Shown here: piece after piece, positions 1 to 64,000 of the stretch | Layout: every line of letters begins with the position of its first letter | Position numbering within the stretch: the stretch's first letter is position 1 | Assembly (NCBI RefSeq): GCF_036046055.1 | Contig: NZ_CP107939.1 | Location: forward strand, 5,828,001-5,892,000 | From: Nocardia sp. NBC_00403 | Lineage (GTDB): Bacteria; Actinomycetota; Actinomycetes; Mycobacteriales; Mycobacteriaceae | Reading direction: 5' to 3' | Length of the DNA stretch: 64,000 bases | Program-made: the position numbers and the translations under genes | The notes under the pieces: model-generated | What the model saw: only the letters and a program-made list of their open reading frames with translations | What the model was told of the DNA's origin: nothing | Database searches by the model: none

Positions 1-316
1 ATGGCTCCTTGCCAGGGATCGGGCGCACCGCCAGCAGTTCAGCGCGCCGATTGCCGGCACACGCCAGCGTCGCTACCACGCTGTGTTGCTCAAAACCAGT
101 CGTCAGCTGGGCGTAGGTCACGGTGAGCGGATTGTCCACCCGTCCATCGACGCCCAACCGCCAGCGCTCGGTGGGGATGTCGGGGAACGGACCGTGATTG
201 CGCGCATAGAACGCGTCCACCGCGGTGATTTCGCTGCTGGCCAGCACCGATGGCGGCGGCTCGGCGTTGAACGGCAGCCGTCCCCGCACAATCATGTCCT
301 CGCGCTTACCCCACAT
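1..316 (-). CDS. Sulfite oxidase-like molybdopterin oxidoreductase, N-terminal part (runs off left edge)
   Basis: Reading leftward from the ATG at 316 the frame is open to the window edge. It gives the start typical of actinobacterial sulfite-oxidase-like enzymes: GKREDMIVRGRLPFNAEPPP, then VDAFYARNHGPFPD, then VVATLACAGNRRAELL. The last segment contains the Cys that ligates molybdenum in this family (seen: CAGNRR; known: SUOX active-site Cys). The expected role is oxidation of sulfite or a related substrate using a molybdopterin cofactor. The same frame is open upstream of 316 into remnant sequence, so the start is a judgement; the ATG directly before GKRED matches the usual protein start. 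Whether the rest of the gene is intact cannot be seen. Confidence 0.75.
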   Translation of the reverse strand, partial: MWGKREDMIVRGRLPFNAEPPPSVLASSEITAVDAFYARNHGPFPDIPTERWRLGVDGRVDNPLTVTYAQLTTGFEQHSVVATLACAGNRRAELLAVRPIPGKEP

Positions 317-504
317 CTCACCGCCCCGCCAACGAGTAGTCGCGGACTGCGACTTCAATCCTATAGCCGGTTGAAGGAGATCTGCTTGTAGTCGACTCCG
401 AGGCGGCGCGCGGTGTGCGTCGGCGCAGGAGAAGCCGCTGGCGAACAGCATTTCGCCGCGGCCAAGGCCGGTGCCGGGCACCTGGTTCCGCTTGAAGTTG
501 GCCA

Positions 505-645
505 CCTGCTCGATGATCATCGCCACCATCAGCACCCCACCGACACCTAGCGGCGCGAAGGGCTTCTGCTGCCGACGGCGGTTCCGGCGGTGAACACCAG
601 GAAGAAGGTGCCGATCGCCTGGACCGCATACTCCACAGCCGATCG
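505..645 (-). pseudogene. Aquaporin/MIP-family channel remnant (first membrane helix)
   Basis: The minus strand encodes VEYAVQAIGTFFLVFTAG, the first transmembrane helix of MIP channels. A frame change then leads to FAPLGVGGVLMVAMI, which resembles the start of the second helix. No NPA motif or later helices follow, so this is a frameshifted N-terminal fragment. It is wedged between a permease remnant and the sulfite-oxidase-like gene, which suggests deletions in this block. The assignment rests on about 35 residues. Confidence 0.5.
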
Positions 646-659
646 TGGTGTGCAGGCGC

Positions 660-1253
660 TATCGGATGCGCATGGCCGCGAGAAACCAGCATTCAGACTG
701 GAGAACGCGGCGGTCAGACCACCAGGTTCATCACCGAATCCGCCTATCCGACACCGAGTTTCGAGAAGAAGGTGACGAACGGGCTGACTCCCGGCGCAAA
801 TGCCTTGTACAGCAACAAGAGTCCCGGCAGCACCAGCGAACCGACTTAGCACACCGCGATTCTGGCGATGACCGAATGGATCGCCCGCGGCATGATCTTC
901 GCGGGGTCGTCCGTCTCGCCTGCCGCCGTGCCGACCAGCTCCACCGCGGAGTAGGCGAAGACGAGGCCCGTGGTGACGGTCACCACCGGCAGCAGGCCGG
1001 TCAGGAACAGACCACCGTGGTCGGCGATCACACCGACGCGCGTCGTCTGCACCTGGAGGGTGAACCGGCTCGCGAGGAAGACCGTGCCCACGATCAGGAA
1101 TGTCACCAGCGCCGCGACTTTGATCAGCGCCGCCCAGAACTCCATCTTGCCGAACCACTTCACCGACACCAGATTGATCGAGACCACAGTCCGAATCTCG
1201 GTGTCAGTGACGCCGGTGTTCATCGACGGCTCCGAAGCAACCGCTGTTCGCAC
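660..1253 (-). pseudogene. APC-family amino-acid permease remnant
   Basis: Minus-strand frames encode pieces of an amino-acid permease of the GABA/D-serine/D-alanine/glycine (AAT) type: [19 protein letters not shown], then [20 protein letters not shown], then FVTFFSKLGVG and LTAAFSSLNAGF. The order and content match the middle of the family. In-frame stops and at least one frame change separate the pieces, and both the N-terminal third and the C-terminus are missing. This is a dead gene. Its former role would have been proton-coupled amino-acid uptake in the inner membrane. Confidence 0.75.
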
Positions 1254-1388
1254 CGCGGACGCCTGACTATGTCAGGGCCCGTTTCCGCCAACGTCCACAG
1301 AATCTATCCCGTTAATCGGACACTCCTGCCACACTTCGGGGTCGCTGGCCGATCAAGTCCAGGTGCCGACGATGGTTGCCGCCGGTGT

Positions 1389-1750
1389 TCAGGGTTGCCT
1401 GTCGAAGGTGTACGTGAGGGTCAGGACGCCGTGACGGGCCTCGGTGGCATGTCCGGACAGCCCGGCGAGGTCGGCCGTGCCCGAGTGCGGCACCACGGTG
1501 CCGAAGGTGCTTCGGTCGTCGCCATTGGCCAGGCCGCCGTGTTGGATCACGAAGGTGCCCCGCCGGCCCTCCAGGATCGTGTTGATGTGTTCGGAGGCGA
1601 CGTAGCCTGCGCCCGTGGCGCCCTGTGCGGTGAGAACCTCGGCGATCCCAGTTCCCTCCAGACCCGGTCCTCGCGGCCGTCTGCCTTCGTCGGCTTCCGC
1701 CTGAGGCGGTTCGATAGCCGCAATGCGGCGAGGTCCCAGGTTCGCCCGGG
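1389..1750 (-). pseudogene. DUF3224-family protein, C-terminal part with unrecognisable N-terminus
   Basis: The minus strand ending at the TGA 1391-1389 encodes AEVLTAQGATGAGYVASEHI, then LEGRRGTFVIQHGG, then SGTADLAGLSGH, then a final LTLTYTFDR. This is the conserved C-terminal half of DUF3224 proteins, small actinobacterial proteins of unknown function often found near regulators. The frame stays open rightward to about 1750, but the N-terminal family signature and a convincing start codon with RBS are absent, so the gene is probably truncated or frameshifted. It is divergent to the AfsR-type regulator starting at 1802. Confidence 0.55.
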
Positions 1751-1801
1751 TTGACGAGAGGGCCGGGCGCCACGCAGGATCGATCGTGAGATGAGCGATT
1801 C

Positions 1802-4800
1802 ATGCTGGTAGGACTATTGGGTCCGGTGATGGTGGAGGCCGCGGACGGGACGAGGGCGTCGGTCGGGGGGCCGCGGGTACGGGCATTGCTGGGGTTGCTC
1901 GCGCTCGAAGCCGGGCGAGTGGTTCCGGTGGCGCGACTGGTGGACGGGGTGTGGGGAGAGGACCCGCCGGCGGGGACAGGGAATGCGTTGCAGACCTTGG
2001 CGAGTCGGTTGCGCGCGGCGGCGCCGGGGGTGGTGCGGAGGGATGGGGGCGGGTATGTGCTCGAACTTGCGTCCGAGGACGTCGACGCGCATCTGTTCAC
2101 GCGTGAGGTCGAGGCGGGGCGGACATTGCTCGCGGCCGGGGAGACAGAACGAGCCATCGCGCGCTTCGATACCGCGCTCGCGTTGTGGCGCGGGGAGCCG
2201 TTGATCGATGTGGGGGAATCGGACGTATTGCACGCTGCGGCACTGCGATTGACCGAACAGCGACTCGAAGCGGTCGAACTGCGAGCGGACGCCTTGCGAG
2301 CCTTGGGCCGAGGCGGCGAAGTATTGCGTGAGCTCCGCACGGACGTCGCGGCACATCCGTTCCGTGAGACGCTCGCCGCGCGACTGGTGCTGGCACTGGC
2401 GGCAGCGGGGCGCACATCCGAGGCGATACAGCAGTTTCAACGCACCGAGGCCCTGTTACGGGAGGAGCTCGGCACAACACCCGCCGAGGTGCTGCGCTCG
2501 GCCCTGGCCGAACTTCACACCAACGCACCCCATGATCCCACCGTCGACGGACCTGTCTCAGAGACGACGTCCGGATCGGGTCGTACGGGAGTTGTGGCAG
2601 CATCCCCGACCACCGGGGCATCGAAGGTGTCCGCGCCACTGCTGCCCAGGCGTCGCACCAGCTTCGTCGGACGCGGACACGACGTGGACGAAGTGCGGCA
2701 GGCGTTGCGCGAGTCCCGACTGGTGACACTGTCGGGTAGCGGGGGCGTGGGGAAGACTCGGCTGGCCGCCGAGACGGTCGGGGCGCACGCCGTGGACTGG
2801 GTGGATGGCTACGCCTTCGTCGAACTGGCCGGACTCGAGCGAGAACGAGCCGGCCGACCTGCCGTGACCGCGGTCGGAGTGGCGATAGTGAACGCGCTCG
2901 CCGGGTTCGAGCGACCCGACGAACTGTGCACGGAGTGGGCCGAAGTACTGGAGCGGACGCTGTCCGGCCGCCGAATGCTGTTGGTACTCGACAACTGCGA
3001 GCATGTCGTGGAGGCGACCGCGCGCCTGATCGACGATCTATTGCAACGGCTACCCCTGCTGCGGGTCCTCACCACGAGCCGGGAGCCGATCGGCGTGGAC
3101 GGCGAGCGACTGTATCCGGTCCGGACCTTGGACCTGCCCGAAGCCGACGTGGATTTCCCGGCGGCAGCCGCATCGCCCGCGGTCCGGTTGTTCCTCGACC
3201 GCGCCACCGCGGCACTCCCGGATTTCGCGCTGTCCGAAGGCAATTCCGCGGATATCCGTGCCATCGTGCGCAGCCTGGACGGCATGCCGCTGGCCATCGA
3301 GCTGGCCGCCGCTCGCGTGCGGAGTCTGCCGCTGCCGGACCTCAGCGCGCGGCTCACCGATCGCTTCCGTTTGCTCACCAACAGCACTCGTCACGCGGTC
3401 CCGCGTCATCGCACCTTGCACGCGGCTGTCGCCTGGAGCTGGGAACTGCTCACCGATGCGGAAGCCGCAGCAGCCCGGCGTTTTTCGATTTTCGCGGGCG
3501 GCGCGACCTTGGACGCCATCACCAGGGTGTGTGGTCCGGACGCCATCGACACGGTCACCTCACTGGTGACGAAGTCGTTGGTGGATTTCGACGGACAGCG
3601 CTATCGAATGGCGGAGACCATCCGAGCCTATGCGAACGCGGAATTGACCGCAGTCGGCGAGGCGGACGAGGTCGCCCGCATCCATGCCGACTGCTTCCTG
3701 GGGTTCACCGATGCCGCCGCCCACGGATTACGCACTGCCGCACACCCCGATTGGCTTGCGCGTCTGATCGCCGAACACGCCAATTGCGAAACCGCGCTGC
3801 GGTGGGCGCTGGACGCGGGCGACGGCGAGCGTGCGGTTCGCCTGTACGGGAATCTCGTCTGGTACTGGCTGCTGCGCGGGTTGCACGGCGACATCTCCGA
3901 ACGCCGCCGCGAGGTCCTCGCCCTGCTCGGCGACACACCGCCGCCGGGGTGCACCGGGGCCTACCTGGCCTGCCGGTACGGCCAGGAGCTGCTCGCGTAC
4001 TTCACCAACATCTGGTGGGGCCAAATCCGGGAGAACACGGGGCAATTCGAGCGACTGACCCGTGCGGCCCTCACCGAAGATCCGCCCCCACACCCGATGT
4101 TCGTGCTCATACTGGCGCTGCGTGACCTGCTCGGCGACGACGACAGCCTGTTGACCGCCTGCACCACCTCGGACGATCCATGGCTACGCGGAAATGCGCT
4201 GATAGCACAAGGTTTCGATGAACTGGGCGGCGACCATCCGGCCCGCGCCCTGCCCACGTTGGAGGCGGCGCTGACCTGCCTGAGCGCGCACGGTGACGCC
4301 CGGTCACACAGCCGCGCCCTGATCTCCCTGGCCAGCTACCGGACCCGGATGCTCGGCCTGGACAGCGCCCGCCCGCTGATCGCGCACGCGCTGGAACTGC
4401 TCAGCGCCGACCTGGGCGCCGGTGAGCGCATCGGCGTGCTGCTCTTCGCGGCGGAGATGTACCTGGTCGGCGGCGATACCGACAGCGCGGCAACCTATCT
4501 CGACCGGGCCGAGCCCCTGATCACCCCGCACATCATCCCCGCACCCGGGCGCTTTCTGGCGGCGACGCAGGCGCACCTGGCGCACCTGCGCGGCGACAAC
4601 GACCGCGCGATGGAACTGTTCCGGCGGATGTCCGAGCAGCCGCTCCCCGCCGGCCCGCCGCCCGCGGGACGCCACGATACCGTCCGCTTCGTGAACCCGG
4701 TCTTCGTGAGCACCGTGCACGCGGCGACCCTGGTCGCGGCGGGGCAGCCGGACGACGCGCTGCGAGAGCTGGCCATGCCTCGCGATCTGGCCGCCCAGAC

Positions 4801-5065
4801 CTCGGCGGCGCTGCTGGCCGAGGTCGGTATCGGTTACGCCCTGGTCGCGCTGGCGAAGGATGCCCCGGGGCGCGCGGCCCGCATTCTCGGCGCCACCGAC
4901 CGGATCAACCGCAGGGCCGGGGTGATTCGCATCGGCCCGTTCCGGCGGCGGGCGCTCGACCAGGCGGAAGCGGCGCTCGGGCCCGTGCGCCTGGGCGCGG
5001 AATTCCTCGCGGGCGCCCGGCTTCCGGACGAGGCGGTGCTCGAACTGCTGCGTACCGTTCGCTGA
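1802..5065 (+). CDS. AfsR/SARP-type transcriptional regulator with NB-ARC ATPase and TPR region
   Basis: 1087 residues in the AfsR architecture. A winged-helix DNA-binding domain (about 1-90) is followed by a BTAD bacterial activation domain (about 95-240, ending with the typical EELGTTPAEVLRSALAELH). An NB-ARC ATPase then begins near residue 283 (RRRTSFVGRG) with Walker A GSGGVGKT (about 311-318) and Walker B MLLVLDNCEHV. The C-terminal half is alanine/leucine-rich TPR-like helix. Such proteins activate nearby genes and integrate signals through the ATPase and TPR parts. The DUF4267-DUF2871-amidase unit 74 bp downstream is the obvious candidate target, but that is inference. The stop codon lies inside a strong hairpin at 5051-5089. 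Confidence 0.9.
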   Translation: MLVGLLGPVMVEAADGTRASVGGPRVRALLGLLALEAGRVVPVARLVDGVWGEDPPAGTGNALQTLASRLRAAAPGVVRRDGGGYVLELASEDVDAHLFTREVEAGRTLLAAGETERAIARFDTALALWRGEPLIDVGESDVLHAAALRLTEQRLEAVELRADALRALGRGGEVLRELRTDVAAHPFRETLAARLVLALAAAGRTSEAIQQFQRTEALLREELGTTPAEVLRSALAELHTNAPHDPTVDGPVSETTSGSGRTGVVAASPTTGASKVSAPLLPRRRTSFVGRGHDVDEVRQALRESRLVTLSGSGGVGKTRLAAETVGAHAVDWVDGYAFVELAGLERERAGRPAVTAVGVAIVNALAGFERPDELCTEWAEVLERTLSGRRMLLVLDNCEHVVEATARLIDDLLQRLPLLRVLTTSREPIGVDGERLYPVRTLDLPEADVDFPAAAASPAVRLFLDRATAALPDFALSEGNSADIRAIVRSLDGMPLAIELAAARVRSLPLPDLSARLTDRFRLLTNSTRHAVPRHRTLHAAVAWSWELLTDAEAAAARRFSIFAGGATLDAITRVCGPDAIDTVTSLVTKSLVDFDGQRYRMAETIRAYANAELTAVGEADEVARIHADCFLGFTDAAAHGLRTAAHPDWLARLIAEHANCETALRWALDAGDGERAVRLYGNLVWYWLLRGLHGDISERRREVLALLGDTPPPGCTGAYLACRYGQELLAYFTNIWWGQIRENTGQFERLTRAALTEDPPPHPMFVLILALRDLLGDDDSLLTACTTSDDPWLRGNALIAQGFDELGGDHPARALPTLEAALTCLSAHGDARSHSRALISLASYRTRMLGLDSARPLIAHALELLSADLGAGERIGVLLFAAEMYLVGGDTDSAATYLDRAEPLITPHIIPAPGRFLAATQAHLAHLRGDNDRAMELFRRMSEQPLPAGPPPAGRHDTVRFVNPVFVSTVHAATLVAAGQPDDALRELAMPRDLAAQTSAALLAEVGIGYALVALAKDAPGRAARILGATDRINRRAGVIRIGPFRRRALDQAEAALGPVRLGAEFLAGARLPDEAVLELLRTVR

Positions 5066-5089
5066 CAACGACTGTCAGCGAACGGTACG
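5051..5089 (+). terminator. Hairpin terminator overlapping the AfsR stop codon
   Basis: A perfect 16-bp inverted repeat (arms 5051-5066 and 5074-5089) encloses a 7-nt loop. There is no U-tract, as is usual in high-GC actinobacteria. The regulator's TGA at 5063-5065 lies in the left arm, so translation should reach into the hairpin. It separates the regulator from the unit beginning at 5139. Confidence 0.75.
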
Positions 5090-5138
5090 GGCAGCACTGG
5101 ATGCTCTGGACGCGTATCCCACCGATCCAGGAGTGTTC

Positions 5139-5576
5139 ATGTCTGTTCTCCAGAACACGGAATCAGTTGTTTCCGTGCGTAATTCCCGCCGACTCGGCGA
5201 ACGTCTCGGCACGGCCGGCGCCGTAATGGGTGCCGCGTTCATCATTGCCGTCGGCGCCGGTTATTTGCTCGCCCCACAGGCAATGGCCCCGGGGTTCGGC
5301 TTCACTGATTGGCCGCACGGTGAAGCCAACGGTTTCCTGAACGTCAAAGGCGTCCGCGATGTGGTCTCCGGCCTGATCTTGCTCGCCTTGCTCGCGGCCG
5401 GGCAGCGGCGCGCCGTCGGCGTCGCCACGCTCACCGTCGCCCTCATCCCGACCGGCGACATGCTCACCATCCTGCTGCGCCACGGTTCCACTGCCACCGC
5501 CCTGAGTGTGCACGGCCTCACCGCCGCCCTGGTGGCCGCCAGCGGCGCGCTGCTGCTGCGCCGTGAAAGCCGGTGA
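5139..5576 (+). CDS. DUF4267 membrane protein
   Basis: About 145 residues. The ATG at 5139 is preceded by AGGAG at 5129-5133; a GTG at 5133 is in frame but overlaps that RBS. Four hydrophobic segments are visible (GAAFIIAVGAGYLLAP; VVSGLILLALLAAG; VGVATLTVALIPTGDMLTIL; LTAALVAASGALLL). The conserved NGFLNVKGVRDVVSGL stretch between helices 1 and 2 identifies DUF4267, a family of small inner-membrane proteins of unknown role, often near TetR or AfsR-type regulators and oxidoreductases. It is first in a three-gene unit; the next gene starts 7 bp after its stop. Confidence 0.85.
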   Translation: MSVLQNTESVVSVRNSRRLGERLGTAGAVMGAAFIIAVGAGYLLAPQAMAPGFGFTDWPHGEANGFLNVKGVRDVVSGLILLALLAAGQRRAVGVATLTVALIPTGDMLTILLRHGSTATALSVHGLTAALVAASGALLLRRESR

Positions 5577-5583
5577 GCGCCCG

Positions 5584-6036
5584 ATGAAGACACTGCTCAA
5601 TACCGCTCACATCTACATGATCATCGGCCTGATCTCCGGGTTCTACTACCGCGAGATCACCAAGCTCGAACATTTCACCGGGAAGTCGCAGCTCAGTGTC
5701 ATGCACACCCACCTGCTGGCGCTGGGCATGCTGTTCTTCCTCATCGTGCTGGCCTTGGAGAAGCAGTTCACGCTCAGCGCCCGGAAAAGCCTGTACGGCT
5801 GGTTCTTCCGGCTGTACAACGTCGGCCTGGTCATCACCGTCGCGGCCATGACGCTGCACGGCACCCTCACCGTGCTGGGCAAGAGCAGTGGTGAGGCGAT
5901 CGCGCTCGTCTCGGGTGTGGGCCACATCCTGCTGACCGCCGGGCTGGTCCTGTTCTTCATCACCCTCGGCAAATCTATCGACGACAGCCGAACACCGTGC
6001 ACCGCAGCGGTATTCGCCGAACAGGAGGCATCGTGA
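5584..6036 (+). CDS. DUF2871 membrane protein
   Basis: 150 residues starting MKTLLNTAHIYMIIGLISGF, with FYREITKLEHFTG and VMHTHLLALGMLFFLIVLALE, which match DUF2871 (four-helix membrane proteins). The conserved His and Tyr residues near the membrane edges (TAH, MHTH, LHGT, GHILL) could bind a metal or heme, but that is a guess. The start lies 7 bp after the previous stop, and the last codons overlap the amidase start by 4 bp (GTGA at 6033-6036), so the two are probably translationally coupled. Confidence 0.85.
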   Translation: MKTLLNTAHIYMIIGLISGFYYREITKLEHFTGKSQLSVMHTHLLALGMLFFLIVLALEKQFTLSARKSLYGWFFRLYNVGLVITVAAMTLHGTLTVLGKSSGEAIALVSGVGHILLTAGLVLFFITLGKSIDDSRTPCTAAVFAEQEAS

Positions 6037-7496
6037 CCACCGGCCGGGACAGCGCGCTGTGGACGCGGGACGCGGTCTCGCTCGCTGCGCTGATCGCCGA
6101 GGGCGCCGTCACCGCGGCCCAGGTCGTCGAGGCGCATCTCGAGCGCATCGAGCAGGTCGATTCCGAAATCGGCGCGCTCACCACGGTATTCGCCGAGACC
6201 GCGCGTGCGGAGGCGGCCGCGGCCGACCGCAGGGGGCCGACCGGGCCGCTGCACGGGGTTCCGGTCACCGTCAAGAACAACCTCGATGTCGCGGGCAGCC
6301 CGACCACCTGGGGCGTGGCGGCCCTCGGACAGGCCGTCGCGACAGCGGACGCACCCGCGGTGTCCGCACTACGGCGAGCCGGGGCGATCGTCATCGGGCG
6401 AACGAACATGCCAGACTTTGCCACTCGCTGGCACACCGACAACGACGAGGCGGGCCCGACGGTGAATCCGTGGTACCCGACCCGCAGCCCGGGCGGTTCC
6501 AGCGGTGGTGACGCCGCTGCGGTAGCGGCGGGCATGACACCCCTCGGCCTGGGCACCGACTTCGGCGGTTCACTGCGGATACCCGCCGCGTTCTGCGGAG
6601 TCGCCTCGCTGCGTACCACACCCGGCCGGGTGGCGGTGGCCTCGAGCCTGCCCGGGGCCGCACCCGCACCGACAAACCAATTGTTCGCGGCGCCAGGGCC
6701 GTTGGCGCGCAGCGTGCGCGATCTGACGACCGCCTTGGAGGTCCTCAGCAACAGCGCTGACGTGCGCGACCCCGGATGGATTCCGGTGTGTGACGCGACG
6801 GACACCGCGCTGCCCGCGGTCGCCGTCACGCTCGGTGACGATATCGATCCGCAGGTGCGGGCCGCGGTACTCGGCTGCGCCGACGCCCTCGAACGCGCGG
6901 GATATCCGGTAGCCGAACTGGATCCGCCGCAATTGGGCGAGGTGGCGGCGGACTACGGCCGATTGGTCTCCACCGAGGTGGTGGTCCAGCGCCGCGAAGC
7001 CATGCGGCGAGTCGGCAGCGCCGGACTGAACACCTTCATGGACGCGGCGATCGATCTGTTCCCGCCGCTGGATCTGGCGGGCTACATGACCGCGCTGGGT
7101 GAGCGCCTCACCCGCCGCGCGGCCTGGTCCCGCTTCCTCGCGGAGCATCCGATCGTGCTCGGCCCGGTCTCGGACGAACTGCCCTGGCCGGTCGGCTACG
7201 ACCTCGGCGGCACCGCACAAGTCGCGACCATGTATGCGGCGCACCGCCTCACGATCGCCGCCAACTACCTGGCCCTGCCCGCGGTCACGGTCCCCGCGGG
7301 CGTCTCGGCCGAGGGTCTTCCCATCGGGGTCCAGTTGATCACCGCCCCATTCGCCGAGCGCCGCGCGCTGACTGCCGCCGCCCATATCGAGGTGGCCTTT
7401 CCGATGCCCACACCCATCTCCCCGGCAACCGACCCGACCACCCGGCGCCCTGCCCCGAGCCAGGCTCCGTCCAGTGGCTCGCGCACGACGTGGTGA
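6033..7496 (+). CDS. Amidase signature-family enzyme
   Basis: 487 residues of the amidase signature family, which hydrolyses amide bonds with a Ser-cisSer-Lys triad. The Lys is in PVTVKNNLDV, the serine-rich loop is SPGGSSGGDAAAVA, and the nucleophile segment is LGTDFGGSLRIPA. Length and motif order match intact members, so it should be active in the cytoplasm; the substrate cannot be told. The GTG at 6033 is chosen because AGGAGG lies at 6023-6028 with good spacing and GTGA overlaps the previous stop. It is third in the unit downstream of the AfsR-type regulator. Confidence 0.9.
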   Translation: MTTGRDSALWTRDAVSLAALIAEGAVTAAQVVEAHLERIEQVDSEIGALTTVFAETARAEAAAADRRGPTGPLHGVPVTVKNNLDVAGSPTTWGVAALGQAVATADAPAVSALRRAGAIVIGRTNMPDFATRWHTDNDEAGPTVNPWYPTRSPGGSSGGDAAAVAAGMTPLGLGTDFGGSLRIPAAFCGVASLRTTPGRVAVASSLPGAAPAPTNQLFAAPGPLARSVRDLTTALEVLSNSADVRDPGWIPVCDATDTALPAVAVTLGDDIDPQVRAAVLGCADALERAGYPVAELDPPQLGEVAADYGRLVSTEVVVQRREAMRRVGSAGLNTFMDAAIDLFPPLDLAGYMTALGERLTRRAAWSRFLAEHPIVLGPVSDELPWPVGYDLGGTAQVATMYAAHRLTIAANYLALPAVTVPAGVSAEGLPIGVQLITAPFAERRALTAAAHIEVAFPMPTPISPATDPTTRRPAPSQAPSSGSRTTW

Positions 7497-7521
7497 ATAT
7501 TTCGTAGCGAAGGGAATCCAG

Positions 7522-7767
7522 ATGTCACACAACACATTGCGATCCGCCGTGCGCGGCCGAGTACTGCTGCCGGGCGATGAAGAGTTCGATACCGCACGGA
7601 CGCCGTGGAATCTGAATATCGACCAGCCGGTCGCGGCGGTCGTGCACGTCGAAGACGCGGACGATATGGCCGCCGTGGTCGGCTACGCGCGCGAAGCGGG
7701 CCTGTCGGTGACCGCCCAGCCCAACGGCCACGGCGCTTCCCGCGCCAACTTCCCGATTCCCCACTGA
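7522..7767 (+). pseudogene. FAD-binding oxidoreductase (BBE type), N-terminal fragment
   Basis: 81 codons from the ATG at 7522 match the beginning of FAD-linked oxidases of the berberine-bridge type: GRVLLPGDEEFDTARTPWN, PVAAVVHVEDADDMAAVVGY, and the start of the FAD PP-loop (VTAQPNGHGASR). The frame then stops at 7767 just where the flavin-binding domain should continue. About 380 residues are missing, so a deletion has removed most of the gene. A strong hairpin follows 35 bp later. Its original place was the fourth gene of the AfsR-linked unit. Confidence 0.8.
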
Positions 7768-7801
7768 ACCTTCGGTTTCGATCCCGAGGTCAGGCACCTC
7801 T

Positions 7802-7847
7802 GCACAGCACTGCCCCGCCGATCGTGATCGGCGGGGCAGTGCTGTGC
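7802..7847. terminator. Perfect long hairpin after the truncated oxidoreductase
   Basis: Two 22-nt arms (7802-7823 and 7826-7847) are perfect reverse complements with only 2 nt between them. The stem is very GC-rich and lacks a U-tract, as is common in this group. Symmetry means it could stop transcription from either side. It ends the amidase unit. Confidence 0.75.
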
Positions 7848-8463
7848 CTGCGATCAGCTATCGCAACCCCGGTGAGGCCGAATCCTGTTACTGCAGTTGG
7901 CGACTCGGGGGCGCGGGTAGTCCCCGACCACTTCAGAGCCGGAGACAGCTAACCACGGAACATACTCTCTGGCACACACACCATGTCGAGAAGCTGGTGT
8001 CGGTGCGGAGTTAGCCGAGATCGGCGCACGCTAGCCACAAGTTGTCGCAGTTCAATGGCGATCCTCAGGGCATCGCGAACACTGCGACGCCGCTTCCGCA
8101 GCTCAACGCTTTGTGTACAAGCGCATTCGACCAATCGGCTTGGCTGATCGACAACAGAACCCCAGGTCCAGGGGTCGCAGGTTCGAACCCGGGTTCGTTC
8201 CAGATAACGGCCAGGTCGGAGCCGAACACGACGCCGAGTCCTACTCCGAACTGGTGCAGCATGCGCGGAGCCCACGACTGTTGCCGGTGCAGACAGAGGA
8301 CTTGCGCTTCGGACTGCTCGACGGCCCAGACCGGATGGACCCGGAGATCCTCAACCTCGACGTGCGCGTCAGCGCGACCCGGTAGGTACCGTCATGTGGC
8401 CTGCGGGTTGCAACATATAAGGTGGACAAGATCATTCGTCGAGGATCTGATGCTTCTGATATC
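7848..8463. other. Gene-free stretch with a tRNA-like T-arm motif
   Basis: No convincing coding frame is seen in either strand. Around 8176-8200 the sequence carries GGTTCGAACCC, the hallmark of a tRNA T-arm, preceded by a short 5-bp stem with a 7-nt loop. Acceptor pairing and a proper anticodon loop (no U33) are missing, so it is at most a degraded tRNA 3' end. Confidence 0.35.
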
Positions 8464-8475
8464 GAAAGGTCTTAC

Positions 8476-8940
8476 ATGTCCATCGGTTCGTTGTCACGTG
8501 TCCTGTCTTCCGTCTGTGCCAGTGCGGCACCGTTACTCCTGTTCGCACCTGCCGCTGTCGCCGCCCCGGATAGCCCTTACAGCTGCTCGGGCTCATACCT
8601 GTCGAGCGATGGCTCCGCAGAAGTACAGTCATGCATTTACGCCGAGAATGGGGTACCCCGGGCATTCGGCGGCCTCACGATCAAATCTGGCGACATCACG
8701 CCCGAATCCGATTGCACCATGGTCGTGACCATTGTGGATTACAACGCGTATGAGACCGGGGCGAACGAGCAGGTCGCGACCAGCGGCCCATTTCATTGCT
8801 CGAACGGCAAGTATCCCTCCCCGCCGTTGACTGTGGACACAGCGCTGGCGAAGCCCGGGCATCGCTATCGCAGTTTCACCGAAGTCACCAAAGATGGCCA
8901 GGGGATCGCTCGTATCTACAGCCCGGACTTGAATCTGTAG
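8476..8940 (+). CDS. Secreted protein of unknown function, four cysteines
   Basis: 154 residues starting at the ATG 8476, with GAAAGG 6 bp upstream. The N-terminus is a Sec signal peptide: SLSRVL, the hydrophobic stretch LLLFAPAAVAA, and a likely signal-peptidase-I site after AVAA. The mature part of about 125 residues holds four cysteines (SCSG, QSCIY, SDCTM, FHCSNG), which would allow two disulfides outside the cell. No enzyme motif is recognisable and no family name can be offered. It stands alone: the upstream 600 bp carry no gene and the next gene is convergent. Confidence 0.75.
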   Translation: MSIGSLSRVLSSVCASAAPLLLFAPAAVAAPDSPYSCSGSYLSSDGSAEVQSCIYAENGVPRAFGGLTIKSGDITPESDCTMVVTIVDYNAYETGANEQVATSGPFHCSNGKYPSPPLTVDTALAKPGHRYRSFTEVTKDGQGIARIYSPDLNL

Positions 8941-9217
8941 ACCGGATTCGAGAGTCAGCCCCGGTCGCCGGTGATAAGTCGGGCCGTCGGCGACCGGAGC
9001 GGATCGATTCGACCGACCCGTACCGGTCCACAAGATCACGCAGCTCCTATGTAGCTGTGCACGTAGGAGTGGATGTTCAGCCGACGCGCGACTGCCCGAA
9101 ATGAGCTCAGCTAGTTGATCTCTGGGCAAGGCGCGTGGCCGTTTCGATCCGCGCGCCACGCGGCTACTCACCAGGTGGGTCTGAGATCATTCCGACTTTG
9201 TCGGACGCCGACAGCTG

Positions 9218-11281
9218 CTACTTATTCGACGATGAGCCGTTGGGGTGCTGCTGGCGCGTTGCCCGCAGGCCCTGTTCGGCATTGGCCACCAGTTGCACGC
9301 GTGATTGTGCGCCGCGCTTGGCCAGTATGGCCGAGACGTGCGACTCCACTGTGCGTTGTGAAAGGTATGTCCGAGCCGCGATTTCCGAGTTGCTGTGGCC
9401 CAAGGCAATCAATTCTGCCACGCGTTTTTCGGCAGGTGTCAGCGCTGGCTGCCCGGTGTTGGTGTGACCGCTCAGACGGTTGCGGCCTCGACGAATTCCG
9501 AACTGGCGCAGGCGCGCATCGGCCCGTGTGATGCCCATAGCCGCCCCGAGGGTCGAGTACTGATCTACCGCTCGGTACAGCGCGGCACGTGCATCGCCCC
9601 GGCGCCCCGATGCGCCGAGCAGCGTAGCCAGGTTCTCGCACGCCTGCCCGACGTAGTGTGGACGGCCCGCGGCCCGGAATTCGGCTTCGGCCGACTCGAC
9701 CAATGTCGGCTTACTGTCGGCAAGCCCGCGACAAAGGAGTGCTGTGCCACGGCGGGCAGCAGTCGAATATCGACTCTCCCACTGCTCAGCAAGCAAAGCC
9801 ACCTGCGTTGAGATCTTCGAATCTCCGGCAGTCACCGCCATCCGAGCGAGGTCTGGATAAACGTAATAGCGCAACGCCATCGTGGCACCGTCAGCTGTGT
9901 CATCACAGAGCACTACCAGTCGCTTGATCGCGTCCGCTAACTGTCCGTTTGCTTCGTCTACCAGCGCTCGGGCCCATGACCACACGAATTGCTGCTCGCA
10001 GGTGTCCGAGGCTTCGCGGAAATCGACCGGATCCAATATTTCCGCGCCGATGATGCCGCGATTGATCTCGATCAGTGTGGTCCAGCTTCGCGTCGTAGGG
10101 TCGTCGACTCCTACAGGCGAAGATGATTCGGTCTGACCCTCGGCAACCACGTCCCAGTTGCCGGTGAGGAATCGAAGCCTTGCACGAGCCCGCCATGACT
10201 GCGGTGGGTCGATTCCCGGTTCCACGCGACCGAGTTCGAAGGAGCGATTCAGCGTGTCCTCTGCCTCGGTCGTGCGACCCAATTCGATCAGGCACAAAGC
10301 GCGAACCGCGAAAAGGTCGAATGCCAGTGGCTGCCACTGCAACAGGACACCGCAATAGCGGTGGTCGTCGGCTACTACGTCGCCCAATTCGATGGCCTCG
10401 TCCAACAGGCCCTCGTGGTAGCGGATCATCCCCAGCACGTGGCGACCGAGTCCTATTGCCGTCGTGTCGTTTTCCGACTCGCCAACCGAGATAGCCTCGG
10501 CAGCGGCCGCCTCGGCGTCAGTGGTGCGCTGGCGGGCCAACAGAATCAGGGCCGCCAGACCGGATAACCTGCCTCGCAAAGCCTCGTGGCGATCGACCCG
10601 ATCGATGGCCGTATTGATTGTCTCCAGCGCATCGGTGAAGCGACCTTGGGTGTATTCCACGTAGGCGCAGAGCCACACCATGTCGGCGACCTCGCGGAGG
10701 TGACGATCCGACCGGCGTGCGTGCTCCAGCGCCGATCGAACAGCAGGGACCGCCGCAGCAGCGCGACCGCAGCGCAGCAGCGCTCGCACCCGCCACACGC
10801 ACAACACCTCAACGATGTCGTCGTCTGGTAGCCCGACCGCGCAGGCTCGTGCCAGCAGGCGGACTGCGAGTCGCGAGTCCTGCAAGGTCAGAACGGCCGC
10901 GACTGCGGCAATCCATTCGAGGAGGTCTTGGTCGAACGATGCTCTGGCTTCCAACAAGTAGCGTGCGATTCGCTGGTCGGATACGCCGGCTGGGATGAGC
11001 CGGCGAGCTGCGTCCAGGGGCATTCGCGCGCGGTCCGGTGCAGGCAGACGATTGGCGAAGGTCGTGCGTAGCGCATTGTCCCGAAAGGTCAACGCATCAC
11101 CCATATGCTGCAGAACACCGCAGTCCACCGCAGCGTCGAGCATCACCCATATCGTGAGCAATGGCTGGTCGAGGATGATCGCGAGTTCAACGGGCTCGAT
11201 GTCCGGCCCGACCGCGGCTGCCGTTGACAATACGTTCTGCACAGCTGGATCCAGATAGTCCAACTGCCTCGAGTCCTCCAT
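9218..11281 (-). CDS. LuxR-family LAL-like regulator lacking the ATPase domain
   Basis: 687 residues. The C-terminal LuxR helix-turn-helix (LTPAEKRVAELIALGHSNSE, then LSQRTVESHVSAILAKRGAQ) is complete and the middle is the TPR-like helical region of large ATP-binding LuxR regulators. The N-terminal AAA/Walker domain is absent: the protein begins at a position equal to about residue 300 of the paralogues. GGGAGGA 7 bp upstream of the ATG at 11281 supports this start, so the short form is probably a real product rather than a recent truncation. It is divergent from the full-length paralogue beginning at 11399. The two may compete or dimerise; that is inference. Confidence 0.8.
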   Translation of the reverse strand: MEDSRQLDYLDPAVQNVLSTAAAVGPDIEPVELAIILDQPLLTIWVMLDAAVDCGVLQHMGDALTFRDNALRTTFANRLPAPDRARMPLDAARRLIPAGVSDQRIARYLLEARASFDQDLLEWIAAVAAVLTLQDSRLAVRLLARACAVGLPDDDIVEVLCVWRVRALLRCGRAAAAVPAVRSALEHARRSDRHLREVADMVWLCAYVEYTQGRFTDALETINTAIDRVDRHEALRGRLSGLAALILLARQRTTDAEAAAAEAISVGESENDTTAIGLGRHVLGMIRYHEGLLDEAIELGDVVADDHRYCGVLLQWQPLAFDLFAVRALCLIELGRTTEAEDTLNRSFELGRVEPGIDPPQSWRARARLRFLTGNWDVVAEGQTESSSPVGVDDPTTRSWTTLIEINRGIIGAEILDPVDFREASDTCEQQFVWSWARALVDEANGQLADAIKRLVVLCDDTADGATMALRYYVYPDLARMAVTAGDSKISTQVALLAEQWESRYSTAARRGTALLCRGLADSKPTLVESAEAEFRAAGRPHYVGQACENLATLLGASGRRGDARAALYRAVDQYSTLGAAMGITRADARLRQFGIRRGRNRLSGHTNTGQPALTPAEKRVAELIALGHSNSEIAARTYLSQRTVESHVSAILAKRGAQSRVQLVANAEQGLRATRQQHPNGSSSNK

Positions 11282-11398
11282 AACCAGTCCTCCCAGGCCA
11301 GGTCTACGGCAGTCTTGTCTCCAGTCACAACGCTCGTCAATGGCCGGTACTCCCTCACGTGGGTATTAGGGATCGGTAGTGTCGAGTCTTTTACACTG

Positions 11399-14158
11399 AT
11401 GGTTGTGGTTAGCAGCGCGAACGGCGAGTTACACGGCCGTATGGACGAAATCGCGTTCGCGACTGAGTTGATCACCCAGGCACAGGCGGGCAACGGTAAC
11501 GTCGCGACGATTATTGGCGAGCCCGGAATCGGGAAGACCGCGCTGCTGAGCTTGCTGCGCAACGAGGCGGCACACCGGGGTTTCCGAGTGCTTGCCGGAG
11601 CGGCGACCCACCTCGACAAGCACGTGTCATTCGCCGGCCTACGTGCCTGTTTCGAGGGGCATATTGGGCCACACGAACTGCTCATTGACAGAGTACTCAC
11701 GCTGCTCAGCGGGGCCGAAAGAGCGGAAGGTGGCCTCCTCGGCCGAGAACTCGCGATCACCGAGTCGCTGTTGGCCCTCATGGACCACTGGTGCGCTGCA
11801 GCTCCAGTGGCCGTCATCGTGGACGACGTGCAATGGGCCGACGGCTCCACTATGAAGGTGTTACAGCACCTGAGCCGATATGCCGTCCAGCAGCCGGTTC
11901 TGCTGTTGATAGCGACTCGTCGATCGCAGTTGCCGACGGTCCTCGCCGAACTGGATTCGAGCGGCGGGCACCACATCGAGCTGGCACCGTTGAGCGAGCC
12001 CGCGGTGGTGGCAATGGTGGCACAGACGCTCGAGCGAGCACCCGAACCGGTCGAGCTGGCGGCCGTCGCCAGGGCTGGCGGAAATCCGCTCTATGTGACC
12101 GAAATACTGGCGGGAATCATGCCTACGTCAACGCTTCCGACCGTCAGGCAGCCACCTAACTCTCCTGAGGATGTCATTGAGGCGAGGCTTGCGCTGCTCC
12201 CCGCGACCGCGCGTCAGGTGCTGTCGGTTGCGTCTGTGTTAGTGCCGAATATTGCAACGACAGAGCTCGCGGAAGTGCTCGATGCTCCCGCTGGGCATAT
12301 CGACTCCGTCGTGAAATTGGCGCTCGAGGCCGGATTGCTGGCCGGTACCCCAGAACGGTTCACCTTTCGCCACGATCTCATCCAACAAGTCCTAGCTGAG
12401 CGTGTGCCACAGGCGACCCAGCGGAACCTGCACGATCGGGCCGCGCTGATACTAGCAGCGAACGAGGCCTCCCCCGAACGCGTCGCGGGCCACCTGGTGC
12501 AAGCTGCTTACCATATGGTCAACCCAACAATGGAAACTTGGCTGCTCGACAATATGAGCGGGCTTGCCCTCCGGGCACCGGAACTCGCGGCCGACTTGAT
12601 CGAGCGCACCCTACCGAGGGTCTCGCGTGCGTCCAACACCTACCGGGCATTGTGGGAGCACTATATTCGCGCGCTGCTGACGAAAGGCAGCTCGAGTGAG
12701 GCCGAAGCGTCGATTCGCGCATTATTGCGGTCGAACGAGCCCTTGGAGCAACTGCCGTCATTCACCGCAGTCCTCTGGTGGCTTCTCACGATGGCTTGCA
12801 TCGGGCAAGGCAAGCTGGACGAGACGATATCGACGATTCGGCAGGTGACGGAACGGCATGTACTCACCGAGTCGGAGCTCTCCCGCTATACCGGGCTTGC
12901 CAGTATCTGCCATTATCTGCTCGGTCGGCTGGAACCGGCCGAGTTCGCAGCGAAAGACGCTTTCACCCACGGCGACTTCGGAAATCACGGTGCGGTGACA
13001 TTGGGATCCCTGGCCTACGTCAGCGGTCGGCTGGACGAAGCATTGAGCTACGGCAAACTCGTCGTGCACGGTTACCAGACGCAACCACTCGATGACAAAT
13101 CGGATCAGTTCGATCCCTATACGCTGCAAGGCAACAGTCTTACCGAATTGGACCGCTACCCCGAAGCTCTCCACCTTCATGGAGTAGCGATGCTGCACGG
13201 ATACCAACACCAGGGCACGTTCATCGCGTCGAGCTTGTACGCTCGGGCACGGATCCATTTCCTCACCGGCAATTGGGATGACAGCCTGGCCGAAATCGAG
13301 GCGTGCGCCGACACGCCGGACCCCATGGACTTCGGTCCGACAGGACTAGCTCTGGCCGACTTGATCGCCGTGCGACGTGGCAGCCCGGCGGCCCGTCCGT
13401 GCTCGCCGACCGAGGGATTCGGCGACCGCGACCGAAAACCGTGGCAGGCGTGGACGCACGCCCTCCTACTCGAACGCGACGGCAAACTGGAACACGCCCA
13501 GCAAGTGCTCGCCGAAATATGCTCGCAGACCTTGGGCGTGCCGACGTTATATTACCTGTTCCCGGATCTGGCTCGTCTTGCCTTCACGTGCGACAACAAC
13601 GCACTCTCCCATGAGATCGCAGCGAAAGCCGAACTGTTGGCCGAGATATCGACACCAACGCACAGCCGCCGCGGTACAGCGTTGTACTGCCGCGGTCTGG
13701 CGGATAGTCGGCGCGACTTGCTCGACGCGGCGGCCGACGCGTTCCGCAGTGCAGGGCGACCGCTCTACGAAGCATTGGCTCGCGAAGCCCTCGCTGCCGC
13801 CCTGGCGGCCGATGGACATCGAACTGACGCACGAAAATCGCTGGTAACGGCCATCGCGAACTATCAACGGCTCGACGCGTATTGGGACATGGCCCGCGCC
13901 GAATCAACATTGCGCAAACATGGAGTCCGCCTCGGTCAGGTCGGCCCCCGCAACCGACCCAAAACAGGTTGGGCATCATTGACTCCCACCGAGCACCGAG
14001 TCGCGAAGCTGGTCGCCGAGGGCCATTCCAATGCGGCGATCGGCACTCAAATGGTCCTGTCACGGCGAACCGTCCAATCTCATGTATCCAGCATCCTGAC
14101 CAAGCTCGCGGCACAATCCCGGGTTCAGATCGCGATCGAATTCCATCGCCAGCGCTGA
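11399..14158 (+). CDS. LuxR-family LAL regulator (AAA ATPase, TPR, HTH)
   Basis: 919 residues. The N-terminal ATPase has LHGRMDEI, Walker A GEPGIGKT and Walker B VAVIVDDVQWAD, followed by a long helical region and a C-terminal LuxR HTH (LTPTEHRVAKLVAEGHSNAA, then LSRRTVQSHVSSILTKLAAQ). This is the usual large ATP-binding LuxR architecture, controlling transcription in response to an unknown ligand. The frame is open back to a TTG at 11315. The ATG at 11399 is preferred because the LxGR motif lies close to the N-terminus in the paralogue at 24864, but no good RBS is seen. It shares a short divergent promoter region with the gene ending at 11281. Confidence 0.85.
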   Translation: MVVVSSANGELHGRMDEIAFATELITQAQAGNGNVATIIGEPGIGKTALLSLLRNEAAHRGFRVLAGAATHLDKHVSFAGLRACFEGHIGPHELLIDRVLTLLSGAERAEGGLLGRELAITESLLALMDHWCAAAPVAVIVDDVQWADGSTMKVLQHLSRYAVQQPVLLLIATRRSQLPTVLAELDSSGGHHIELAPLSEPAVVAMVAQTLERAPEPVELAAVARAGGNPLYVTEILAGIMPTSTLPTVRQPPNSPEDVIEARLALLPATARQVLSVASVLVPNIATTELAEVLDAPAGHIDSVVKLALEAGLLAGTPERFTFRHDLIQQVLAERVPQATQRNLHDRAALILAANEASPERVAGHLVQAAYHMVNPTMETWLLDNMSGLALRAPELAADLIERTLPRVSRASNTYRALWEHYIRALLTKGSSSEAEASIRALLRSNEPLEQLPSFTAVLWWLLTMACIGQGKLDETISTIRQVTERHVLTESELSRYTGLASICHYLLGRLEPAEFAAKDAFTHGDFGNHGAVTLGSLAYVSGRLDEALSYGKLVVHGYQTQPLDDKSDQFDPYTLQGNSLTELDRYPEALHLHGVAMLHGYQHQGTFIASSLYARARIHFLTGNWDDSLAEIEACADTPDPMDFGPTGLALADLIAVRRGSPAARPCSPTEGFGDRDRKPWQAWTHALLLERDGKLEHAQQVLAEICSQTLGVPTLYYLFPDLARLAFTCDNNALSHEIAAKAELLAEISTPTHSRRGTALYCRGLADSRRDLLDAAADAFRSAGRPLYEALAREALAAALAADGHRTDARKSLVTAIANYQRLDAYWDMARAESTLRKHGVRLGQVGPRNRPKTGWASLTPTEHRVAKLVAEGHSNAAIGTQMVLSRRTVQSHVSSILTKLAAQSRVQIAIEFHRQR

Positions 14159-14225
14159 GGCAACGTCGAAGGCTCCTTGCACTGTCTCTAGCTGGATTGG
14201 CCGATGTTTCGGTATGCCCACCTAT

Positions 14226-14785
14226 GGTCCACTCGTCCCATGTCCAGGCCAATTTTGCACTCACTCGCAAGGAATTCGCCACGCCATGCGCCGAACATCC
14301 TGAAGATTGGGACCTGGATGCCGGAACACCGGCACGATGCCGAGTCACCACCGGTACCTTTCCGATCTCCTCACCAGGAGAAAAACACAGATTCGCGCGG
14401 TTCGGAGGCCAGTCGCCGCACCGAAGCCCACGACGCCGCATTGCGCTTGTACGATCACATTGGCACGCACCGAGACTCGGCGCGAGTTCGGGCTCGACTC
14501 CGACGACACGGCGTTTGGCCCGCCGGCATGGCCCGCTCGGACGCGGGCGGCACAAGTGCGTCTCTCACACCCACTGAGCGCATCGTCGCCGATCTCGTCG
14601 CCGAGGGATACACCAACGCGGCGATTGCGAATCGCCTCTCCGTGTCGAAACGCACCGTCGACAAGCACGTTTCGAAGATCCTCGCCAAACTCGAACTCCG
14701 CTCTCGCATCCAAATCGCAGGAGTCCTCGCGAGCCCGCATGCTACTGCCAGGATGTCGGAACAGACCGATACTCTCGCGACATGA
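14226..14785 (+). pseudogene. WhiB-like N-terminal remnant joined to a LuxR HTH remnant
   Basis: Two pieces of different regulators lie side by side. Near 14260-14335 one frame encodes TPCAEHPEDWDLDAGTP, matching the N-terminal part of the WhiB-like protein at 20684 (PPCAVRPDDWNLDVGS); the remaining cysteines are missing. From about 14400 another frame encodes the last part of an LAL regulator, ending with a full LuxR HTH (LTPTERIVADLVAEGYTNAA, then LSVSKRTVDKHVSKILAKLE) and a stop at 14785. No N-terminal parts survive. A small HTH-only protein could still be made, but no supporting RBS is visible. A permuted inverted copy of its 3' end lies at 16131-16324. Confidence 0.65.
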
Positions 14786-15546
14786 GCGACATCACGAAGA
14801 GCGTTGACGTCCCGGAGTACACGGACCCCGAATTGGTCGCAGGTGAGGAGCTCGCCCGCGAACCGGCCTTCTGGCTTGCTCACCTGCTGGGGACGATGGG
14901 CAATCTCTCGGACGACACAGATGAATACGACGTCGCGGCGTCCGCGTTCGAGCCGATGCTGGAACGTCTCAGCGACGCCGAGCAGCCGTGGCTTGTGTTC
15001 CGGGTCGCCTTCGGCGGTGGACACACAGTCTTCGCCATCTACGCCAACTTCGAGGACACGAATACAGTCGAGTTCGTCGTACGCCACCCTACATGGGACC
15101 GTCTCGGGCATCTGGGGCAGTGCGGGCCCGAGGATGCCGGGCCGGGGCTGTGCTGGACGGAGTTGACCGCCATCGCCGCAAGCGTGCCGGAGAACGCGTC
15201 TGACGCCGAGGGCCTCGTCGATCCGGCACAGCGTCTCCTGCTTCTCTTACCCATGCTCGGGGACGCCGCCACGCCACAGGACGCATGGGAGGTCGTCGCG
15301 CGCGCCCTCGTTCGCTGCGGTACACCAGACGACGTAGCGCCCCGGTTCGCACGGGAGTTGCTCGAGACCGTCACGGGCGACGGGCATTCCGAACCGTCGT
15401 GGATGGTATCCGGGGACAATCCGGTGCCCGTCTGCTCGTGCCGCTACAGCCCGCGCCAGATCCCTATCGCGCTTGGGATCACCCCGAATCAGGCCCAAGC
15501 CTTGGCCGAAGCGCTCCGCGGCGACGGCCCGTCGGGACCGATCTGA
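14782..15546 (+). CDS. Hypothetical cytoplasmic protein
   Basis: 254 residues, acidic, starting MSDITKSVDVPEYTDPEL. The start overlaps the stop of the LuxR remnant by 4 bp (ATGA). The composition and codon pattern look genuinely coding: WLVFRVAFGGGHTVFAIYAN, then HPTWDRLGHLGQCGPEDAGP, then a C-terminal SCRYSPRQIPIALGITPNQA. There is no signal peptide or membrane segment. The fold cannot be identified from the sequence; the N-terminal half resembles actinobacterial proteins of unknown function, possibly of the immunity-protein kind, but this is weak. Confidence 0.7.
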   Translation: MSDITKSVDVPEYTDPELVAGEELAREPAFWLAHLLGTMGNLSDDTDEYDVAASAFEPMLERLSDAEQPWLVFRVAFGGGHTVFAIYANFEDTNTVEFVVRHPTWDRLGHLGQCGPEDAGPGLCWTELTAIAASVPENASDAEGLVDPAQRLLLLLPMLGDAATPQDAWEVVARALVRCGTPDDVAPRFARELLETVTGDGHSEPSWMVSGDNPVPVCSCRYSPRQIPIALGITPNQAQALAEALRGDGPSGPI

Positions 15547-15822
15547 GTAAGCGTGTCCGGGCCTCAACCACTTTGGGCTCGTCGGACCACTTGGCCAGGC
15601 CGCTATGCACCGGTTTACCACTGCTGGCAACATAGCTCGACCGTCACCAAGTGCAGCGTTAGTTTATGGGACACCCAACGAAAGGTATGTGCCCGACGTG
15701 GATCTGATCACAATGATTTTGGCGCCGTTTACGTCGTTGACGGACACCGGCAGTTCCTGCACCAATTGGTGTTTTCCCTGGTAGAGAGCCCGTTATTTCG
15801 TTAAGACGAAAGGAGGTTCAGT

Positions 15823-16071
15823 GTGCGTATCGCTAAAGTCTCCGCCGCTGTCACAGTCGCAATGGCCGCAACGAGGTTAGCAATGAATTTCGGCGCTGCA
15901 CCAAGTCACACAGAAGGCATCGCGGCAGAGGGTGTCATCGTTTCGCCGACCGTGGATAGCCGTGCCGATGAGCCGATCGGGGACCACGCGAGTGCGTGCG
16001 ATCTCCCCGGAGTACTGGCCAACCCGGGCACGGCCCTAATTTGCGTCGTCACCGGTTCGTCCAGCTTCTGA
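15823..16071 (+). CDS. Short secreted peptide, about 82 residues
   Basis: The GTG at 15823 follows AGGAGG at 15811-15816 with ideal spacing; a GTG at 15821 is out of frame. The product has a Sec-type N-terminus (RIAKVSAAVTVAMAATRLAM) and a short mature part with two cysteines (SACDLPGVL and ALICVV) ending VTGSSSF. A strong hairpin begins 15 bp after the stop, so this looks like a monocistronic gene for an exported peptide. Similar small secreted peptides are common in Nocardia and their function is unknown. Confidence 0.7.
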   Translation: MRIAKVSAAVTVAMAATRLAMNFGAAPSHTEGIAAEGVIVSPTVDSRADEPIGDHASACDLPGVLANPGTALICVVTGSSSF

Positions 16072-16086
16072 CGAAGCCAACCACTG

Positions 16087-16130
16087 AGTTCTTGACCGGT
16101 CGCTGCTCGCGCGACGACCGGTCAAGAGCT
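16087..16130 (+). terminator. Hairpin after the secreted peptide gene
   Basis: Inverted repeat with arms 16091-16102 and 16115-16126, a perfect 12 bp that can extend to about 16 bp (16087-16130) with one wobble pair, and a 12-nt loop. It follows the stop at 16071 and directly abuts the permuted repeat starting at 16131. Confidence 0.65.
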
Positions 16131-16324
16131 GTCGACGGTGCGTTTCGACACGGAGAGGCGATTCGCAATCGCCGCGTTGGTGTATCCCTCCGTGATGTCG
16201 CTCATATCGCGAGAGTATCGGTCTGTTCCGACATCCTGGCAGTAGCATGCGGGCTCGCGAGGACTCCTGCGATTTGGATGCGAGAGCGGAGTTCGAGTTT
16301 GGCGAGGATCTTCGAAACGTGCTT
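16131..16324 (-). repeat. Circularly permuted inverted copy of 14603-14796
   Basis: 16131-16190 is the reverse complement of 14603-14662 (60/60), and 16191-16324 is the reverse complement of 14663-14796 (133/134). In a simple inverted copy these two blocks would be in the other order. The total is 194 bp in both places with one mismatch. It carries the 3' half of the LuxR HTH remnant and the first codons of the gene at 14782. Confidence 0.9.
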
Positions 16325-16461
16325 AACGCATGCCCTGAAATCTATTGCGTCCTTGGCAAGTTCGCGCACAGCGGAGTTATCCCAGAAAACGAGATATTGT
16401 TGTCAATACCTGTGGACTGGTGAGTTTGAACGGCCGCTGGTCCAGTGGGGCGGCCGGGGGC

Positions 16462-16680
16462 TCAGCGGCTTTCTGGGATTCCTATCTGTGAGCTCATTTC
16501 CGGGGTGAAGATGACCATGACGTCGTCGGTGCCCAGCCGGAAGCTTGTTGCCGATATTGTGTCTACTGAGCATCCTGTGGCGATCCAGACCGCTGTTCCT
16601 TGGAAGCCGAGTCGGATGGCTGATGGCACTCGGATCGCACCGCCGGGATCGTGGTCCCAGCAGATGCGCTACCTCACCTC
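16462..16680 (-). pseudogene. C-terminal remnant of an unknown protein
   Basis: One minus-strand frame ending at the TGA 16464-16462 encodes ICWDHDPGGAIRVPSAIRLG, then GTAVWIATGCSVDTISATS, then DDVMVIFTPEMSSQIGIPES. The pattern is protein-like, but a stop codon interrupts the frame at about 16680 and no start is present. The family is unknown. It lies just upstream of a recombinase remnant. Confidence 0.35.
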
Positions 16681-16799
16681 GGCCTTCACCCACGACTGAC
16701 CGGAAGAACATTCCTATGATTTGGGAATGTCAAGGATTATCGTGCTGAGCGCACCTTGCATTCAGAATGCCAACTTCTCAGGCGTGGGCGCCGCGTCCT

Positions 16800-17140
16800 C
16801 GCATGAACACCCGCTCCATGTGCGCAAATAGGCGAGCATGGCGACGGCGATTTCGGCCACAACCGAGTCATCGCTGGTGTTGATCGGGATCTGGATCCTT
16901 CAGCGCATTGATCCCGATGCCCTGTTCACACAGGTCGTGCACGATGTTGAGACATTTGCGCAGGTTACCGCCGAGCCGGTCGAGAGTGACGGCGACGATG
17001 GTGTCGCCGGGGCGCGCGTAGCGCAGCAGCTCGGTGATGCCAGGGCGGTCGAGGATGGCCCCGGTCTTCTTGTCCGTGTAGATCTTCTCGGCGGGGATGC
17101 CGCACCGCCGAGGCAACGAGCGCGGAGGAAGCCGAAGGCC
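16800..17140 (-). pseudogene. Serine recombinase (resolvase/invertase) remnant
   Basis: The minus-strand frame 17116-16868 encodes the middle of a resolvase catalytic domain: EKIYTDKKTGAILDRPG, then GDTIVAVTLDRLGGNLRKCL. Frame changes near 16880 then lead to INTSDDSVVAEIAVAMLA, the long E-helix region. The N-terminal segment with the catalytic Ser (YxRVS) and the DNA-binding HTH are not found. This is a decayed site-specific recombinase of a former mobile element. It lies next to a 21-bp repeat at 17156 that recurs at 21487. Confidence 0.7.
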
Positions 17141-17155
17141 GCCAACCCCGAGATA

Positions 17156-17176
17156 ATAGGCACTATGGCGGATATT
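17156..17176 (+). repeat. 21-bp direct repeat, left copy
   Basis: An exact 21-nt match to 21487-21507 in the same orientation, containing GGCACTATGGCGGATATT. Adjacent to the serine-recombinase remnant. A possible attachment-site pair bounding the RiPP-like segment. Confidence 0.6.
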
Positions 17177-17269
17177 TGGGCCGTTACGACTCGGTAGTGT
17201 CGGCCGAGCGACCCGCTCGCCCGCCGAAATTGGTTGGTGGTTGCGAGTACTCAGTTAAGGAGTGCAGTC

Positions 17270-17386
17270 ATGAAGAAGATCGAAACCACAGTTCGCCCCT
17301 CCGATGAGCGCCCGAGTCCGATTTCAATCCGTCCACTGGACAAGAAAGAAACCGCTGGCATGCCCAGTAACGGGAACGGCGCCTAA
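17270..17386 (+). CDS. Candidate RiPP precursor peptide, 38 residues
   Basis: The ATG at 17270 is preceded by AAGGAG at 17257-17262. The product begins MKKIETTVRPSDERPSPI and ends KETAGMPSNGNGA. The N-terminal two thirds are charged and Pro/Arg-rich (RPSPISIRPLD), as in leader peptides. The last ten or so residues are Gly/Asn/Ser-rich and could be the core. It has no Cys and only one Ser there, so lanthipeptide or thiopeptide chemistry is unlikely. It is followed by a hairpin and then by an E1-like enzyme and an M50 protease that both carry PqqD-like N-terminal domains. This context, not homology, is why it is called a precursor. Confidence 0.7.
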   Translation: MKKIETTVRPSDERPSPISIRPLDKKETAGMPSNGNGA

Positions 17387-17407
17387 CGGATAGTAGTTTA
17401 TAGCGTG

Positions 17408-17449
17408 TGATTCGTCTCCGCCGAGAATGTTTTCGGTGGAGACGAATCA
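17408..17449 (+). terminator. Hairpin between precursor and modification genes
   Basis: The arms 17408-17424 and 17433-17449 pair over 17 bp with one G-U and an 8-nt loop. It lies 21 bp after the precursor stop and 50 bp before the E1 gene. Hairpins in this position often work as partial terminators that give more precursor than enzyme mRNA; that role is inferred. Confidence 0.7.
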
Positions 17450-17499
17450 TTCGCCAGTAATGCCGCGCTTTGATCGCTTGACTGATTTCTGGAGGCTTG

Positions 17500-18633
17500 A
17501 TGAACGGCCGAATCCAGGTTGTGGACATGGTGAGGCCGCGGGTCAAGCCGGAACTGAGTCCCTACGTGACGGTCGACCGCACCGTAAGAATCGGCGCCAC
17601 GGTGTATGGGCTGGGGATTGAGATCGACGATCCGGACGGCACAATCAAGGCCCTGGTCGGCGCGCTCGACGGAACAAGATCGCCCGCCGAGATAATCTCG
17701 GCGGTTTCGGCTGATCATGCGGACGTATCACCGCGAGAAATAGCCGATGCGATGCAGCAATTGCTCGATGCAGGTTTGCTGGAAGATTACGGCGCTCCGG
17801 TGCCGGTGGAATTGACCGACCGGGAGCGTGATCGCTACTCTCGTAGCGTCCCGTTTTTTCGCTGGATGGATGGGGTGCCGCGTGCCAATTCGTGGGATAT
17901 CCAGATCGGGTTGCGGCGGTCCCGGGTTCTGTTGATCGGTCTCGGTGGTGTGGGGGGAGCTGTTGCGCAGGGGCTCGTCGCATCGGGTGTGGGTTTCCTG
18001 CACTGTGTCGACGCGGATTTCGTCGAGGTCTCGAATCTGAATAGGCAGATTCTGTATCGGGAGGCCGACATCGGCAGGTCTAAAATCGATGCCGCAATGG
18101 AGCATTTGCGTGATCTCAATTCCGATGTGGAGATCAGCGGCGAGCAACTATGGATTGCGAGTGAGGCCGATCTCGGTGCTCTGCTCGAGCCAGGTTACGA
18201 CGTGGTGGCGCTGTGCGCCGACAAGCCGCGCGTGATCCGCCGCTGGGCCAACCGGGCGTTCCACCAGGCCGGTGTGACGTGGGCGGTCGGCGGCTATCAC
18301 GGCCCGATTGCTTCCGCGGGTGTGCACGGACCCGAAACCGGCGCGTGCTGGGAGTGCCTGCATGATCAGGCGGCCGACATACCGGACGTGCGTATGCCGC
18401 CGGGAATGTCCATCGAGGACCTGGATCCGCGATTGCCCTGGAATCCGGTCAACATCGTGTCGGCCGCCATCACGGGCAGTTTCGTCACACATTTTGTGCT
18501 CGCAGTCCTCACCGGCGCACCACCGATCGAGCTGGGTTTCTGCTACGAGGTTAATCTCGCAGTTCCCGGCGAATCGAATCTGGTTCGGCTCGGGCGCCGG
18601 GCGGACTGCGCGATCTGCGGGGACCGGTCGTGA
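17500..18633 (+). CDS. RRE-E1 enzyme: ThiF/HesA/MoeB-like adenylyltransferase, RiPP maturation
   Basis: 377 residues. The first 110 look like a PqqD/RRE winged helix (leader-peptide binding). From about residue 145 an E1 fold follows: nucleotide loop LLIGLGGVGGAVAQGL, then DADFVEVSNLNRQILYREAD with the conserved Asn and Arg-Gln, and two Cys pairs (CWEC and CAIC) that would bind the structural zinc. E1 enzymes activate a carboxylate by AMP transfer; MccB and PaaA do this to a peptide in microcin C7 and pantocin. The ATG at 17500 has GGAGG 5 bp upstream (a TTG at 17497 is also in frame). The stop overlaps the next gene by 4 bp. No YcaO gene is present, so azoline formation is not indicated. Confidence 0.8.
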   Translation: MNGRIQVVDMVRPRVKPELSPYVTVDRTVRIGATVYGLGIEIDDPDGTIKALVGALDGTRSPAEIISAVSADHADVSPREIADAMQQLLDAGLLEDYGAPVPVELTDRERDRYSRSVPFFRWMDGVPRANSWDIQIGLRRSRVLLIGLGGVGGAVAQGLVASGVGFLHCVDADFVEVSNLNRQILYREADIGRSKIDAAMEHLRDLNSDVEISGEQLWIASEADLGALLEPGYDVVALCADKPRVIRRWANRAFHQAGVTWAVGGYHGPIASAGVHGPETGACWECLHDQAADIPDVRMPPGMSIEDLDPRLPWNPVNIVSAAITGSFVTHFVLAVLTGAPPIELGFCYEVNLAVPGESNLVRLGRRADCAICGDRS

Positions 18634-19904
18634 CCGAACCCGTGCCCGTCGTCGTGCTTCCGGAGAGCCGGGTGCGTCTGCACGACATGGCGATTCGGCA
18701 GGACGGCGATGAATGGATCACCGGCAGACTCGACACCCGCCGGTTCGTGGCGCTGCCCCGTGCAGGCGCGGTCGCGATCGAACTGTTCCGGGCCGGCCAC
18801 AGCATCGATGAGGCCGCTACGCGGATGGCTCACACGGAAGGTTGCGTGTTCGATGTGCTCTCTTTCGCCCGGGATTTGGCGGCGCTCGGTTTCGTCGCCG
18901 ACATCGATGGCCGTCCGGTCGCCTCTGAGCCACCGCTTCCCGCGTCGTTTCCCCGCATTCGGCCCGAACACGCCCGATTCGCACTGAGCCCGGTCTTTCC
19001 TGTCCTGTTCATTGGTTTGATGCTGGCGGCAACCGTGGCACTCGTGCTCCGACCCGGCCTGCTGCCCAGTTTCCATGAGCTGCTGTGGAGTTCGCAGGGG
19101 ACTGCAGTATTGGCGCTGAGCGCGGGGGCCGGATGGTCGCTTGTGTATGTCCACGAGCTGGCTCACTTCATCACCGCCCGGGCGGCAGGCGTGCACGCTC
19201 GTATTCAACTGAGTACGCGGCTGCAGTTCCTGATTGCCGAAACCGACATCAGCGGTATCGAATTCGCCCCGCGCAGGCATCGGCTTACCGCATATCTGGC
19301 AGGTATGGCGACGAATCTGTCGGTCGCGGCGGTCGCGGTCCTGATCCAGGCGACGACGAGCCCGGCGACCACTGTGCACAGGATCCTGGCCGCGACAATG
19401 GTGATCGCGCTGATGTCGTTGCCGTTCGAGTTCATGGTCTTCATGCGCACCGACATCTATTACGTGCTGCAGGACGTCCTGGCCTGCCGCAACCTGTTCG
19501 GTGACGGCACCGCGTATGCCCGCTACCTCGGAAACCGGGTGCGACACACCATCTTCGGATCGACTACCGGGACAGTCGACCCCAGTCTCGGGTTGCCGCA
19601 CCACGAACGCCGGGCGGTGCGGATCTATAGCGTCGTCCTGGTCGTCGGAACGGCGCTCTGTCTCGGCGTGATGGCCATATTCACCGTTCCCGCCGACCTG
19701 ACGTTGATCTCGCGCGCGATCACCCGCATCGGCCTGGGCCAATCGCTGATCACCAACCTCGACAGCGTCGTCGTCTTGCTCATTCTCGGCAGCGTGCACA
19801 CAGTGTGGGTGCTGACGTGGTGGCGACGGCACCGCGGGTGGGTCGCGTGCTTGTGCGGTCGTCGGAGACTGCGCGGCGCCGGACATACTGCTATAGGTCC
19901 ATGA
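18630..19904 (+). CDS. M50-like intramembrane metalloprotease with N-terminal PqqD/RRE-like domain
   Basis: 424 residues. About residues 10-95 resemble a PqqD-type winged helix (AVAIELFRAGHSIDEAATRM, then FARDLAALGFV). About seven hydrophobic segments follow. The second carries HELAHF, the HExxH zinc motif of M50 proteases, and a later one has FMRTDIYYVLQD, with the third-ligand Asp position seen in M50 members of peptide-maturation systems. The protein should sit in the membrane and cut or export the modified peptide. The GTG at 18630 overlaps the E1 stop, so both are made from one mRNA. Having a leader-binding domain on both enzyme and protease is notable. Confidence 0.75.
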   Translation: MTEPVPVVVLPESRVRLHDMAIRQDGDEWITGRLDTRRFVALPRAGAVAIELFRAGHSIDEAATRMAHTEGCVFDVLSFARDLAALGFVADIDGRPVASEPPLPASFPRIRPEHARFALSPVFPVLFIGLMLAATVALVLRPGLLPSFHELLWSSQGTAVLALSAGAGWSLVYVHELAHFITARAAGVHARIQLSTRLQFLIAETDISGIEFAPRRHRLTAYLAGMATNLSVAAVAVLIQATTSPATTVHRILAATMVIALMSLPFEFMVFMRTDIYYVLQDVLACRNLFGDGTAYARYLGNRVRHTIFGSTTGTVDPSLGLPHHERRAVRIYSVVLVVGTALCLGVMAIFTVPADLTLISRAITRIGLGQSLITNLDSVVVLLILGSVHTVWVLTWWRRHRGWVACLCGRRRLRGAGHTAIGP

Positions 19905-19949
19905 TCTGGAGAGAGATGTACGACCGTCGCCCGGTGCTACCCGCGTGAT

Positions 19950-20350
19950 CTAAGCGCCGTTCAACGTCGGTAATCGCCCAGTTACAGGGCAGTCGGACCG
20001 CCGCGCTTCGAGTCGATCGTCATAAGGAATGCCGACGAACGGCCAGGGCGGTCGGCGGAGGTTGTAGATCTGCCGAGTTTGCTCGCCGGGACTCGGCCCG
20101 CGGCCTTGATAGTCACCGGGTTGCCGATCGCCCGCCTCGTACGGCAGCAATCCGAAGGAGCCCGCTTGTAGGCCGAATCCACCTGCGGAGGCGTGGCTCT
20201 CGACGTTTGCCACTGTTCGAGAGCCGCGATGATCTTCGCCGCCACGGTGGCGGCGACCTTGGGGTCGAACCAGATCTCTCCGCTACCCGCCTTCCCGGCG
20301 AACTGTGCCCACTGAATCCCGATCTGGTCGACGGGGTTGTTCTTGGCCAT
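19950..20350 (-). pseudogene. ESX-associated-type small protein, frameshifted
   Basis: From the ATG at 20350 the minus strand encodes MAKNNPVDQIGIQWAQFAGK, then GSGEIWFDPKVAATVAAKII. This start is typical of short helical Nocardia proteins found beside WXG100 genes. Soon after AALEQ the frame appears to shift: the next frame gives VANVESHASAGGFGLQAGSF and continues to a stop at 19950. One indel would restore a protein of about 130 residues. Function is unknown; the association with type VII secretion is inferred from similar gene neighbourhoods. Confidence 0.5.
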
Positions 20351-20364
20351 AGCATCGCCGCCGT

Positions 20365-20496
20365 TCAGCACGCGCGGCTCAAGGCGATCTCAGCCGGGTC
20401 GAGGCATTCCTGATATTCCGGGCTGATGATCTCGCGCGCGACCGCGACCATGGACAACGCCGTGCTACCCGCCGCTGGAAGATTCGGCTCGCTCAC
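20365..20496 (-). CDS. Small conserved-looking protein, 43 residues
   Basis: Minus strand, GTG 20496-20494 to TGA 20367-20365. The product begins MSEPNLPAAGSTALSMVAVA and continues REIISPEYQECLDPAEIALS RAC. The stop lies 15 bp before the start of the helical protein at 20350, so the two probably form an operon. It is below the usual size cut-off and would be missed by most gene callers. No RBS is obvious. Function unknown. Confidence 0.5.
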   Translation of the reverse strand: MSEPNLPAAGSTALSMVAVAREIISPEYQECLDPAEIALSRAC

Positions 20497-20683
20497 GTCC
20501 GAAACGCTACATCCACCGAGGTCGCCGCTCCCCTGTTCCCAAACCTGGGAAGCGCAGCGCTCGGATCGACCGGATCCAGTCGGCGAATCTACGTATGTTC
20601 ACGGATATTTCGGCCCCCGCCTCGCTCATAGCATTTGCACAGACCTCCCATAAACCGAGAATTGCGACGCAGGTTTTCCGATT

Positions 20684-21082
20684 ATGCCAGCACACCCCGC
20701 GCTATCAACCTCCCAGCCGCCCTGCGCGGTGCGGCCGGACGACTGGAATCTCGACGTCGGTTCGAAACAAACCTGGTATACGGCCATCGACACCTGCCTC
20801 AGCTGCCCGATGCTGGATTCGTGCCGTATGTACGCAGAAACACTGACCGCACAAGGAGAGGGTCCTCGATCCACGATTTGGGCCGGGGTCGCATATAATG
20901 CGGCCGGTCGGATTATCGACGACATCGGCCTCTATCACCCACCGTCGAGGACGAAGCCCGGCATACTCCGGATCGTGCGCACCACCGCGGCGAACTCGAA
21001 CCTGTCGACATCAGATCCCCCGCAGGCTGTCCGCAGGCATCTCGTGATCGGTCGCCGGCAACCCCACGTCGACCTCGCGTAG
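20684..21082 (+). CDS. WhiB-like iron-sulfur transcription factor
   Basis: 132 residues. The four conserved cysteines are present as PPCAVRPDDWNLD and DTCLSCPMLDSC, the C...CxxC...C pattern that holds a 4Fe-4S cluster in Wbl proteins. The turn motif reads TIWAGVAYNAAG. These proteins partner with the principal sigma factor and control development or stress genes in actinobacteria. The last 55 residues after IIDDIGLYH are unlike the family and may reflect a frameshift near 20940, since most relatives end there. The ATG at 20684 has only a weak RBS. Confidence 0.8.
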   Translation: MPAHPALSTSQPPCAVRPDDWNLDVGSKQTWYTAIDTCLSCPMLDSCRMYAETLTAQGEGPRSTIWAGVAYNAAGRIIDDIGLYHPPSRTKPGILRIVRTTAANSNLSTSDPPQAVRRHLVIGRRQPHVDLA

Positions 21083-21640
21083 TCCGCACCAGTCGACCAA
21101 CTAACCAAACCGAATCCGCGCCCGCAACAAGGGATCTCCACATGACGGCGGATGTTGACGCGGCATTCGGTGTCGCCGCTTCCCGGCCGCCTTCACCGCG
21201 ACTGGCGGCTACGGCACCGTTCACGCCGTCGCCTCCGGCTACAGCGCGGCCATGACCGTCGCCGTCATGGCGGCCGCACTCGCGACTTCGTCGGAGAGGA
21301 CTCTGTCGTACTCACCCCAATCCTTCTGGCTGTCACCGGCTGTGGGAACACCTCGCGCAACATCAAGCGCAGCCGTTCGGCGTCGGCGCGCGCGGCAGGC
21401 TGCGATGTTCGCAGTCGATGAGACCGGTGACTGGAAGAAGGGAAATCCATACGGTCAGCGTCTTTCTCCGGACACGACATACGAACATAGGCACTATGGC
21501 GGATATTCGGTCGGCCCCGGCACGGTTACGCTCTGCGAGGTTCCTGGGCGTCTATCTGCACCACCAACGACCGCGGGTAGCCGCGCGGCTTGTGGTCACC
21601 GCGATTCCGATCGCCCCGTCAACTGTAGGAGAGCACCATC
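21083..21640. other. Gene-free or degenerate stretch, includes right copy of the 21-bp repeat
   Basis: No complete gene is supported. Near 21190-21290 a plus-strand frame reads VHAVASGYSAAMTVAVMAAA, reminiscent of the last helix of an MFS exporter, but no more of such a gene is seen. 21487-21507 is the second copy of the 21-bp direct repeat found at 17156. The ribosome binding site of the next gene (AGGAGAG) lies at 21627-21633. Confidence 0.4.
21487..21507 (+). repeat. 21-bp direct repeat, right copy
   Basis: An exact match to 17156-17176, same orientation. Sequences beyond the 21 bp differ, so it is not part of a longer duplication. Confidence 0.6.
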
Positions 21641-23236
21641 TTGATCGAGTCCGCCGTGCAACGAGCCGTCGAGAACATGATCGCGAATGCGCCTGCGGGA
21701 TGGACGGAAGCCGTATCGGAATGCAATGCAATGAACAACTCCATGAGCGCGGCCTTGGTGTCCTATACGGTGGGCGGTCGATCGGTGCCATTCGTGAGTA
21801 GAGACTCATGGAACGCCTCATGGATTATGCAGAAAGATATGCGGGCAATTGCGGCGGAGTTGAAGAAATCTGCCGACTGGGACACAGCAACGATCGCACT
21901 TACTTGCGACACGACTGGCGAATACCGATTGGTCGCGGTGCGGCACGGTGTCAAGCGAACCCTCGGCTCATCACCTGGATATCTGGCGACAATTGACCCC
22001 ACGTATGAAATGCCGTGGCCCGGCGACGGGCAGGACGCTGGGGCATCCGATGCACAAGGCGATCCCGAGCTCGCAGTAGCACGGTTCCACGAGTATCTGC
22101 AGAGCCGTGCGACGATCTTGGGGCGGCCCGATCAACTACGACCGCCGGTATCGGCAGCGGCGCTCGCGGCCGCCGAGCGCCGCATCGGTCAACCGCTACC
22201 CGCTGACCTGCGGGCGTTGTACTTGATCGCCGACGGCGAAATGGACACCAACACAGGGAGTTTGTTCGGTGGCAAAGCGTGGATGCCGCTCGGAATGGTT
22301 GTCGCGACTCTCGAGGAGGAGAGAGACCTATACGCGACCATGACAAAGCAATTCGGCTGGGATCTGGCCTGGGATTGGGTCATTCTCGATGCCCAACCGC
22401 CAGAAACTGTTCGACGCTGTGGAGGCCATCCTGGGTGGATACCGATCGGTACCGACCTGACCGGCAACTACATGGCGGTGGACGTGGCTCCGGCCCGTCA
22501 CGGTCACCCTGGCCAGATCATCCTCACTGGTGGCGATTATTCCGACGGCCCAGTCTATGTCGCCGATTCGGTAACCTCGTTGCTGGGCCACTATCTGACT
22601 GCGCTCGAACTGGAACAGTTCGAGATATACCGATCCGGTGACGCGATCTCCATCTCGGCCCCTGACTACGGGATGGGTCCCAGGCTGCTCATAGGCGGAA
22701 CCGAGATCCTCGACGATGTCACACCGACCCTTCAGCTGGTCACCCTCAGCGGCTCGAGCCTGATCGATCTGGCCCCGCTGGCTGCCGCACCGAACCTGCG
22801 GCGCCTACATGTGTGGTGCCCCGTTCGAGACCTCGCTCCGATTCAGCATCTGCCTATTGAATCGCTGCACATCAAGTTGGCCAATGCGGATCTCGGCGAT
22901 CTCGACGGACATCGCGCCCTCACGTCCTTGGCCGTGGAGACCACGGCCTTTGTCGATATCACCCCGCTACGCACCGTCTCGACCCTTCGCAGCTTGGATC
23001 TCTCGAAGGCCGAGATCCGGGACTTGAGCGTATTGGCTGATCTGCCGGAACTACGCTACTTGGCTCTCCGGCCATATCAGTGGGAAATCCTCCTGGACCA
23101 AGGAAAACTTCCCGCCACTCTCGCCGCCGCTCGGCTGATCGACGACTCCCCGTCTCTGGATAAAACCGTGGCATGGTCACAGCGCCTAGGCATCCCGGCG
23201 AGTGAGGTATTCCGCCTTTCCGGCCAGCTCAGGTGA
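21641..23236 (+). CDS. SMI1/KNR4 (SUKH)-domain protein with leucine-rich-repeat C-terminus
   Basis: 531 residues from the TTG at 21641, which has AGGAGAG 7 bp upstream. Residues 1-140 are an unassigned N-terminal domain. About 145-310 is an SMI1/KNR4-type domain: AAERRIGQPLPADLRALYLI, then GSLFGGKAWMPLGMV, then HPGWIPIGTDLTGNYMAVDV. About 350-500 are leucine-rich repeats (SSLIDLAPLAAAPNLRRLHV, LDLSKAEIRDLSVLADLPEL). SUKH proteins are frequent immunity proteins of contact-dependent toxins, and the LRRs add a protein-binding surface, so an antitoxin or toxin-sensing role is plausible but not shown. It lies 7 bp upstream of an MFS gene. Confidence 0.8.
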   Translation: MIESAVQRAVENMIANAPAGWTEAVSECNAMNNSMSAALVSYTVGGRSVPFVSRDSWNASWIMQKDMRAIAAELKKSADWDTATIALTCDTTGEYRLVAVRHGVKRTLGSSPGYLATIDPTYEMPWPGDGQDAGASDAQGDPELAVARFHEYLQSRATILGRPDQLRPPVSAAALAAAERRIGQPLPADLRALYLIADGEMDTNTGSLFGGKAWMPLGMVVATLEEERDLYATMTKQFGWDLAWDWVILDAQPPETVRRCGGHPGWIPIGTDLTGNYMAVDVAPARHGHPGQIILTGGDYSDGPVYVADSVTSLLGHYLTALELEQFEIYRSGDAISISAPDYGMGPRLLIGGTEILDDVTPTLQLVTLSGSSLIDLAPLAAAPNLRRLHVWCPVRDLAPIQHLPIESLHIKLANADLGDLDGHRALTSLAVETTAFVDITPLRTVSTLRSLDLSKAEIRDLSVLADLPELRYLALRPYQWEILLDQGKLPATLAAARLIDDSPSLDKTVAWSQRLGIPASEVFRLSGQLR

Positions 23237-23242
23237 CCGAGC

Positions 23243-24691
23243 TTGTACCAATCCAACAACACCCCAGTCGAAGTCGATAACCGGGCCGATCCGCGCACAA
23301 ATCACATGCGGTTGGTTCTGGCGCTGGTTTCGGTCAGCCAGTTCATGGTCATCCTCGACGCGTCCATCGTGAACATCGCGTTGGCGACGATCCAACACGA
23401 TCTAGGCTTCACCGCCACCGGTTTGGCCTGGGTGGTGGACGGCTACCTGATCACCGTCGCCGGATTCATGTTGCTGGCCGGCCGGGCCACCGATCTGTTC
23501 GGCGAACGTCGGATGCTGGTCGGCGGGTTGGCTTTGTTCACTGCATCGAGTCTGACCGGTGGTCTGGCGGGTGCGCCGCAGATACTGGTGGCAGCCCGCG
23601 TAGCACAGGGCGTGGGTGCGGCGATGATGGCACCGGCGACGTTGACGGTGGTCAACACCAGGTTCACCGAAAAGCGTACGCGGGCGAGGGCTTTCGGTGT
23701 CTGGTCTGCTGCGGGTGGCGTGGGCGGGATGATGGGCGCGCTCGCGGGCGGAGTCATCACTACCGGCCTCTCGTGGCGGTGGGTCTTCCTGATCAACGTG
23801 CCGATCGGCGCGGTTCTGATCGCACTGGCGTCAATTACATTGTCCAACAAGCAAACCCGCCGGAGCGAATCGCTCGACCTCAGCGGTGCGATCACGGCAA
23901 CGGCAGGGCTGGCCGCCCTGATATACGGAGTGATGCAAACCACCGATCACGTCTGGACGTCGCCCCGGGTACTCGGTCCGATCGGAGCGGGGCTCCTGCT
24001 GCTCGCGGTCTTTGCCGTGGCAGAGGCGCGCTTTGCAGCCGAGCCGCTGATGCCCTTGCAGCTCTTCCGAATCCGGCGAGTAACCGTCGGAGTCGGCATG
24101 CTGACGCTGCTCGGCGGAATTTCCATCGCGATGTGGTGTTTCACGCCGCTGTTCCTGCAGAACGTGCTGGGCTACAACTCACTTCACGCCGGACTCGGGC
24201 AAACACCGGCCGCGATGACCTTCCTAATTGTCGCGCGAGCGGCTGCGACGCTGCTACCGCGAACAGGGCCGCGCCCGCTGGTGCTGACCGGATGTGGTTG
24301 TCTCCTGACCGGTTTCGGCTGGCTCGCCCAAGCCGACACCGCTAGCGGCTACCTCTTCGGCGTGCTCGGTCCGACGTTGCTCGTCGCGGTCGGCATCGGG
24401 CTGACCTTTCCAACGCTCATGGCTACGGCAACGGTCGATGCCCTCGACAGCGACACCGGGATTGTCAGCAGCCTCGCAACCACCGGCAATCAAGTGGGCG
24501 GCTCGATCGGCCTGGCTGCACTCTCCGCTGTAGCCGGGGCCAAAGTGGCGCGGGAAGCGGTAAACTCCCTTTCCGCCGTCGCTGCTGGTTATGATTTGGT
24601 CTTCTTGCTGGCGGCCGGGCTCGCCTGCGCCATTGCCGTTGCGAGCGTGTTACTGCCGCCCAATCAACGGAATCGACCGCTTACTCGCTGA
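23243..24691 (+). CDS. MFS drug exporter, DHA2 (EmrB/QacA) type
   Basis: 482 residues with about 14 hydrophobic segments. Family motifs are clear: FMVILDASIVNIALATIQ in helix 1, LAGRATDLFGERRMLVGG (motif A), ARVAQGVGAAMMAPATL (motif B) and WRWVFLINVPIGAVLI. It should export toxic compounds across the cell membrane using the proton gradient. The frame starts with a TTG at 23243, 7 bp after the SMI1 gene; an ATG at 23308 (RLVLALVSVSQF) would also give a full transporter. Cotranscription with the SMI1 gene is likely. The gene after it is convergent. Confidence 0.9.
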   Translation: MYQSNNTPVEVDNRADPRTNHMRLVLALVSVSQFMVILDASIVNIALATIQHDLGFTATGLAWVVDGYLITVAGFMLLAGRATDLFGERRMLVGGLALFTASSLTGGLAGAPQILVAARVAQGVGAAMMAPATLTVVNTRFTEKRTRARAFGVWSAAGGVGGMMGALAGGVITTGLSWRWVFLINVPIGAVLIALASITLSNKQTRRSESLDLSGAITATAGLAALIYGVMQTTDHVWTSPRVLGPIGAGLLLLAVFAVAEARFAAEPLMPLQLFRIRRVTVGVGMLTLLGGISIAMWCFTPLFLQNVLGYNSLHAGLGQTPAAMTFLIVARAAATLLPRTGPRPLVLTGCGCLLTGFGWLAQADTASGYLFGVLGPTLLVAVGIGLTFPTLMATATVDALDSDTGIVSSLATTGNQVGGSIGLAALSAVAGAKVAREAVNSLSAVAAGYDLVFLLAAGLACAIAVASVLLPPNQRNRPLTR

Positions 24692-24863
24692 GAGCTGTTG
24701 CCTGTACTACAGAGCGGGGCCGAACATTTACGTGGGCGGGCCTGCGCCGCAGGCGATCTCGATTCATACAATCGATCGTCTGGTGGCTCGAACACTACCG
24801 GCCCTATCCCCCCTACCAGATCACCGAGCAATCCGCCCACATATTCGCGATTAGTCGGGCGTA

Positions 24864-27770
24864 TTACGAGCTCTGCCCGGCCAAGCCGATCGCCACTTGG
24901 ACCCGCGACTGCAGATTCAGCTTCGTCAGAATGCTGGAGACGTGTGACTGCACAGTGCGCGGGGACAGGAACATCCTGGTCGCGATATCGGAATTCGACC
25001 GTCCCTGCGCAATCAGCGCGACGACCTTCCTCTCGGTTGGCGTCAGCGCATCCCAGCCCGTCTTGGGCCGGTTGCGGGGCCCGCGGCGACCGCGCCGTAT
25101 CCCGAAATCGCGTAGACGTGCCTCGGCCCGCGCAATGTCCCATTCGGCCTCGAAGCGGGTGTACAGTTCGATCGCTCTTTCCAGTGCCGACCGAGCCTCG
25201 TCCAGTCGGCCATTGCTCGCGAGCAAGACGGCGAGGTTTTCGTTCGCCTGTCCTTCATACCAAGGCCGACCGGCACACCGGAATGACTCTACGGCCTCGG
25301 CTACAAGTTCGATGCTGCTCTCGGCCAGCCCACGGCACAACGCCGCAGTCGCGTGGCGACTGTGTGTGAAGTAACGCGCTTCCAGCGCTTCCGCAGCGGC
25401 GGTGACCTTGCTGGCAATATCGAGCCTGTTGGTCATAACTGCCAGCCGCGCCAGATCCGGATACAGCGGATACACCGCGACGGAAGCCGCCGGTTCGGCG
25501 AGTTCATCGCAGATGTCCGACGCCGCTTCCAGCGCCTGATCCGGACGGCCTTGGGCCTCGCACACCAGCGCATGGACCCAGGGACGCAGATGGCGAGAAT
25601 TGCGACTGCCCAGCCGGTCGTCTGGTGTAGGGAGCGACTCGGGAGCACCGATGAAGGTGCCACGGCGCACTGCAACGAGAGCGACAAAGCACTCGGTGGC
25701 TGCGGCATATCCGAAGATGTCCGGTCCGTCCTGGCAGATTCGGACATCGGCGAGGGCGTCGTCCCAGCGGCCTTCCAAGTAGTGCATGCGCGCCAAATCC
25801 AGCCGAATGGACCCGAGATACATCCCGGAGGTGCTTTCGCTCAATCGAATTGCCAGTGTGAACGTCTTCTCTGCCGCCGCGTACTGGTCGAGCTCGGTCA
25901 GGCACCGACCGCTCAGCGAGTACGGGTCGATGTTGGAAAGTCGCCGGCGGCCACTGTGTTCGTAGCTTCGAACCAGCCGATCGCCGAGTTCCTGCGCTTC
26001 ACCGAGAAATCCCTGGTGATACCGCAGTAGGCCAAGCGCAAAGGCACCCAGTCCCCACGCGATGGGCTCCGCGCAGGCTTCACCAGTCGAAATCGCCAAT
26101 GCCGACGCGTCTTCGACGATATCTCGGCGCCTGAGAAGCAGATAGGACAAGGCGCGGAACCCGTGATACTGGCCCTGTTGTAACGGCGTGAGGCCAGGCC
26201 GGGCAAGGACGGATTCGGCGACAGCGACGGCAGCGGCCACGTTTCCTTGGGCGAAGCACGCGTGAGCCAACAGCCAGTGGAGCTGATTGCTGGCCGCTGG
26301 TTCCTGACCTGCCGAGGCGGCATCGTCCGACAATGTCCGCCGCGCTACTACCTCTGCCTTGCCAGGATTTCCGCTCCACAACAGCGCCCTGACATGCCAC
26401 AGTCGCAGCACATCGCAGCGTGCGGTGTCCAGCGTCGGAGACCCGATGGCCTGATCGAGCAGACCTACTGCCAGCTCAGGAGCGCGAACCGTCAGTCTCT
26501 CCGCAACTTCGATCAGCCAGTCCAAACTGCCACTATCCAGCGGCGCATCGCCTGCCAGCAGATAGGTCGCGACGCGCTCGACCGGCGCCTCCATCGACAT
26601 CAAGACACGCGCCGCCCGCAACTGCAGCGTCGTGCGTGTCGACGGCGGGAGTTGATCGGCCAGAACTTGGCGGATCAGATCGTGCCGGAATACCAAGTCC
26701 GAACCGGCACGAACCAGGATTCCCGCCTCGACCGCCACACTGATGACGTTCCACACGTCGATGAGTGCCGCTCCAAGCACCGACGACAGCTCGATCGCCT
26801 CGACACCTGGCCCCAAGGCCGCCGCCATAGGCAGAACCTGCCGTGACTGCGCAGGTAGATAATCCAGCCTGCGCACAATCACATCGGTCAGCGATTCAGG
26901 CAGCCGGATTTCACCAGGTCCTTTTGCCTTGAATGTCGCTGGGTCGGGTCTGATCTCGCCGAGTTCGATCAAGCCGGCCTGCATCAATCCAGCCACCAGT
27001 TCGATGACGTACAGCGGATTTCCGGCAGCACCCGAGACGGCGGCGGACAACCGCGGTCCGGCGGGCAAGCCGAGGGAGTCTTCCACTAACGCGGCCACTT
27101 CCGCATCGTTCATCGGACCGAGCCGCAGCTGCTCTGCACCCCACGACTCGAATTGACCGAGCACGCATGACAGACTCTTATCGCGCGGTAACGGCCGAAG
27201 CGCGAGAACTATCGAAAGTGAAAGCTCACCAACGGATTCGCCTAGGCGCTGCAACGTCAGCAGACTCGACGGATCGGCCCATTGCACATCATCCAAGATC
27301 AACACTGTGGGCCCCGACCTGCAACTGTCCTTGAAGGCCGTAACCAAGGACTCGACCATCGCCATCTCTTGACCGATCGCCACGCTGTCGGGGTTCATGT
27401 CCGGTCGTACAGTTACCGGGGGGCGCTCGCCTGAAGCCGCTGCGATGGCGCTCAGAGTGGCGAACGGTACGCGCTGTTCGAGCTCTTTGGCTTCGCCGCG
27501 AAGAACTCTCACACCGCGCGCGGTCGCCACTCGCGTGGCCGCCGCCAGCAGCGCGGTCTTGCCGATGCCTGGTTCGCCTTCGAGAATGACAATCCCGCCA
27601 CGCCCTGTCGTCGTTCTTCGCATCCACCGGTCGATCCGGTCGAGTTCCTCCTTGCGACCGATCAGCTGGCCGATCAGTCCGTGCTTGCGAGTGGATTCGG
27701 GAGACACACCAACGTCGGACTGTCCCACTGGTTCGACCTGCGACGCGGTCTCGAAGTGCATTTCCATCAT
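24864..27770 (-). CDS. LuxR-family LAL regulator (third paralogue)
   Basis: 968 residues. It is full length: LIGRKEELDRID, Walker A GEPGIGKT, Walker B TVLILDDVQWADPSS, a long TPR-like region, and the C-terminal HTH (LTPTERKVVALIAQGRSNSD, then LSPRTVQSHVSSILTKLNLQ). The frame is open back to 27878, but the ATG at 27770 fits the usual distance to the LxGR motif. It is clearly paralogous to 9218-11281 and 11399-14158: the segment ATAALCRGLAESSIELVAEA matches GTALLCRGLADSKPTLVESA and GTALYCRGLADSRRDLLDAA. The remnant at 29459-29548 is closest to this copy. Confidence 0.88.
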   Translation of the reverse strand: MMEMHFETASQVEPVGQSDVGVSPESTRKHGLIGQLIGRKEELDRIDRWMRRTTTGRGGIVILEGEPGIGKTALLAAATRVATARGVRVLRGEAKELEQRVPFATLSAIAAASGERPPVTVRPDMNPDSVAIGQEMAMVESLVTAFKDSCRSGPTVLILDDVQWADPSSLLTLQRLGESVGELSLSIVLALRPLPRDKSLSCVLGQFESWGAEQLRLGPMNDAEVAALVEDSLGLPAGPRLSAAVSGAAGNPLYVIELVAGLMQAGLIELGEIRPDPATFKAKGPGEIRLPESLTDVIVRRLDYLPAQSRQVLPMAAALGPGVEAIELSSVLGAALIDVWNVISVAVEAGILVRAGSDLVFRHDLIRQVLADQLPPSTRTTLQLRAARVLMSMEAPVERVATYLLAGDAPLDSGSLDWLIEVAERLTVRAPELAVGLLDQAIGSPTLDTARCDVLRLWHVRALLWSGNPGKAEVVARRTLSDDAASAGQEPAASNQLHWLLAHACFAQGNVAAAVAVAESVLARPGLTPLQQGQYHGFRALSYLLLRRRDIVEDASALAISTGEACAEPIAWGLGAFALGLLRYHQGFLGEAQELGDRLVRSYEHSGRRRLSNIDPYSLSGRCLTELDQYAAAEKTFTLAIRLSESTSGMYLGSIRLDLARMHYLEGRWDDALADVRICQDGPDIFGYAAATECFVALVAVRRGTFIGAPESLPTPDDRLGSRNSRHLRPWVHALVCEAQGRPDQALEAASDICDELAEPAASVAVYPLYPDLARLAVMTNRLDIASKVTAAAEALEARYFTHSRHATAALCRGLAESSIELVAEAVESFRCAGRPWYEGQANENLAVLLASNGRLDEARSALERAIELYTRFEAEWDIARAEARLRDFGIRRGRRGPRNRPKTGWDALTPTERKVVALIAQGRSNSDIATRMFLSPRTVQSHVSSILTKLNLQSRVQVAIGLAGQSS

Positions 27771-27878
27771 GTCTACTGCCTGGGAATCGAGAGGCCAATC
27801 AGCTTCTTGTGGGCAAAATGGGCCCGCCCGTGGGCAACCCCTGACCTGTCCGCGACCTGTCGAGAACATGACGGTCAC

Positions 27879-28150
27879 GTGAATGCAATGGGTGGAGAGG
27901 ACATTTCGACCAGATCCCCTACCTCACCGACATCGGCTGCCTCCCCTCTTCCCGCTCGGTTCATTCTGGTTCGCGATCACAACCTCCGAGCGGCACTTAC
28001 AACGCCGAGCTTCGCGCTCGAACGGAATCGCAGCGGGCCGGGCAAGCGTCCAAGTGTCTCGCACTGACATCGATGGCGCTGCGACACCATTGTGACTTCT
28101 ATGCCAAATCGGAAAGGACCTGGTTCATTTCTGATCCTGCTGGAGGTATG
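27879..28150. other. Intergenic region between divergent LuxR and TetR genes
   Basis: 272 bp after the end of the open frame, nearly 400 bp from the preferred LuxR start. No coding frame is convincing. It should carry the promoters of both divergent regulators. The only recognisable site is the operator at its right end (28151-28170). Confidence 0.5.
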
Positions 28151-28170
28151 CTGATCTACCAGTAGGTCAG
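28151..28170. promoter_or_regulatory. Probable TetR operator
   Basis: Imperfect palindrome: CTGATCTA, 4 nt, TAGGTCAG (one mismatch in 8-bp arms), 43 bp upstream of the tetR start. A similar half-conserved copy (CTGACCTA, 4 nt, AAAGTCAG) lies at 29206-29225 beside an inverted tetR remnant. Conservation in both places supports a real binding site for autoregulation. Confidence 0.55.
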
Positions 28171-28212
28171 ATTCTCATCAGTACTCGCCCGATAGTCAAG
28201 GGGTAACCGACG

Positions 28213-28827
28213 ATGACGCCACGCCCCGTGAGCGGCGACAGCAGCACCCGGTCGCACATCCTCGACGCAGCCGAACGACTCGTGCAGAGTCGCGGGTTCA
28301 ACGGATTCAGTTACGCGGACATCGCCGCCGAACTGTCGATCTCCAAACCCGCTCTGCACTATCACTTTCCAGGCAAGGCGGGACTCGGCCTGGCACTCAT
28401 CCGACGGTACGAGCACCGCTTCTTCGAGGCACTGTCGGCCGTCGACGAGCAGAGCGCTCCTCAGCGGCTCGAATACTATGCGAGCCTGTATATCGGCGTC
28501 CTGCGCGAACAACGAATGTGCTTGTGCGGCATGCTCGCTGCCGAATACACGACGTTGTCCGATCCGATGCAGAGGTCGGTGGTCCATTTCTTCGACCGAA
28601 ACGAAGCATGGCTCTCCGAAGTTCTGACACAGGGCAGGAGAGAAGGCACGCTCACCTTCGCCGGATCGCCGCACCAGAGGGCGCACGTCATCATTGGCTC
28701 TCTTGAAGGAGCGATGCTCGTCTCCCGACTATACGGCAATCTCGACATTCTGCAGACGACAGCGACCCATCTGCTGATGGGACTCGCACCCGTCACTGCG
28801 GGTGAAATCACCAGCTCCACAATGTGA
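28213..28827 (+). CDS. TetR/AcrR-family transcriptional repressor
   Basis: 204 residues. The N-terminal HTH is standard: HILDAAERLVQSRGFNGFSY, ADIAAELSISKPALHYHFPG. The C-terminal ligand-binding part includes CLCGMLAAEYTTLSDPMQ, as in TetR subfamilies that control exporters or reductases. It probably represses its own promoter through the palindrome at 28151-28170. The gene normally divergent to it seems to have been lost. Just downstream lies an inverted remnant of a second tetR gene fused to a ribD-like remnant. Confidence 0.88.
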   Translation: MTPRPVSGDSSTRSHILDAAERLVQSRGFNGFSYADIAAELSISKPALHYHFPGKAGLGLALIRRYEHRFFEALSAVDEQSAPQRLEYYASLYIGVLREQRMCLCGMLAAEYTTLSDPMQRSVVHFFDRNEAWLSEVLTQGRREGTLTFAGSPHQRAHVIIGSLEGAMLVSRLYGNLDILQTTATHLLMGLAPVTAGEITSSTM

Positions 28828-28969
28828 TTCGTGACGCTCGAGTTCCTTGGCGACGACACGACAGCACCGCGTGTTTCATCCCGGTCCCAATGATGGGCGC
28901 CCGGTCGTCACTCGGCCGGAGCCTCCCGCAGGGCCGAAACTGATACGTTGACGGCCAAGTCGCATCCGC

Positions 28970-29225
28970 CGATCCAGTGGCGTCGATCGGCGCACCACCC
29001 GCGTTGTCGTACAGCCGGATTCCCGCACCGAGCAGGACCGGTGCTATGTACAAATCCGATTCATCGGCCAGACCCAGTTCGAGTTGAACCCGCGACTCTG
29101 CACGAGCCGTTCGGCTGCGTCGAGGATGTGCTGTTGTCTCTGTTCGAGGGGCGTGGCGTCATGGTCGATCAACTCCTTGACTATCGGGCGAGCACCGACC
29201 AGAATCTGACCTACTAGAAAGTCAG
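28970..29225 (-). pseudogene. Inverted tetR 5' remnant fused to a RibD-C (dihydrofolate-reductase-like) remnant
   Basis: 29075-29225 is a diverged inverted copy of the operator and first codons of the tetR at 28213. The minus strand gives MTPRP, then after one frame change HILDAAERLVQSRGFN. Directly joined to it the minus strand encodes LELGLADESDLYIAPVLLGA, then GIRLYDNAGGAPID, the C-terminal signature of RibD-C/dihydrofolate-reductase-family proteins. Both genes have lost most of their length. The junction shows a deletion that fused the start of one gene to the end of another. Confidence 0.65.
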
Positions 29226-29458
29226 TGCTCTCCCGGCGATCGAAACGAAATGCAGGTTTTCAGTCTCGCGGACCAAGCGGCGGCCCACCGACCCCGCATT
29301 GATGTCTGTGTAAGGCGTGCGAATGGGCCGGCTGTCGAGAGTGATCCCGACACTGCGCGAGGCGCCGTTGGTCCGGGTGCTGTCAGGTGTTCGTTCATGC
29401 GCGAACCCGCTCATATGAGGAGGAAGTGGGTGAGGCAGCAGACGTCGGTGGAGTAGCA

Positions 29459-29548
29459 GTGCGGACGCACGTCTCGAGCATTCTGGCGAAGCTGAACCTG
29501 CAGTCGCGGGTTCAGGTGGCGATTGGTCTGACTCGTCAGAGTTCTTGA
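29459..29548 (+). pseudogene. LuxR HTH C-terminal remnant
   Basis: A 29-codon frame encodes VRTHVSSILAKLNLQSRVQV and AIGLTRQSS, then stop. The regulator at 24864 ends VQSHVSSILTKLNLQSRVQV and AIGLAGQSS, so this is the tail of a lost close paralogue. The preceding HTH helices are missing. Confidence 0.75.
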
Positions 29549-29608
29549 TGACCAATGTCGAAAGTGATTTGGCCCATTCCCACCCGGTCACAAATGGGCC
29601 AATCAGCG

Positions 29609-30064
29609 TCAGCCGGATGATCGGGAAACTATCAAGTCCGGTTCGTCGGGAGGCCGCGCGGAAAGCGTCAACACCATGTTCTCCACACCGTTCAACCGGC
29701 GCTGGCGCTTACGCACGATCTGCGGCTCGAAACTCCCGCCCCGATCACGTGGCACGTCGATCTCCACCGGCCCGACATCGGTCACCACCGTCTTAGACCG
29801 AGTTCCGTTGCGGGAGTTACCCGTTCCGCGACCCGCCGCGTCGCTATGGCCATAGCCGAGATGGTCGGTGATCTCGCCATCGAGAGCGGATTCGACCACC
29901 ATTTTGGTCAGCTGCCGCAGCAGACCGCCCTCACCGGTCAGCTGCAGCCCGCTCGCGCGGGCTTGGGCCACCAGCTGGCCAAGGGCCACGTCGAGGTCCA
30001 CCACATCGGCGATTACCTCTGGTATTGCGAACTCGATTTGCGTCCTTCGGCTGCCGACCGTCAT
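29609..30064 (-). mobile_element. IS256-family transposase, N-terminal fragment
   Basis: The minus strand encodes the beginning of an IS256-type (Mutator-like) transposase: LLRQLTKMVVESALDGEITD, HLGYGHSDAAGRGTGNSRNG, TRSKTVVTDVGPVEIDVPRD and RRLNGVENMVLTLSA. It breaks off before the DDE catalytic region, so it is not functional. The LuxR remnant abuts its truncated 3' side. No inverted repeats were found. Confidence 0.8.
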
Positions 30065-30323
30065 GTATCTCACGACCAGCTCCGCCACCGCCGGACTGAC
30101 CGCAACGATCATGTCGCCAAATCGGCACCAGCGCGGTCAACAGCAACCCAGCGCCGCCGTCAAGCCGGCCCATGCGGGCATGCCCAATCGAATCCCCAGC
30201 AGTGGAACCGAAACGCATACAAGCACTCCGGGCATGGTGCGCCGCAATGGGAGTCCTGTAGTCAACCAATTGTCCTGCCGCTGTTGAACATCCAGAGCCT
30301 AGCTCCCGCTCACGACACACACC

Positions 30324-31256
30324 TCAAACAACCGTCCTCACGTGCCAGAGCTCTGGAAAAAGCGTGACGTCCACAACCTTCCGCAGATAGGTCACGCCGC
30401 TCGTTCCGCCGGTCCCCCGCTTGAAACCGATGATGCGTTCGACTGTCGTCACGTGACGGAAGCGCCATTGCCGCAACATATCCTCGAGGTCGACGAGTTG
30501 CTCGGCCATCGCATACAGCTCCCAGTGTTTCTGCGGCTTGCGATACACCTCGATCCACGCATCTTCAACCGTTTGGTCGTGCTGCGTCGGCTGCGCCCAA
30601 TCTCGCTCGAGCCGCGCGGGCGCAATCGGAAATCCGCGCCGAGCGAGCAGGCGGATCACTTCGTCGTACAACGACGGCGCGTCGAGCATCGCGCGCACTT
30701 GCGCGAGGACCTCCGGCCTGTCCGCATGCGGACGGAGCAGGTGTGAGTTCTTGTTGCCGAGCAGAAATTCGAGCTGCCGATACTGATAGGACTGGAATCC
30801 AGACGACTGCGCGAGATACGGCCGTATCGCCGAGTACTCCGACGGCGTCAGCGTGGCGAGCACGTTCCACGCCTGGACGAGCTGCTCGAAGATCCGCGCC
30901 ACCCGAGCGAGCACCTTCAACGCGGGTGACAGCTCGTCGCGATGGATCGCCTCGAGTGCCACACGAAGCTCGTGAAGTACAAGCTTCATCCACAGCTCGG
31001 TCGTCTGATGCTGGATGATGAACAGCAGCTCGTTGGGATCCGGCGACAGCGGTTGCTGTGCGCTCAGGATCGCCCCGAGAGACAGATAGTCGCCGTAGCT
31101 CATCGCATTCGGAAAATCGAGTGTCGCGTTGTCGGCGCCGACGGGCTGGTCGGCGCCGCTTGGCATGCGCGGCGTTCCGTATCTGGTGTGCTCGCCCGAG
31201 GACGGGCAGCTCACCGATGCGCCGTCGCCGCGCGGTCGCATCCGGGCAGAATTCAC
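30324..31256 (-). CDS. kynA: Tryptophan 2,3-dioxygenase
   Basis: About 310 residues. Family motifs are intact: [20 protein letters not shown] (substrate-binding His), [39 protein letters not shown] (heme-ligand His) and [11 protein letters not shown]. The enzyme opens the indole ring of L-tryptophan with O2 to give N-formylkynurenine, the first step of the kynurenine pathway, in the cytoplasm. An ATG at 31271 is in frame, but GGAGG lies just inside that start and 8 bp before the GTG at 31256, so the GTG is preferred. No other kynurenine gene is nearby, so the gene looks displaced from its pathway. Confidence 0.9.
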
Positions 31257-31271
31257 GATCGTGTCCTCCAT

Positions 31272-31740
31272 GAATCAAACTGCGAATGATCGAAATTCGA
31301 GTGCACCGCCCGCCGGTGACGCGAGCGCACACACCCAGCCGTAGGCCAAAGTGCTCGTCGGACGCGAAATGCCCTGTGCCAGACGGTGATCGCCACAGTC
31401 CCAGGAACAACCCATTTCCCCGTATTCAAAGCCAAATGCGATGGCAATTTCAGGGTCGCCCGACCTGTCGGCGTCGATACGCTTCATTGTTCGAGTGGGC
31501 CGACGCGAGCTCGGGAAATTTTCGCCTCGATCGAATTCTGTTGTAGCGCAATCAAACGCTAGGAGCATGCCTGGAAGCTCAACCCCTACGCGGTCGCCGA
31601 AGTTGCCTGGGCACCGCTCGGGTGCGAGATCTCGCAAGCAGCCGAGGCCTCCTTTCTCACCTATCGGCGTCACCGAGACTAGGAAAACCGGAATGGTGAG
31701 ACATCCGCCATACTGCGGAACGCAGGAACGTAGCCAGGCA
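31272..31740. other. Stretch without an identifiable gene
   Basis: About 470 bp between tryptophan dioxygenase and the mqnA remnant. A plus-strand piece at about 31570-31680 (KLNPYAVAEVAWAPLGCEIS) looks protein-like but has no start and no recognised family. Nothing else is supported. Confidence 0.35.
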
Positions 31741-32440
31741 ACCGGCAGCGACACAGCCCGGTCCGACGGGCGAACTCGGCGACGCCGTCGCGCTGCCACT
31801 GGTCGGACGAAAGTCCAGCGCCGCCGTGTAGTAACGACGCAGCGTGGCTTCGTCCACCGTCTCCCACAGAGCAACCTCACGGCAGATCTCCTCGAGCGCC
31901 ACATCGCGTGGCGTGAGCAGGTCGCGATGGACCGCGTGAACGATCTCGAGATGACGGTCCAGGAAGACCGCCGCGCGGCGACAACCGCGAACACGAACGG
32001 CAAACCCGTCCAGTCATGCCACATTCGGCCGAGATCGTAGACATAACGGCCTCGGCGGGCCGCTTCACCGGCCGCACTCGAGGCGACATCGCCGATGATC
32101 ACTGCTCCCGTGGCGACCCGCACCATCGCCTCCACGTCCGGCGAACATGTCACATACCGGCATCGGACACCGACGGCTTCACGCAGCAAGAGTTGCGCCA
32201 ACTGCACGGACGTACGGCTGGTACTTCCGAGCGCGGCCGTCGCACCGTCCAGATCCTCCACCGGCACTGTGCTGATGATCAGACACGAAATCACCGGCCC
32301 GTTGCAGCCCACTGCAATGCCCGAGAACGCGGTCAGATCGTCGGCATGCCAGAGGAACTCGAATGCGCTGATCGGACCGATGTCGAGTCGATCGGTCGCG
32401 AGCGCGCCGCTGAGCCACTCCGGCGACGCAACCGTCAGAA
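31740..32440 (-). pseudogene. mqnA: MqnA (chorismate dehydratase of futalosine menaquinone pathway), frameshifted
   Basis: Minus-strand frames in succession encode VASPEWLSGALATDRLDIGP, then TSRTSVQLAQLLLREAVGVR, then DLGRMWHDWTGLPFVFAVVA. After a frame change comes ALEEICREVALWETVDEATL, and after another DGVAEFARRTGL. This is MqnA from near its N-terminus to its C-terminus with at least two frameshifts. MqnA makes 3-enolpyruvyl-benzoate from chorismate. The extreme N-terminus is also missing, so the gene is dead. Whether an intact copy exists elsewhere cannot be seen here. Confidence 0.75.
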
Positions 32441-32983
32441 CTCTCCGATGCTCCGCGGCCCGATAAGGATCTCCCGTCGTGTAGCGAGTGCTTTGTCATG
32501 TCACGGACCGACGTATGAGCCGTTCGATGTCAGCAACGAAGGGTGCACGCCTGATCGTAGGCCGCCGCAACCACACCAGGGCATTGCCAGACCCGGGAAC
32601 ACCGGACTGAAACCGCTACACGAGGGGTGCCCCGCGTTACGCCACTGCGCTCCCAAGCGGTCTCGCGAATCCGCGCAGCCCGAAATTTCCGCATTTGTGC
32701 GCATGTCTTTTCGCCCCGCGTGGCCGACCATACGGAGGTGCGGTGGAGAGCGGGCAGTTTTCCATTTGTTCACATCTGACGGGAGTTGACGCTGAATCAC
32801 TCAGGGCTGCGAAGCGAAAGGCTGCAGAGCGTGGCGTATCGGCTGGCTGTCGACCTGGATGACGTGGCACGGTTGCTAAGGAGCACTTCGCAGTGGCCGA
32901 GACGTTGTCGGGTTCGTTATCTCTTCCCAACCTCGCAACCCAGGAGCGACAGCCGACCGCCTCCCCACGCCGGGGCCCGCGAA
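32441..32983. other. Stretch without an identifiable gene
   Basis: About 540 bp between the mqnA remnant and the methyltransferase tail. Several open frames exist, but none has a start with an RBS or a recognisable domain. Likely degraded sequence. Confidence 0.35.
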
Positions 32984-33094
32984 ACCGAAACCCTGCTCGA
33001 GGCCGCCGGTTACACCGAAATCAGAACCGAGACACTCGACCTCGAACCACCCGTGGTCTGCATCCACGCCAGCAATCCGGCCGCAGCCACCTAG
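32984..33094 (+). pseudogene. SAM-methyltransferase C-terminal tail
   Basis: The plus strand encodes RETETLLEAAGYTEIRTETL, then DLEPPVVCIHASNP, then stop. This resembles the last strand-helix segment of class I methyltransferases. No SAM-binding motif lies upstream in frame. The call rests on about 35 residues. Confidence 0.3.
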
Positions 33095-33133
33095 ATGGTG
33101 GTTCACACGCGCAGCGATGCGCGGGAGGTGATG

Positions 33134-34699
33134 ATGACGAGTCAGACCCTGTACGTCGATCCGCAGGCTTTGCGGGCGAGGGCGGCGGCGTTACGCCAGA
33201 TCGGTACCGCAGCGTTACAGCGACTGGACGAGCTGCAGACCGAGTTCGCGGCGAAGGGACAGCCCTGGGGTGGTGACGCGGCGGGCCAGCAATTCGAGAA
33301 AGACGTGTTGCCACAGATAAACCAGAGCTTCTCGGTCTGCGACCAAGCAGCGCGCGCAGTGCTGCAGCTTGCCGACCAACTGGGCCAGATGGCGGATCAG
33401 TACGAGGCAGCGGATCTCGCCGGCGCCAGAGAGATTGCGAATGCAGGCGATATGGGAGGAACGTCCGGCGGTGAGCCGACTCCGGCAGCACCACTGTCAT
33501 CGCTGTCGGTGCCGCAGGCGGCGGCAGCACCGACCTGGTCGGCTTCCGCTGGCGCATCGCCCGCCCAAGTCGAATTTCCTGCCCGAGTCGAATCGCCCGC
33601 GCGAGTCGCACCGCAAACCGGACCTGAATCGCCCGTCGGTCCCTCGGGTCCAGGGGGCCCCGGCACCTCGTCAACGCAGACCGGCGGCAAGGCAGGGCCC
33701 GCACGCACGCCTTCCCGGAGTACCGGGATCGGCCCAGTCGGGCCGTCGGCGGACAACGGTCCGGCCAGTGGCCAGAACCCACCTCGCCCGCCCGGGAGCG
33801 CACCGGATGGAGGTCTCCCCGGCGGACCCGGCAAGACGCCGTCGACCACACCGGACCAGAAGGCCACCAGTGCTGCGGATGGAAAGTCGAGCGCGAAACC
33901 TGCCGGACGATCGGTCAACAAGGGCTCACGTCGGGCACAACAGTCGACCACGCCGTGGTCTCGGTCCAATGCCGGTGCGCCACAGGCGACGCCGCCGCGC
34001 CAAGCAACCGACCAGCCACAGCGGCCGGCCTCTGCTCGGCCTCGGAACGCTGAGAAGAAGCAGCCCAAGAAGCAGACAAAAACCAGCTTTGGTTCGGATC
34101 TGTTGCACGTGGGACGTGAGCTGGCCAACAGATACGGCCTGGAGGTGATCGGCTTCGACACGCCGGATCTCGATCCGGCCTCCGTCACCGAATTCGTGGC
34201 GGCCATCGACGCCGTCCTGCCTAACTACCCGGAGATCGCTCTCCGCTCGGTGCGGATTGGGCTCGCAGCAGCGCATTTGGTCGAGTTGGTGGAGCCACGA
34301 GACATACCTGGATTGGTGCTGACCTTGAACGGCGCGCTCGTGAGAGCAGCGGCGGCGCCGCCGGCCGACACCACGTTCGCCGCGACCGTGCGCGCGTTGG
34401 GCCGAGCGCTGATCGCCGCAGGCGGCGACCGCGCGGCGGCATCGACGCACCGCGTGCTGATCGGACTGTATTTGGATTCCCTGAACATCCGCGAACGCTT
34501 CGACACGATCGCGCGTGTTGTGCAGGGGTATCGGACCTGGCTGATCCGCGAAGGCAGCACGGTAAGCGAAGGTCGGCTCGACCCGATGGCCACATTGGAG
34601 GAGGGGTTTCTGTCTGTGGTGCGTGATGGCGACAGTGCGGGCAACACGGCGAAAGCCCTGCATCAGGTTATTGTTTCGGCCGCACGCCAGGCCGGTTGA
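33134..34699 (+). CDS. WXG100-type ESX-associated protein with proline-rich linker and helical C-terminus
   Basis: 521 residues. About 1-100 form a WXG100-like helical hairpin: DPQALRARAAALRQIG, then GQPWGGDAAGQQFEKDVLP with the W-G-G turn, then ADQLGQMADQYEAADLAGA. A Pro/Gly/Ser-rich linker (about 110-310) leads to a helical C-terminal domain from FGSDLLHVGRELANRYGLEV. Proteins of this layout are secreted by, or escort cargo to, type VII (ESX) systems. The ATG at 33134 (or 33131) follows GGGAGGTG. The TGA overlaps a TTG of the giant gene by 4 bp, so the two are almost certainly cotranslated partners. No ESX machinery genes are in this window. Confidence 0.8.
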   Translation: MTSQTLYVDPQALRARAAALRQIGTAALQRLDELQTEFAAKGQPWGGDAAGQQFEKDVLPQINQSFSVCDQAARAVLQLADQLGQMADQYEAADLAGAREIANAGDMGGTSGGEPTPAAPLSSLSVPQAAAAPTWSASAGASPAQVEFPARVESPARVAPQTGPESPVGPSGPGGPGTSSTQTGGKAGPARTPSRSTGIGPVGPSADNGPASGQNPPRPPGSAPDGGLPGGPGKTPSTTPDQKATSAADGKSSAKPAGRSVNKGSRRAQQSTTPWSRSNAGAPQATPPRQATDQPQRPASARPRNAEKKQPKKQTKTSFGSDLLHVGRELANRYGLEVIGFDTPDLDPASVTEFVAAIDAVLPNYPEIALRSVRIGLAAAHLVELVEPRDIPGLVLTLNGALVRAAAAPPADTTFAATVRALGRALIAAGGDRAAASTHRVLIGLYLDSLNIRERFDTIARVVQGYRTWLIREGSTVSEGRLDPMATLEEGFLSVVRDGDSAGNTAKALHQVIVSAARQAG

Positions 34700-37600
34700 T
34701 CGGCCTCTGTCTCGTGATCAACGATGACGACATCGTCGAACTGGTGGATTCAATTCCGACGCCGCTCCAACTGGCGCTGCTCGCGGGCCGGTTCCCGGAG
34801 CAGAAACCTGGGGCGTTGAGCGAGGTCGGCACGATCATGAGCAAGCTCGGTGCCCATGTCGAGCGGTTTTCCGCCGACACCCAGCAGCAGTGGGCGCTGA
34901 CACAGCAAGCGCTGCAAGGCGTGTCGCAACAGCAGGCCACACAATTCCTCGACCATGTGACGGCGGCCTCCAATTCAATCGCGGAGGCCACACCCAAGAT
35001 CGGCGACGCGACGCACAAGCTCGCTAGCGAGTCGTTGGCCTCCCAGCTGGCGATGATCATGATGACGCTGCGGGCGGCGTGGACTGTGATGGCAGGCTTG
35101 GGGAACCCGATCGCCGACGCGGCGGCAATCGAGGAGACCCTGCCACGGATCATCGAGGAAAAGGCCGCGTTCGACGCTGCTGCCGAGGCGACGATCCGCG
35201 AAATATCCGGCTTGGTGCGACCTCTGGGCTCGTTCGTGGGTCATGCCGCGGTCGTGTCGTTTCGGATCGGTGCCGAGCAAACCGCTTTCACGCTGGCCGC
35301 CGATGTTTTGTCCGGTGAGACCCTCGATCCCAAGACGCTGGGTTCGGCGTTCTTGCAGGGCTCCGGATCGGCGTTGGTCAGCCACCTGGCCACCGGGGCG
35401 GCGGTGCATTTCTTTCCAGCGCTGCAAAACTCGGCGCTGGGTCGGCTCGGGGTGGGATTCGGGTCGGGTGCCACCATGGTCGGGGCCGGGGCGGCGTTCA
35501 CAGGACACTGGGACTGGTCGGGACTCCTCGGCGGTGCGCTCAACGGAGCACTGCTGGGTTACGCCGGGGGGCGCAAGTCCCCGGCGGTGGAGGCACCTGA
35601 GACCGCCGCTGTACGGAACGTCGGTGACCAGCTGTCCGACGCCGAGCGGGCGAGTTCAGTGGCAAACATGCTCGCCCAGGCGAACAAGCCGCCACGTGAG
35701 ATCACGACGGCGGGCGTCACCGGAAACGCGGCGGCCGATGTGGCTGCGTTGCAGGGAAAATGGTTGCCCACGAAGCGGATCCCGGAGGTGTCGACCGGTC
35801 CTTTTACCCCTGAGGCGGTGCAACAGGCTCGGGAACGGATGGATCTGGCGAAGGCCGATCGGGACGCGGCGAAGGTCGAGGCCCAGGCGCGGATCGAGGA
35901 GGCGCAGTCCAGGGTGGAGGATCGGGCTGCCAGGGACCCGCGGGTGCGACGGGCCGACGAACGTGTGGCCTCCGCCGAAGCGGAGTTGGCGGGCCGCCAA
36001 GCCCGACAAGAGTCGGCCGAAGCGGTACTGAACGCGTTTCGTCGTGATCGGAGCACTCGAAGCGAGAACGTGGCACATGAGGAGCGGGCGCTCGAAAGGC
36101 GGGTGCGTTCGGCGTCGTTCTGGAAGTCGGTAGGCGAGTTCACCGTGGGACGGGCACTCGCGGACCGCGAAGCGGTGTTGGCGGAGGTGGTAGCCGAGCA
36201 CCGGGCCGACGTAGAGAGTCGGGCTGTCGGCGCGGTGCGGGCATTGCAGGAGCGTCAGCGGGTGTTCGCGCAGGCCAGTGCCGAGCACGACAAGTTGGTG
36301 CGGGAGGAGGCGCAACGCCGGTTCGAGGAGTTGCAGGAGCAGGCACGGGCGGCGATCGATGGGGCCGCTGAGAACAGGGGTGGGGTTGGTGGCACAGAGG
36401 GCGTCGAGAAGCCGCGTACGCAGGTGGCAGAGGGCGATTCGACGCGACTGGCCAGGCTGCAGGCGCGGCTGGAGGCGGCGCGGTCGCGGGTGGAGCGCGC
36501 GGGGTCGCTTGGCGAGCAGATTTCGGCGGAGATGGGGGAACTGCGGGCGAAGGTCGAATTGCGCGCGGCGGAACGGGCGTTGCGTCGGTCTGCGGTGGCG
36601 GAGGGGGAATTTGCACAGGCGCTGGCGCGGGCGGAGCGATTGCGGGAGACGGGACGGCCGGAGGCGATAGCCGAGGCAGATGCCCGGGTGGAAGCGGCCA
36701 CGCGGGCGTGGGAGCGGGCGGCGGAGCGGGCCGAACGGTTGGCGGATGCTGTGGCCGCGCACGTGGAGTTGTTGGCGGTGGATATCGCGTCGGATGTCGA
36801 GGTCCGGGCACGGGTGCTCTGGGAGGGGTATCTGTCGCGGCTGGGTGTCGAGCATCTGCCGGGCGAGGCGCCACCGCCGACGTGGTGGCAGCAGCGGCCG
36901 TGGCCTCCGGAGCCGGATGCTGATCTGCCGCAGTGGGATTCGATGTCTCACCAGGACCTCGAAGTGCGGTTGAAGGGTCAGTTCGGTGAGGACGAGCAGA
37001 TCGGCGCATTTTTGGAGGTGCTGCGCCGCGAGGGTGGTCAAGTGATCCGCCCGAATCAATTGATGATGGCGTTGCATATGAGTGAGGGCGGGTTCGTCAA
37101 TCTGCGGGCCGGCGGTGGCAAGACGTTGCCGTTCGATGAGGCGTCGGCGTACATGGCGTTGAAGCATGGTTCCGTGGTGCGGGTGTCCAGCCATGAGTAT
37201 CTCGCGGACCGGGATAAGGAGGGGTTCGTCAAGAAATTCGGGAAGTACGGGTTCAAGGCGGTGCGGCTGAACCCGGACGGCAAGTACGCGGAGTTGGACG
37301 GTCCAACAGTGTTTTTCGGCACCGATGGCGAGTTGGTACATAGCGATCAGCGCGGCAATATCGTGCCGGCGCGGGCGTTGCTGGCCGATGAGGCGTGCGA
37401 GGTGCTCGGTCTGACGCACTCGAACGGCAAGATGTACGCGATCGTCGACGGTGATGACCACAATCTTCCGGGTCCCGAGGCCGACATGGTGATCTGGGCG
37501 CGTGACTTCCTGGATGGGTCGCTGGCGAAAGGGGTGTTGACCGAGGCGGATTGTCGGCCGTTGAATGCGATTCCAGCCAAGGCAGATGAACACGGCGGGG

Positions 37601-40600
37601 CGCGGTTGAATTCGGTGGGGTTGGCGAAAGTGCATGCCGAGTTGGGGCGTGCGCCGACCGAGGAGGAATTGCACCGGTTGAACAACGCGGTGACCGCGCA
37701 TTTCGACTACCCGGAGAAGGACACGTGGTTCAACTCCGGTGGCGATGATCCGCAGGTCGTGTTGATCAGCCGTACCACCCACGAGCCGGAAGGCAACGCC
37801 GGTTCCTCGGGGCGCGAAGCGGTCCACGTGAATCAGCCCGACCCGAAGCAGGCCGAAGGGCAGGCACCCGAAAGCGCCGAGCGGGGTGCGACGTTGAGCC
37901 GGGTCGAGAATGGCATCCATCAGGCTTTGGAGGCGATCGCGCAGAAATCGGACCCCAACATGCGAATCCGCGCCGAGCACGACAAGGCGCAGCAAATCAA
38001 CTCGAAGGAGTACTTCAGTCGGGAATACGGTCGATTCGACGTGGTATCAGGCGCGTCCGGGACGTTGACCTATGTTCCGGCCGAGCGGCTGGAACAGTTG
38101 GGCTGGGGTGAGGTGCTCGATGCCCCGGACTACTACGAGGACGTGCTGGTCCAACTCGACGATCACGAGCCTGCCGAGACCCCTGCGGCGAATCTGCAGC
38201 AGGTGTTCGACGCGGCGTTGGCCGACTACCGAGCCGGTCGCCCGGTCATCGTGGGCGCTGTCCTCAACAGTGAGGTCGAGCAACTAGTCGCGATGGCCGA
38301 GAAAGCCGGGATCCCGTGCAGGTATATGGACGCGCAGAAGCAGTGGCGACTCGGCGGCGCCCGTTTCCACGCCTACATGACCGAACTCGCCGGCAAACAC
38401 GGGGAGATGGTCATCGGCAACTTCGCTGTCGGTCGAGGCTTCGACAGACACGTGTCGCAAGACACCTGGGAACTTGGGGGCCTGGCATTGCACGGCACCG
38501 CCCGCCCCGACGACGTGGCGTTCGAGCAGTTGCGCCGACGCGCCGCCCGCGGCGGCGTCCCGGGATCCGCCCGCTTCGGCAGCACCACCGCACTCGCGCC
38601 CGACCCTCACGCCCATGTCTCCATCCACCACGTCCCCAGATCCGGCGAGCAGAACCACGCGGCCGGCAAAAAACCGTACGGCCTCAAACGACTCGACACG
38701 CCGACCCAACAGCTACCCAGCAAAGTGGCCGCTGGGTTACACCAAGTCCAACGGCAGGCCGGTGCGGACGCGCCGGCACCGAAATCCGCTGCCCTCCAGA
38801 CAATTCCGCATTCGCCGACTGACATCGACGTCCGCGATTCGACCCAGCCGCGGTGGACCGACGATCAGGCCGCCGCAGCGCGGCGGGACGCGGAACTGGC
38901 GACGGAGCGGCGGCAGGCAGCCGATCAGAATTCCGCGGCTATCGGACGTCATCTGGGTCCAGCCGCATTGATACCCACGCATATACCGCCCACGGCGCCA
39001 CAAACTCCCACCATCCCGACCCCAACCAGCGCACCAGCAGCAACGAACGCCCCCGCCGCCAACCACACCGCGACCAGTCCACAAACCCCGGACCATCAGG
39101 CACTCGACACTCCCGCCACACCCAGGAACACCGCTGCGCCGCAGGTCACGCCTGAGCAGGCGGCTACGCAGGCTCCGCTCACACCTGAGGTGTCGTCTGG
39201 ACACTCTGCGGAGGCCTACGTGGTGTCGGAGGTGTATGTCCCCGAAGCGCTGGACCCCGTGGGGGCCGCGTTATCGCGTCTTGATCATCGGGAATCCGAC
39301 GCCGACAATCACGAAACCCATGGGCTGGACGGCCCAGCGAATCCACTGGAGTCCCGCCGCGCACAATCCGAAAATCAAACCGTCCCAGACGACTTCGTCC
39401 GCCCTGCCGACACGCCCGGCACCTTACCTGACCAGGTATCCCCCGCTGCAGAACACGCTGGCGGTGCGTCAGGAACCGGCCGGTGGATGCCCGCGATCAC
39501 CGACCCTGTGCGGCCATCCGGCGACCTCACCCGGGCAACGTTGCTGCCTGTTGCCCTCGAGCGGGCCCTCGCGATGGTTGACAGCGATCCGGCCATCGCG
39601 GCGGGCGCGCGGCGTTTCGTGATGCAGAGTTTCGCGGAGTACCAGCACAGGTCTCTGGCCAGCGCCGAAGAGGTCCGCACGCGCGAGTTGATCAGCCAGG
39701 ATGGCATGACCCCCGTGGCCGCCGCGCTGCAGGCCCGACACAACCTCCAAAACGACAAGGTGCAAGAAAGTATTGACAACTCTGCGGCCGAAAATACCCG
39801 GAGGCTGGTCAACAATATATTGCGCGCCAGCAAGCAAAGACGATTGAGTCTGCCGGAGGCACTTGCCCATTTGCATCGCGTCGGCGCCACCACGAAGAAC
39901 TGGACCGATGCGCTGAAGTCACAACGTTCGGGCCAGGCCACCAGTCCTGCCAGCGACCGTGACGTCGTCGCTACGCCCCGCGAGATATCGACGGGATTAG
40001 TCGATACACCTCCTGCTACGAATAGCACACCCGCCACATCCTATTCCGAAGCCGAAGATCGCTCCACAAGCCACCCGGATGGCAGATACGACGGGTACGG
40101 GCGAGGCACCGCAGCGCGCCGCAACTATGACGACGATCCGGAGCCTGACCCGACCACGTCACGGGACGAGGCATCGGTGGCCGCGGCACAGCCCACCGAC
40201 GACAACCAGGTCGAGCTCGATACCCCGGCCACAGGCCAGGTCGACGCAGAATGCGCCGAATACGCGCTGCGCACAGCCGCGGACCTACGAACCCCTGACG
40301 GCACTCCGGTATTCGACGTCAAAGTACCCGACGCAGCCGCAATCGCCGAAGCAAAAAAGGCCGGCTACTACCCTCGTGCCGCTATCTCCTGGTACGCGGG
40401 CGGCCAACACAAAGAGTACCGCGGCGGATACCACGGCCTCGCGAACGCACTTACCCAATTCAGCATCGCCTCCAGCGACGGGATCGCCGGAATCCTCGTC
40501 AACATCGCACCAACGGGCGAAAAAAACGGCCACGTGTTTCTCGCCTACCACGACGGCACAACCATGTGGCTCCGCGCCCTCCACAAAAACATCCCCGACC

Positions 40601-43600
40601 AACCATTCAACCCAAACAACCCCCCATTCGACACCAAAACCGTCCACGGCATCACGCTCACCCGCCACGGCACCACCCAAACAATTGAATCCCGCCGCGA
40701 AGCATTCCAAGACCATGCGGTCCCAGAAGGTTTCGTCCGCCCTCCAGATACCTCCGGTGCCCTACCCAGGCGCGGGATGAGATTGCTGAGGCTATCAGCA
40801 AACAACGACGGGTCAGGCGTCGTACCTGGCAGGCGAGGGGGCAATCGATCGGACAGCAACACCGCGCGGCCGAACCCGCGATGGGCCAAACTACCTGGGG
40901 GCGGACATCTCTTTATCCCAGCCGTGGGCGGCGACTGGCCGGCGGCCGGGTCACCTGAGATGGGTCAGCCTACCAAGCGTGAAGTGTTGAGCCACGAGGA
41001 CGTCTGGCCAACGTATTTGGGCGATGTGTTGAATGCTTTCGGCACCAATACCGCACAGCGTGGCATGGTGGGCGCGACAAGCAACCCTGCGGAGGCAGGC
41101 ATCGCGCTGGCCCCCATTGGCCTCGCGCAGCTTGCTGCGGTACGTGCCGGAATTATGAAGCGGGATCCGCGAGAGGTTATGAGGTGGTCGACAGCAGGCG
41201 GCTCGGCCGCGTCTTTGGCTACCGCCGCTCTTCTTGCCGGCAATGGACCCCTGAGTATCGCGCTCCCGCTGGCAACGGGCGCAGAAGCCTTATTCGCCAC
41301 ATACTTTATCAATGCTGTTCAAAGAGATCTTGGGCATGCTTTAAGGCCCGGCGAGGAGTCCATTGTCGGTGGGTTGTTGGCGTTGCCCATTGGAGCCCTG
41401 GCCGGTGGGTTCCTCGGACCTTTTCTTGCAGGGCAGGCGGGTTATCTCCCACAGGCCTTCGATGCCGTCATGTGGATGGCAGCGTTCGGGGTGCTGCGGT
41501 TTTTGCCGAAAGACCATTCGTCGCACACGCCTGAAGCATCTCAAGGCTTCTCGCGTAGTATGCGTCAAGCCGTCCGCGAACTCGCCCGCACACTAGGCGC
41601 GGACAGCTTGCGTAGTATTCGTCAAGCCGTCCGCGAACTAGGCGCGGACACATCCTTCAGACGATTCATCATTCCTGTCTCTCTCAGCAATCTCGCCCTT
41701 GCCGATCTGATGTTCCACTTCTCGAACGTGGTACACGACAGTGGCAAGTCTCCGGCGATCCAAGGGGCCGCGACCGCCGCGTTCGCGGCGGGCGGAGTGG
41801 CGAGCATGCTTGCGCCTACGTGGATGAAAAACTGGATCGAGGAGCTCGAATTCCGGCATCTCGCTTCGGCTACCCTCGTAGGTTCTGCCGGGTTGACCGC
41901 AGTCGCTTCGGTGTGGGACAACCTCGGGGCAATGGCGGCAGCACTAGCGGGGTTGGGAGTATCGTCCACGATTATCACCGCCCGGATTTTCACCTATCTA
42001 AAGGAGAATTTCGGGGATTCGTTCGCTCTAGCAACCGGCGGGAAAGACGCCGCCATTGGCTTCGCGACGGCGCTGGGTACCTTTGTCGCCGGCTTTGTGG
42101 AGTTATCACACAATCACGCCCTAGAGTCCTTGGTCCCCATCGGCGCTGCTGGGATTGGCGCTGGCCTCTACATCGGTTCCGTTCTGCTGGAAAAAGCCAG
42201 CCAGCGGCAGGAAGAAGCACAACGGCGGCAGGACGCTGTCCTTTTCGAGAGCAGGCGACTCGACATGACGGGCAGCAAAGGCGAAAAGACACTGAGCTTT
42301 GTCTATGACGTCGGCAACGATGTCGCCGAATATCTCCTCACAGAAGTCAAAGAGATCGTCGACGGCCTCGCCTCCATGCCGCAAGGTCTCACACCTCGGG
42401 TACTGTTCGTCGACCCAGGTCTGAAACATGCTGCAGCGGTGGCCAATCCAGATTTCATCCGCGACCACGGCAGAGCACATGAGATCAAACGGAATCGCCT
42501 CCGTGATCTGATCGTCGCAGCACAGCGGGCGAATCGCACTGGAGCTGCGGCTCGCGATCAGTTGACCAGGGTTCTGCATAAGGCGGGGCTGCTGTTGGCT
42601 GATGGCGGTGTGAATGTGCTGTTCGGTATAGACCGCGACCAGGTCGAGGTGCTGTGCGAGGCACTTTCGGAGCTCTTCCCAGAAACACTCTGGGGGTATG
42701 CATCGCTAGTGACCGCAGAGCGTGGGCATGAGAGTCAGGACCACGCCGCAAGAATGGCTGGCGACGTGTTGCAAACCGGCCTCGGTCGTCTCGCCGTCCA
42801 CCGTCGTTTACAACATGCTGCACTCGAGGGGACAGCGGGGCGTCGAACGGCCGCGCGTGCTGCAAAGCGATGGGTCAAGTTGGTGGGAAGCGAACCTACG
42901 CAGGTAGAACCAGACCTGATCCCTGCGAGGACCACACAGTCCGTTGAAGCGTCGGCTGTCAGCCAGCAAGCTGTAGCGGAGTCGGATCCGCACGCGAGTG
43001 CCGAAGAACCACACCGCCAACCACACCCGTCCGCGTCGACAATGCTGGCAGACAGGCGGTTGACCTCCGATCATGTACGACGATACATTGAGAAATGGAC
43101 GCCGACTCTAGAGCAGGAATTCGCAAATCGGCAATTTGATGTAGAGAATGTTCTCGCACGCAGACCCAGACCGACACTGGAACCCGATAAGGTTAAGACA
43201 ACTGCCGACATCTTTACCCTTCTAAGAAGGGACGGTATTTACGAGATGCGCCGCAAGGTAGGTATCCTTGAAAGGTTTTTGTCGGGAGATGACCTCGAAA
43301 CATGGACGAGCGAAGAAAGCGAAATACTTGACAGAGCGCTCGGCAGCGTTGCTCACGGAACACTTCACGTAACTACCTGGGAAGATTACCGCGGAAACAA
43401 TCCAGATGCGATCGCCAGCCACGCACTCGAGGCGAAAGCATCGGCGCCGTGGATGTCGACTCGACCGGGATCGTTGCGTGAACGAATGGAGACGTTCGCT
43501 GCTGGTCAGTTATGTTTGGTCGACCTCAGCGGCCAGCTGTTGGGCATCCTCTCGACGAATCGCATCGACTGGGATGGCGACCCGCGCACCCTGGGCACTC

Positions 43601-46600
43601 GACGTGAGATCGCAGGCGAGGAGGGCACGTACCGCGATACATATAGGCCTACCGGAAACACTCTGTGCATTCTCGCAATGAATATCACGCCGAACGTCGC
43701 GCCACAGTTTGCGCAAGATCCATTGATAAATTCCTTGGTCGAATTTGCTGGCCGCGAGAATATCGAGCACATCGTTGGATCATTCCACCCCTCAGGCTAC
43801 GCCTTCAGCGTCAGAATGGCGCACCACCGGAATGAACATTTACCGACTTTGGCGGAGTACGTTGATGAACCCCAGAACGATGGCACGCTCGCACACCTTG
43901 CCGACCACTTCGGTATGCAGGTTCTCGAGGTTGAACACCGCTCCGTCCAGATACCGCTCAGCGCTGTCGAATTCGAGAGCTTCAGGCGACCGAATTGGAT
44001 CCGGCTCGATACCGTAGAGGGCCCCGCGTGGTGGTGTGGCGAGGCTGGATTCATCTATCAGCTCCCCGACGGAAATTATGAATACCGCGAGGACAATGTT
44101 TGGGGCCTGATTCCCGTACCGGGTGCGCACACCGAATCTGCGCAATCCAGCCCTGACGACGACCCGGAGTCCGACCCGACGACCACCTCACGAGACAGAG
44201 TCTCGGCGACCGGGGCACGACCCACCGAAGACAACCAGGTCGAGCGGGACATCCCGCCCCCGAGCCCAACCGACACGGCATGTCTCGCACATGCCCTGCG
44301 CACAGCCGACAAGCTACGGACCCCCGACGGCACACCCGTATTCGACGTCGAGATACCCAGCGAGGCAGCGATCACCGAGGCGGCGCAGGACGGCTTTCCG
44401 CGAGCCACAATCTCCTGGTTCGCAGGTGGTCAACACGACCCCTACGACGGGTACCACCATCTCGCGAGAAAACTCACCCGACTCAGCGCCGCATCCAGCG
44501 ACGGTGTCGCCGGCATCCTGGTGAACGCCAAGCCGACCGATGCCGAATTAGGCCATGTGTTCCTCGCCCACCACGACGGCACAACCATGTGGCTGCGCGC
44601 CATCGGCGAGAACATCCCCGACCAACCGCTCGACCCCGACAACCCCCCATTCGACACCGAAACCCTCCACGGCATCACACTGACCCGTCACGGCACCAAG
44701 ATACTGGACTCCCGCCGTGACGTATTCCAAAACCGCAAGGTCCCAAAAAAACGTTTCCGAAAGATCCCCAAAAATCGCTTCATCCGACCCCCCGACAACT
44801 CCGGCGCCCTACCGAACCACGAGACGGCCGCTTCCTTCGGGGCTGGTGAGGTCCCGGTACACGGCGGCGAGGACGAGACATCACCTGCACCGGACCACGA
44901 CGTACGCAATCGGCTGGTCGAGCTGGTCGAGGCCAACCTGGACCTGATCGGCGCCCATATCGAGTGGGATCACGATCGCAAGGTCTTCTGGTTTCGCAAT
45001 GACCAGGACGCAGTTGTCACAGTCGAACTGCAACCGCATTCAGACCCGGTCGGCCCGATCGCCGGGCGGCCTGACGATGGGAAGGTATTGGCCTATGGGC
45101 TGCCTGTTGCCACTTGGGCGTCGGATGTGGCGGCGATGCCCAAGATTGTGCGGAAGCTGGAAATCCTTCGGGCCCTGCAACAGCACAATGTTGAACTCCG
45201 CGAGGAGAAGCCACCGTTCCGCATCAATGGGGCCAGGGCCGCCATAACTGCGGAGCAGATGGGCGGGTTCGCCGAATTGCGGGCCCTCGTAGGGATGGCG
45301 CAACGAGATGGTGCAGTCCACGGGTCCGAACTGCGCAGTGTCTTGGACGAGGTGGCCGCGGAACTGCAGCTACGCCCAGGCGACTCGGACGTCGACACGC
45401 GGATGGCGCAGCTGGCACAGTGGGATCGACAGAGCCGCACAGCGGAGCGGCTCCGGGAATTGATGCCGGAGTGGGCATCCGGATCCGACGCACGATTCGA
45501 CCAGGCGTTCCTCGAATCGAAAGCCGCAGAACTCGAGCAGTTGATCAGAGAAAGCCGTGAATACCGCCCCGCCTCCCAGCTTCCCAGACGCGATGGCTGG
45601 GTCAAGGCACGCCCGCCGAGATCGTCTCTTGGCTTCCAGGAATTGCTCCGCTGCATCGAGACAGACCTCGCCCTCATCACCCGTGAACACCTACGGTGGG
45701 ACCCGGGCAGGGCGCGATTCACATTCGTCGACAAGCAGGGTGACCGCGTCGAGGTGGCAGTGTGGGCGGGAACCGCACGGGTCGGTGGAACCGCAGACAT
45801 CTTCTATAACCGCCACGATGACCGTTACGACATCGTCGTCGATTCCCGCGTCGACGAGGCACATGTGGCTCAGGCGGTCGCGGACGCGGTGGGCCGTATA
45901 CTGCATCGCGCCGACAACTCGATTCAACTCGACCTGATCGGCAGCCGGGCGGTCCAGATGACCGAGAGCCTCGCCGGTCTGTTCTCCCAAATGTCGGTCG
46001 TCGTCGGCCGGTTGGAGCGGGCCGTAGCGGCAGTACAGCCGGATCTGGTGCAGGTCATGATCGAAGAGCTGCGAAAGACTGTCGCGCATGCGGAGCAGGC
46101 ATTATCCGAGGAGGGGTCCGCGAGCTGGACGGCCTTGCTCGCCGCCCGTGAGCCTCTGCTGGCCGAACGTGCCACCCATTGGGTATCGACACTCCTGCCC
46201 GAGCACGCCACCGACGAATCGTCGGTCTTCGACGAACCTGAGATACATCTCCAAGTCTACAACCTAGGCGAGTTTCGTGCCGACGCGCGGACGGATTTGT
46301 CTAATAACGAACTGTTTCATCGCATCGAGGCCGATCTCGATCTCATTATCGATCAGCGAATAACCTGGAACAGGGGGAGATTCACGATTATCACCGCCAG
46401 TGGTGAGCATCACGTCATCTACGTGAAGGTGCATCCGGTCAAGTCCGGCGTTGTTGCCTCTGCCCATAGCACTGGACCCGGCACGTATTCGCTTCTGGTG
46501 TCGCCTCGCACGCATCCGGACGACGTATCGCGTGCGGTGAAAGGGGTGCTGGATGAGATCCTGCAGCAACACGAGCCATCACCCCGACCATGGTGGGCAC

Positions 46601-49600
46601 GCCGATTCGGCCAGCTGGGATTGGTGGTCAAGACATTCGTGGACGCAGAGGCCCGCGAGCTCAGCGACCGTGTGTCTACGTTGGGTCGAAAGCTCGTCGC
46701 CTTGGCCGCGGACTTGAGCATGCGGCCCACCGATCCCAGTTTCCCGCACCGGCTCGCGGCCTTGGCCGAGTACGACGACCAGCTCGCGACGGAATTCGAG
46801 GAGCTGATCTCGCGTATGCCCGGCGATCGTCTGCCGGTCAGCAATCGCCATCAGGCGCGACCGCAATCGGTGTTGAGTTTCGGTGCGAGCGCGGTTCGGC
46901 ACAACAGCACGGAGGTCAGCAAAGCCACCTCAGCACGCGTGATCGGCGAGGTGTGGGAGATCGCGCCGGTGGAGACCGCGCGCGCGATGGAGGAGGGAGG
47001 GGTTGAGGCACTGCACGCACCGCTGCACATCGGACTGCAACTGCGGGCCGCCGGTGTGACGATGCCGATCATCTCGCCCGGTTCGGCTATCGACGCCGAG
47101 GTCGCGGCGATCGCGATCAACGCCGACATCACCCTCACGGTGTCCTCGATCGACCAGCTACACACGGTTGCGCGCACCGCACGAACACTCGGCGCCACCG
47201 CCAAGATCGCCGTCGAATTCGACACCGGTAAACACGCGGGCGGCATTTCACCCAGCCAACGTCCAGAGCTGATCGAACGCCTGAACGAATACTCCGATGT
47301 GATCCCAGATGTCCATTGCTTCACCGAGCTGGCTCACGACGATGACCCGTGGCACCCGATGAACGACCGTCAAGTCCACCTTATGCACCAGCTTGCGCCC
47401 GAGTACAACACCTACCACATCGCAGGTGACGCGCTCGCAGTGCGACCGCAACTATGTCCCTCCCCCGCTGTCCGCTTGGGTGCACCCTTGTACGGGTATC
47501 TTCCCGGTGAGTCGCCGAACCTGGCATTGCAACCCTCAATCACACGCTGGGCGCGTGTCGCGTTCGTTAAAACGGTGCCCGCCGATGAAGGGCACGGCTA
47601 CCTGGGTGTGCCAGCGGGTCGCGAACGGCAGATCGCGTGGGTCGGGCTGGGGTACCCGGACGGTGTGCCCCATGATCTGGGCACGTGGGACCAGGGCCTG
47701 TGGGTGCTGATCAACGGCGTGCGATGTCCGATCGCCGGTCCGGTGTCGATGGACCAGCTCCCCGTCGAAGTACCTGCCGGGGTGCACATTTCAGAGGGCG
47801 ACATCGTCGTGCTCGCCGGACCCGGCATCGACGGTGAACCCACCGCGCAGCAGTGGTCTACCGCATTGGACGTGCCGTTGGACCAGTTCGCGAGCGCGCC
47901 ACCCGGCCGCACCCGGGTGGTGGTGCACGACGGGGTCGACCTCGTCATGGACCCCATGTACGCGCGCAGCAAGGTGAACCCATCCGTCGCCTCGGCATCG
48001 GCCACCGTCAGCACCGACGCGCTCACGAACAACCTGACTGTGGCGCGCCGACGATTCAACGAGGAGATCGACGAATACAACCGGATCCACGGGACCAAAC
48101 TGGCCGCACCTCGAATCATGCTGGTGGTGAAGGGAAATGCGTACGGTTTCGACGCTGAAATCCTTGCCCGCGCAGCGGAGGCGGCGGGCGTCGATGCAAT
48201 CGGAGGAGCGCAGATCGACGAGGTGGTCAAGCTACGCGCCTCGGGTATCGGTGTCCCGTTGCTGGCATGGCAGACCAACCCCCGCTCAGACTTCGAGTCA
48301 GCAATCAGATCGAATGTAGCGGTGGGGGTTTCGTCGGAGGCGGTACTGCGCGCGGTGGCCGCGGCCGCCGAGCGGGTCGGGGAGCCTGCGACGGTGCATC
48401 TCGCTGTCAACACCGGCTTGAACCGTGAAGGATTGTCCGCGAACGAACTCGCTCGACTGATTCCCATACTCCTCGACGAGGTCGACAGCGGCCGGATCGT
48501 GCTCGAGGGTCTGATGTCTCACGCCGATCTCGACGAAACAAAATCGGACAGGCACTACCAGCGCTTCATGGAGGCAGTCGACACCCTGGCAGAGGCCGGT
48601 CTGCACCCAAGCATGTTGCACCTATGGGCCAGCATGGCGACAGATATCCCACCGGACCGACGCATGACGCTGGTCCGGTTGGGAACGCTGCTCTACGGGC
48701 GATGGTGGGACTTCGGACCGCACCCGGAACTGCAAGATGTACTGGAGATCCGCACTCGGGTCGCTGACACGATCCACGTCCGCGCTGGCGACGGTGCGGG
48801 GCTGCACCACCGCTGGACCGCCGAGTGTGACACCATCCTCGCGCGGATCCCGATCGGCTCCGCCGACCTTCCACTGCCCAACCCGAACATGCCGTTCGAT
48901 GTGGCGATCAATGGCAGATGGTACCCGAAGGTCGGCCCCGCCGAACGACACCACATCCTGGTCGACCTGGGCCCCGACTCAGAGATCGGTGCGAACACCG
49001 AGGTCGTCGTGCTCGGTGCGGCAGAGCGGGGTGAACCCACGGTAGCCGACTGGGTAGAGGCCGGATTCGCCCAAGGACCAGCCCTCGGCCCTGGTGTTCA
49101 CGTTGAGATCGTGTCGAGCCCTCCCGCCCAAGCCTCCATCTCCGAGCCCACTCCGGGGCCGCCACCCTCGACACCCACAACAGATCCCCAGGCCGAGCGT
49201 GCCTTCTGGACCATCGATTTCGACCATTACGGCGATCTCGTTCAGGACCCGGCCGACCACGACAATTTCGATGACCGACCAGGAGAAGCCGGCGAGGAGC
49301 CGGGTGATGTCCCCGAGCCCGTCGACCAACTGCTCGACAGGTCAGTTCCGCGTGGTGACACACCGGAGTGGGTGCGCCCAGATGAGTGGAATCCGGGGCG
49401 AGCGGCCGACGTCGCTGGCAGGTCACCGTGGGCTGCGCGCGAAGTGGGCACGGACTTCGTGGCTGATTCGACGAGGCGTCCACCACACGCAGGTCCGGCT
49501 GTACCCGCCCCGCCCCGCTTCCCTGACGAACACAACGAGGAACCCGATCGGCACCATCGTGAACCTCCAGGCGACCAACGTGGCCCGAAAAGCACCGCGC

Positions 49601-52600
49601 CCGAACCTCAATCCAATCCTGGACCAAGATCCCGTGCCACCTTCGACGATGGCGCGGAGACAAGAGCCGAACTGCAACTGGCAGCACCCCAGCCGAACGC
49701 CGAACGTGGTGTAGCCCAGGCGTCGGGGACAATCGACCTCACCCCTGAGAGGTCGGATTCGCCTGGTACCGATGACGTGCCTGGAACGACCGCGCAGTCC
49801 GAGCAACGATCGGGTGCCGATGCACAGCATGAGACATCCCGCGCTGCGGCTCCACGGAAGTCTGCCATGCCGACACCGTGGACCGCGGCGAACAGTGCTG
49901 GACGGGCCATAGCACCGCCCGGCCCGACCGCGCATGTCATGCATACACCCTGGACCGAGCGAGATCTCATGGAGCAGGGTGGTGCCGCGTTCACGCCCTG
50001 GCCGACTGCCGGTCGGGTCGCTCCAGCGGGCCCCGCTCCTGAATGGGCCGACGTACACGACCAACTGTCACGGACCCACGTACCGCCCGGAAATGCTGCT
50101 GCCGACGGCCGCGGTGCAGAGCTCGCCGCTCGATCGAATCCTGATGCGGCTCCACACGATCGCAGTCCGACAGGGTTACCTGCGTTGGCTGACCATCGCG
50201 ATTCATCCGAGGTCGACAGTGCTGGCAACGCCAGTGAGGAGACACACACGAGCACTTCTCCAGCGATCACTGTCGATGGTCCGACAGACCCCGATCACAC
50301 GGGCGCCGAGTGGGCGGCGGTCGCAGACATGTTGGACCGCTGGTTTGTATCGTCCGAGGAGAAGGCTCTGCCCGGCTTGGTCACCGATGTCCGGTTCTTG
50401 AACGACCAGATACGGCGGCCCGCGACAATCGATCCGCTGACCTGGGTGTTCGGTTTGGCGACAGTGGTAGCGGACCGCCTCATGACCTTGGCGACCGGGA
50501 TCCCACAGCGGTCACAAACTGGTCTTCCAGGGGGTGTGCGGGACGAGGCAGAATCGATACTCGCCCAGCCGTCGCCCGAGGCGAAGGAGCGCGTGTGGGT
50601 GGTCTTGGAGAGGTTGCGCCAGGAGGCGCTGTTCCCAGCCCCTCCCGCGGCGGGCGACGACGAGCCGGAGATTGCGGCGACATCGACGCCAGTCGACTAC
50701 GACTGGGATTGGCCGTTCGAGGTTGACGCGGCGTTCGACGGGCTCGGTTACAAGCCAAAGAAATACATGGAATTGCGGGAGTATGCACAAGATCTCGAAC
50801 AACGTTTCGGCACTGTCCATGTAGAGGACGTCGGAGTTACCGACGGCGATCTACCGATTTCCATTGTCACGATCCCGGGACCGCCCGGTTCGCCCACGAA
50901 GCTTGTGTACAACCTCGATCATGTCGACGAATACTTCTCCTCCGGGACCGCTGAAGCTGCGATGCACCTCCTGGCGACGAACCCGGCAGCCCGCACGGAA
51001 ACCGTGGTCTTCTATCTGGCTGTCGATCCTGATGCCGCCGTCCGGTCGGAGAACTGGGACACATCCCGCTGGCCGCTCCGGACCGGTGGCCACTTCCAGG
51101 ACAGTTCCCGCCAGATCCCTGACGAGCAAATAGAACACCGATTCGGCACGGGATGGTCGGCAGCAGTGATGCGTACGTTTGTCGAGGTGCTGCATAGGAT
51201 CAAGCCAGATATCATAGTTGCACTTCACAACAGCTTTTTCGAACCACCCTATGTCGGGGTCACCGAGCCCGTGCGTGGGCTACCCGCCATCGTGGCCAGG
51301 GCTTCCGCGGAGGCGGGGTCACCCGCACGAGGACCCGACCACGAGTGGCCGAACGCCGTTCGACTTGGACCAGGCGTCGTGTTGCTGCCCGACGACTCAT
51401 ACTGGGCAAAAATCGCCGACGATGTGTACGAATACACCGGAAAGCGACCGATTGTGGCGTTTGCAGAAGGACAAATATGGCATCGGCGTTTCACTCCACG
51501 CCATACTGTCGGCGAAGCGCGTGATTTCGCCAAACAGCAACTGAGAGGAATGAAGAAGACCGTCACACGCCTGGCAGAAACCTCCCCATCACATCTTTCA
51601 GCGGCAGGAAAGAACTTCTTCGACGCAACAGGTAAAGAACTCGTCAAAGAATGGCGGCTTCGGGCTGAGAAGAATTCAGACGAGGTTGCCGCGGATCATA
51701 TCTGGGCTTACCTGTACTTGCTCCGGATGCTCGGCCAATTGCTGCACCACGCCAGGAATCTGCAACGCAATGGAATGAATGAGCCCTGGCTTGACAAGGT
51801 CGTTGCCCAGCTGCGTCGGCGATTTGCCATCTTGGACCGACAACTGGTGCATACCTATGGGATCGAACCTGCCGAGTTCCAGCGTTCGGTGGAGGCACAA
51901 CTCAAGATCACGCTAGGTGTGGGTCGAGAAATCGTACCCATGACCAGTACATTCGGAGGCCCAGCCGACGTCGAGACCACCACCGATGTCGACGAAAGCC
52001 AGACCCCCACCGACAACAACGCAGACAGGACAGTCACAGTTGCCACTCCGCACGATACTTCCAACACTCCAGCGCAATCACGCACTTCGCAGACTGGGGA
52101 CTCGCCAGAGGGAGATTCGAATTCGGGCAGACGCCGGTTCACGGCGGACGCTGGGAATCCGCTCGCCGGAGCGGTCGGACACGCAAAACTGGGCACGACA
52201 CGATGGGCGATTCCAGGGCAGGCAGATCCTGCGGCGTTCCGTGCGGCGCGGTCGCCATGGACCGGCCATTCGTCGACCGACGACATTGAGTTCGGCGGGG
52301 AGATGCGGCCGCCACACGTCAGCCCGCACGTGCCCGAGGTCAACCGCTTCCCCAGGCGAAGGAATCACGCGCCAATAGAGAGCGTCGACACCGAACAAGA
52401 CCTCGTGCAGTCGACGGACGCTGACACCGGGCGGATGACGCCGCCACCTGACAACAACCCGTTCGAAGGCGGCAGTGGCCCCAAGCGCGGCGCTCAGCCA
52501 AAGCCCAAGGCCGCCTCCAACGACATTCCGGACCCCAACCCGATCACGAATGTACTGAACAATCAGATCACAGTGAATCGATTGAATATCGGCGGCGATC

Positions 52601-53769
52601 TTGGTGGCCAGGAGGAGCATGACAAACAATTAGCTGCCGCAGCCCACGAAAACGCCGACGGGACACCGCCGCCCGTTAGCAAGCCCGAAATCCATTCAAT
52701 TGCAGGCGATAACGACACCGACCCAACACCAGGCGGAGACCGGGTTTCACAGATTTCGCTCGATCGATATGTCGGAGATTTCGCGGTCTTCCTCCCCAAC
52801 GGCCGCAAATTGCAATGCCGTGTCGAGGGACCAGAGGGCGGGCAACCAGTGATCCAGTTTCATGGCAGGCCGAGTAGCCGTCTGGATACCGCTCCGCCGG
52901 AGTTGCTCGATCGACTGAACATACGACTCGTAACTTTCGATCGGCCTGGCTGGGGTGGATCCGACTTCCAAGAGGGCATAACAATCGCCGATAGCGCTGC
53001 GCACGTCGAAGCGATCATGGACCATCTCGGATACCAACAATTCGCTGTCGTCGGTCGATCTGGCGGAACCGCCTACGCGGCGGCCGCAGCAGCTCTTCTA
53101 CCCGACCGTGTCACGAAAGTCGCACTTCTCGTTCCGGTTGCACCTCCGTCTCTGATGCAAGAGGGATACCTCGAGAACTTGCATCCAAATCAGCGCCTCG
53201 CCCGAACCTCGCCTGACGTGACTGCCGAGCGATACGCGAGGTACAAGGAAACCCGCAACCCATTGGAGATCATCGGAACTCCGCGAGATGAACTCGTCAG
53301 TATGGACCGAGAGATTATCGACAAATATTGGGAAGACTTGGTCCTCAGCTTCGACGAAGCTTTCACACAGGGTCCCGCAGCTTGGAAAGCTGAAATCGAA
53401 CAAATGAATGGTGTTGATACCTGGGGCTTCGAATATAGCGATATCAAATGCCCAGTTCTCATCTGGGCTGCGAGTAGAGATGAGAACACGCCTGCTCTGT
53501 ACGCGCAAAGGGTCGCCGAACAGTTGTCGCCGGGGCAGTGTCGGCAATACCTCGCTGTGGACGAAAGGCTGGGCCACTTCGGAGCTTTCGAAATCAAGCC
53601 TGGGACATACGCTTGGCTAACTGGACGAGAAGACTTGATACGCTTTCCCACCGAGCGGCCAGCCGGTCAGGCGCCGGGGACACCTATCCGCACCAGTCTC
53701 GAACAATGGAGCGCCCTCGCGGAGAACGATGACGCCCTCCCACGCGCGGCCACCGATTCGCCCCAATGA
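34696..53769 (+). CDS. Giant ESX-linked multidomain protein (6357 codons), probable polymorphic-toxin-like effector
   Basis: One uninterrupted 19-kb frame. Order (residues from 34696): WXG-like helices and Gly-rich segment 1-295; coiled coil 372-705; SecA-like ATPase 739-1335; Pro/Thr linker; helical domain 1595-1745; papain-like module 1 about 1836-2025; MFS-like membrane block 2096-2500; unassigned domain 2524-2732; GNAT-like 2889-3095; papain-like module 2 about 3180-3370; three repeat modules 3399-4045; two alanine-racemase copies 4054-4812; linker; M14-like peptidase 5199-5755; linker; alpha/beta hydrolase 6022-6332. No signal peptide is seen. The start is uncertain: the TTG at 34696 overlaps the WXG gene's stop, and a GTG at 34714 is the alternative; neither has a clear RBS. 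The toxin reading is inference from architecture; each domain is supported by its own motifs. Confidence 0.8.
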   Translation: MIGLCLVINDDDIVELVDSIPTPLQLALLAGRFPEQKPGALSEVGTIMSKLGAHVERFSADTQQQWALTQQALQGVSQQQATQFLDHVTAASNSIAEATPKIGDATHKLASESLASQLAMIMMTLRAAWTVMAGLGNPIADAAAIEETLPRIIEEKAAFDAAAEATIREISGLVRPLGSFVGHAAVVSFRIGAEQTAFTLAADVLSGETLDPKTLGSAFLQGSGSALVSHLATGAAVHFFPALQNSALGRLGVGFGSGATMVGAGAAFTGHWDWSGLLGGALNGALLGYAGGRKSPAVEAPETAAVRNVGDQLSDAERASSVANMLAQANKPPREITTAGVTGNAAADVAALQGKWLPTKRIPEVSTGPFTPEAVQQARERMDLAKADRDAAKVEAQARIEEAQSRVEDRAARDPRVRRADERVASAEAELAGRQARQESAEAVLNAFRRDRSTRSENVAHEERALERRVRSASFWKSVGEFTVGRALADREAVLAEVVAEHRADVESRAVGAVRALQERQRVFAQASAEHDKLVREEAQRRFEELQEQARAAIDGAAENRGGVGGTEGVEKPRTQVAEGDSTRLARLQARLEAARSRVERAGSLGEQISAEMGELRAKVELRAAERALRRSAVAEGEFAQALARAERLRETGRPEAIAEADARVEAATRAWERAAERAERLADAVAAHVELLAVDIASDVEVRARVLWEGYLSRLGVEHLPGEAPPPTWWQQRPWPPEPDADLPQWDSMSHQDLEVRLKGQFGEDEQIGAFLEVLRREGGQVIRPNQLMMALHMSEGGFVNLRAGGGKTLPFDEASAYMALKHGSVVRVSSHEYLADRDKEGFVKKFGKYGFKAVRLNPDGKYAELDGPTVFFGTDGELVHSDQRGNIVPARALLADEACEVLGLTHSNGKMYAIVDGDDHNLPGPEADMVIWARDFLDGSLAKGVLTEADCRPLNAIPAKADEHGGARLNSVGLAKVHAELGRAPTEEELHRLNNAVTAHFDYPEKDTWFNSGGDDPQVVLISRTTHEPEGNAGSSGREAVHVNQPDPKQAEGQAPESAERGATLSRVENGIHQALEAIAQKSDPNMRIRAEHDKAQQINSKEYFSREYGRFDVVSGASGTLTYVPAERLEQLGWGEVLDAPDYYEDVLVQLDDHEPAETPAANLQQVFDAALADYRAGRPVIVGAVLNSEVEQLVAMAEKAGIPCRYMDAQKQWRLGGARFHAYMTELAGKHGEMVIGNFAVGRGFDRHVSQDTWELGGLALHGTARPDDVAFEQLRRRAARGGVPGSARFGSTTALAPDPHAHVSIHHVPRSGEQNHAAGKKPYGLKRLDTPTQQLPSKVAAGLHQVQRQAGADAPAPKSAALQTIPHSPTDIDVRDSTQPRWTDDQAAAARRDAELATERRQAADQNSAAIGRHLGPAALIPTHIPPTAPQTPTIPTPTSAPAATNAPAANHTATSPQTPDHQALDTPATPRNTAAPQVTPEQAATQAPLTPEVSSGHSAEAYVVSEVYVPEALDPVGAALSRLDHRESDADNHETHGLDGPANPLESRRAQSENQTVPDDFVRPADTPGTLPDQVSPAAEHAGGASGTGRWMPAITDPVRPSGDLTRATLLPVALERALAMVDSDPAIAAGARRFVMQSFAEYQHRSLASAEEVRTRELISQDGMTPVAAALQARHNLQNDKVQESIDNSAAENTRRLVNNILRASKQRRLSLPEALAHLHRVGATTKNWTDALKSQRSGQATSPASDRDVVATPREISTGLVDTPPATNSTPATSYSEAEDRSTSHPDGRYDGYGRGTAARRNYDDDPEPDPTTSRDEASVAAAQPTDDNQVELDTPATGQVDAECAEYALRTAADLRTPDGTPVFDVKVPDAAAIAEAKKAGYYPRAAISWYAGGQHKEYRGGYHGLANALTQFSIASSDGIAGILVNIAPTGEKNGHVFLAYHDGTTMWLRALHKNIPDQPFNPNNPPFDTKTVHGITLTRHGTTQTIESRREAFQDHAVPEGFVRPPDTSGALPRRGMRLLRLSANNDGSGVVPGRRGGNRSDSNTARPNPRWAKLPGGGHLFIPAVGGDWPAAGSPEMGQPTKREVLSHEDVWPTYLGDVLNAFGTNTAQRGMVGATSNPAEAGIALAPIGLAQLAAVRAGIMKRDPREVMRWSTAGGSAASLATAALLAGNGPLSIALPLATGAEALFATYFINAVQRDLGHALRPGEESIVGGLLALPIGALAGGFLGPFLAGQAGYLPQAFDAVMWMAAFGVLRFLPKDHSSHTPEASQGFSRSMRQAVRELARTLGADSLRSIRQAVRELGADTSFRRFIIPVSLSNLALADLMFHFSNVVHDSGKSPAIQGAATAAFAAGGVASMLAPTWMKNWIEELEFRHLASATLVGSAGLTAVASVWDNLGAMAAALAGLGVSSTIITARIFTYLKENFGDSFALATGGKDAAIGFATALGTFVAGFVELSHNHALESLVPIGAAGIGAGLYIGSVLLEKASQRQEEAQRRQDAVLFESRRLDMTGSKGEKTLSFVYDVGNDVAEYLLTEVKEIVDGLASMPQGLTPRVLFVDPGLKHAAAVANPDFIRDHGRAHEIKRNRLRDLIVAAQRANRTGAAARDQLTRVLHKAGLLLADGGVNVLFGIDRDQVEVLCEALSELFPETLWGYASLVTAERGHESQDHAARMAGDVLQTGLGRLAVHRRLQHAALEGTAGRRTAARAAKRWVKLVGSEPTQVEPDLIPARTTQSVEASAVSQQAVAESDPHASAEEPHRQPHPSASTMLADRRLTSDHVRRYIEKWTPTLEQEFANRQFDVENVLARRPRPTLEPDKVKTTADIFTLLRRDGIYEMRRKVGILERFLSGDDLETWTSEESEILDRALGSVAHGTLHVTTWEDYRGNNPDAIASHALEAKASAPWMSTRPGSLRERMETFAAGQLCLVDLSGQLLGILSTNRIDWDGDPRTLGTRREIAGEEGTYRDTYRPTGNTLCILAMNITPNVAPQFAQDPLINSLVEFAGRENIEHIVGSFHPSGYAFSVRMAHHRNEHLPTLAEYVDEPQNDGTLAHLADHFGMQVLEVEHRSVQIPLSAVEFESFRRPNWIRLDTVEGPAWWCGEAGFIYQLPDGNYEYREDNVWGLIPVPGAHTESAQSSPDDDPESDPTTTSRDRVSATGARPTEDNQVERDIPPPSPTDTACLAHALRTADKLRTPDGTPVFDVEIPSEAAITEAAQDGFPRATISWFAGGQHDPYDGYHHLARKLTRLSAASSDGVAGILVNAKPTDAELGHVFLAHHDGTTMWLRAIGENIPDQPLDPDNPPFDTETLHGITLTRHGTKILDSRRDVFQNRKVPKKRFRKIPKNRFIRPPDNSGALPNHETAASFGAGEVPVHGGEDETSPAPDHDVRNRLVELVEANLDLIGAHIEWDHDRKVFWFRNDQDAVVTVELQPHSDPVGPIAGRPDDGKVLAYGLPVATWASDVAAMPKIVRKLEILRALQQHNVELREEKPPFRINGARAAITAEQMGGFAELRALVGMAQRDGAVHGSELRSVLDEVAAELQLRPGDSDVDTRMAQLAQWDRQSRTAERLRELMPEWASGSDARFDQAFLESKAAELEQLIRESREYRPASQLPRRDGWVKARPPRSSLGFQELLRCIETDLALITREHLRWDPGRARFTFVDKQGDRVEVAVWAGTARVGGTADIFYNRHDDRYDIVVDSRVDEAHVAQAVADAVGRILHRADNSIQLDLIGSRAVQMTESLAGLFSQMSVVVGRLERAVAAVQPDLVQVMIEELRKTVAHAEQALSEEGSASWTALLAAREPLLAERATHWVSTLLPEHATDESSVFDEPEIHLQVYNLGEFRADARTDLSNNELFHRIEADLDLIIDQRITWNRGRFTIITASGEHHVIYVKVHPVKSGVVASAHSTGPGTYSLLVSPRTHPDDVSRAVKGVLDEILQQHEPSPRPWWARRFGQLGLVVKTFVDAEARELSDRVSTLGRKLVALAADLSMRPTDPSFPHRLAALAEYDDQLATEFEELISRMPGDRLPVSNRHQARPQSVLSFGASAVRHNSTEVSKATSARVIGEVWEIAPVETARAMEEGGVEALHAPLHIGLQLRAAGVTMPIISPGSAIDAEVAAIAINADITLTVSSIDQLHTVARTARTLGATAKIAVEFDTGKHAGGISPSQRPELIERLNEYSDVIPDVHCFTELAHDDDPWHPMNDRQVHLMHQLAPEYNTYHIAGDALAVRPQLCPSPAVRLGAPLYGYLPGESPNLALQPSITRWARVAFVKTVPADEGHGYLGVPAGRERQIAWVGLGYPDGVPHDLGTWDQGLWVLINGVRCPIAGPVSMDQLPVEVPAGVHISEGDIVVLAGPGIDGEPTAQQWSTALDVPLDQFASAPPGRTRVVVHDGVDLVMDPMYARSKVNPSVASASATVSTDALTNNLTVARRRFNEEIDEYNRIHGTKLAAPRIMLVVKGNAYGFDAEILARAAEAAGVDAIGGAQIDEVVKLRASGIGVPLLAWQTNPRSDFESAIRSNVAVGVSSEAVLRAVAAAAERVGEPATVHLAVNTGLNREGLSANELARLIPILLDEVDSGRIVLEGLMSHADLDETKSDRHYQRFMEAVDTLAEAGLHPSMLHLWASMATDIPPDRRMTLVRLGTLLYGRWWDFGPHPELQDVLEIRTRVADTIHVRAGDGAGLHHRWTAECDTILARIPIGSADLPLPNPNMPFDVAINGRWYPKVGPAERHHILVDLGPDSEIGANTEVVVLGAAERGEPTVADWVEAGFAQGPALGPGVHVEIVSSPPAQASISEPTPGPPPSTPTTDPQAERAFWTIDFDHYGDLVQDPADHDNFDDRPGEAGEEPGDVPEPVDQLLDRSVPRGDTPEWVRPDEWNPGRAADVAGRSPWAAREVGTDFVADSTRRPPHAGPAVPAPPRFPDEHNEEPDRHHREPPGDQRGPKSTAPEPQSNPGPRSRATFDDGAETRAELQLAAPQPNAERGVAQASGTIDLTPERSDSPGTDDVPGTTAQSEQRSGADAQHETSRAAAPRKSAMPTPWTAANSAGRAIAPPGPTAHVMHTPWTERDLMEQGGAAFTPWPTAGRVAPAGPAPEWADVHDQLSRTHVPPGNAAADGRGAELAARSNPDAAPHDRSPTGLPALADHRDSSEVDSAGNASEETHTSTSPAITVDGPTDPDHTGAEWAAVADMLDRWFVSSEEKALPGLVTDVRFLNDQIRRPATIDPLTWVFGLATVVADRLMTLATGIPQRSQTGLPGGVRDEAESILAQPSPEAKERVWVVLERLRQEALFPAPPAAGDDEPEIAATSTPVDYDWDWPFEVDAAFDGLGYKPKKYMELREYAQDLEQRFGTVHVEDVGVTDGDLPISIVTIPGPPGSPTKLVYNLDHVDEYFSSGTAEAAMHLLATNPAARTETVVFYLAVDPDAAVRSENWDTSRWPLRTGGHFQDSSRQIPDEQIEHRFGTGWSAAVMRTFVEVLHRIKPDIIVALHNSFFEPPYVGVTEPVRGLPAIVARASAEAGSPARGPDHEWPNAVRLGPGVVLLPDDSYWAKIADDVYEYTGKRPIVAFAEGQIWHRRFTPRHTVGEARDFAKQQLRGMKKTVTRLAETSPSHLSAAGKNFFDATGKELVKEWRLRAEKNSDEVAADHIWAYLYLLRMLGQLLHHARNLQRNGMNEPWLDKVVAQLRRRFAILDRQLVHTYGIEPAEFQRSVEAQLKITLGVGREIVPMTSTFGGPADVETTTDVDESQTPTDNNADRTVTVATPHDTSNTPAQSRTSQTGDSPEGDSNSGRRRFTADAGNPLAGAVGHAKLGTTRWAIPGQADPAAFRAARSPWTGHSSTDDIEFGGEMRPPHVSPHVPEVNRFPRRRNHAPIESVDTEQDLVQSTDADTGRMTPPPDNNPFEGGSGPKRGAQPKPKAASNDIPDPNPITNVLNNQITVNRLNIGGDLGGQEEHDKQLAAAAHENADGTPPPVSKPEIHSIAGDNDTDPTPGGDRVSQISLDRYVGDFAVFLPNGRKLQCRVEGPEGGQPVIQFHGRPSSRLDTAPPELLDRLNIRLVTFDRPGWGGSDFQEGITIADSAAHVEAIMDHLGYQQFAVVGRSGGTAYAAAAAALLPDRVTKVALLVPVAPPSLMQEGYLENLHPNQRLARTSPDVTAERYARYKETRNPLEIIGTPRDELVSMDREIIDKYWEDLVLSFDEAFTQGPAAWKAEIEQMNGVDTWGFEYSDIKCPVLIWAASRDENTPALYAQRVAEQLSPGQCRQYLAVDERLGHFGAFEIKPGTYAWLTGREDLIRFPTERPAGQAPGTPIRTSLEQWSALAENDDALPRAATDSPQ
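35810..36810 (+). other. Coiled-coil region of the giant protein
   Basis: About 330 residues very rich in Ala, Glu and Arg with heptad-like spacing (LARLQARLEAARSRVERAG; RAERLRETGRPEAIAEADAR). It would form a long rod between the helical N-terminus and the SecA-like motor. Codon use is extremely GC-biased here. Confidence 0.8.
36910..38700 (+). other. SecA-like DEAD ATPase domain inside the giant protein
   Basis: Key SecA positions appear in order. A Walker A variant AGGGKT (805-810, SecA has TGEGKT) is followed by SSHEYLADRD (SecA TVNDYLARRD), ADEACEVL with D898-E899 (SecA VDEVDSIL) and VSGASGTL (SecA GMTGTA). The second motor half has RPVIVGAVLNSEVEQL, AVGRGFDRH, GGLALHGTARP and RRRAARGGVPGSARF (SecA GRxTD, GGLxVIGTERH, QLRGRSGRQGDPG). 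The preprotein-binding and C-terminal SecB/zinc parts are not seen. ATP hydrolysis seems possible but the motifs are diverged. Confidence 0.7.
40190..40790 (+). other. Papain-like module, copy 1 (giant protein)
   Basis: Candidate catalytic Cys1853 in AECAEYALRTAADL and His1946 in NGHVFLAYHDGTTMWL, about 93 residues apart. It is followed by the linker VPEGFVRPPDTSGALP. It resembles papain-fold deamidase/protease toxins in the position of Cys and His; the third triad residue is not identifiable. Copy 2 at 44200-44820 is about 60% identical by eye. Confidence 0.5.
40981..42200 (+). other. MFS-like membrane block (giant protein)
   Basis: Some ten hydrophobic stretches, such as LATAALLAGNGPLSIALPLA, VGGLLALPIGALAGGFLGPF, MAAALAGLGVSSTIITARIF and GFATALGTFVAGFVEL. 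The second half (FRRFIIPVSLSNLALADLMF) follows the half-transporter pattern of MFS exporters. It also contains a near-perfect 13-residue tandem repeat (RQAVRELA... at about 41555 and 41620). Confidence 0.6.
43360..43980 (+). other. GNAT acetyltransferase-like region (giant protein)
   Basis: The order LCLVDLSGQLLGILSTNRI, TGNTLCILAMNITPNVAPQF, EHIVGSFHPSGYAFSVRM and VQIPLSAVEFESF resembles a GNAT-fold acyltransferase with its beta4-beta5 acceptor and CoA side. The usual Q/RxxGxG/A loop is not clear, so activity is doubtful. Confidence 0.4.
44200..44820 (+). other. Papain-like module, copy 2 (giant protein)
   Basis: Cys3196 in DTACLAHALRTADKL and His3287 in LGHVFLAHHDGTTMWL. It shares LRTPDGTPVFDV, ISWFAGGQH, HGITLTRHGT and SRRDVFQ with copy 1, and a degenerate linker ending FIRPPDNSGALP. 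Confidence 0.5.
44890..46830 (+). repeat. Three tandem copies of an unnamed ~200-residue module (giant protein)
   Basis: Each begins with a motif like ELVEANLDLIGAHIEWDHDR, LRCIETDLALITREHLRWDP or FHRIEADLDLIIDQRITWNR. A beta-rich part follows, then a helical part ending near ELMPEW, STLLPEH or ELISRMP. Copies start near 44896, 45640 and 46300. They are about 25-35% alike by eye. No known family is recognised. Confidence 0.65.
46855..47930 (+). other. Alanine racemase copy 1, PLP lysine lost (giant protein)
   Basis: Fold motifs: VRLGAPLYGYLPG, VGLGYPDGVP (Tyr4320, equal to Tyr265 of B. stearothermophilus Alr) and GPVSMDQLPVEV (Met4352). The N-terminal VVKANAYG motif is replaced by VIGEVWEIAP, so no PLP Schiff base can form in this copy. 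Confidence 0.75.
47950..49130 (+). other. Alanine racemase copy 2, PLP lysine kept, tyrosine loop lost (giant protein)
   Basis: IMLVVKGNAYGFDAEILARA carries the PLP Lys4479. VNTGLNREGL, MSHADLD and LVRLGTLLYG are also kept. The C-terminal tyrosine loop reads IPIGSADLPL (Ser4722 in place of Tyr), and the SMDQ loop is replaced by PAERHHILVD. Confidence 0.75.
50290..51960 (+). other. M14-like zinc peptidase domain (giant protein)
   Basis: A zinc-site pattern of carboxypeptidases is visible: His5409-x-x-Glu5412 in NLDHVDEYFSSG, then VVFYLAVDPDAAVRSENW (like NPDGxxxxxR), then His5511 in DIIVALHNSFFEPPYVGV. The C-terminal Glu region is less clear. Cell-wall peptidases are common in M14, but the substrate is unknown. 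Confidence 0.55.
52760..53690 (+). other. C-terminal alpha/beta hydrolase domain (giant protein)
   Basis: Complete triad: Ser6122 in VVGRSGGTAYAAAAA, Asp6262 in IWAASRDENTPALYA, His6294 in RLGHFGAFE. The oxyanion loop is VIQFHGRPSSR. This is the last domain, the usual position of the toxic tip in polymorphic toxins. Confidence 0.8.
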
Positions 53770-54049
53770 TCAGGCCCACGGTTGGCCTAAGCGGTTGTTG
53801 CGCCTGCTGCTGCACGATCTAGACGAAGCGAATCAAATCGTTGGTGTACTGAAGTCATCCGCCGCAGCGGCTTCAACCGACTCAGTCTCGATCGATCTGT
53901 TGCATGGCGCAACTCTGTCCCGAGCCAGCGGCGTCCGCTATCCCATGCTGTTGGTGGTGCTTAATCCGGTGTCGGGGATTGCCGACTCGGAATACTATTC
54001 TGCGTTGGACAGTGCGACTGAGCGTTTCGTGAGTGGCTGGTCCAGGTGA
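53729..54049 (+). CDS. Small protein after the giant gene, possible immunity or accessory protein
   Basis: 106 residues. It starts inside the last 41 bp of the giant gene in another frame, so translation is probably coupled. The core looks folded and alpha/beta: LLRLLLHDLDEANQIVGVLK, then SIDLLHGATLSRASGVRYPM, LLVVLNPVSGIADSEYYSAL. No family is recognised. Small genes directly after a polymorphic toxin often encode its immunity protein; position is the only argument here. Confidence 0.6.
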   Translation: MTPSHARPPIRPNDQAHGWPKRLLRLLLHDLDEANQIVGVLKSSAAAASTDSVSIDLLHGATLSRASGVRYPMLLVVLNPVSGIADSEYYSALDSATERFVSGWSR

Positions 54050-54408
54050 CGGGCTCACCGTTGGCAGTGGCGCCATCGTCTCGAGCCACAGAACCGAAAC
54101 ATGAGAGTCCGTCTTCTGGGCCACTCAGTTCTTTTCGCCGAGGCGCTCGGCAAGGCCGTCGAATCGCTCGAGCACCCCGCACCGACGACGCCCCGCCGAA
54201 AACTGCGGCAACACTCTGGTGCCAACCGCAGCCCGCCACCACTCAGACCCGACGACTCGACCACCCCGCAACCGGAGAACCGACACCCGGCCAGAACCCA
54301 GTCGGTGAGAACGAACCGGCAACGCAGTCGATGACGAAAGGGTGGAACGATTCCGAAGATGATCCGTTCCGTATCCGTCGACGCCGCTTGAATAGTCGAA
54401 CACGATAA
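54046..54408 (+). CDS. Low-complexity small protein, doubtful
   Basis: 120 codons from the GTG at 54046, which overlaps the previous stop (GTGA). Most of it is Pro/Arg/Thr-rich and could be non-coding. The last 25 residues (MTKGWNDSEDDPFRIRRRRL) look more protein-like and resemble tails of small Nocardia ESX-linked proteins. It ends 14 bp before the next start. A second overlapping frame (54101-54334) is equally open, which lowers confidence. Confidence 0.4.
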   Translation: MTGSPLAVAPSSRATEPKHESPSSGPLSSFRRGARQGRRIARAPRTDDAPPKTAATLWCQPQPATTQTRRLDHPATGEPTPGQNPVGENEPATQSMTKGWNDSEDDPFRIRRRRLNSRTR

Positions 54409-54421
54409 GGAGACAGTTGGC

Positions 54422-55036
54422 ATGTTCGATGATGACCTCGCTCAAAGTCTGGTGGACCGGGCTACCACGTTCCAGCGGGCGCTCGTCGCCACTTCGTGCT
54501 TGAACCGAGCGGTCGCCCTCACGCACGACGAGTGGACGGACCGTGAGGTACCCGGATTCCGGCAACTCATCGATGACTCAACGGAATTCTGTCGGGCCCG
54601 AGCGGTCGGCGGTCCGCCCCGGACTGATCCGGACCTCCTGAACGCACGATTCCGCGAGATTCTCGGCCCGGACGATTGGCCGTGCGACGAACCCGACGGT
54701 CTCGCGGCCTGGCTCATCGACGTGGTCTCGATCGCGGATTATGTGATACGGACGTGGAACGAGCCCGACCTGAGCGATTCTCGGTGCTTCAATGTCCTTG
54801 TCGCCTCCTATTCCCTGGCGGGAATGTTGAACGACGATGCTGTTCAAACCGGCGCCCGGGAGCTCGGCGAGCTCGAGGTCACGAGGCAGATCGCCGACCT
54901 ACGAGCGGTGACCAGCCTGCACAATCCGATCGGTGTCGACCAATTGGACTGGCTGTTGGCGGAGTCAGATGCGCTCGCCGAAGCGTATCGGCGAAGATTC
55001 CAGGATATTGTCGCTGAGTATGGATCGGAGCGATGA
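54422..55036 (+). CDS. Helical protein of unknown function, candidate immunity protein
   Basis: 204 residues, acidic. The ATG at 54422 has AAGGAG 9 bp upstream. The predicted helices are amphipathic (FDDDLAQSLVDRATTFQRAL; LAAWLIDVVSIADYVIRTWN; VDQLDWLLAESDALAEAYRR). There is no signal peptide or membrane segment, so it is cytoplasmic. It lies at the end of the run that starts with the WXG gene. An immunity role against one of the enzymatic domains is possible but untested, and the family is not recognised. Confidence 0.7.
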   Translation: MFDDDLAQSLVDRATTFQRALVATSCLNRAVALTHDEWTDREVPGFRQLIDDSTEFCRARAVGGPPRTDPDLLNARFREILGPDDWPCDEPDGLAAWLIDVVSIADYVIRTWNEPDLSDSRCFNVLVASYSLAGMLNDDAVQTGARELGELEVTRQIADLRAVTSLHNPIGVDQLDWLLAESDALAEAYRRRFQDIVAEYGSER

Positions 55037-55252
55037 CGGAGTGACCGCACAGCTACGATGATTGCGATCGTCACTGAAGTCGCCTACCTGGCAGCGTGAT
55101 TGCCGGGCTGTGTGGTGGCGTTCGTGCTCCCCCGGCTCCGTTCCTCCGACCACATTTGATCCTGGTCGAGTGCCGACGATGCTCCCAGCGCCTATGACGG
55201 CTGTGATGACCAGGTCGCCTGTTGCGGCTTTTCGGATGCTCAGGCAGCCGGA

Positions 55253-55714
55253 TCAGGATGCGGTGTCCGCGGGCTGACCCGCCTGCCGTCGAACAACTTC
55301 CGCGCATAATGCCCGCTCACGGTTGGTGAAGCGTGCACCGATGAGGGTCGCTGACAGGAGCGGCCCGACCAACTCTCGGGCAGCACTGTGCAATTCCCTA
55401 CCGCGCAGCTTCCCGATCATGCCGGCGACCGTGTCGGTCACGAGATCGGTGGTCCATATGCCCGGCATGGCCGGCACGCAGTGCTCAGCGGCGGGCGACT
55501 GCCCTCGATACCACCGACCGTCGTCCCACCAGGAGCAGAACGAGAGCAGACCGGCATCGCGGCGCGGGTTCAAGACGGGGCTGGCTACCCAACTCGGCGC
55601 GCCCTCAAAGAGATTCGGCGGCGGCCGGGCCCCGCCTGTCCTCCCTTGTTGCCGGTGCACGGCGCGGCGCTTGGCCGCTGGGCTCAGAATGCAGCGAAAT
55701 CTAAGTTGCTGCAC
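55253..55714 (-). CDS. Hypothetical protein, start unclear
   Basis: The C-terminal 115 residues look genuinely coding: VLNPRRDAGLLSFCSWWDDG, RWYRGQSPAAEHCVPAMPGI, WTTDLVTDTVAGMIGKLRGR, then TLIGARFTNRERALCAEVV. The first 35 codons are Arg/Ala-rich and may not belong to the protein, so the real start is probably between 55600 and 55650 or lost. No known domain is recognised; similar proteins seem to be restricted to actinobacteria. Confidence 0.5.
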   Translation of the reverse strand: MQQLRFRCILSPAAKRRAVHRQQGRTGGARPPPNLFEGAPSWVASPVLNPRRDAGLLSFCSWWDDGRWYRGQSPAAEHCVPAMPGIWTTDLVTDTVAGMIGKLRGRELHSAARELVGPLLSATLIGARFTNRERALCAEVVRRQAGQPADTAS

Positions 55715-55762
55715 TTCGTAATTCGGAGCTCGGACCGGCGGCAGATGCCCGCCGCTCAGTCT

Positions 55763-56265
55763 TCGGCCCTACGCCGCTCGGATCGACCGGATCTTCAACC
55801 GGTTCGACCCGTCCGACCTCGTCGCAGCGTCGACCCAAATCACCGATACAGACGACGAAATCCCTTTGTGCCCTGAGGAACTCACCGCATGATGAAAGCA
55901 CTCGCCTGCTTCGGACACCACTGGCAGCCGAGCTCGCCGTTCGCGGCGGCCGACGTCTGAGAACTGGCCGGTTCGACTCTGCCCGGCGGCACCTACCGCC
56001 CCGTGTTCGACGACGATATCTGGAACTTCACCGCAGTGGTCGGGCTGCCGGTCCAGATGGGAAAGTCCAGCCGCCGGTTGGATTTCACCGCAATCCGCGC
56101 CCACCGATGGCAGCTGGTCGCGAAAGAGCTGATCATGGCCCTACTCGCGCCGCACCATCTGGCTGTCGCACCGCTGCCGCAGGCATACCGAACGCCACTG
56201 CACCCGAGCAGGTGCATCGGCCGGCTCCACGAAATCTCCGGCTGTTCGATGGCGTGTGCGGAGGG
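55763..56265 (+). pseudogene. Actinobacterial integrase-like protein, N-terminal remnant with internal stop
   Basis: Successive plus-strand frames encode IDRIFNRFDPSDLVAASTQI, then KALACFGHHWQPSSPFAAAD, an in-frame TGA at about 55958, and LPGGTYRPVFDDDIWNF, SSRRLDFTAIRAHRWQLVAK. The order matches the N-terminal region of large tyrosine-recombinase-like proteins carried on actinobacterial integrative elements. The catalytic C-terminal domain (R-H-R-Y) is missing. One frameshift, one stop and a truncation make it inactive. Confidence 0.5.
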
Positions 56266-56843
56266 AGCGGCCGGGTGGCGGTTACGCTCGCGCAACAGGA
56301 AACCTTGCGGTAAACGGCTCTCGCCTACGGATATTGCCGCCCAATTCCGGCGTCCCCCTGGAGGAATCATAAAGGCTCTGGTCTCGACTCGGGCCTGCCG
56401 CGACCTCCTCCGGCGAACAGCACGGTTGCTACGCAGACTTCGGTTCCGGAGCGGTGCGGATGCAGCGGCACGCCTCCTGGTCGAGGGAGCAAATCTTTCG
56501 GTGTTGTTGCGGATGTCTGCCCGCGGTCGGTGGACCATGCTTGCTTGCGGATGCTTTCGGCGGAGGTGCAGTGGTGAGTACGTTGAAGGCTGCGCAGGCC
56601 GTGCACAACTTCGTCCATAACTCGGCGTGGAAGCCGATACAGCTGCAGTACGCGCTGCGGCAGGCGTTGAAACTGCCCGCGCCGGGCGGCGACCCCGAGC
56701 AGATAGCCGCACGCACAGGCCCAGGCCTATCACGGGACCGCTACGCGGCTGACGCAGGTAGAGCACCCCCGCGAGGGCCGCCACAAGGGCAGCGGTCCCT
56801 TTCGAGCCGCAGTCGGGAATCCCGTTTCTAATCGAGGAGTTCT
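56266..56843. other. Stretch without an identifiable gene
   Basis: A plus-strand frame at 56573-56830 (STLKAAQAVHNFVHNSAWKP, then IQLQYALRQALKLPAPGGD) has a GTG start and a nearby GGAGG, so it may be a short gene or another remnant. The family is unknown. GAGGAG at 56833-56838 belongs to the lipoprotein gene. Confidence 0.35.
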
Positions 56844-57515
56844 ATGCACAACACAATCCCTGGTCGCGGTCTGTCCGCTCGTGCCCTGCTCAATCGGCGA
56901 GTCACGGCGGCAGTTCTCGGCATTCTCACCTCCGCGGCAGCAATCAGTGGCTGTACGACTGCGTCGTCTCCGACGGGCCAGTCGTCAACGACGGCTTCGA
57001 CCGTGGTCACCGCACCCTCCTCGCCGGCTTCCGGTACCCCTTCTCTGTCGGGCAATGGCGCCGGTCCCTCCCAGTCGGGTGGTGGCGATGGATCTTCCCT
57101 GTCAGGAAGCGGCGACCCGAACACACCCTCGGCGATGCCGACCTCGCCGGAATCCCCTGCCCCGCAACCCACTACATCGGCATCGGCATCGACGCAACCC
57201 AACTCGAGCTCGTTCCCGCCATCGGGGACGCCGTTCGGCGGCGAGGGCCTTGGTGCACAACAGATCACCGACTTGCAGAAGGCCGTCGACAGCGGCCACC
57301 AGCCCTGGCGGCTGGACCGCATTCAAGTCGCAAAGACTTTCGTGCAGAGCCGATTCAGCTGGACCAGCGTCCAAACTAGCGGCGGCGCCCCCACGATCGT
57401 CTTCGTCACCAACAGCGATGGCGGCAAGGTCGCCTTGAACCTCAGCCAGCCCGCGACCCAAGGCGCCCAGGGAATCTGGGTCGTGCAGAGTGGGATGTGG
57501 AGCCGCGAGGGTTGA
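56844..57515 (+). CDS. Lipoprotein with Ser/Thr/Pro/Gly-rich stalk
   Basis: 223 residues. The ATG at 56844 follows GAGGAG. A twin-domain signal ends in the lipobox AAISGC, so the mature protein starts with a lipidated Cys on the outside of the membrane. About 110 residues of low-complexity stalk (SGNGAGPSQSGGGDGSSLSG) follow. A C-terminal domain of about 80 residues (GLGAQQITDLQKAVDSGHQP; FVQSRFSWTSVQTSGGAPTI) resembles small actinobacterial domains of unknown function. No neighbours suggest a pathway. Confidence 0.8.
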   Translation: MHNTIPGRGLSARALLNRRVTAAVLGILTSAAAISGCTTASSPTGQSSTTASTVVTAPSSPASGTPSLSGNGAGPSQSGGGDGSSLSGSGDPNTPSAMPTSPESPAPQPTTSASASTQPNSSSFPPSGTPFGGEGLGAQQITDLQKAVDSGHQPWRLDRIQVAKTFVQSRFSWTSVQTSGGAPTIVFVTNSDGGKVALNLSQPATQGAQGIWVVQSGMWSREG

Positions 57516-57912
57516 GGATCGAAGTGAGAGCCGCCGGAATCGAACCCGCGCTCTCAGCTGGCCTCGGCGAATCCTGGGGCATCGCGGCGGTGACCAGTGT
57601 GATCGTTTTGGCGGCGCGGACCGGGCTGGACAGTCCGGCTCGGATCCGGCCGGCCAACTCGGTGGCGAAGGGAAGGTGGTCAGTCCCGGGCCCCCTGGCG
57701 CATGGCAGGCTGCGCAGGACAGTGGTGCACGGCTGGTGGGGTCGAACGCCGCGACCAGCGATCGCAGGCGCGGCTGTGCATTCTTGCTCGTAGAGTGGAA
57801 TAGGTTGTCGCCGTATAGGTTCCCGTCCCGGGAATCGTTGAAGGAGCTCGACTTCGACCATCAACGGTCATTGAAACGCGACACAATCGCCGAGCAATGG
57901 TCACCGGAGACG
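57516..57912. other. Gene-free stretch with a tRNA-like T-arm (minus strand)
   Basis: Near 57530-57560 the minus strand has GGTTCGATTCC, a T-arm-like motif next to GGCTCTCA, but no acceptor, D or anticodon arm. The rest shows short protein-like pieces on the minus strand (TELAGRIRAGLSSPVRAAKT) without a start. Probably remnants. Confidence 0.35.
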
Positions 57913-58280
57913 TTACAAATGCAGATGCAGGCACCTTTGCGACCATGGCCCGGCGACGGCATCCATCGTCCAGTCCTTCCGCCATCCGAACGGCATCACA
58001 TGGACCTCGACGTCCGGATCCAAGGTGTGGACTCTCACCCGCAAACTCTGCAGTAGCGCGGCGGATACCTCCGGATCGGCCGGGTCGGCGGACAAGCCCG
58101 CGAAGCCATTGATAACAACGCTTTTGACGCCCGTTTGCCGAATTGTCCTGCGGATCGCCTTTGCCGCCGGCCTGAGTCGTGCGGCTGAATCACCCGACTC
58201 CACGCCCACCAAAAGGAATAAGCAGTTGTCGTAGTCCTGCACCGCATCAATCTCTTGAGAGCTTAGGTCGATTGCATGTG
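57913..58280 (-). pseudogene. Threonyl-tRNA-synthetase editing-domain protein, N-terminus lost
   Basis: The minus strand encodes EIDAVQDYDNCLFLLVGVES, then TGVKSVVINGFAGLSADPAD, then DVEVHVMPFGWRKDWTMDAV and SQRCLHL. This matches the stand-alone archaeal-type Thr-tRNA-synthetase editing domain (D-aminoacyl-tRNA-deacylase-like fold). The first strand of the domain is missing; upstream the frame runs into an IS5 transposase fragment at 58385, which suggests IS-related truncation. A shortened product could still be made. Confidence 0.55.
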
Positions 58281-58384
58281 GCGTGGGCGAAACAGTCCAC
58301 AGATGACGAGGACAGTCTCGACGACCTCGATCCACGTCGGCGAACCGCGCAACCCGCACGTGTGGTGAAGCTCGTCGTCAGCCG

Positions 58385-58615
58385 CGGCGACGGTTACGTA
58401 CTCCACAGGTACGCACGTGATGGCACGTCGCGCCACGGTGAGTCGACCCGGGTCCGCCACCGGATCCCGTTGATGAGCCGTCGTTTAGTCCATCTCGGTG
58501 GACGGCCGGTTTTCGTCGGTCGGGGCAGCAGCGGTTCCAGGCGTGCCCATTGGGCATCGGTCAGGTCCGCGCGTCCCGACACGTTGCGCTGGTCGCGAGG
58601 TCTCCGGTAATTCAC
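58385..58615 (-). mobile_element. IS5-family transposase, N-terminal fragment
   Basis: The minus strand encodes RADLTDAQWARLEPLLPRPT, then GRPPRWTKRRLINGIRWRTR, then SPWRDVPSRAYLWST and stop. This is the N-terminus of an IS5 (IS427-group) transposase, cut before the DDE domain. It abuts the truncated editing-domain gene. Confidence 0.8.
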
Positions 58616-58707
58616 GTTCTTCTTCGTCGCTGAACCGTCTACCGGAGTCCTTTTCTACATCTGGTGACCGACACACCAACGCGGACAACGTGTTCCATAA
58701 ACACCCA

Positions 58708-58740
58708 GGTGAGAGGCACCGCAAAGCGGTGCCTCTCACC
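58708..58740 (-). terminator. Hairpin at the end of the LuxR remnant
   Basis: A perfect 15-bp stem (58708-58722 and 58726-58740) has a 3-nt AAA loop. The stop codon of the minus-strand LuxR frame (58738-58736) lies inside one arm, the same arrangement as at the AfsR gene (5051-5089). Confidence 0.75.
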
Positions 58741-59280
58741 TCAAGCCGCTTCGAGCGATATCCGGTGAACTCAAGGCATCACGCAGCGCCGCACGTGAAG
58801 TGACGCCGAGCTTGGGGAACACCTGATAGAGGTGGGTACCGACAGTGCGCGGCGAGAGGAACAGTCGGTCGCCGATCTGTTTGTTGGTCAGCCCGGACGC
58901 GGCGAGCAACGCGATCTGTCGCTGCTGCGGGGTGAGGTTTCGATGGAGCTGGCCGGCGCGGTGGCGCGCCCGGTCGCACGGAGTTCGTTGCGCGCGCGGT
59001 CCGCCCACGGTCGAGCCCCTAGCCGGTCGAAGGTGTCCAGTGCCGCGGTCGGGTGCCGGCGGGCTCCGACAGTGACTTTCGCGCGGCGAAGGCGCTCACC
59101 GTAGGCGAGTTGGATTCGAGCGTGGTGGAAGGGCCATCGCTCGGCGCCGGGTGTCGCCAGCGCGAGGTCGAATCGGTCGCGCCAGTCCTCGGGTCCGGCG
59201 ACCATGGCTCGGGCTCCGGCTACCACCAGCCCCAGGCGCGGCGAGATCGCCGCGACATCGGTAGGTAGTGTGCTGCGCGT
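58736..59280 (-). pseudogene. LuxR-family (LAL) regulator, C-terminal remnant with frameshift
   Basis: The minus strand first encodes LALATPGAERWPFHHARIQL, then AYGERLRRAKVTVGARRHPT and the end of the helical region. After a frame change near 58950 comes NLTPQQRQIALLAASGLTNK, then IGDRLFLSPRTVGTHLYQVF and PKLGVTSRAALRDAL. The N-terminal 80% is missing. This HTH (GTHLYQVFPKLG) is of a different subgroup from the LAL paralogues at 9218-27770. Confidence 0.7.
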
Positions 59281-60014
59281 CAGTGGGACGGCATGGATCC
59301 CAGCGGCTGCAACAACCAGGGCATCGCCTCGATCGGCACTGCCGCAGCAGATCGGTCCGTCCGGCTCGTCTTGGACCCGGTCGTGAATTCGGAATCGGTC
59401 CCCATAATGACGCAGCCTTCACTGTTGACCAGCACCAGCCGCTGACCGAATACCTGGAAACGCGGAAGCAGGACCTCCTCGATCGAGGCAGCCGACACAT
59501 CGGCACCGGCGATTCCGAGGAAGGCTCCCGATGTGGTCGTGACCGGTATCGCGAACGTACACACGCACCGATTAGTGCACGCGTAATCGCGGTGCGGCCC
59601 GTCCACCCACCGCTTACCCTGGTCGCGCGGGATCACGAACCAGTCCATTCCGGTGTAGTCGTAGAAGTATTCACTCTGCGGATTCAATTCGAGCATCAGG
59701 CGTCGCGGTCCGCGTTGCACGTCCAGAAGCCACCATTCCAGATGCCGGGGCTGATCCACGAGAAGGCCGTCGGCCAGCACAACGCCTGCGCCGTCGAACA
59801 GATTCCCATGCCGCTCGAGCTCTCCGACAATGGTCTCGCGCAGCGGTGCTAGATCAGTCGACCGAGGAGCGGACCCCAGCAGACCATCCCACAGGGTCGT
59901 CAGCGCGGTCCCGATGGTTGCTAGCGACAGGTAGATCTCGTCGGCCAGTCTTGCGACGGCAGAAGCGAGCGACTCGACGGTCACCGGGGCCGGAAAGTTA
60001 TCGGTCTCCTTCAT
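59280..60014 (-). CDS. Cache-domain (PDC) sensor-like protein
   Basis: 244 residues. An N-terminal helix pair (LASAVARLADEIYLSLATIG) precedes a Cache fold: GELERHGNLFDGAGVVLADG, then PQSEYFYDYTGMDWFVIPRD, then VCTFAIPVTTTSGAFLGIAG, then LVLVNSEGCVIMGTDSEF. The domain binds small ligands in many receptors. Here there is no signal peptide or membrane helix, so it is a cytoplasmic ligand binder, as in actinobacterial Cache proteins that accompany regulators of amino-acid or amine metabolism. The last 20 residues are unlike the family and the frame ends exactly where the LuxR remnant begins, so the C-terminus may be altered by a deletion. Confidence 0.7.
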   Translation of the reverse strand: MKETDNFPAPVTVESLASAVARLADEIYLSLATIGTALTTLWDGLLGSAPRSTDLAPLRETIVGELERHGNLFDGAGVVLADGLLVDQPRHLEWWLLDVQRGPRRLMLELNPQSEYFYDYTGMDWFVIPRDQGKRWVDGPHRDYACTNRCVCTFAIPVTTTSGAFLGIAGADVSAASIEEVLLPRFQVFGQRLVLVNSEGCVIMGTDSEFTTGSKTSRTDRSAAAVPIEAMPWLLQPLGSMPSH

Positions 60015-60263
60015 CGATCACGGAGCTCCAAACGTAGGGCGAGGAGGCGGCGGATGCGTGATTCTGTATGTCATTCTGCCAGTTCTCTCGCCTGGGCATC
60101 ATCTTCTCGTTCGATCGCGTCTAGCGGCTTAACGCGTGGGAGCAGTTCATCTCGTCCCTGGACTATGACATCGAGATCCGGCGGGTCATCTGCTCGACGG
60201 CTCGACGAACCGATCGAGTCGTTCACCGCCATCTACCGGCGTGGGGATGGCGTCTCCGGTGCC

Positions 60264-60414
60264 CGGATCGTCCCCGCATGCGTGGGGAGCACGGTTTGGT
60301 TGTCGCGAAGCCGTCGAGTTCGGCCGGATCATCCCCGCATGCGCGGGGAGCACGCCGAGTTCGGCCACGAACATCTCGAGGCCGACGGATCATCCCCGCA
60401 TGCGCGGGGAGCAC
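60264..60414 (-). CRISPR. Type I-E CRISPR mini-array, 3 repeats and 2 spacers
   Basis: The repeats at 60264-60292, 60325-60353 and 60386-60414 are each 29 bp, and both spacers are exactly 32 bp, the type I-E geometry. The repeat contains CCCCGCATGCGCGGGGAGCAC-like sequence in parts: ATCCCCGCATGCGCGGGG. By comparison with E. coli repeats the transcribed strand is minus; the repeat at 60264 has two substitutions, as expected for the trailer end, so the leader should lie to the right of 60414. No cas genes are seen in the window. Confidence 0.85.
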
Positions 60415-60757
60415 ACTTGTTGACCTGGCAGTATCCTCAGCAATCCGTCGATCTTCATTCGGCTTGTTCATATGGGGTCACTCAACCCCGGAGCGATGTC
60501 AACACATTCAACCGATTCCTCAACACCGACCCGTGGCTAGACGGGTGAATTCCGGCGGCAGTTACAGGTGAATTTGGGCGGCGTTCGGTGTCCCGCTTGG
60601 CGATTTGTGCAGACGAAAAATGACAGCACTTCGTCTGTCAGGGGGCGGGTTGGGGGCGCTGGCCGGGCGGCCCGCTCTGGGTGGTGCAAGTCGGGAGAGG
60701 GACTCTCGGTATGACTGGGGTTATCACACCGTCGAGTCGTCACCGAGAGTTCTTGCG
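60415..60757. other. Possible CRISPR leader and gene-free stretch
   Basis: About 340 bp with no supported gene. The AT-richer part next to the array (60415-60530) would be the leader. A weak 8-bp hairpin lies at 60610-60637. Confidence 0.4.
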
Positions 60758-61339
60758 TCAGCGTCGCTTACCTGCTTGTGTTCGTCGTGCGCGGCCTACA
60801 GCGAGTCGCTGACCGGCATCCTCTTGGTCGACGTCCGACTCGACGCGGTCTGGGTCGAGTCGGACGACTATGTCCAGTTCGTCTGGGGCGTCTTCATGAT
60901 TCCCTTCGGCGAACTCGACTGCCCGATCGGTGTTTCGGCCGTCCGAACACGTCATGGCAGAGGGCTGTAGTCGGTCGGCCAGCAATCCTTGGAAATGCGG
61001 GCACGTCATGATGTCGTCGTGTGGGCATTCCAAGCCGCCCTCGAGCATGTCGAGTGCGGCCTGCGCCCGGGCGATCCGTGCCAGCAACCTCTCGCGGTGG
61101 CCGGCCATCACTTCATGGCGGGCCGGTGCGGACCGGGCGGCCAACATCGTCCGGATGTCAGCGAGTCCGAGGCCCGCCTCCTTCGAGATCAGGATCGCCG
61201 CCACCCGGTACAGATCCGTGTTGGTGTAGCGGCGACGGTCGCCCGCGCGGGCCGGTTTCAGCAGTCCTTCCGCCTCCCAATGTCGCAGCACGTGTGTCGG
61301 CAACCCGAACTGAGCCGCCACCTCGCCGATTGACTTCAT
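60758..61339 (-). CDS. MerR-family transcriptional regulator
   Basis: 193 residues from the ATG at 61339. The HTH is typical: MKSIGEVAAQFGLPTHVLRH, then WEAEGLLKPARAGDRRRYTN. A helical linker follows (ISKEAGLGLADIRTMLAARS) and a region with His/Cys (GGLECPHDDIMTCPHFQGLL) that could bind a metal or ligand. The last 60 residues are acidic and unlike relatives. It is divergent from a methyltransferase gene with only 19 bp between the start codons, so it very likely controls that gene and itself through the dyad at 61341-61355. Confidence 0.85.
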   Translation of the reverse strand: MKSIGEVAAQFGLPTHVLRHWEAEGLLKPARAGDRRRYTNTDLYRVAAILISKEAGLGLADIRTMLAARSAPARHEVMAGHRERLLARIARAQAALDMLEGGLECPHDDIMTCPHFQGLLADRLQPSAMTCSDGRNTDRAVEFAEGNHEDAPDELDIVVRLDPDRVESDVDQEDAGQRLAVGRARRTQAGKRR

Positions 61340-61340
61340 G

Positions 61341-61355
61341 GCGACATTAAGTCGC
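61341..61355. promoter_or_regulatory. Dyad between merR and methyltransferase genes
   Basis: GCGAC-5 nt-GTCGC palindrome filling the 19-bp gap between divergent start codons. So short a gap means that the promoters overlap the coding regions or that the mRNAs are leaderless. Candidate MerR operator element. Confidence 0.4.
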
Positions 61356-61358
61356 ACA

Positions 61359-62057
61359 ATGACGGTCATGTCCACATTGCTTACCCTCCTCAACGCCTTT
61401 GATGACCTACCCCAGGCTCGTAACCTGCGGGAACACACGTACGAAGCGCTTGGCGACACCGTTGTCGACGTCGGCTGCGGGGGCGGGCGCGCCGTCGGCG
61501 AGTTAACTGCCCGTGGTGTGAGAGCCGTCGGCATCGACCTGGACCCCGCCATGATCGAGATTGCCATCGAGCGCTGGCCCATGAGCGAGTTCCACGTCGG
61601 TGACGCCACCGAGTTGCCTCTCGATGACGGCTCGGTCACTGGCTACCGCGCCGACAAGGTCCTGCACGCCCTCGCCGAGCCCGAGCGAGCCGTCGTCGAG
61701 GCCCGCCGGGTCCTGGCCAGAAACGGCCGCGCGGTGCTCGTCGGCCAGGACTGGGACACGTTTGTTATCGACTCCGACGATCCCGACCTCACCCGCACGC
61801 TCGTCCACGCTCGCGCAGACGGTATGCCAAACCCGCGGGTCGCCCGCCGATACCGGAACCTCCTGCTGGACAACGGGTTCGTCAACGTAGCCGTCGAGGT
61901 CCATACGATCGTGTGGACAGACGGCGCGTGCCTGCCGCTGCTCGCCAACATCGCAGGAGAAGGCGCCTGGCTCGATGAGCAAGCCGCCAGGGCACGCAAC
62001 GATCGGCTGTTCCTCGCCTTTCCGGTCTTTCTCGCCTCCGGCACTCGCGCCGATTGA
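61359..62057 (+). CDS. Class I SAM-dependent methyltransferase
   Basis: 232 residues from the ATG at 61359 (61368 is also possible). SAM motif I is VVDVGCGGGRAVGELTARG, the acidic loop is AVGIDLDPAMI, motif II is HVGDATELPLDDGSV, and ADKVLHALAEPERAVVEARR is typical of Methyltransf_11/25 enzymes. It transfers a methyl group from SAM to an unknown small molecule. Paired with the divergent MerR regulator, it could be part of a small resistance or detoxification switch; such pairs are common in actinobacteria. Confidence 0.85.
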   Translation: MTVMSTLLTLLNAFDDLPQARNLREHTYEALGDTVVDVGCGGGRAVGELTARGVRAVGIDLDPAMIEIAIERWPMSEFHVGDATELPLDDGSVTGYRADKVLHALAEPERAVVEARRVLARNGRAVLVGQDWDTFVIDSDDPDLTRTLVHARADGMPNPRVARRYRNLLLDNGFVNVAVEVHTIVWTDGACLPLLANIAGEGAWLDEQAARARNDRLFLAFPVFLASGTRAD

Positions 62058-62141
62058 ATACCAGCTTGGGGTGGCTCTGGTGGGGGTAGCGGGCGGCTGA
62101 AGTGGACGTGTCGGGGTTGCTGGCGGGCTACGCCGTGCTTG

Positions 62142-62375
62142 TCAGCGCTCGGGCCCGGTGACGGATTCCTGGTCGGTTTCAGTGATGTTGGTGAGCATGA
62201 CGGCCGTGAAGCGGTAGAGGTCTTCGCGCAGGCATTGCGTGGAGTAGGCGCGACCGGCAAAGCGGTCCAGGCAGATGCGAGCGTCCTGGTCCGCGGCGAG
62301 CCAGTCATTGATGAACTGGAGCAGTTCGGCGAGTTCGGTGGAATCACCGATTCGGATGCTGCTGCTGTCGGACAT
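62142..62375 (-). CDS. Small conserved actinobacterial protein
   Basis: 77 residues: MSDSSSIRIGDSTELAELLQ, then FINDWLAADQDARICLDRFA, then LREDLYRFTAVMLTNI. The pattern matches short helical proteins common in Nocardia and Mycobacterium genomes, often encoded near insertion sequences. Function unknown. The gene lies between the methyltransferase (convergent) and the IS21 element. Confidence 0.65.
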   Translation of the reverse strand: MSDSSSIRIGDSTELAELLQFINDWLAADQDARICLDRFAGRAYSTQCLREDLYRFTAVMLTNITETDQESVTGPER

Positions 62376-62452
62376 CCGGATAACCCCGAATCATGGTGTG
62401 ACCAGGTAAGTCCAGACAAATACCGGCGTCACCTGGGTATTGCGGTAGGTGG

Positions 62453-63294
62453 TCAGGGTTGGAGTTGCAGCGCCTGCTGCTGCGTCGGGTCCTTCGGCCG
62501 TGCGGTGTGTCCGGCGGCTTGCGCGGTGCGGGTCAGGCGGTAGCTTTGGGTGCCGGTCTCGATGATGTGCCCGCCGAAGGTCAAGCGATCGACAATGGCC
62601 GAGCACAGACGAGGATCGGTGAAAGTTTTCGTCCAGCCGCCGAACGACTCGTTGGATGCGATAGCGACACTGCTCTTTTCCTCCCTCTCGGTCAGAACCT
62701 GGAACAGCAGCTCAGCGCCACGCCTGTCCAGCGCCATATACCCGAGTTCGTCAAGGCAGAGCAGATCAACTCGGCCGTAGCGGGCGATGGTCGTACTCAG
62801 AACTTTGTCATCGGCGGCCTCGATCAGTTCGTTGACGAGCTTGGTGGCCAGGGTGTATTTCACGCGGAAGCCCTTCATCGCGGCCTCGGTGCCCAACAAG
62901 ATCAGCAGATAGCTCTTGCCGGTGCCCGAATCACCGATCAGACACAACGGCAAACCTTTCTCGACCCACCGGCAGGTGGCGAGAGTGTGGATGAGTGCAG
63001 CATCGATGCTGAGGTTGGCGTCGAAATCGAACGCGCGCAACGACTTATCGCGCGGGAACCCGGCTGCGCGGATGCGCCGCTCGGAGCGGCGGCGAGCGCG
63101 ATCGTCGCACTCGGGCAGCAGCAGCTCGGCGATGAACGCCCGATACGACATCTGCTCACGTTCGGCGGTGTCGGCGATCTCGCCGAACTGCTGACGAATC
63201 GTGGCAACCGCAACATGCGACATGCCTGATCGATCGAGGCGTCCGCGGCCTGCTCGGTCATTCGGCGGCGCCGCGGCGCGCTAGAGGTTGTCAT
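62453..63294 (-). pseudogene. istB: IstB, IS21 helper ATPase, with one frameshift
   Basis: The product from 63294 begins RRRRMTEQAADASIDQACRM, then LRLP. At about 63206 the frame shifts and continues TIRQQFGEIADTAEREQMSY to the stop at 62453. Restoring one base in the CCA run gives the normal IstB sequence. Walker A GDSGTGKS, Walker B LLCLDELGYM and the AAA+ sensor region (SNESFGGWTKTF) are intact. IstB assembles on target DNA and stimulates the IstA transposase. A shorter frame starting at 63223 is open. The start overlaps the istA stop by 4 bp (ATGA). Confidence 0.85.
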
Positions 63295-64000
63295 GAACTG
63301 GTCCCTTCTTTCGGTGGATGGGGATGGCGCAACAACTGGTCGTAGATGGCCACCGACGGCAACGGCCTCAGATCGGGTGGGAGTTGCGTCAGTCGGCGTG
63401 TAGTCAGCGACGACACGCCATTGGCCTGGGCATCGGGGGTGTCCAGGTCCACAGGGGGCGCTGGCGGCGGGGTCGTATCGGCGATCTTGCGGGCCTCCAG
63501 TGCGACAGCATCAGCGGTCAACGCACCGACCGACAGCGCGACCTCGACGCCCGCGACCACCTGGTCGTGGGGCATGTGCCGATGCAACAGCAGCACTTCG
63601 ATGAGCGCGCGGGTGCCGTCACGATCACCGTGTGCCTTGCGCGCGGCAGCCCACCATGCGTCGTGAGCGGCGGTGAACTTGCCGGCCAGGCGAGCCTGCT
63701 CCAACGCTGTCGCCCCGGCAAGTGCTCCGGCTTGCGCATCAGCCCTTCCAGATAGTGATCGAGGTCCATGCGGGTCTGCGCCTTGCCCGCGATCCGCTCG
63801 TGCCGGGCGACCTCGACCCGGTTGTCGTAGACGACCAGCATCGATGCATGCAACAGCACCCGCAGCTGGCGGCCGATCAGCCGGACCGGAACGCTGTAGC
63901 GGTTGGTGCGCACCGTGATCAACGAATACCGGTCGACACGCGGGGTGAACCACAGCCCGGTCTCGAATTCCTCCTCCGGCAGCGGTTTCAGCAACGGTCT
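63291..64000 (-). pseudogene. istA: IstA transposase of IS21, C-terminal part, frameshifted and truncated by the window edge
   Basis: From the right edge the minus strand encodes LPEEEFETGLWFTPRVDRYS, then VRTNRYSVPVRLIGRQLRVL, then LDHYLEGLMRKPEHLPG. The frame shifts at about 63715 and continues ATALEQARLAGKFTAAHDAW to the stop at 63291. The shift sits in a run of four Gs where relatives would have five. The catalytic DDE part lies beyond the window. With this frameshift and the one in istB the element is probably inactive unless these are assembly errors. Confidence 0.8.

Follow-up and report, generated by a model that had tools for sequence, protein, structure and literature searches.

Two fused alanine racemase folds with complementary losses of active-site residues in a giant Nocardia protein with a WXG100-like partner gene

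Why should one protein carry two copies of alanine racemase (Alr), each lacking catalytic residues that the other keeps? The question is raised by a giant gene in a window of 64,000 nucleotides (the whole stretch of DNA analyzed here) from Nocardia sp. NBC_00403, whose genome is a single contig of 8.7 Mb; those relatives of the window's proteins that carry names belong to Nocardia. The initial annotation saw in the fused copies a pseudo-heterodimer selected to keep one working site at their interface, and suggested that racemization in a target cell would affect its peptidoglycan supply.

The giant open frame (34696..53769, forward strand, as are all of the features below unless noted) runs from a TTG through 6357 codons without a stop and has gene-like codon-position GC. 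Its probable start is a GTG at 34714 (residue 7), verified in the DNA, because the annotated start of a plasmid homologue aligns from there; the window's own protein in the public record (P0002) starts later and is 5781 aa long. Pfam finds N-terminal SecA-like fragments, including a DEAD-like fragment at 37015..37260 (residues 774-855), Ala_racemase_N and Ala_racemase_C twice each, and a C-terminal alpha/beta hydrolase. The N-terminal domain (34714..35688) is constant, being also present in proteins with other payloads. Directly upstream of the racemase pair, and conserved together with it, is an accessory region (44914..46785) of three alike stretches, of which the first and third are alike at E 2.8e-06 and the second and third at E 4.9e-08, the first and second alone not being significant. 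A self-BLAST of the whole giant protein listed no internal repeats although alike stretches exist, and it was left unused. Elsewhere in the giant protein, the segments encoded at 39883-40545 and 43996-44845 share 61% identity over 145 residues, and one of them has a weak match (E 0.094) to a papain-fold glutamine deamidase toxin family. That fold was among the matches when six pieces of the giant protein were compared with Pfam, all of them below cut-off; a PDB sequence search with two other pieces gave no significant match, and PADLOC gave none with five pieces.

Residues ~4054-4810 of the giant frame form two complete Alr folds, with borders matching the start (4054) and end given in the initial annotation. 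Pfam PF01168 matches in two stretches (202.8 bits, cut-off 24.1), as does PF00842 (102.2 bits, cut-off 25), and the best NCBIfam match is TIGR00492 alr, whose two stretches give 243 bits (cut-off 168). The fold, a barrel followed by a C-terminal strand domain, is present in both copies according to Pfam and structure matches, copy 2 being matched again in a second comparison. With approximate borders, the copy 1 barrel lies at 46858..47526 and its C-terminal domain at 47527..47943, followed by the copy 2 barrel at 47980..48741 and its C-terminal domain at 48742..49125. The motifs and residues named previously (VIGEVWEIAP, Tyr4320, Met4352, Lys4479, Ser4722, and VRLGTLLYG) are all found at their numbers in this frame. 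Copy 1 lacks the PLP lysine and has Tyr4320 (TAC, 47653..47655) and Met4352-Asp4353 (from ATG, 47749..47754), and copy 2 has the PLP lysine Lys4479 (AAG, 48130..48132), Ser4722 (TCC, 48859..48861) where a tyrosine is expected, and Arg4751 (48946..48948) where the methionine is expected. Relatives of the tandem are named 'alanine racemase' in the databases, except for P0006, which is named by another domain. The genome also codes for an ordinary alr at 2333251, in which all of the canonical residues compared are present.

The tandem is rare but not unique. Seven distinct examples were found, the window's and six that are 37 to 84% identical to it (P0003, 84%; L032, 62%; P0004, 53%; P0005, 51%; P0006, 45%; and L084, 37%); P0006, L033, and the copy in genome G112 do not differ over the domain and count as one. 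A giant-protein search in which 875 candidates were scored recovered the window's tandem protein and four others, and a scan for the copy 1 pattern in the genomes of 84,980 species gave two loci, of which L032 was new. Scans of the genus (150 genomes) and of the family (401 genomes, E <= 1e-60) each gave one tandem besides the window's, respectively that of G112, domain-identical to P0006, and one whose contig positions coincide with those of L032. No further tandem beyond the window's was found in a scan of the class (394 genomes, E <= 1e-50), and the matches in the six other genomes were in frames of single-Alr size (393-596 aa). The seventh tandem, L084 of Nocardia sp. NBC_00511, came from the best 8 of 18 matching records in a plasmid search. 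Four proteins from a search at ~435-1384 aa are Mur-ligase/Alr fusions by their Pfam domains.

This recurrence, with the same losses in seven distinct proteins, argues that the pattern is not a chance one, and it bears on whether the gene is simply decaying or an artefact of assembly. Many canonical residues are indeed gone and the frame has fragmentary SecA-like pieces, but the long stop-free frame with its gene-like composition, the seven distinct records (one of them on a complete plasmid), and losses that are patterned rather than random make this explanation extremely unlikely. In trees with 29 Alrs, all copies 1 form one clade and all copies 2 form another (100/100), and the same joins appear in both: the window with P0003 and then L032, P0004 with P0005, and P0006 with L084. 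The trees have long branches, some weakly supported joins, and a tool warning on the P0006-L084 join; since each copy forms one clade with matching joins, they are consistent with one old fusion behind all of the tandems.

To describe the active sites we use the numbering of B. stearothermophilus Alr. The roles of equivalent residues other than Met312 and Asn203 follow a passage of PMC3146814, in which an Alr site combines the PLP-lysine barrel of one monomer with Tyr' of the other, the lysine and Tyr' acting as the two bases. The reference set was 29 Nocardia Alrs (L002 and L004-L031), single-Alr loci from 29 of the 150 genus genomes; active-site counts cover all seven tandems, and the profile scores and invariant-column scan cover six.

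The composite site, made of the copy 2 barrel and the copy 1 C-terminal domain, is largely conserved. From the copy 2 barrel it has K39, Y43, R136, H166, H200, and R219 in all seven tandems and S204 in six, with K129 and N203 in none; from the copy 1 C-terminal domain it has Y265' and D313' in all seven and M312' in six, the exception being a Gln in L032. The mirror site is strongly depleted: its copy 1 barrel lacks K39, Y43, K129, R136, H166, and N203 in every tandem, with S204 in one, H200 in five, and R219 in six, and its copy 2 C-terminal domain has Y265 in five (Ser in the window, Phe in P0006), D313 in two, and M312 in none, Arg being present in all. A PLP lysine in a VVKANAYG-type motif is present in seven of seven copies 2 and in none of the copies 1. 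Across 12 active-site positions and seven tandems, 68 of 84 cells are retained in the composite site and 19 of 84 in the mirror site, a contrast reached by 65 of 100,000 random sets of Alr-invariant columns with the same number per domain, in a comparison that ignores kinship among the rows. Because Alr sites are shared across subunits and the losses are complementary, one composite site appears to survive and the mirror site looks dead. With the Lys39, Arg136, His166, and Met312 equivalents of the mirror site absent in all seven, the tandem is a derived variant rather than an ordinary Alr, and, as judged by sequence, it lacks the two equivalent sites per dimer that Alr has. Other mirror-site residues are also shared among the tandems, with Glu at the catalytic positions of residues 4174 (47215-47217) and 4211 (47326-47328) in six of seven each and Arg4751 at another in all seven; together these acids and Arg4751 may block the site with a salt bridge.

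Loss of either base among homologues had been named beforehand as grounds for refuting a composite site, and both Lys4479 and Tyr4320 are kept in seven of seven tandems. Met4352 had been expected to be conserved with them, and is so in six, with the Gln of L032 as the exception. The description of copy 2 stands only in part: loss of its Met loop is general, but Ser4722 is particular to the window, and we reject it as a family trait since five tandems have Tyr there and P0006 has Phe. Nor are the retained parts 'exactly those needed', as had been claimed, given that the K129 and N203 equivalents of the composite site are absent throughout, the copy 2 entryway loop is short, and the methionine is once replaced. 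The proposal that a single site is kept by selection agrees with the counts, in which the composite Lys and Tyr are invariant and the mirror Lys and Tyr are lost in seven and two tandems, respectively; on the tree, none of the seven has changed its composite-site Tyr, and two separate lines have replaced the mirror-site Tyr. Overall, the composite-site reading is well supported by conservation among these sequences.

It is very unlikely that copy 2 works alone, as a copy 2/copy 2 homodimer between giant chains with copy 1 as dead ballast. Five of the seven copies 2 do keep their own Tyr, but all lack the Met and five lack Asp313; those of the window and P0006 lack the Tyr, so that a copy 2 homodimer there would be without a second base, and retention of the copy 1 Tyr in every tandem is unexpected for ballast. 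Complementarity at the level of whole domains is less clear. Barrel profile scores are higher for copy 2 than for copy 1 in six of six tandems, and C-terminal-domain scores are higher for copy 2 in four of six, with the window a tie within 1 bit. Among barrel columns invariant in the 29 Alrs, 21 are kept by copy 2 alone and 11 by copy 1 alone (unweighted), and among C-terminal columns six are kept by copy 1 alone and four by copy 2 alone. Complementarity is thus a matter of the catalytic residues rather more than of entire domains, and domain-wide complementary decay of the C-terminal domains is rejected, as the profile scores do not favor copy 1.

The residue that replaces the lysine in copy 1 depends on the register. 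A MAFFT alignment places Ile or Val at the lysine position and Trp at Tyr43, and the predicted strands (48-52 in copy 1 and 440-444 in copy 2) bring Trp4087 into line with Lys4479 and leave a short deletion following the Trp. Copy 1 is without a lysine in either register, and the Trp is present in all seven tandems. The structure models had mean pLDDT values of 65.6 and 73.3 and pTM values of 0.56 and 0.67, with pLDDT below 50 in the Tyr4320 loop, in the loop just after Lys4479, and in the linker (model residues 343-394). In the structure-match rows for 4bf5_A and 4beq, one chain spans both copies (model residues 19-762 and 20-763), and model 1 may therefore have mixed domains of the two copies. 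A scan of viral contigs for Alrs that would add alignment depth found nothing, and 22 ordinary Alrs added to the alignment fell, by invariant columns, on copy 2 only.

The substrate side of the composite site differs from that of Alr. The carbamylated-Lys position, K129, is Ala, Ser, or Phe in copy 2 and Glu or Gln in copy 1, such that neither copy has the carbamylated Lys, or Asn plus chloride, of Alr; the Asn203 position of the composite site is Ala or Pro, and the entryway acid loop is shortened in copy 2 and kept in copy 1. These changes could point to a PLP-binding pseudo-enzyme, in which the site holds PLP without racemization and the pair is a scaffold or a PLP or amino acid sensor in a giant structural protein. 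Loss of the carbamylated-Lys and Asn203 equivalents in seven of seven and the changed entryway fit such a role, but both catalytic bases and the substrate-carboxylate Arg are retained in all composite sites while the mirror Lys and Arg are gone from all, and a passage of PMC2743695 describes B. anthracis Alr as active with Asn and chloride replacing the carbamylated Lys, so loss of the carbamate need not be fatal in this family; we regard a pseudo-enzyme as unlikely. A different reaction is a somewhat better prospect, although still a doubtful one: serine or broad-spectrum racemization, decarboxylation, or other fold-type III chemistry, which in the case of other racemizations overlaps with our preferred explanation. 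It draws on the altered K129, N203, and entryway loop, and on the same fold being found among the structure matches in broad-spectrum, serine, and lysine racemases, and has against it the TIGR00492 alr match well above cut-off and the racemase Tyr base kept in every tandem.

We consider it fairly probable that the tandem is a fused, asymmetric Alr pseudo-dimer with one two-base racemase site, most likely serving as an effector payload. The two folds would pack like the subunits of an ordinary Alr dimer, but asymmetrically, with the Tyr/Met domain of copy 1 facing the copy 2 barrel. The copy 2 barrel would bind PLP on Lys4479 and supply the Lys39, Tyr43, Arg136, His166, Ser204, and Arg219 equivalents, and the copy 1 C-terminal domain would bring Tyr4320, as the second catalytic base, and the Met-Asp loop, giving a single two-base amino acid racemase site. 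The mirror site, formed by the copy 1 barrel and the copy 2 C-terminal domain, would have lost PLP binding through replacement of its Lys (by Trp, or by Ile/Val, depending on register), of its Arg136 and His166 equivalents, and of its Met by Arg, and would serve as a structural interface. The substrate is probably alanine or a similar amino acid, with specificity perhaps altered by the absence of the carbamylated lysine and of part of the entryway; loss of the former may well change it.

What surrounds the pair suggests how such a site might be used. A WXG100-like partner gene of 534 aa (33095..34699) has a stop that overlaps the start region of the giant frame; it scores 25.6 bits against PF06013 in one search and 29.8 in another, on either side of the 27.3 cut-off. 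A 73% identical gene precedes the giant gene of another genome, G013, and homologues of its C-terminal part (66% and 65%) precede two plasmid genes. The plasmid (NZ_CP107850.1, of NBC_00511) carries L084 (7717-14865), which codes for 2382 aa with an N-terminus 62% identical to window residues 7-331, followed by a linker, the accessory region, and the racemase pair, and L092 (24329-29596), which codes for 1755 aa. The first 426 residues of L092 are identical to those of L084; past residue 426 the two have no similarity at E 1e-3, and Pfam finds no Alr in L092. The G013 giant has an N-terminus 84% identical to the window's, and its frame of 6672 codons contains no tandem match, a search of the whole genome finding ordinary Alr only; the frame ends at a contig edge, and its payload set is therefore seen in part. 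The block shared with the window, accessory region plus pair, spans residues 3394-4817 for P0003-P0005 and 3407-4801 for P0006, and is also common to L032 (accessory region 39%) and L084, with other domains differing between giants. Weak relatives of the accessory region are in 21 of 148 Nocardia genomes, including the window's and G112, some of them in other large frames.

The tandem thus looks like a swappable payload in an effector layout with a constant head and variable payloads, the combination of constant N-terminus and variable payload that marks polymorphic effectors being present here. This context makes a secreted role plausible. The genome has type VII machinery, with four EccC matches above cut-off (0 of 14 control genomes had any), and we infer that the giant protein is secreted. 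Several payloads would be interchangeable downstream of the constant N-terminus with its WXG100-like partner, the pair and its upstream accessory region being one of them, and delivery as an effector is most likely given this arrangement. The effect on a target cell's peptidoglycan suggested by the initial annotation is plausible from this context only.

No comparable giant partner was seen beside the genome's other long WXG100 genes: in eight 16-kb stretches the longest stop-to-stop frame was 1609 codons. The gene following the giant frame (54422-55036) has no Pfam, NCBIfam, or PADLOC family match at the limits used. Further upstream in the window, 21641-23236 codes for a protein with an SMI1/KNR4 (SUKH-1) domain, a family of immunity proteins of polymorphic toxins, and 17497-19904 for a ThiF-family protein and, after it, an M50/site-2-protease. 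On the NBC_00511 plasmid, too, a ThiF/M50 pair (65% and 69% identical) is close to the tandem gene (L084 20385-22747). A functional link between this pair and the tandem is rejected, ThiF relatives (E <= 1e-40) being in nine of 148 Nocardia genomes, with neither G013 nor G112 among them.

Several known systems are similar in part. Alr itself (PLP fold type III; TIGR00492, PF01168 plus PF00842) has the fold found in both copies, with the Lys barrel and Tyr/Met domain on opposite interface partners; the tandem differs in having two copies per chain with opposite defects, a single site per pair where Alr has two symmetric ones, no carbamylated Lys, and a location within a giant multidomain protein. 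According to the passage of PMC2743695, B. anthracis Alr also lacks the carbamylated Lys, but it is a homodimer with two sites and has Asn at the position where the tandems have Ala, Ser, or Phe. Ornithine decarboxylase, of the same fold class, provides an interface site made from two complementary defective subunits: a passage in PMC3289617 describes how mixing a mutant that lacks the lysine with one that lacks the partner cysteine restores 29% activity. Those heterodimers are engineered and unlinked, in contrast to the natural, fused, and conserved tandem. Polymorphic toxins with type VII-linked WXG100/LXG-type N-termini share with the giant protein a constant N-terminus, a variable payload, and a WXG100-like partner, but the giant is far larger, has several enzyme-like domains in series, and has no identified immunity gene. 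Among predicted Legionella effector domains, a passage of PMC11696984 includes an alanine-racemase-related (RIFT-related) domain, called new for effectors and of unknown role; this is a likeness in that an Alr-related domain is part of an effector, although it is one domain family among predictions and that passage mentions neither a tandem nor a composite site. Among the matches listed in open-licence PubMed Central, no paper describes a fused or pseudo-heterodimeric Alr, or an Alr carried as payload by polymorphic or type VII effectors.

We tentatively propose that the tandem is a natural, obligately asymmetric Alr, in which fusion allowed one site to die as selection maintained the other, and that it was recruited as an exchangeable payload of giant type VII-linked effectors, racemizing the free amino acids of a recipient as a weapon or a signal. 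If so, it would be a natural counterpart to the classic experiments in which mutants of fold-type III enzymes were mixed, and it would bring an amino acid racemase into the cargo of a polymorphic, type VII-linked effector family. The tandem would offer a clean setting in which to ask why both sites are retained in dimeric enzymes and how a fusion allows one to decay.
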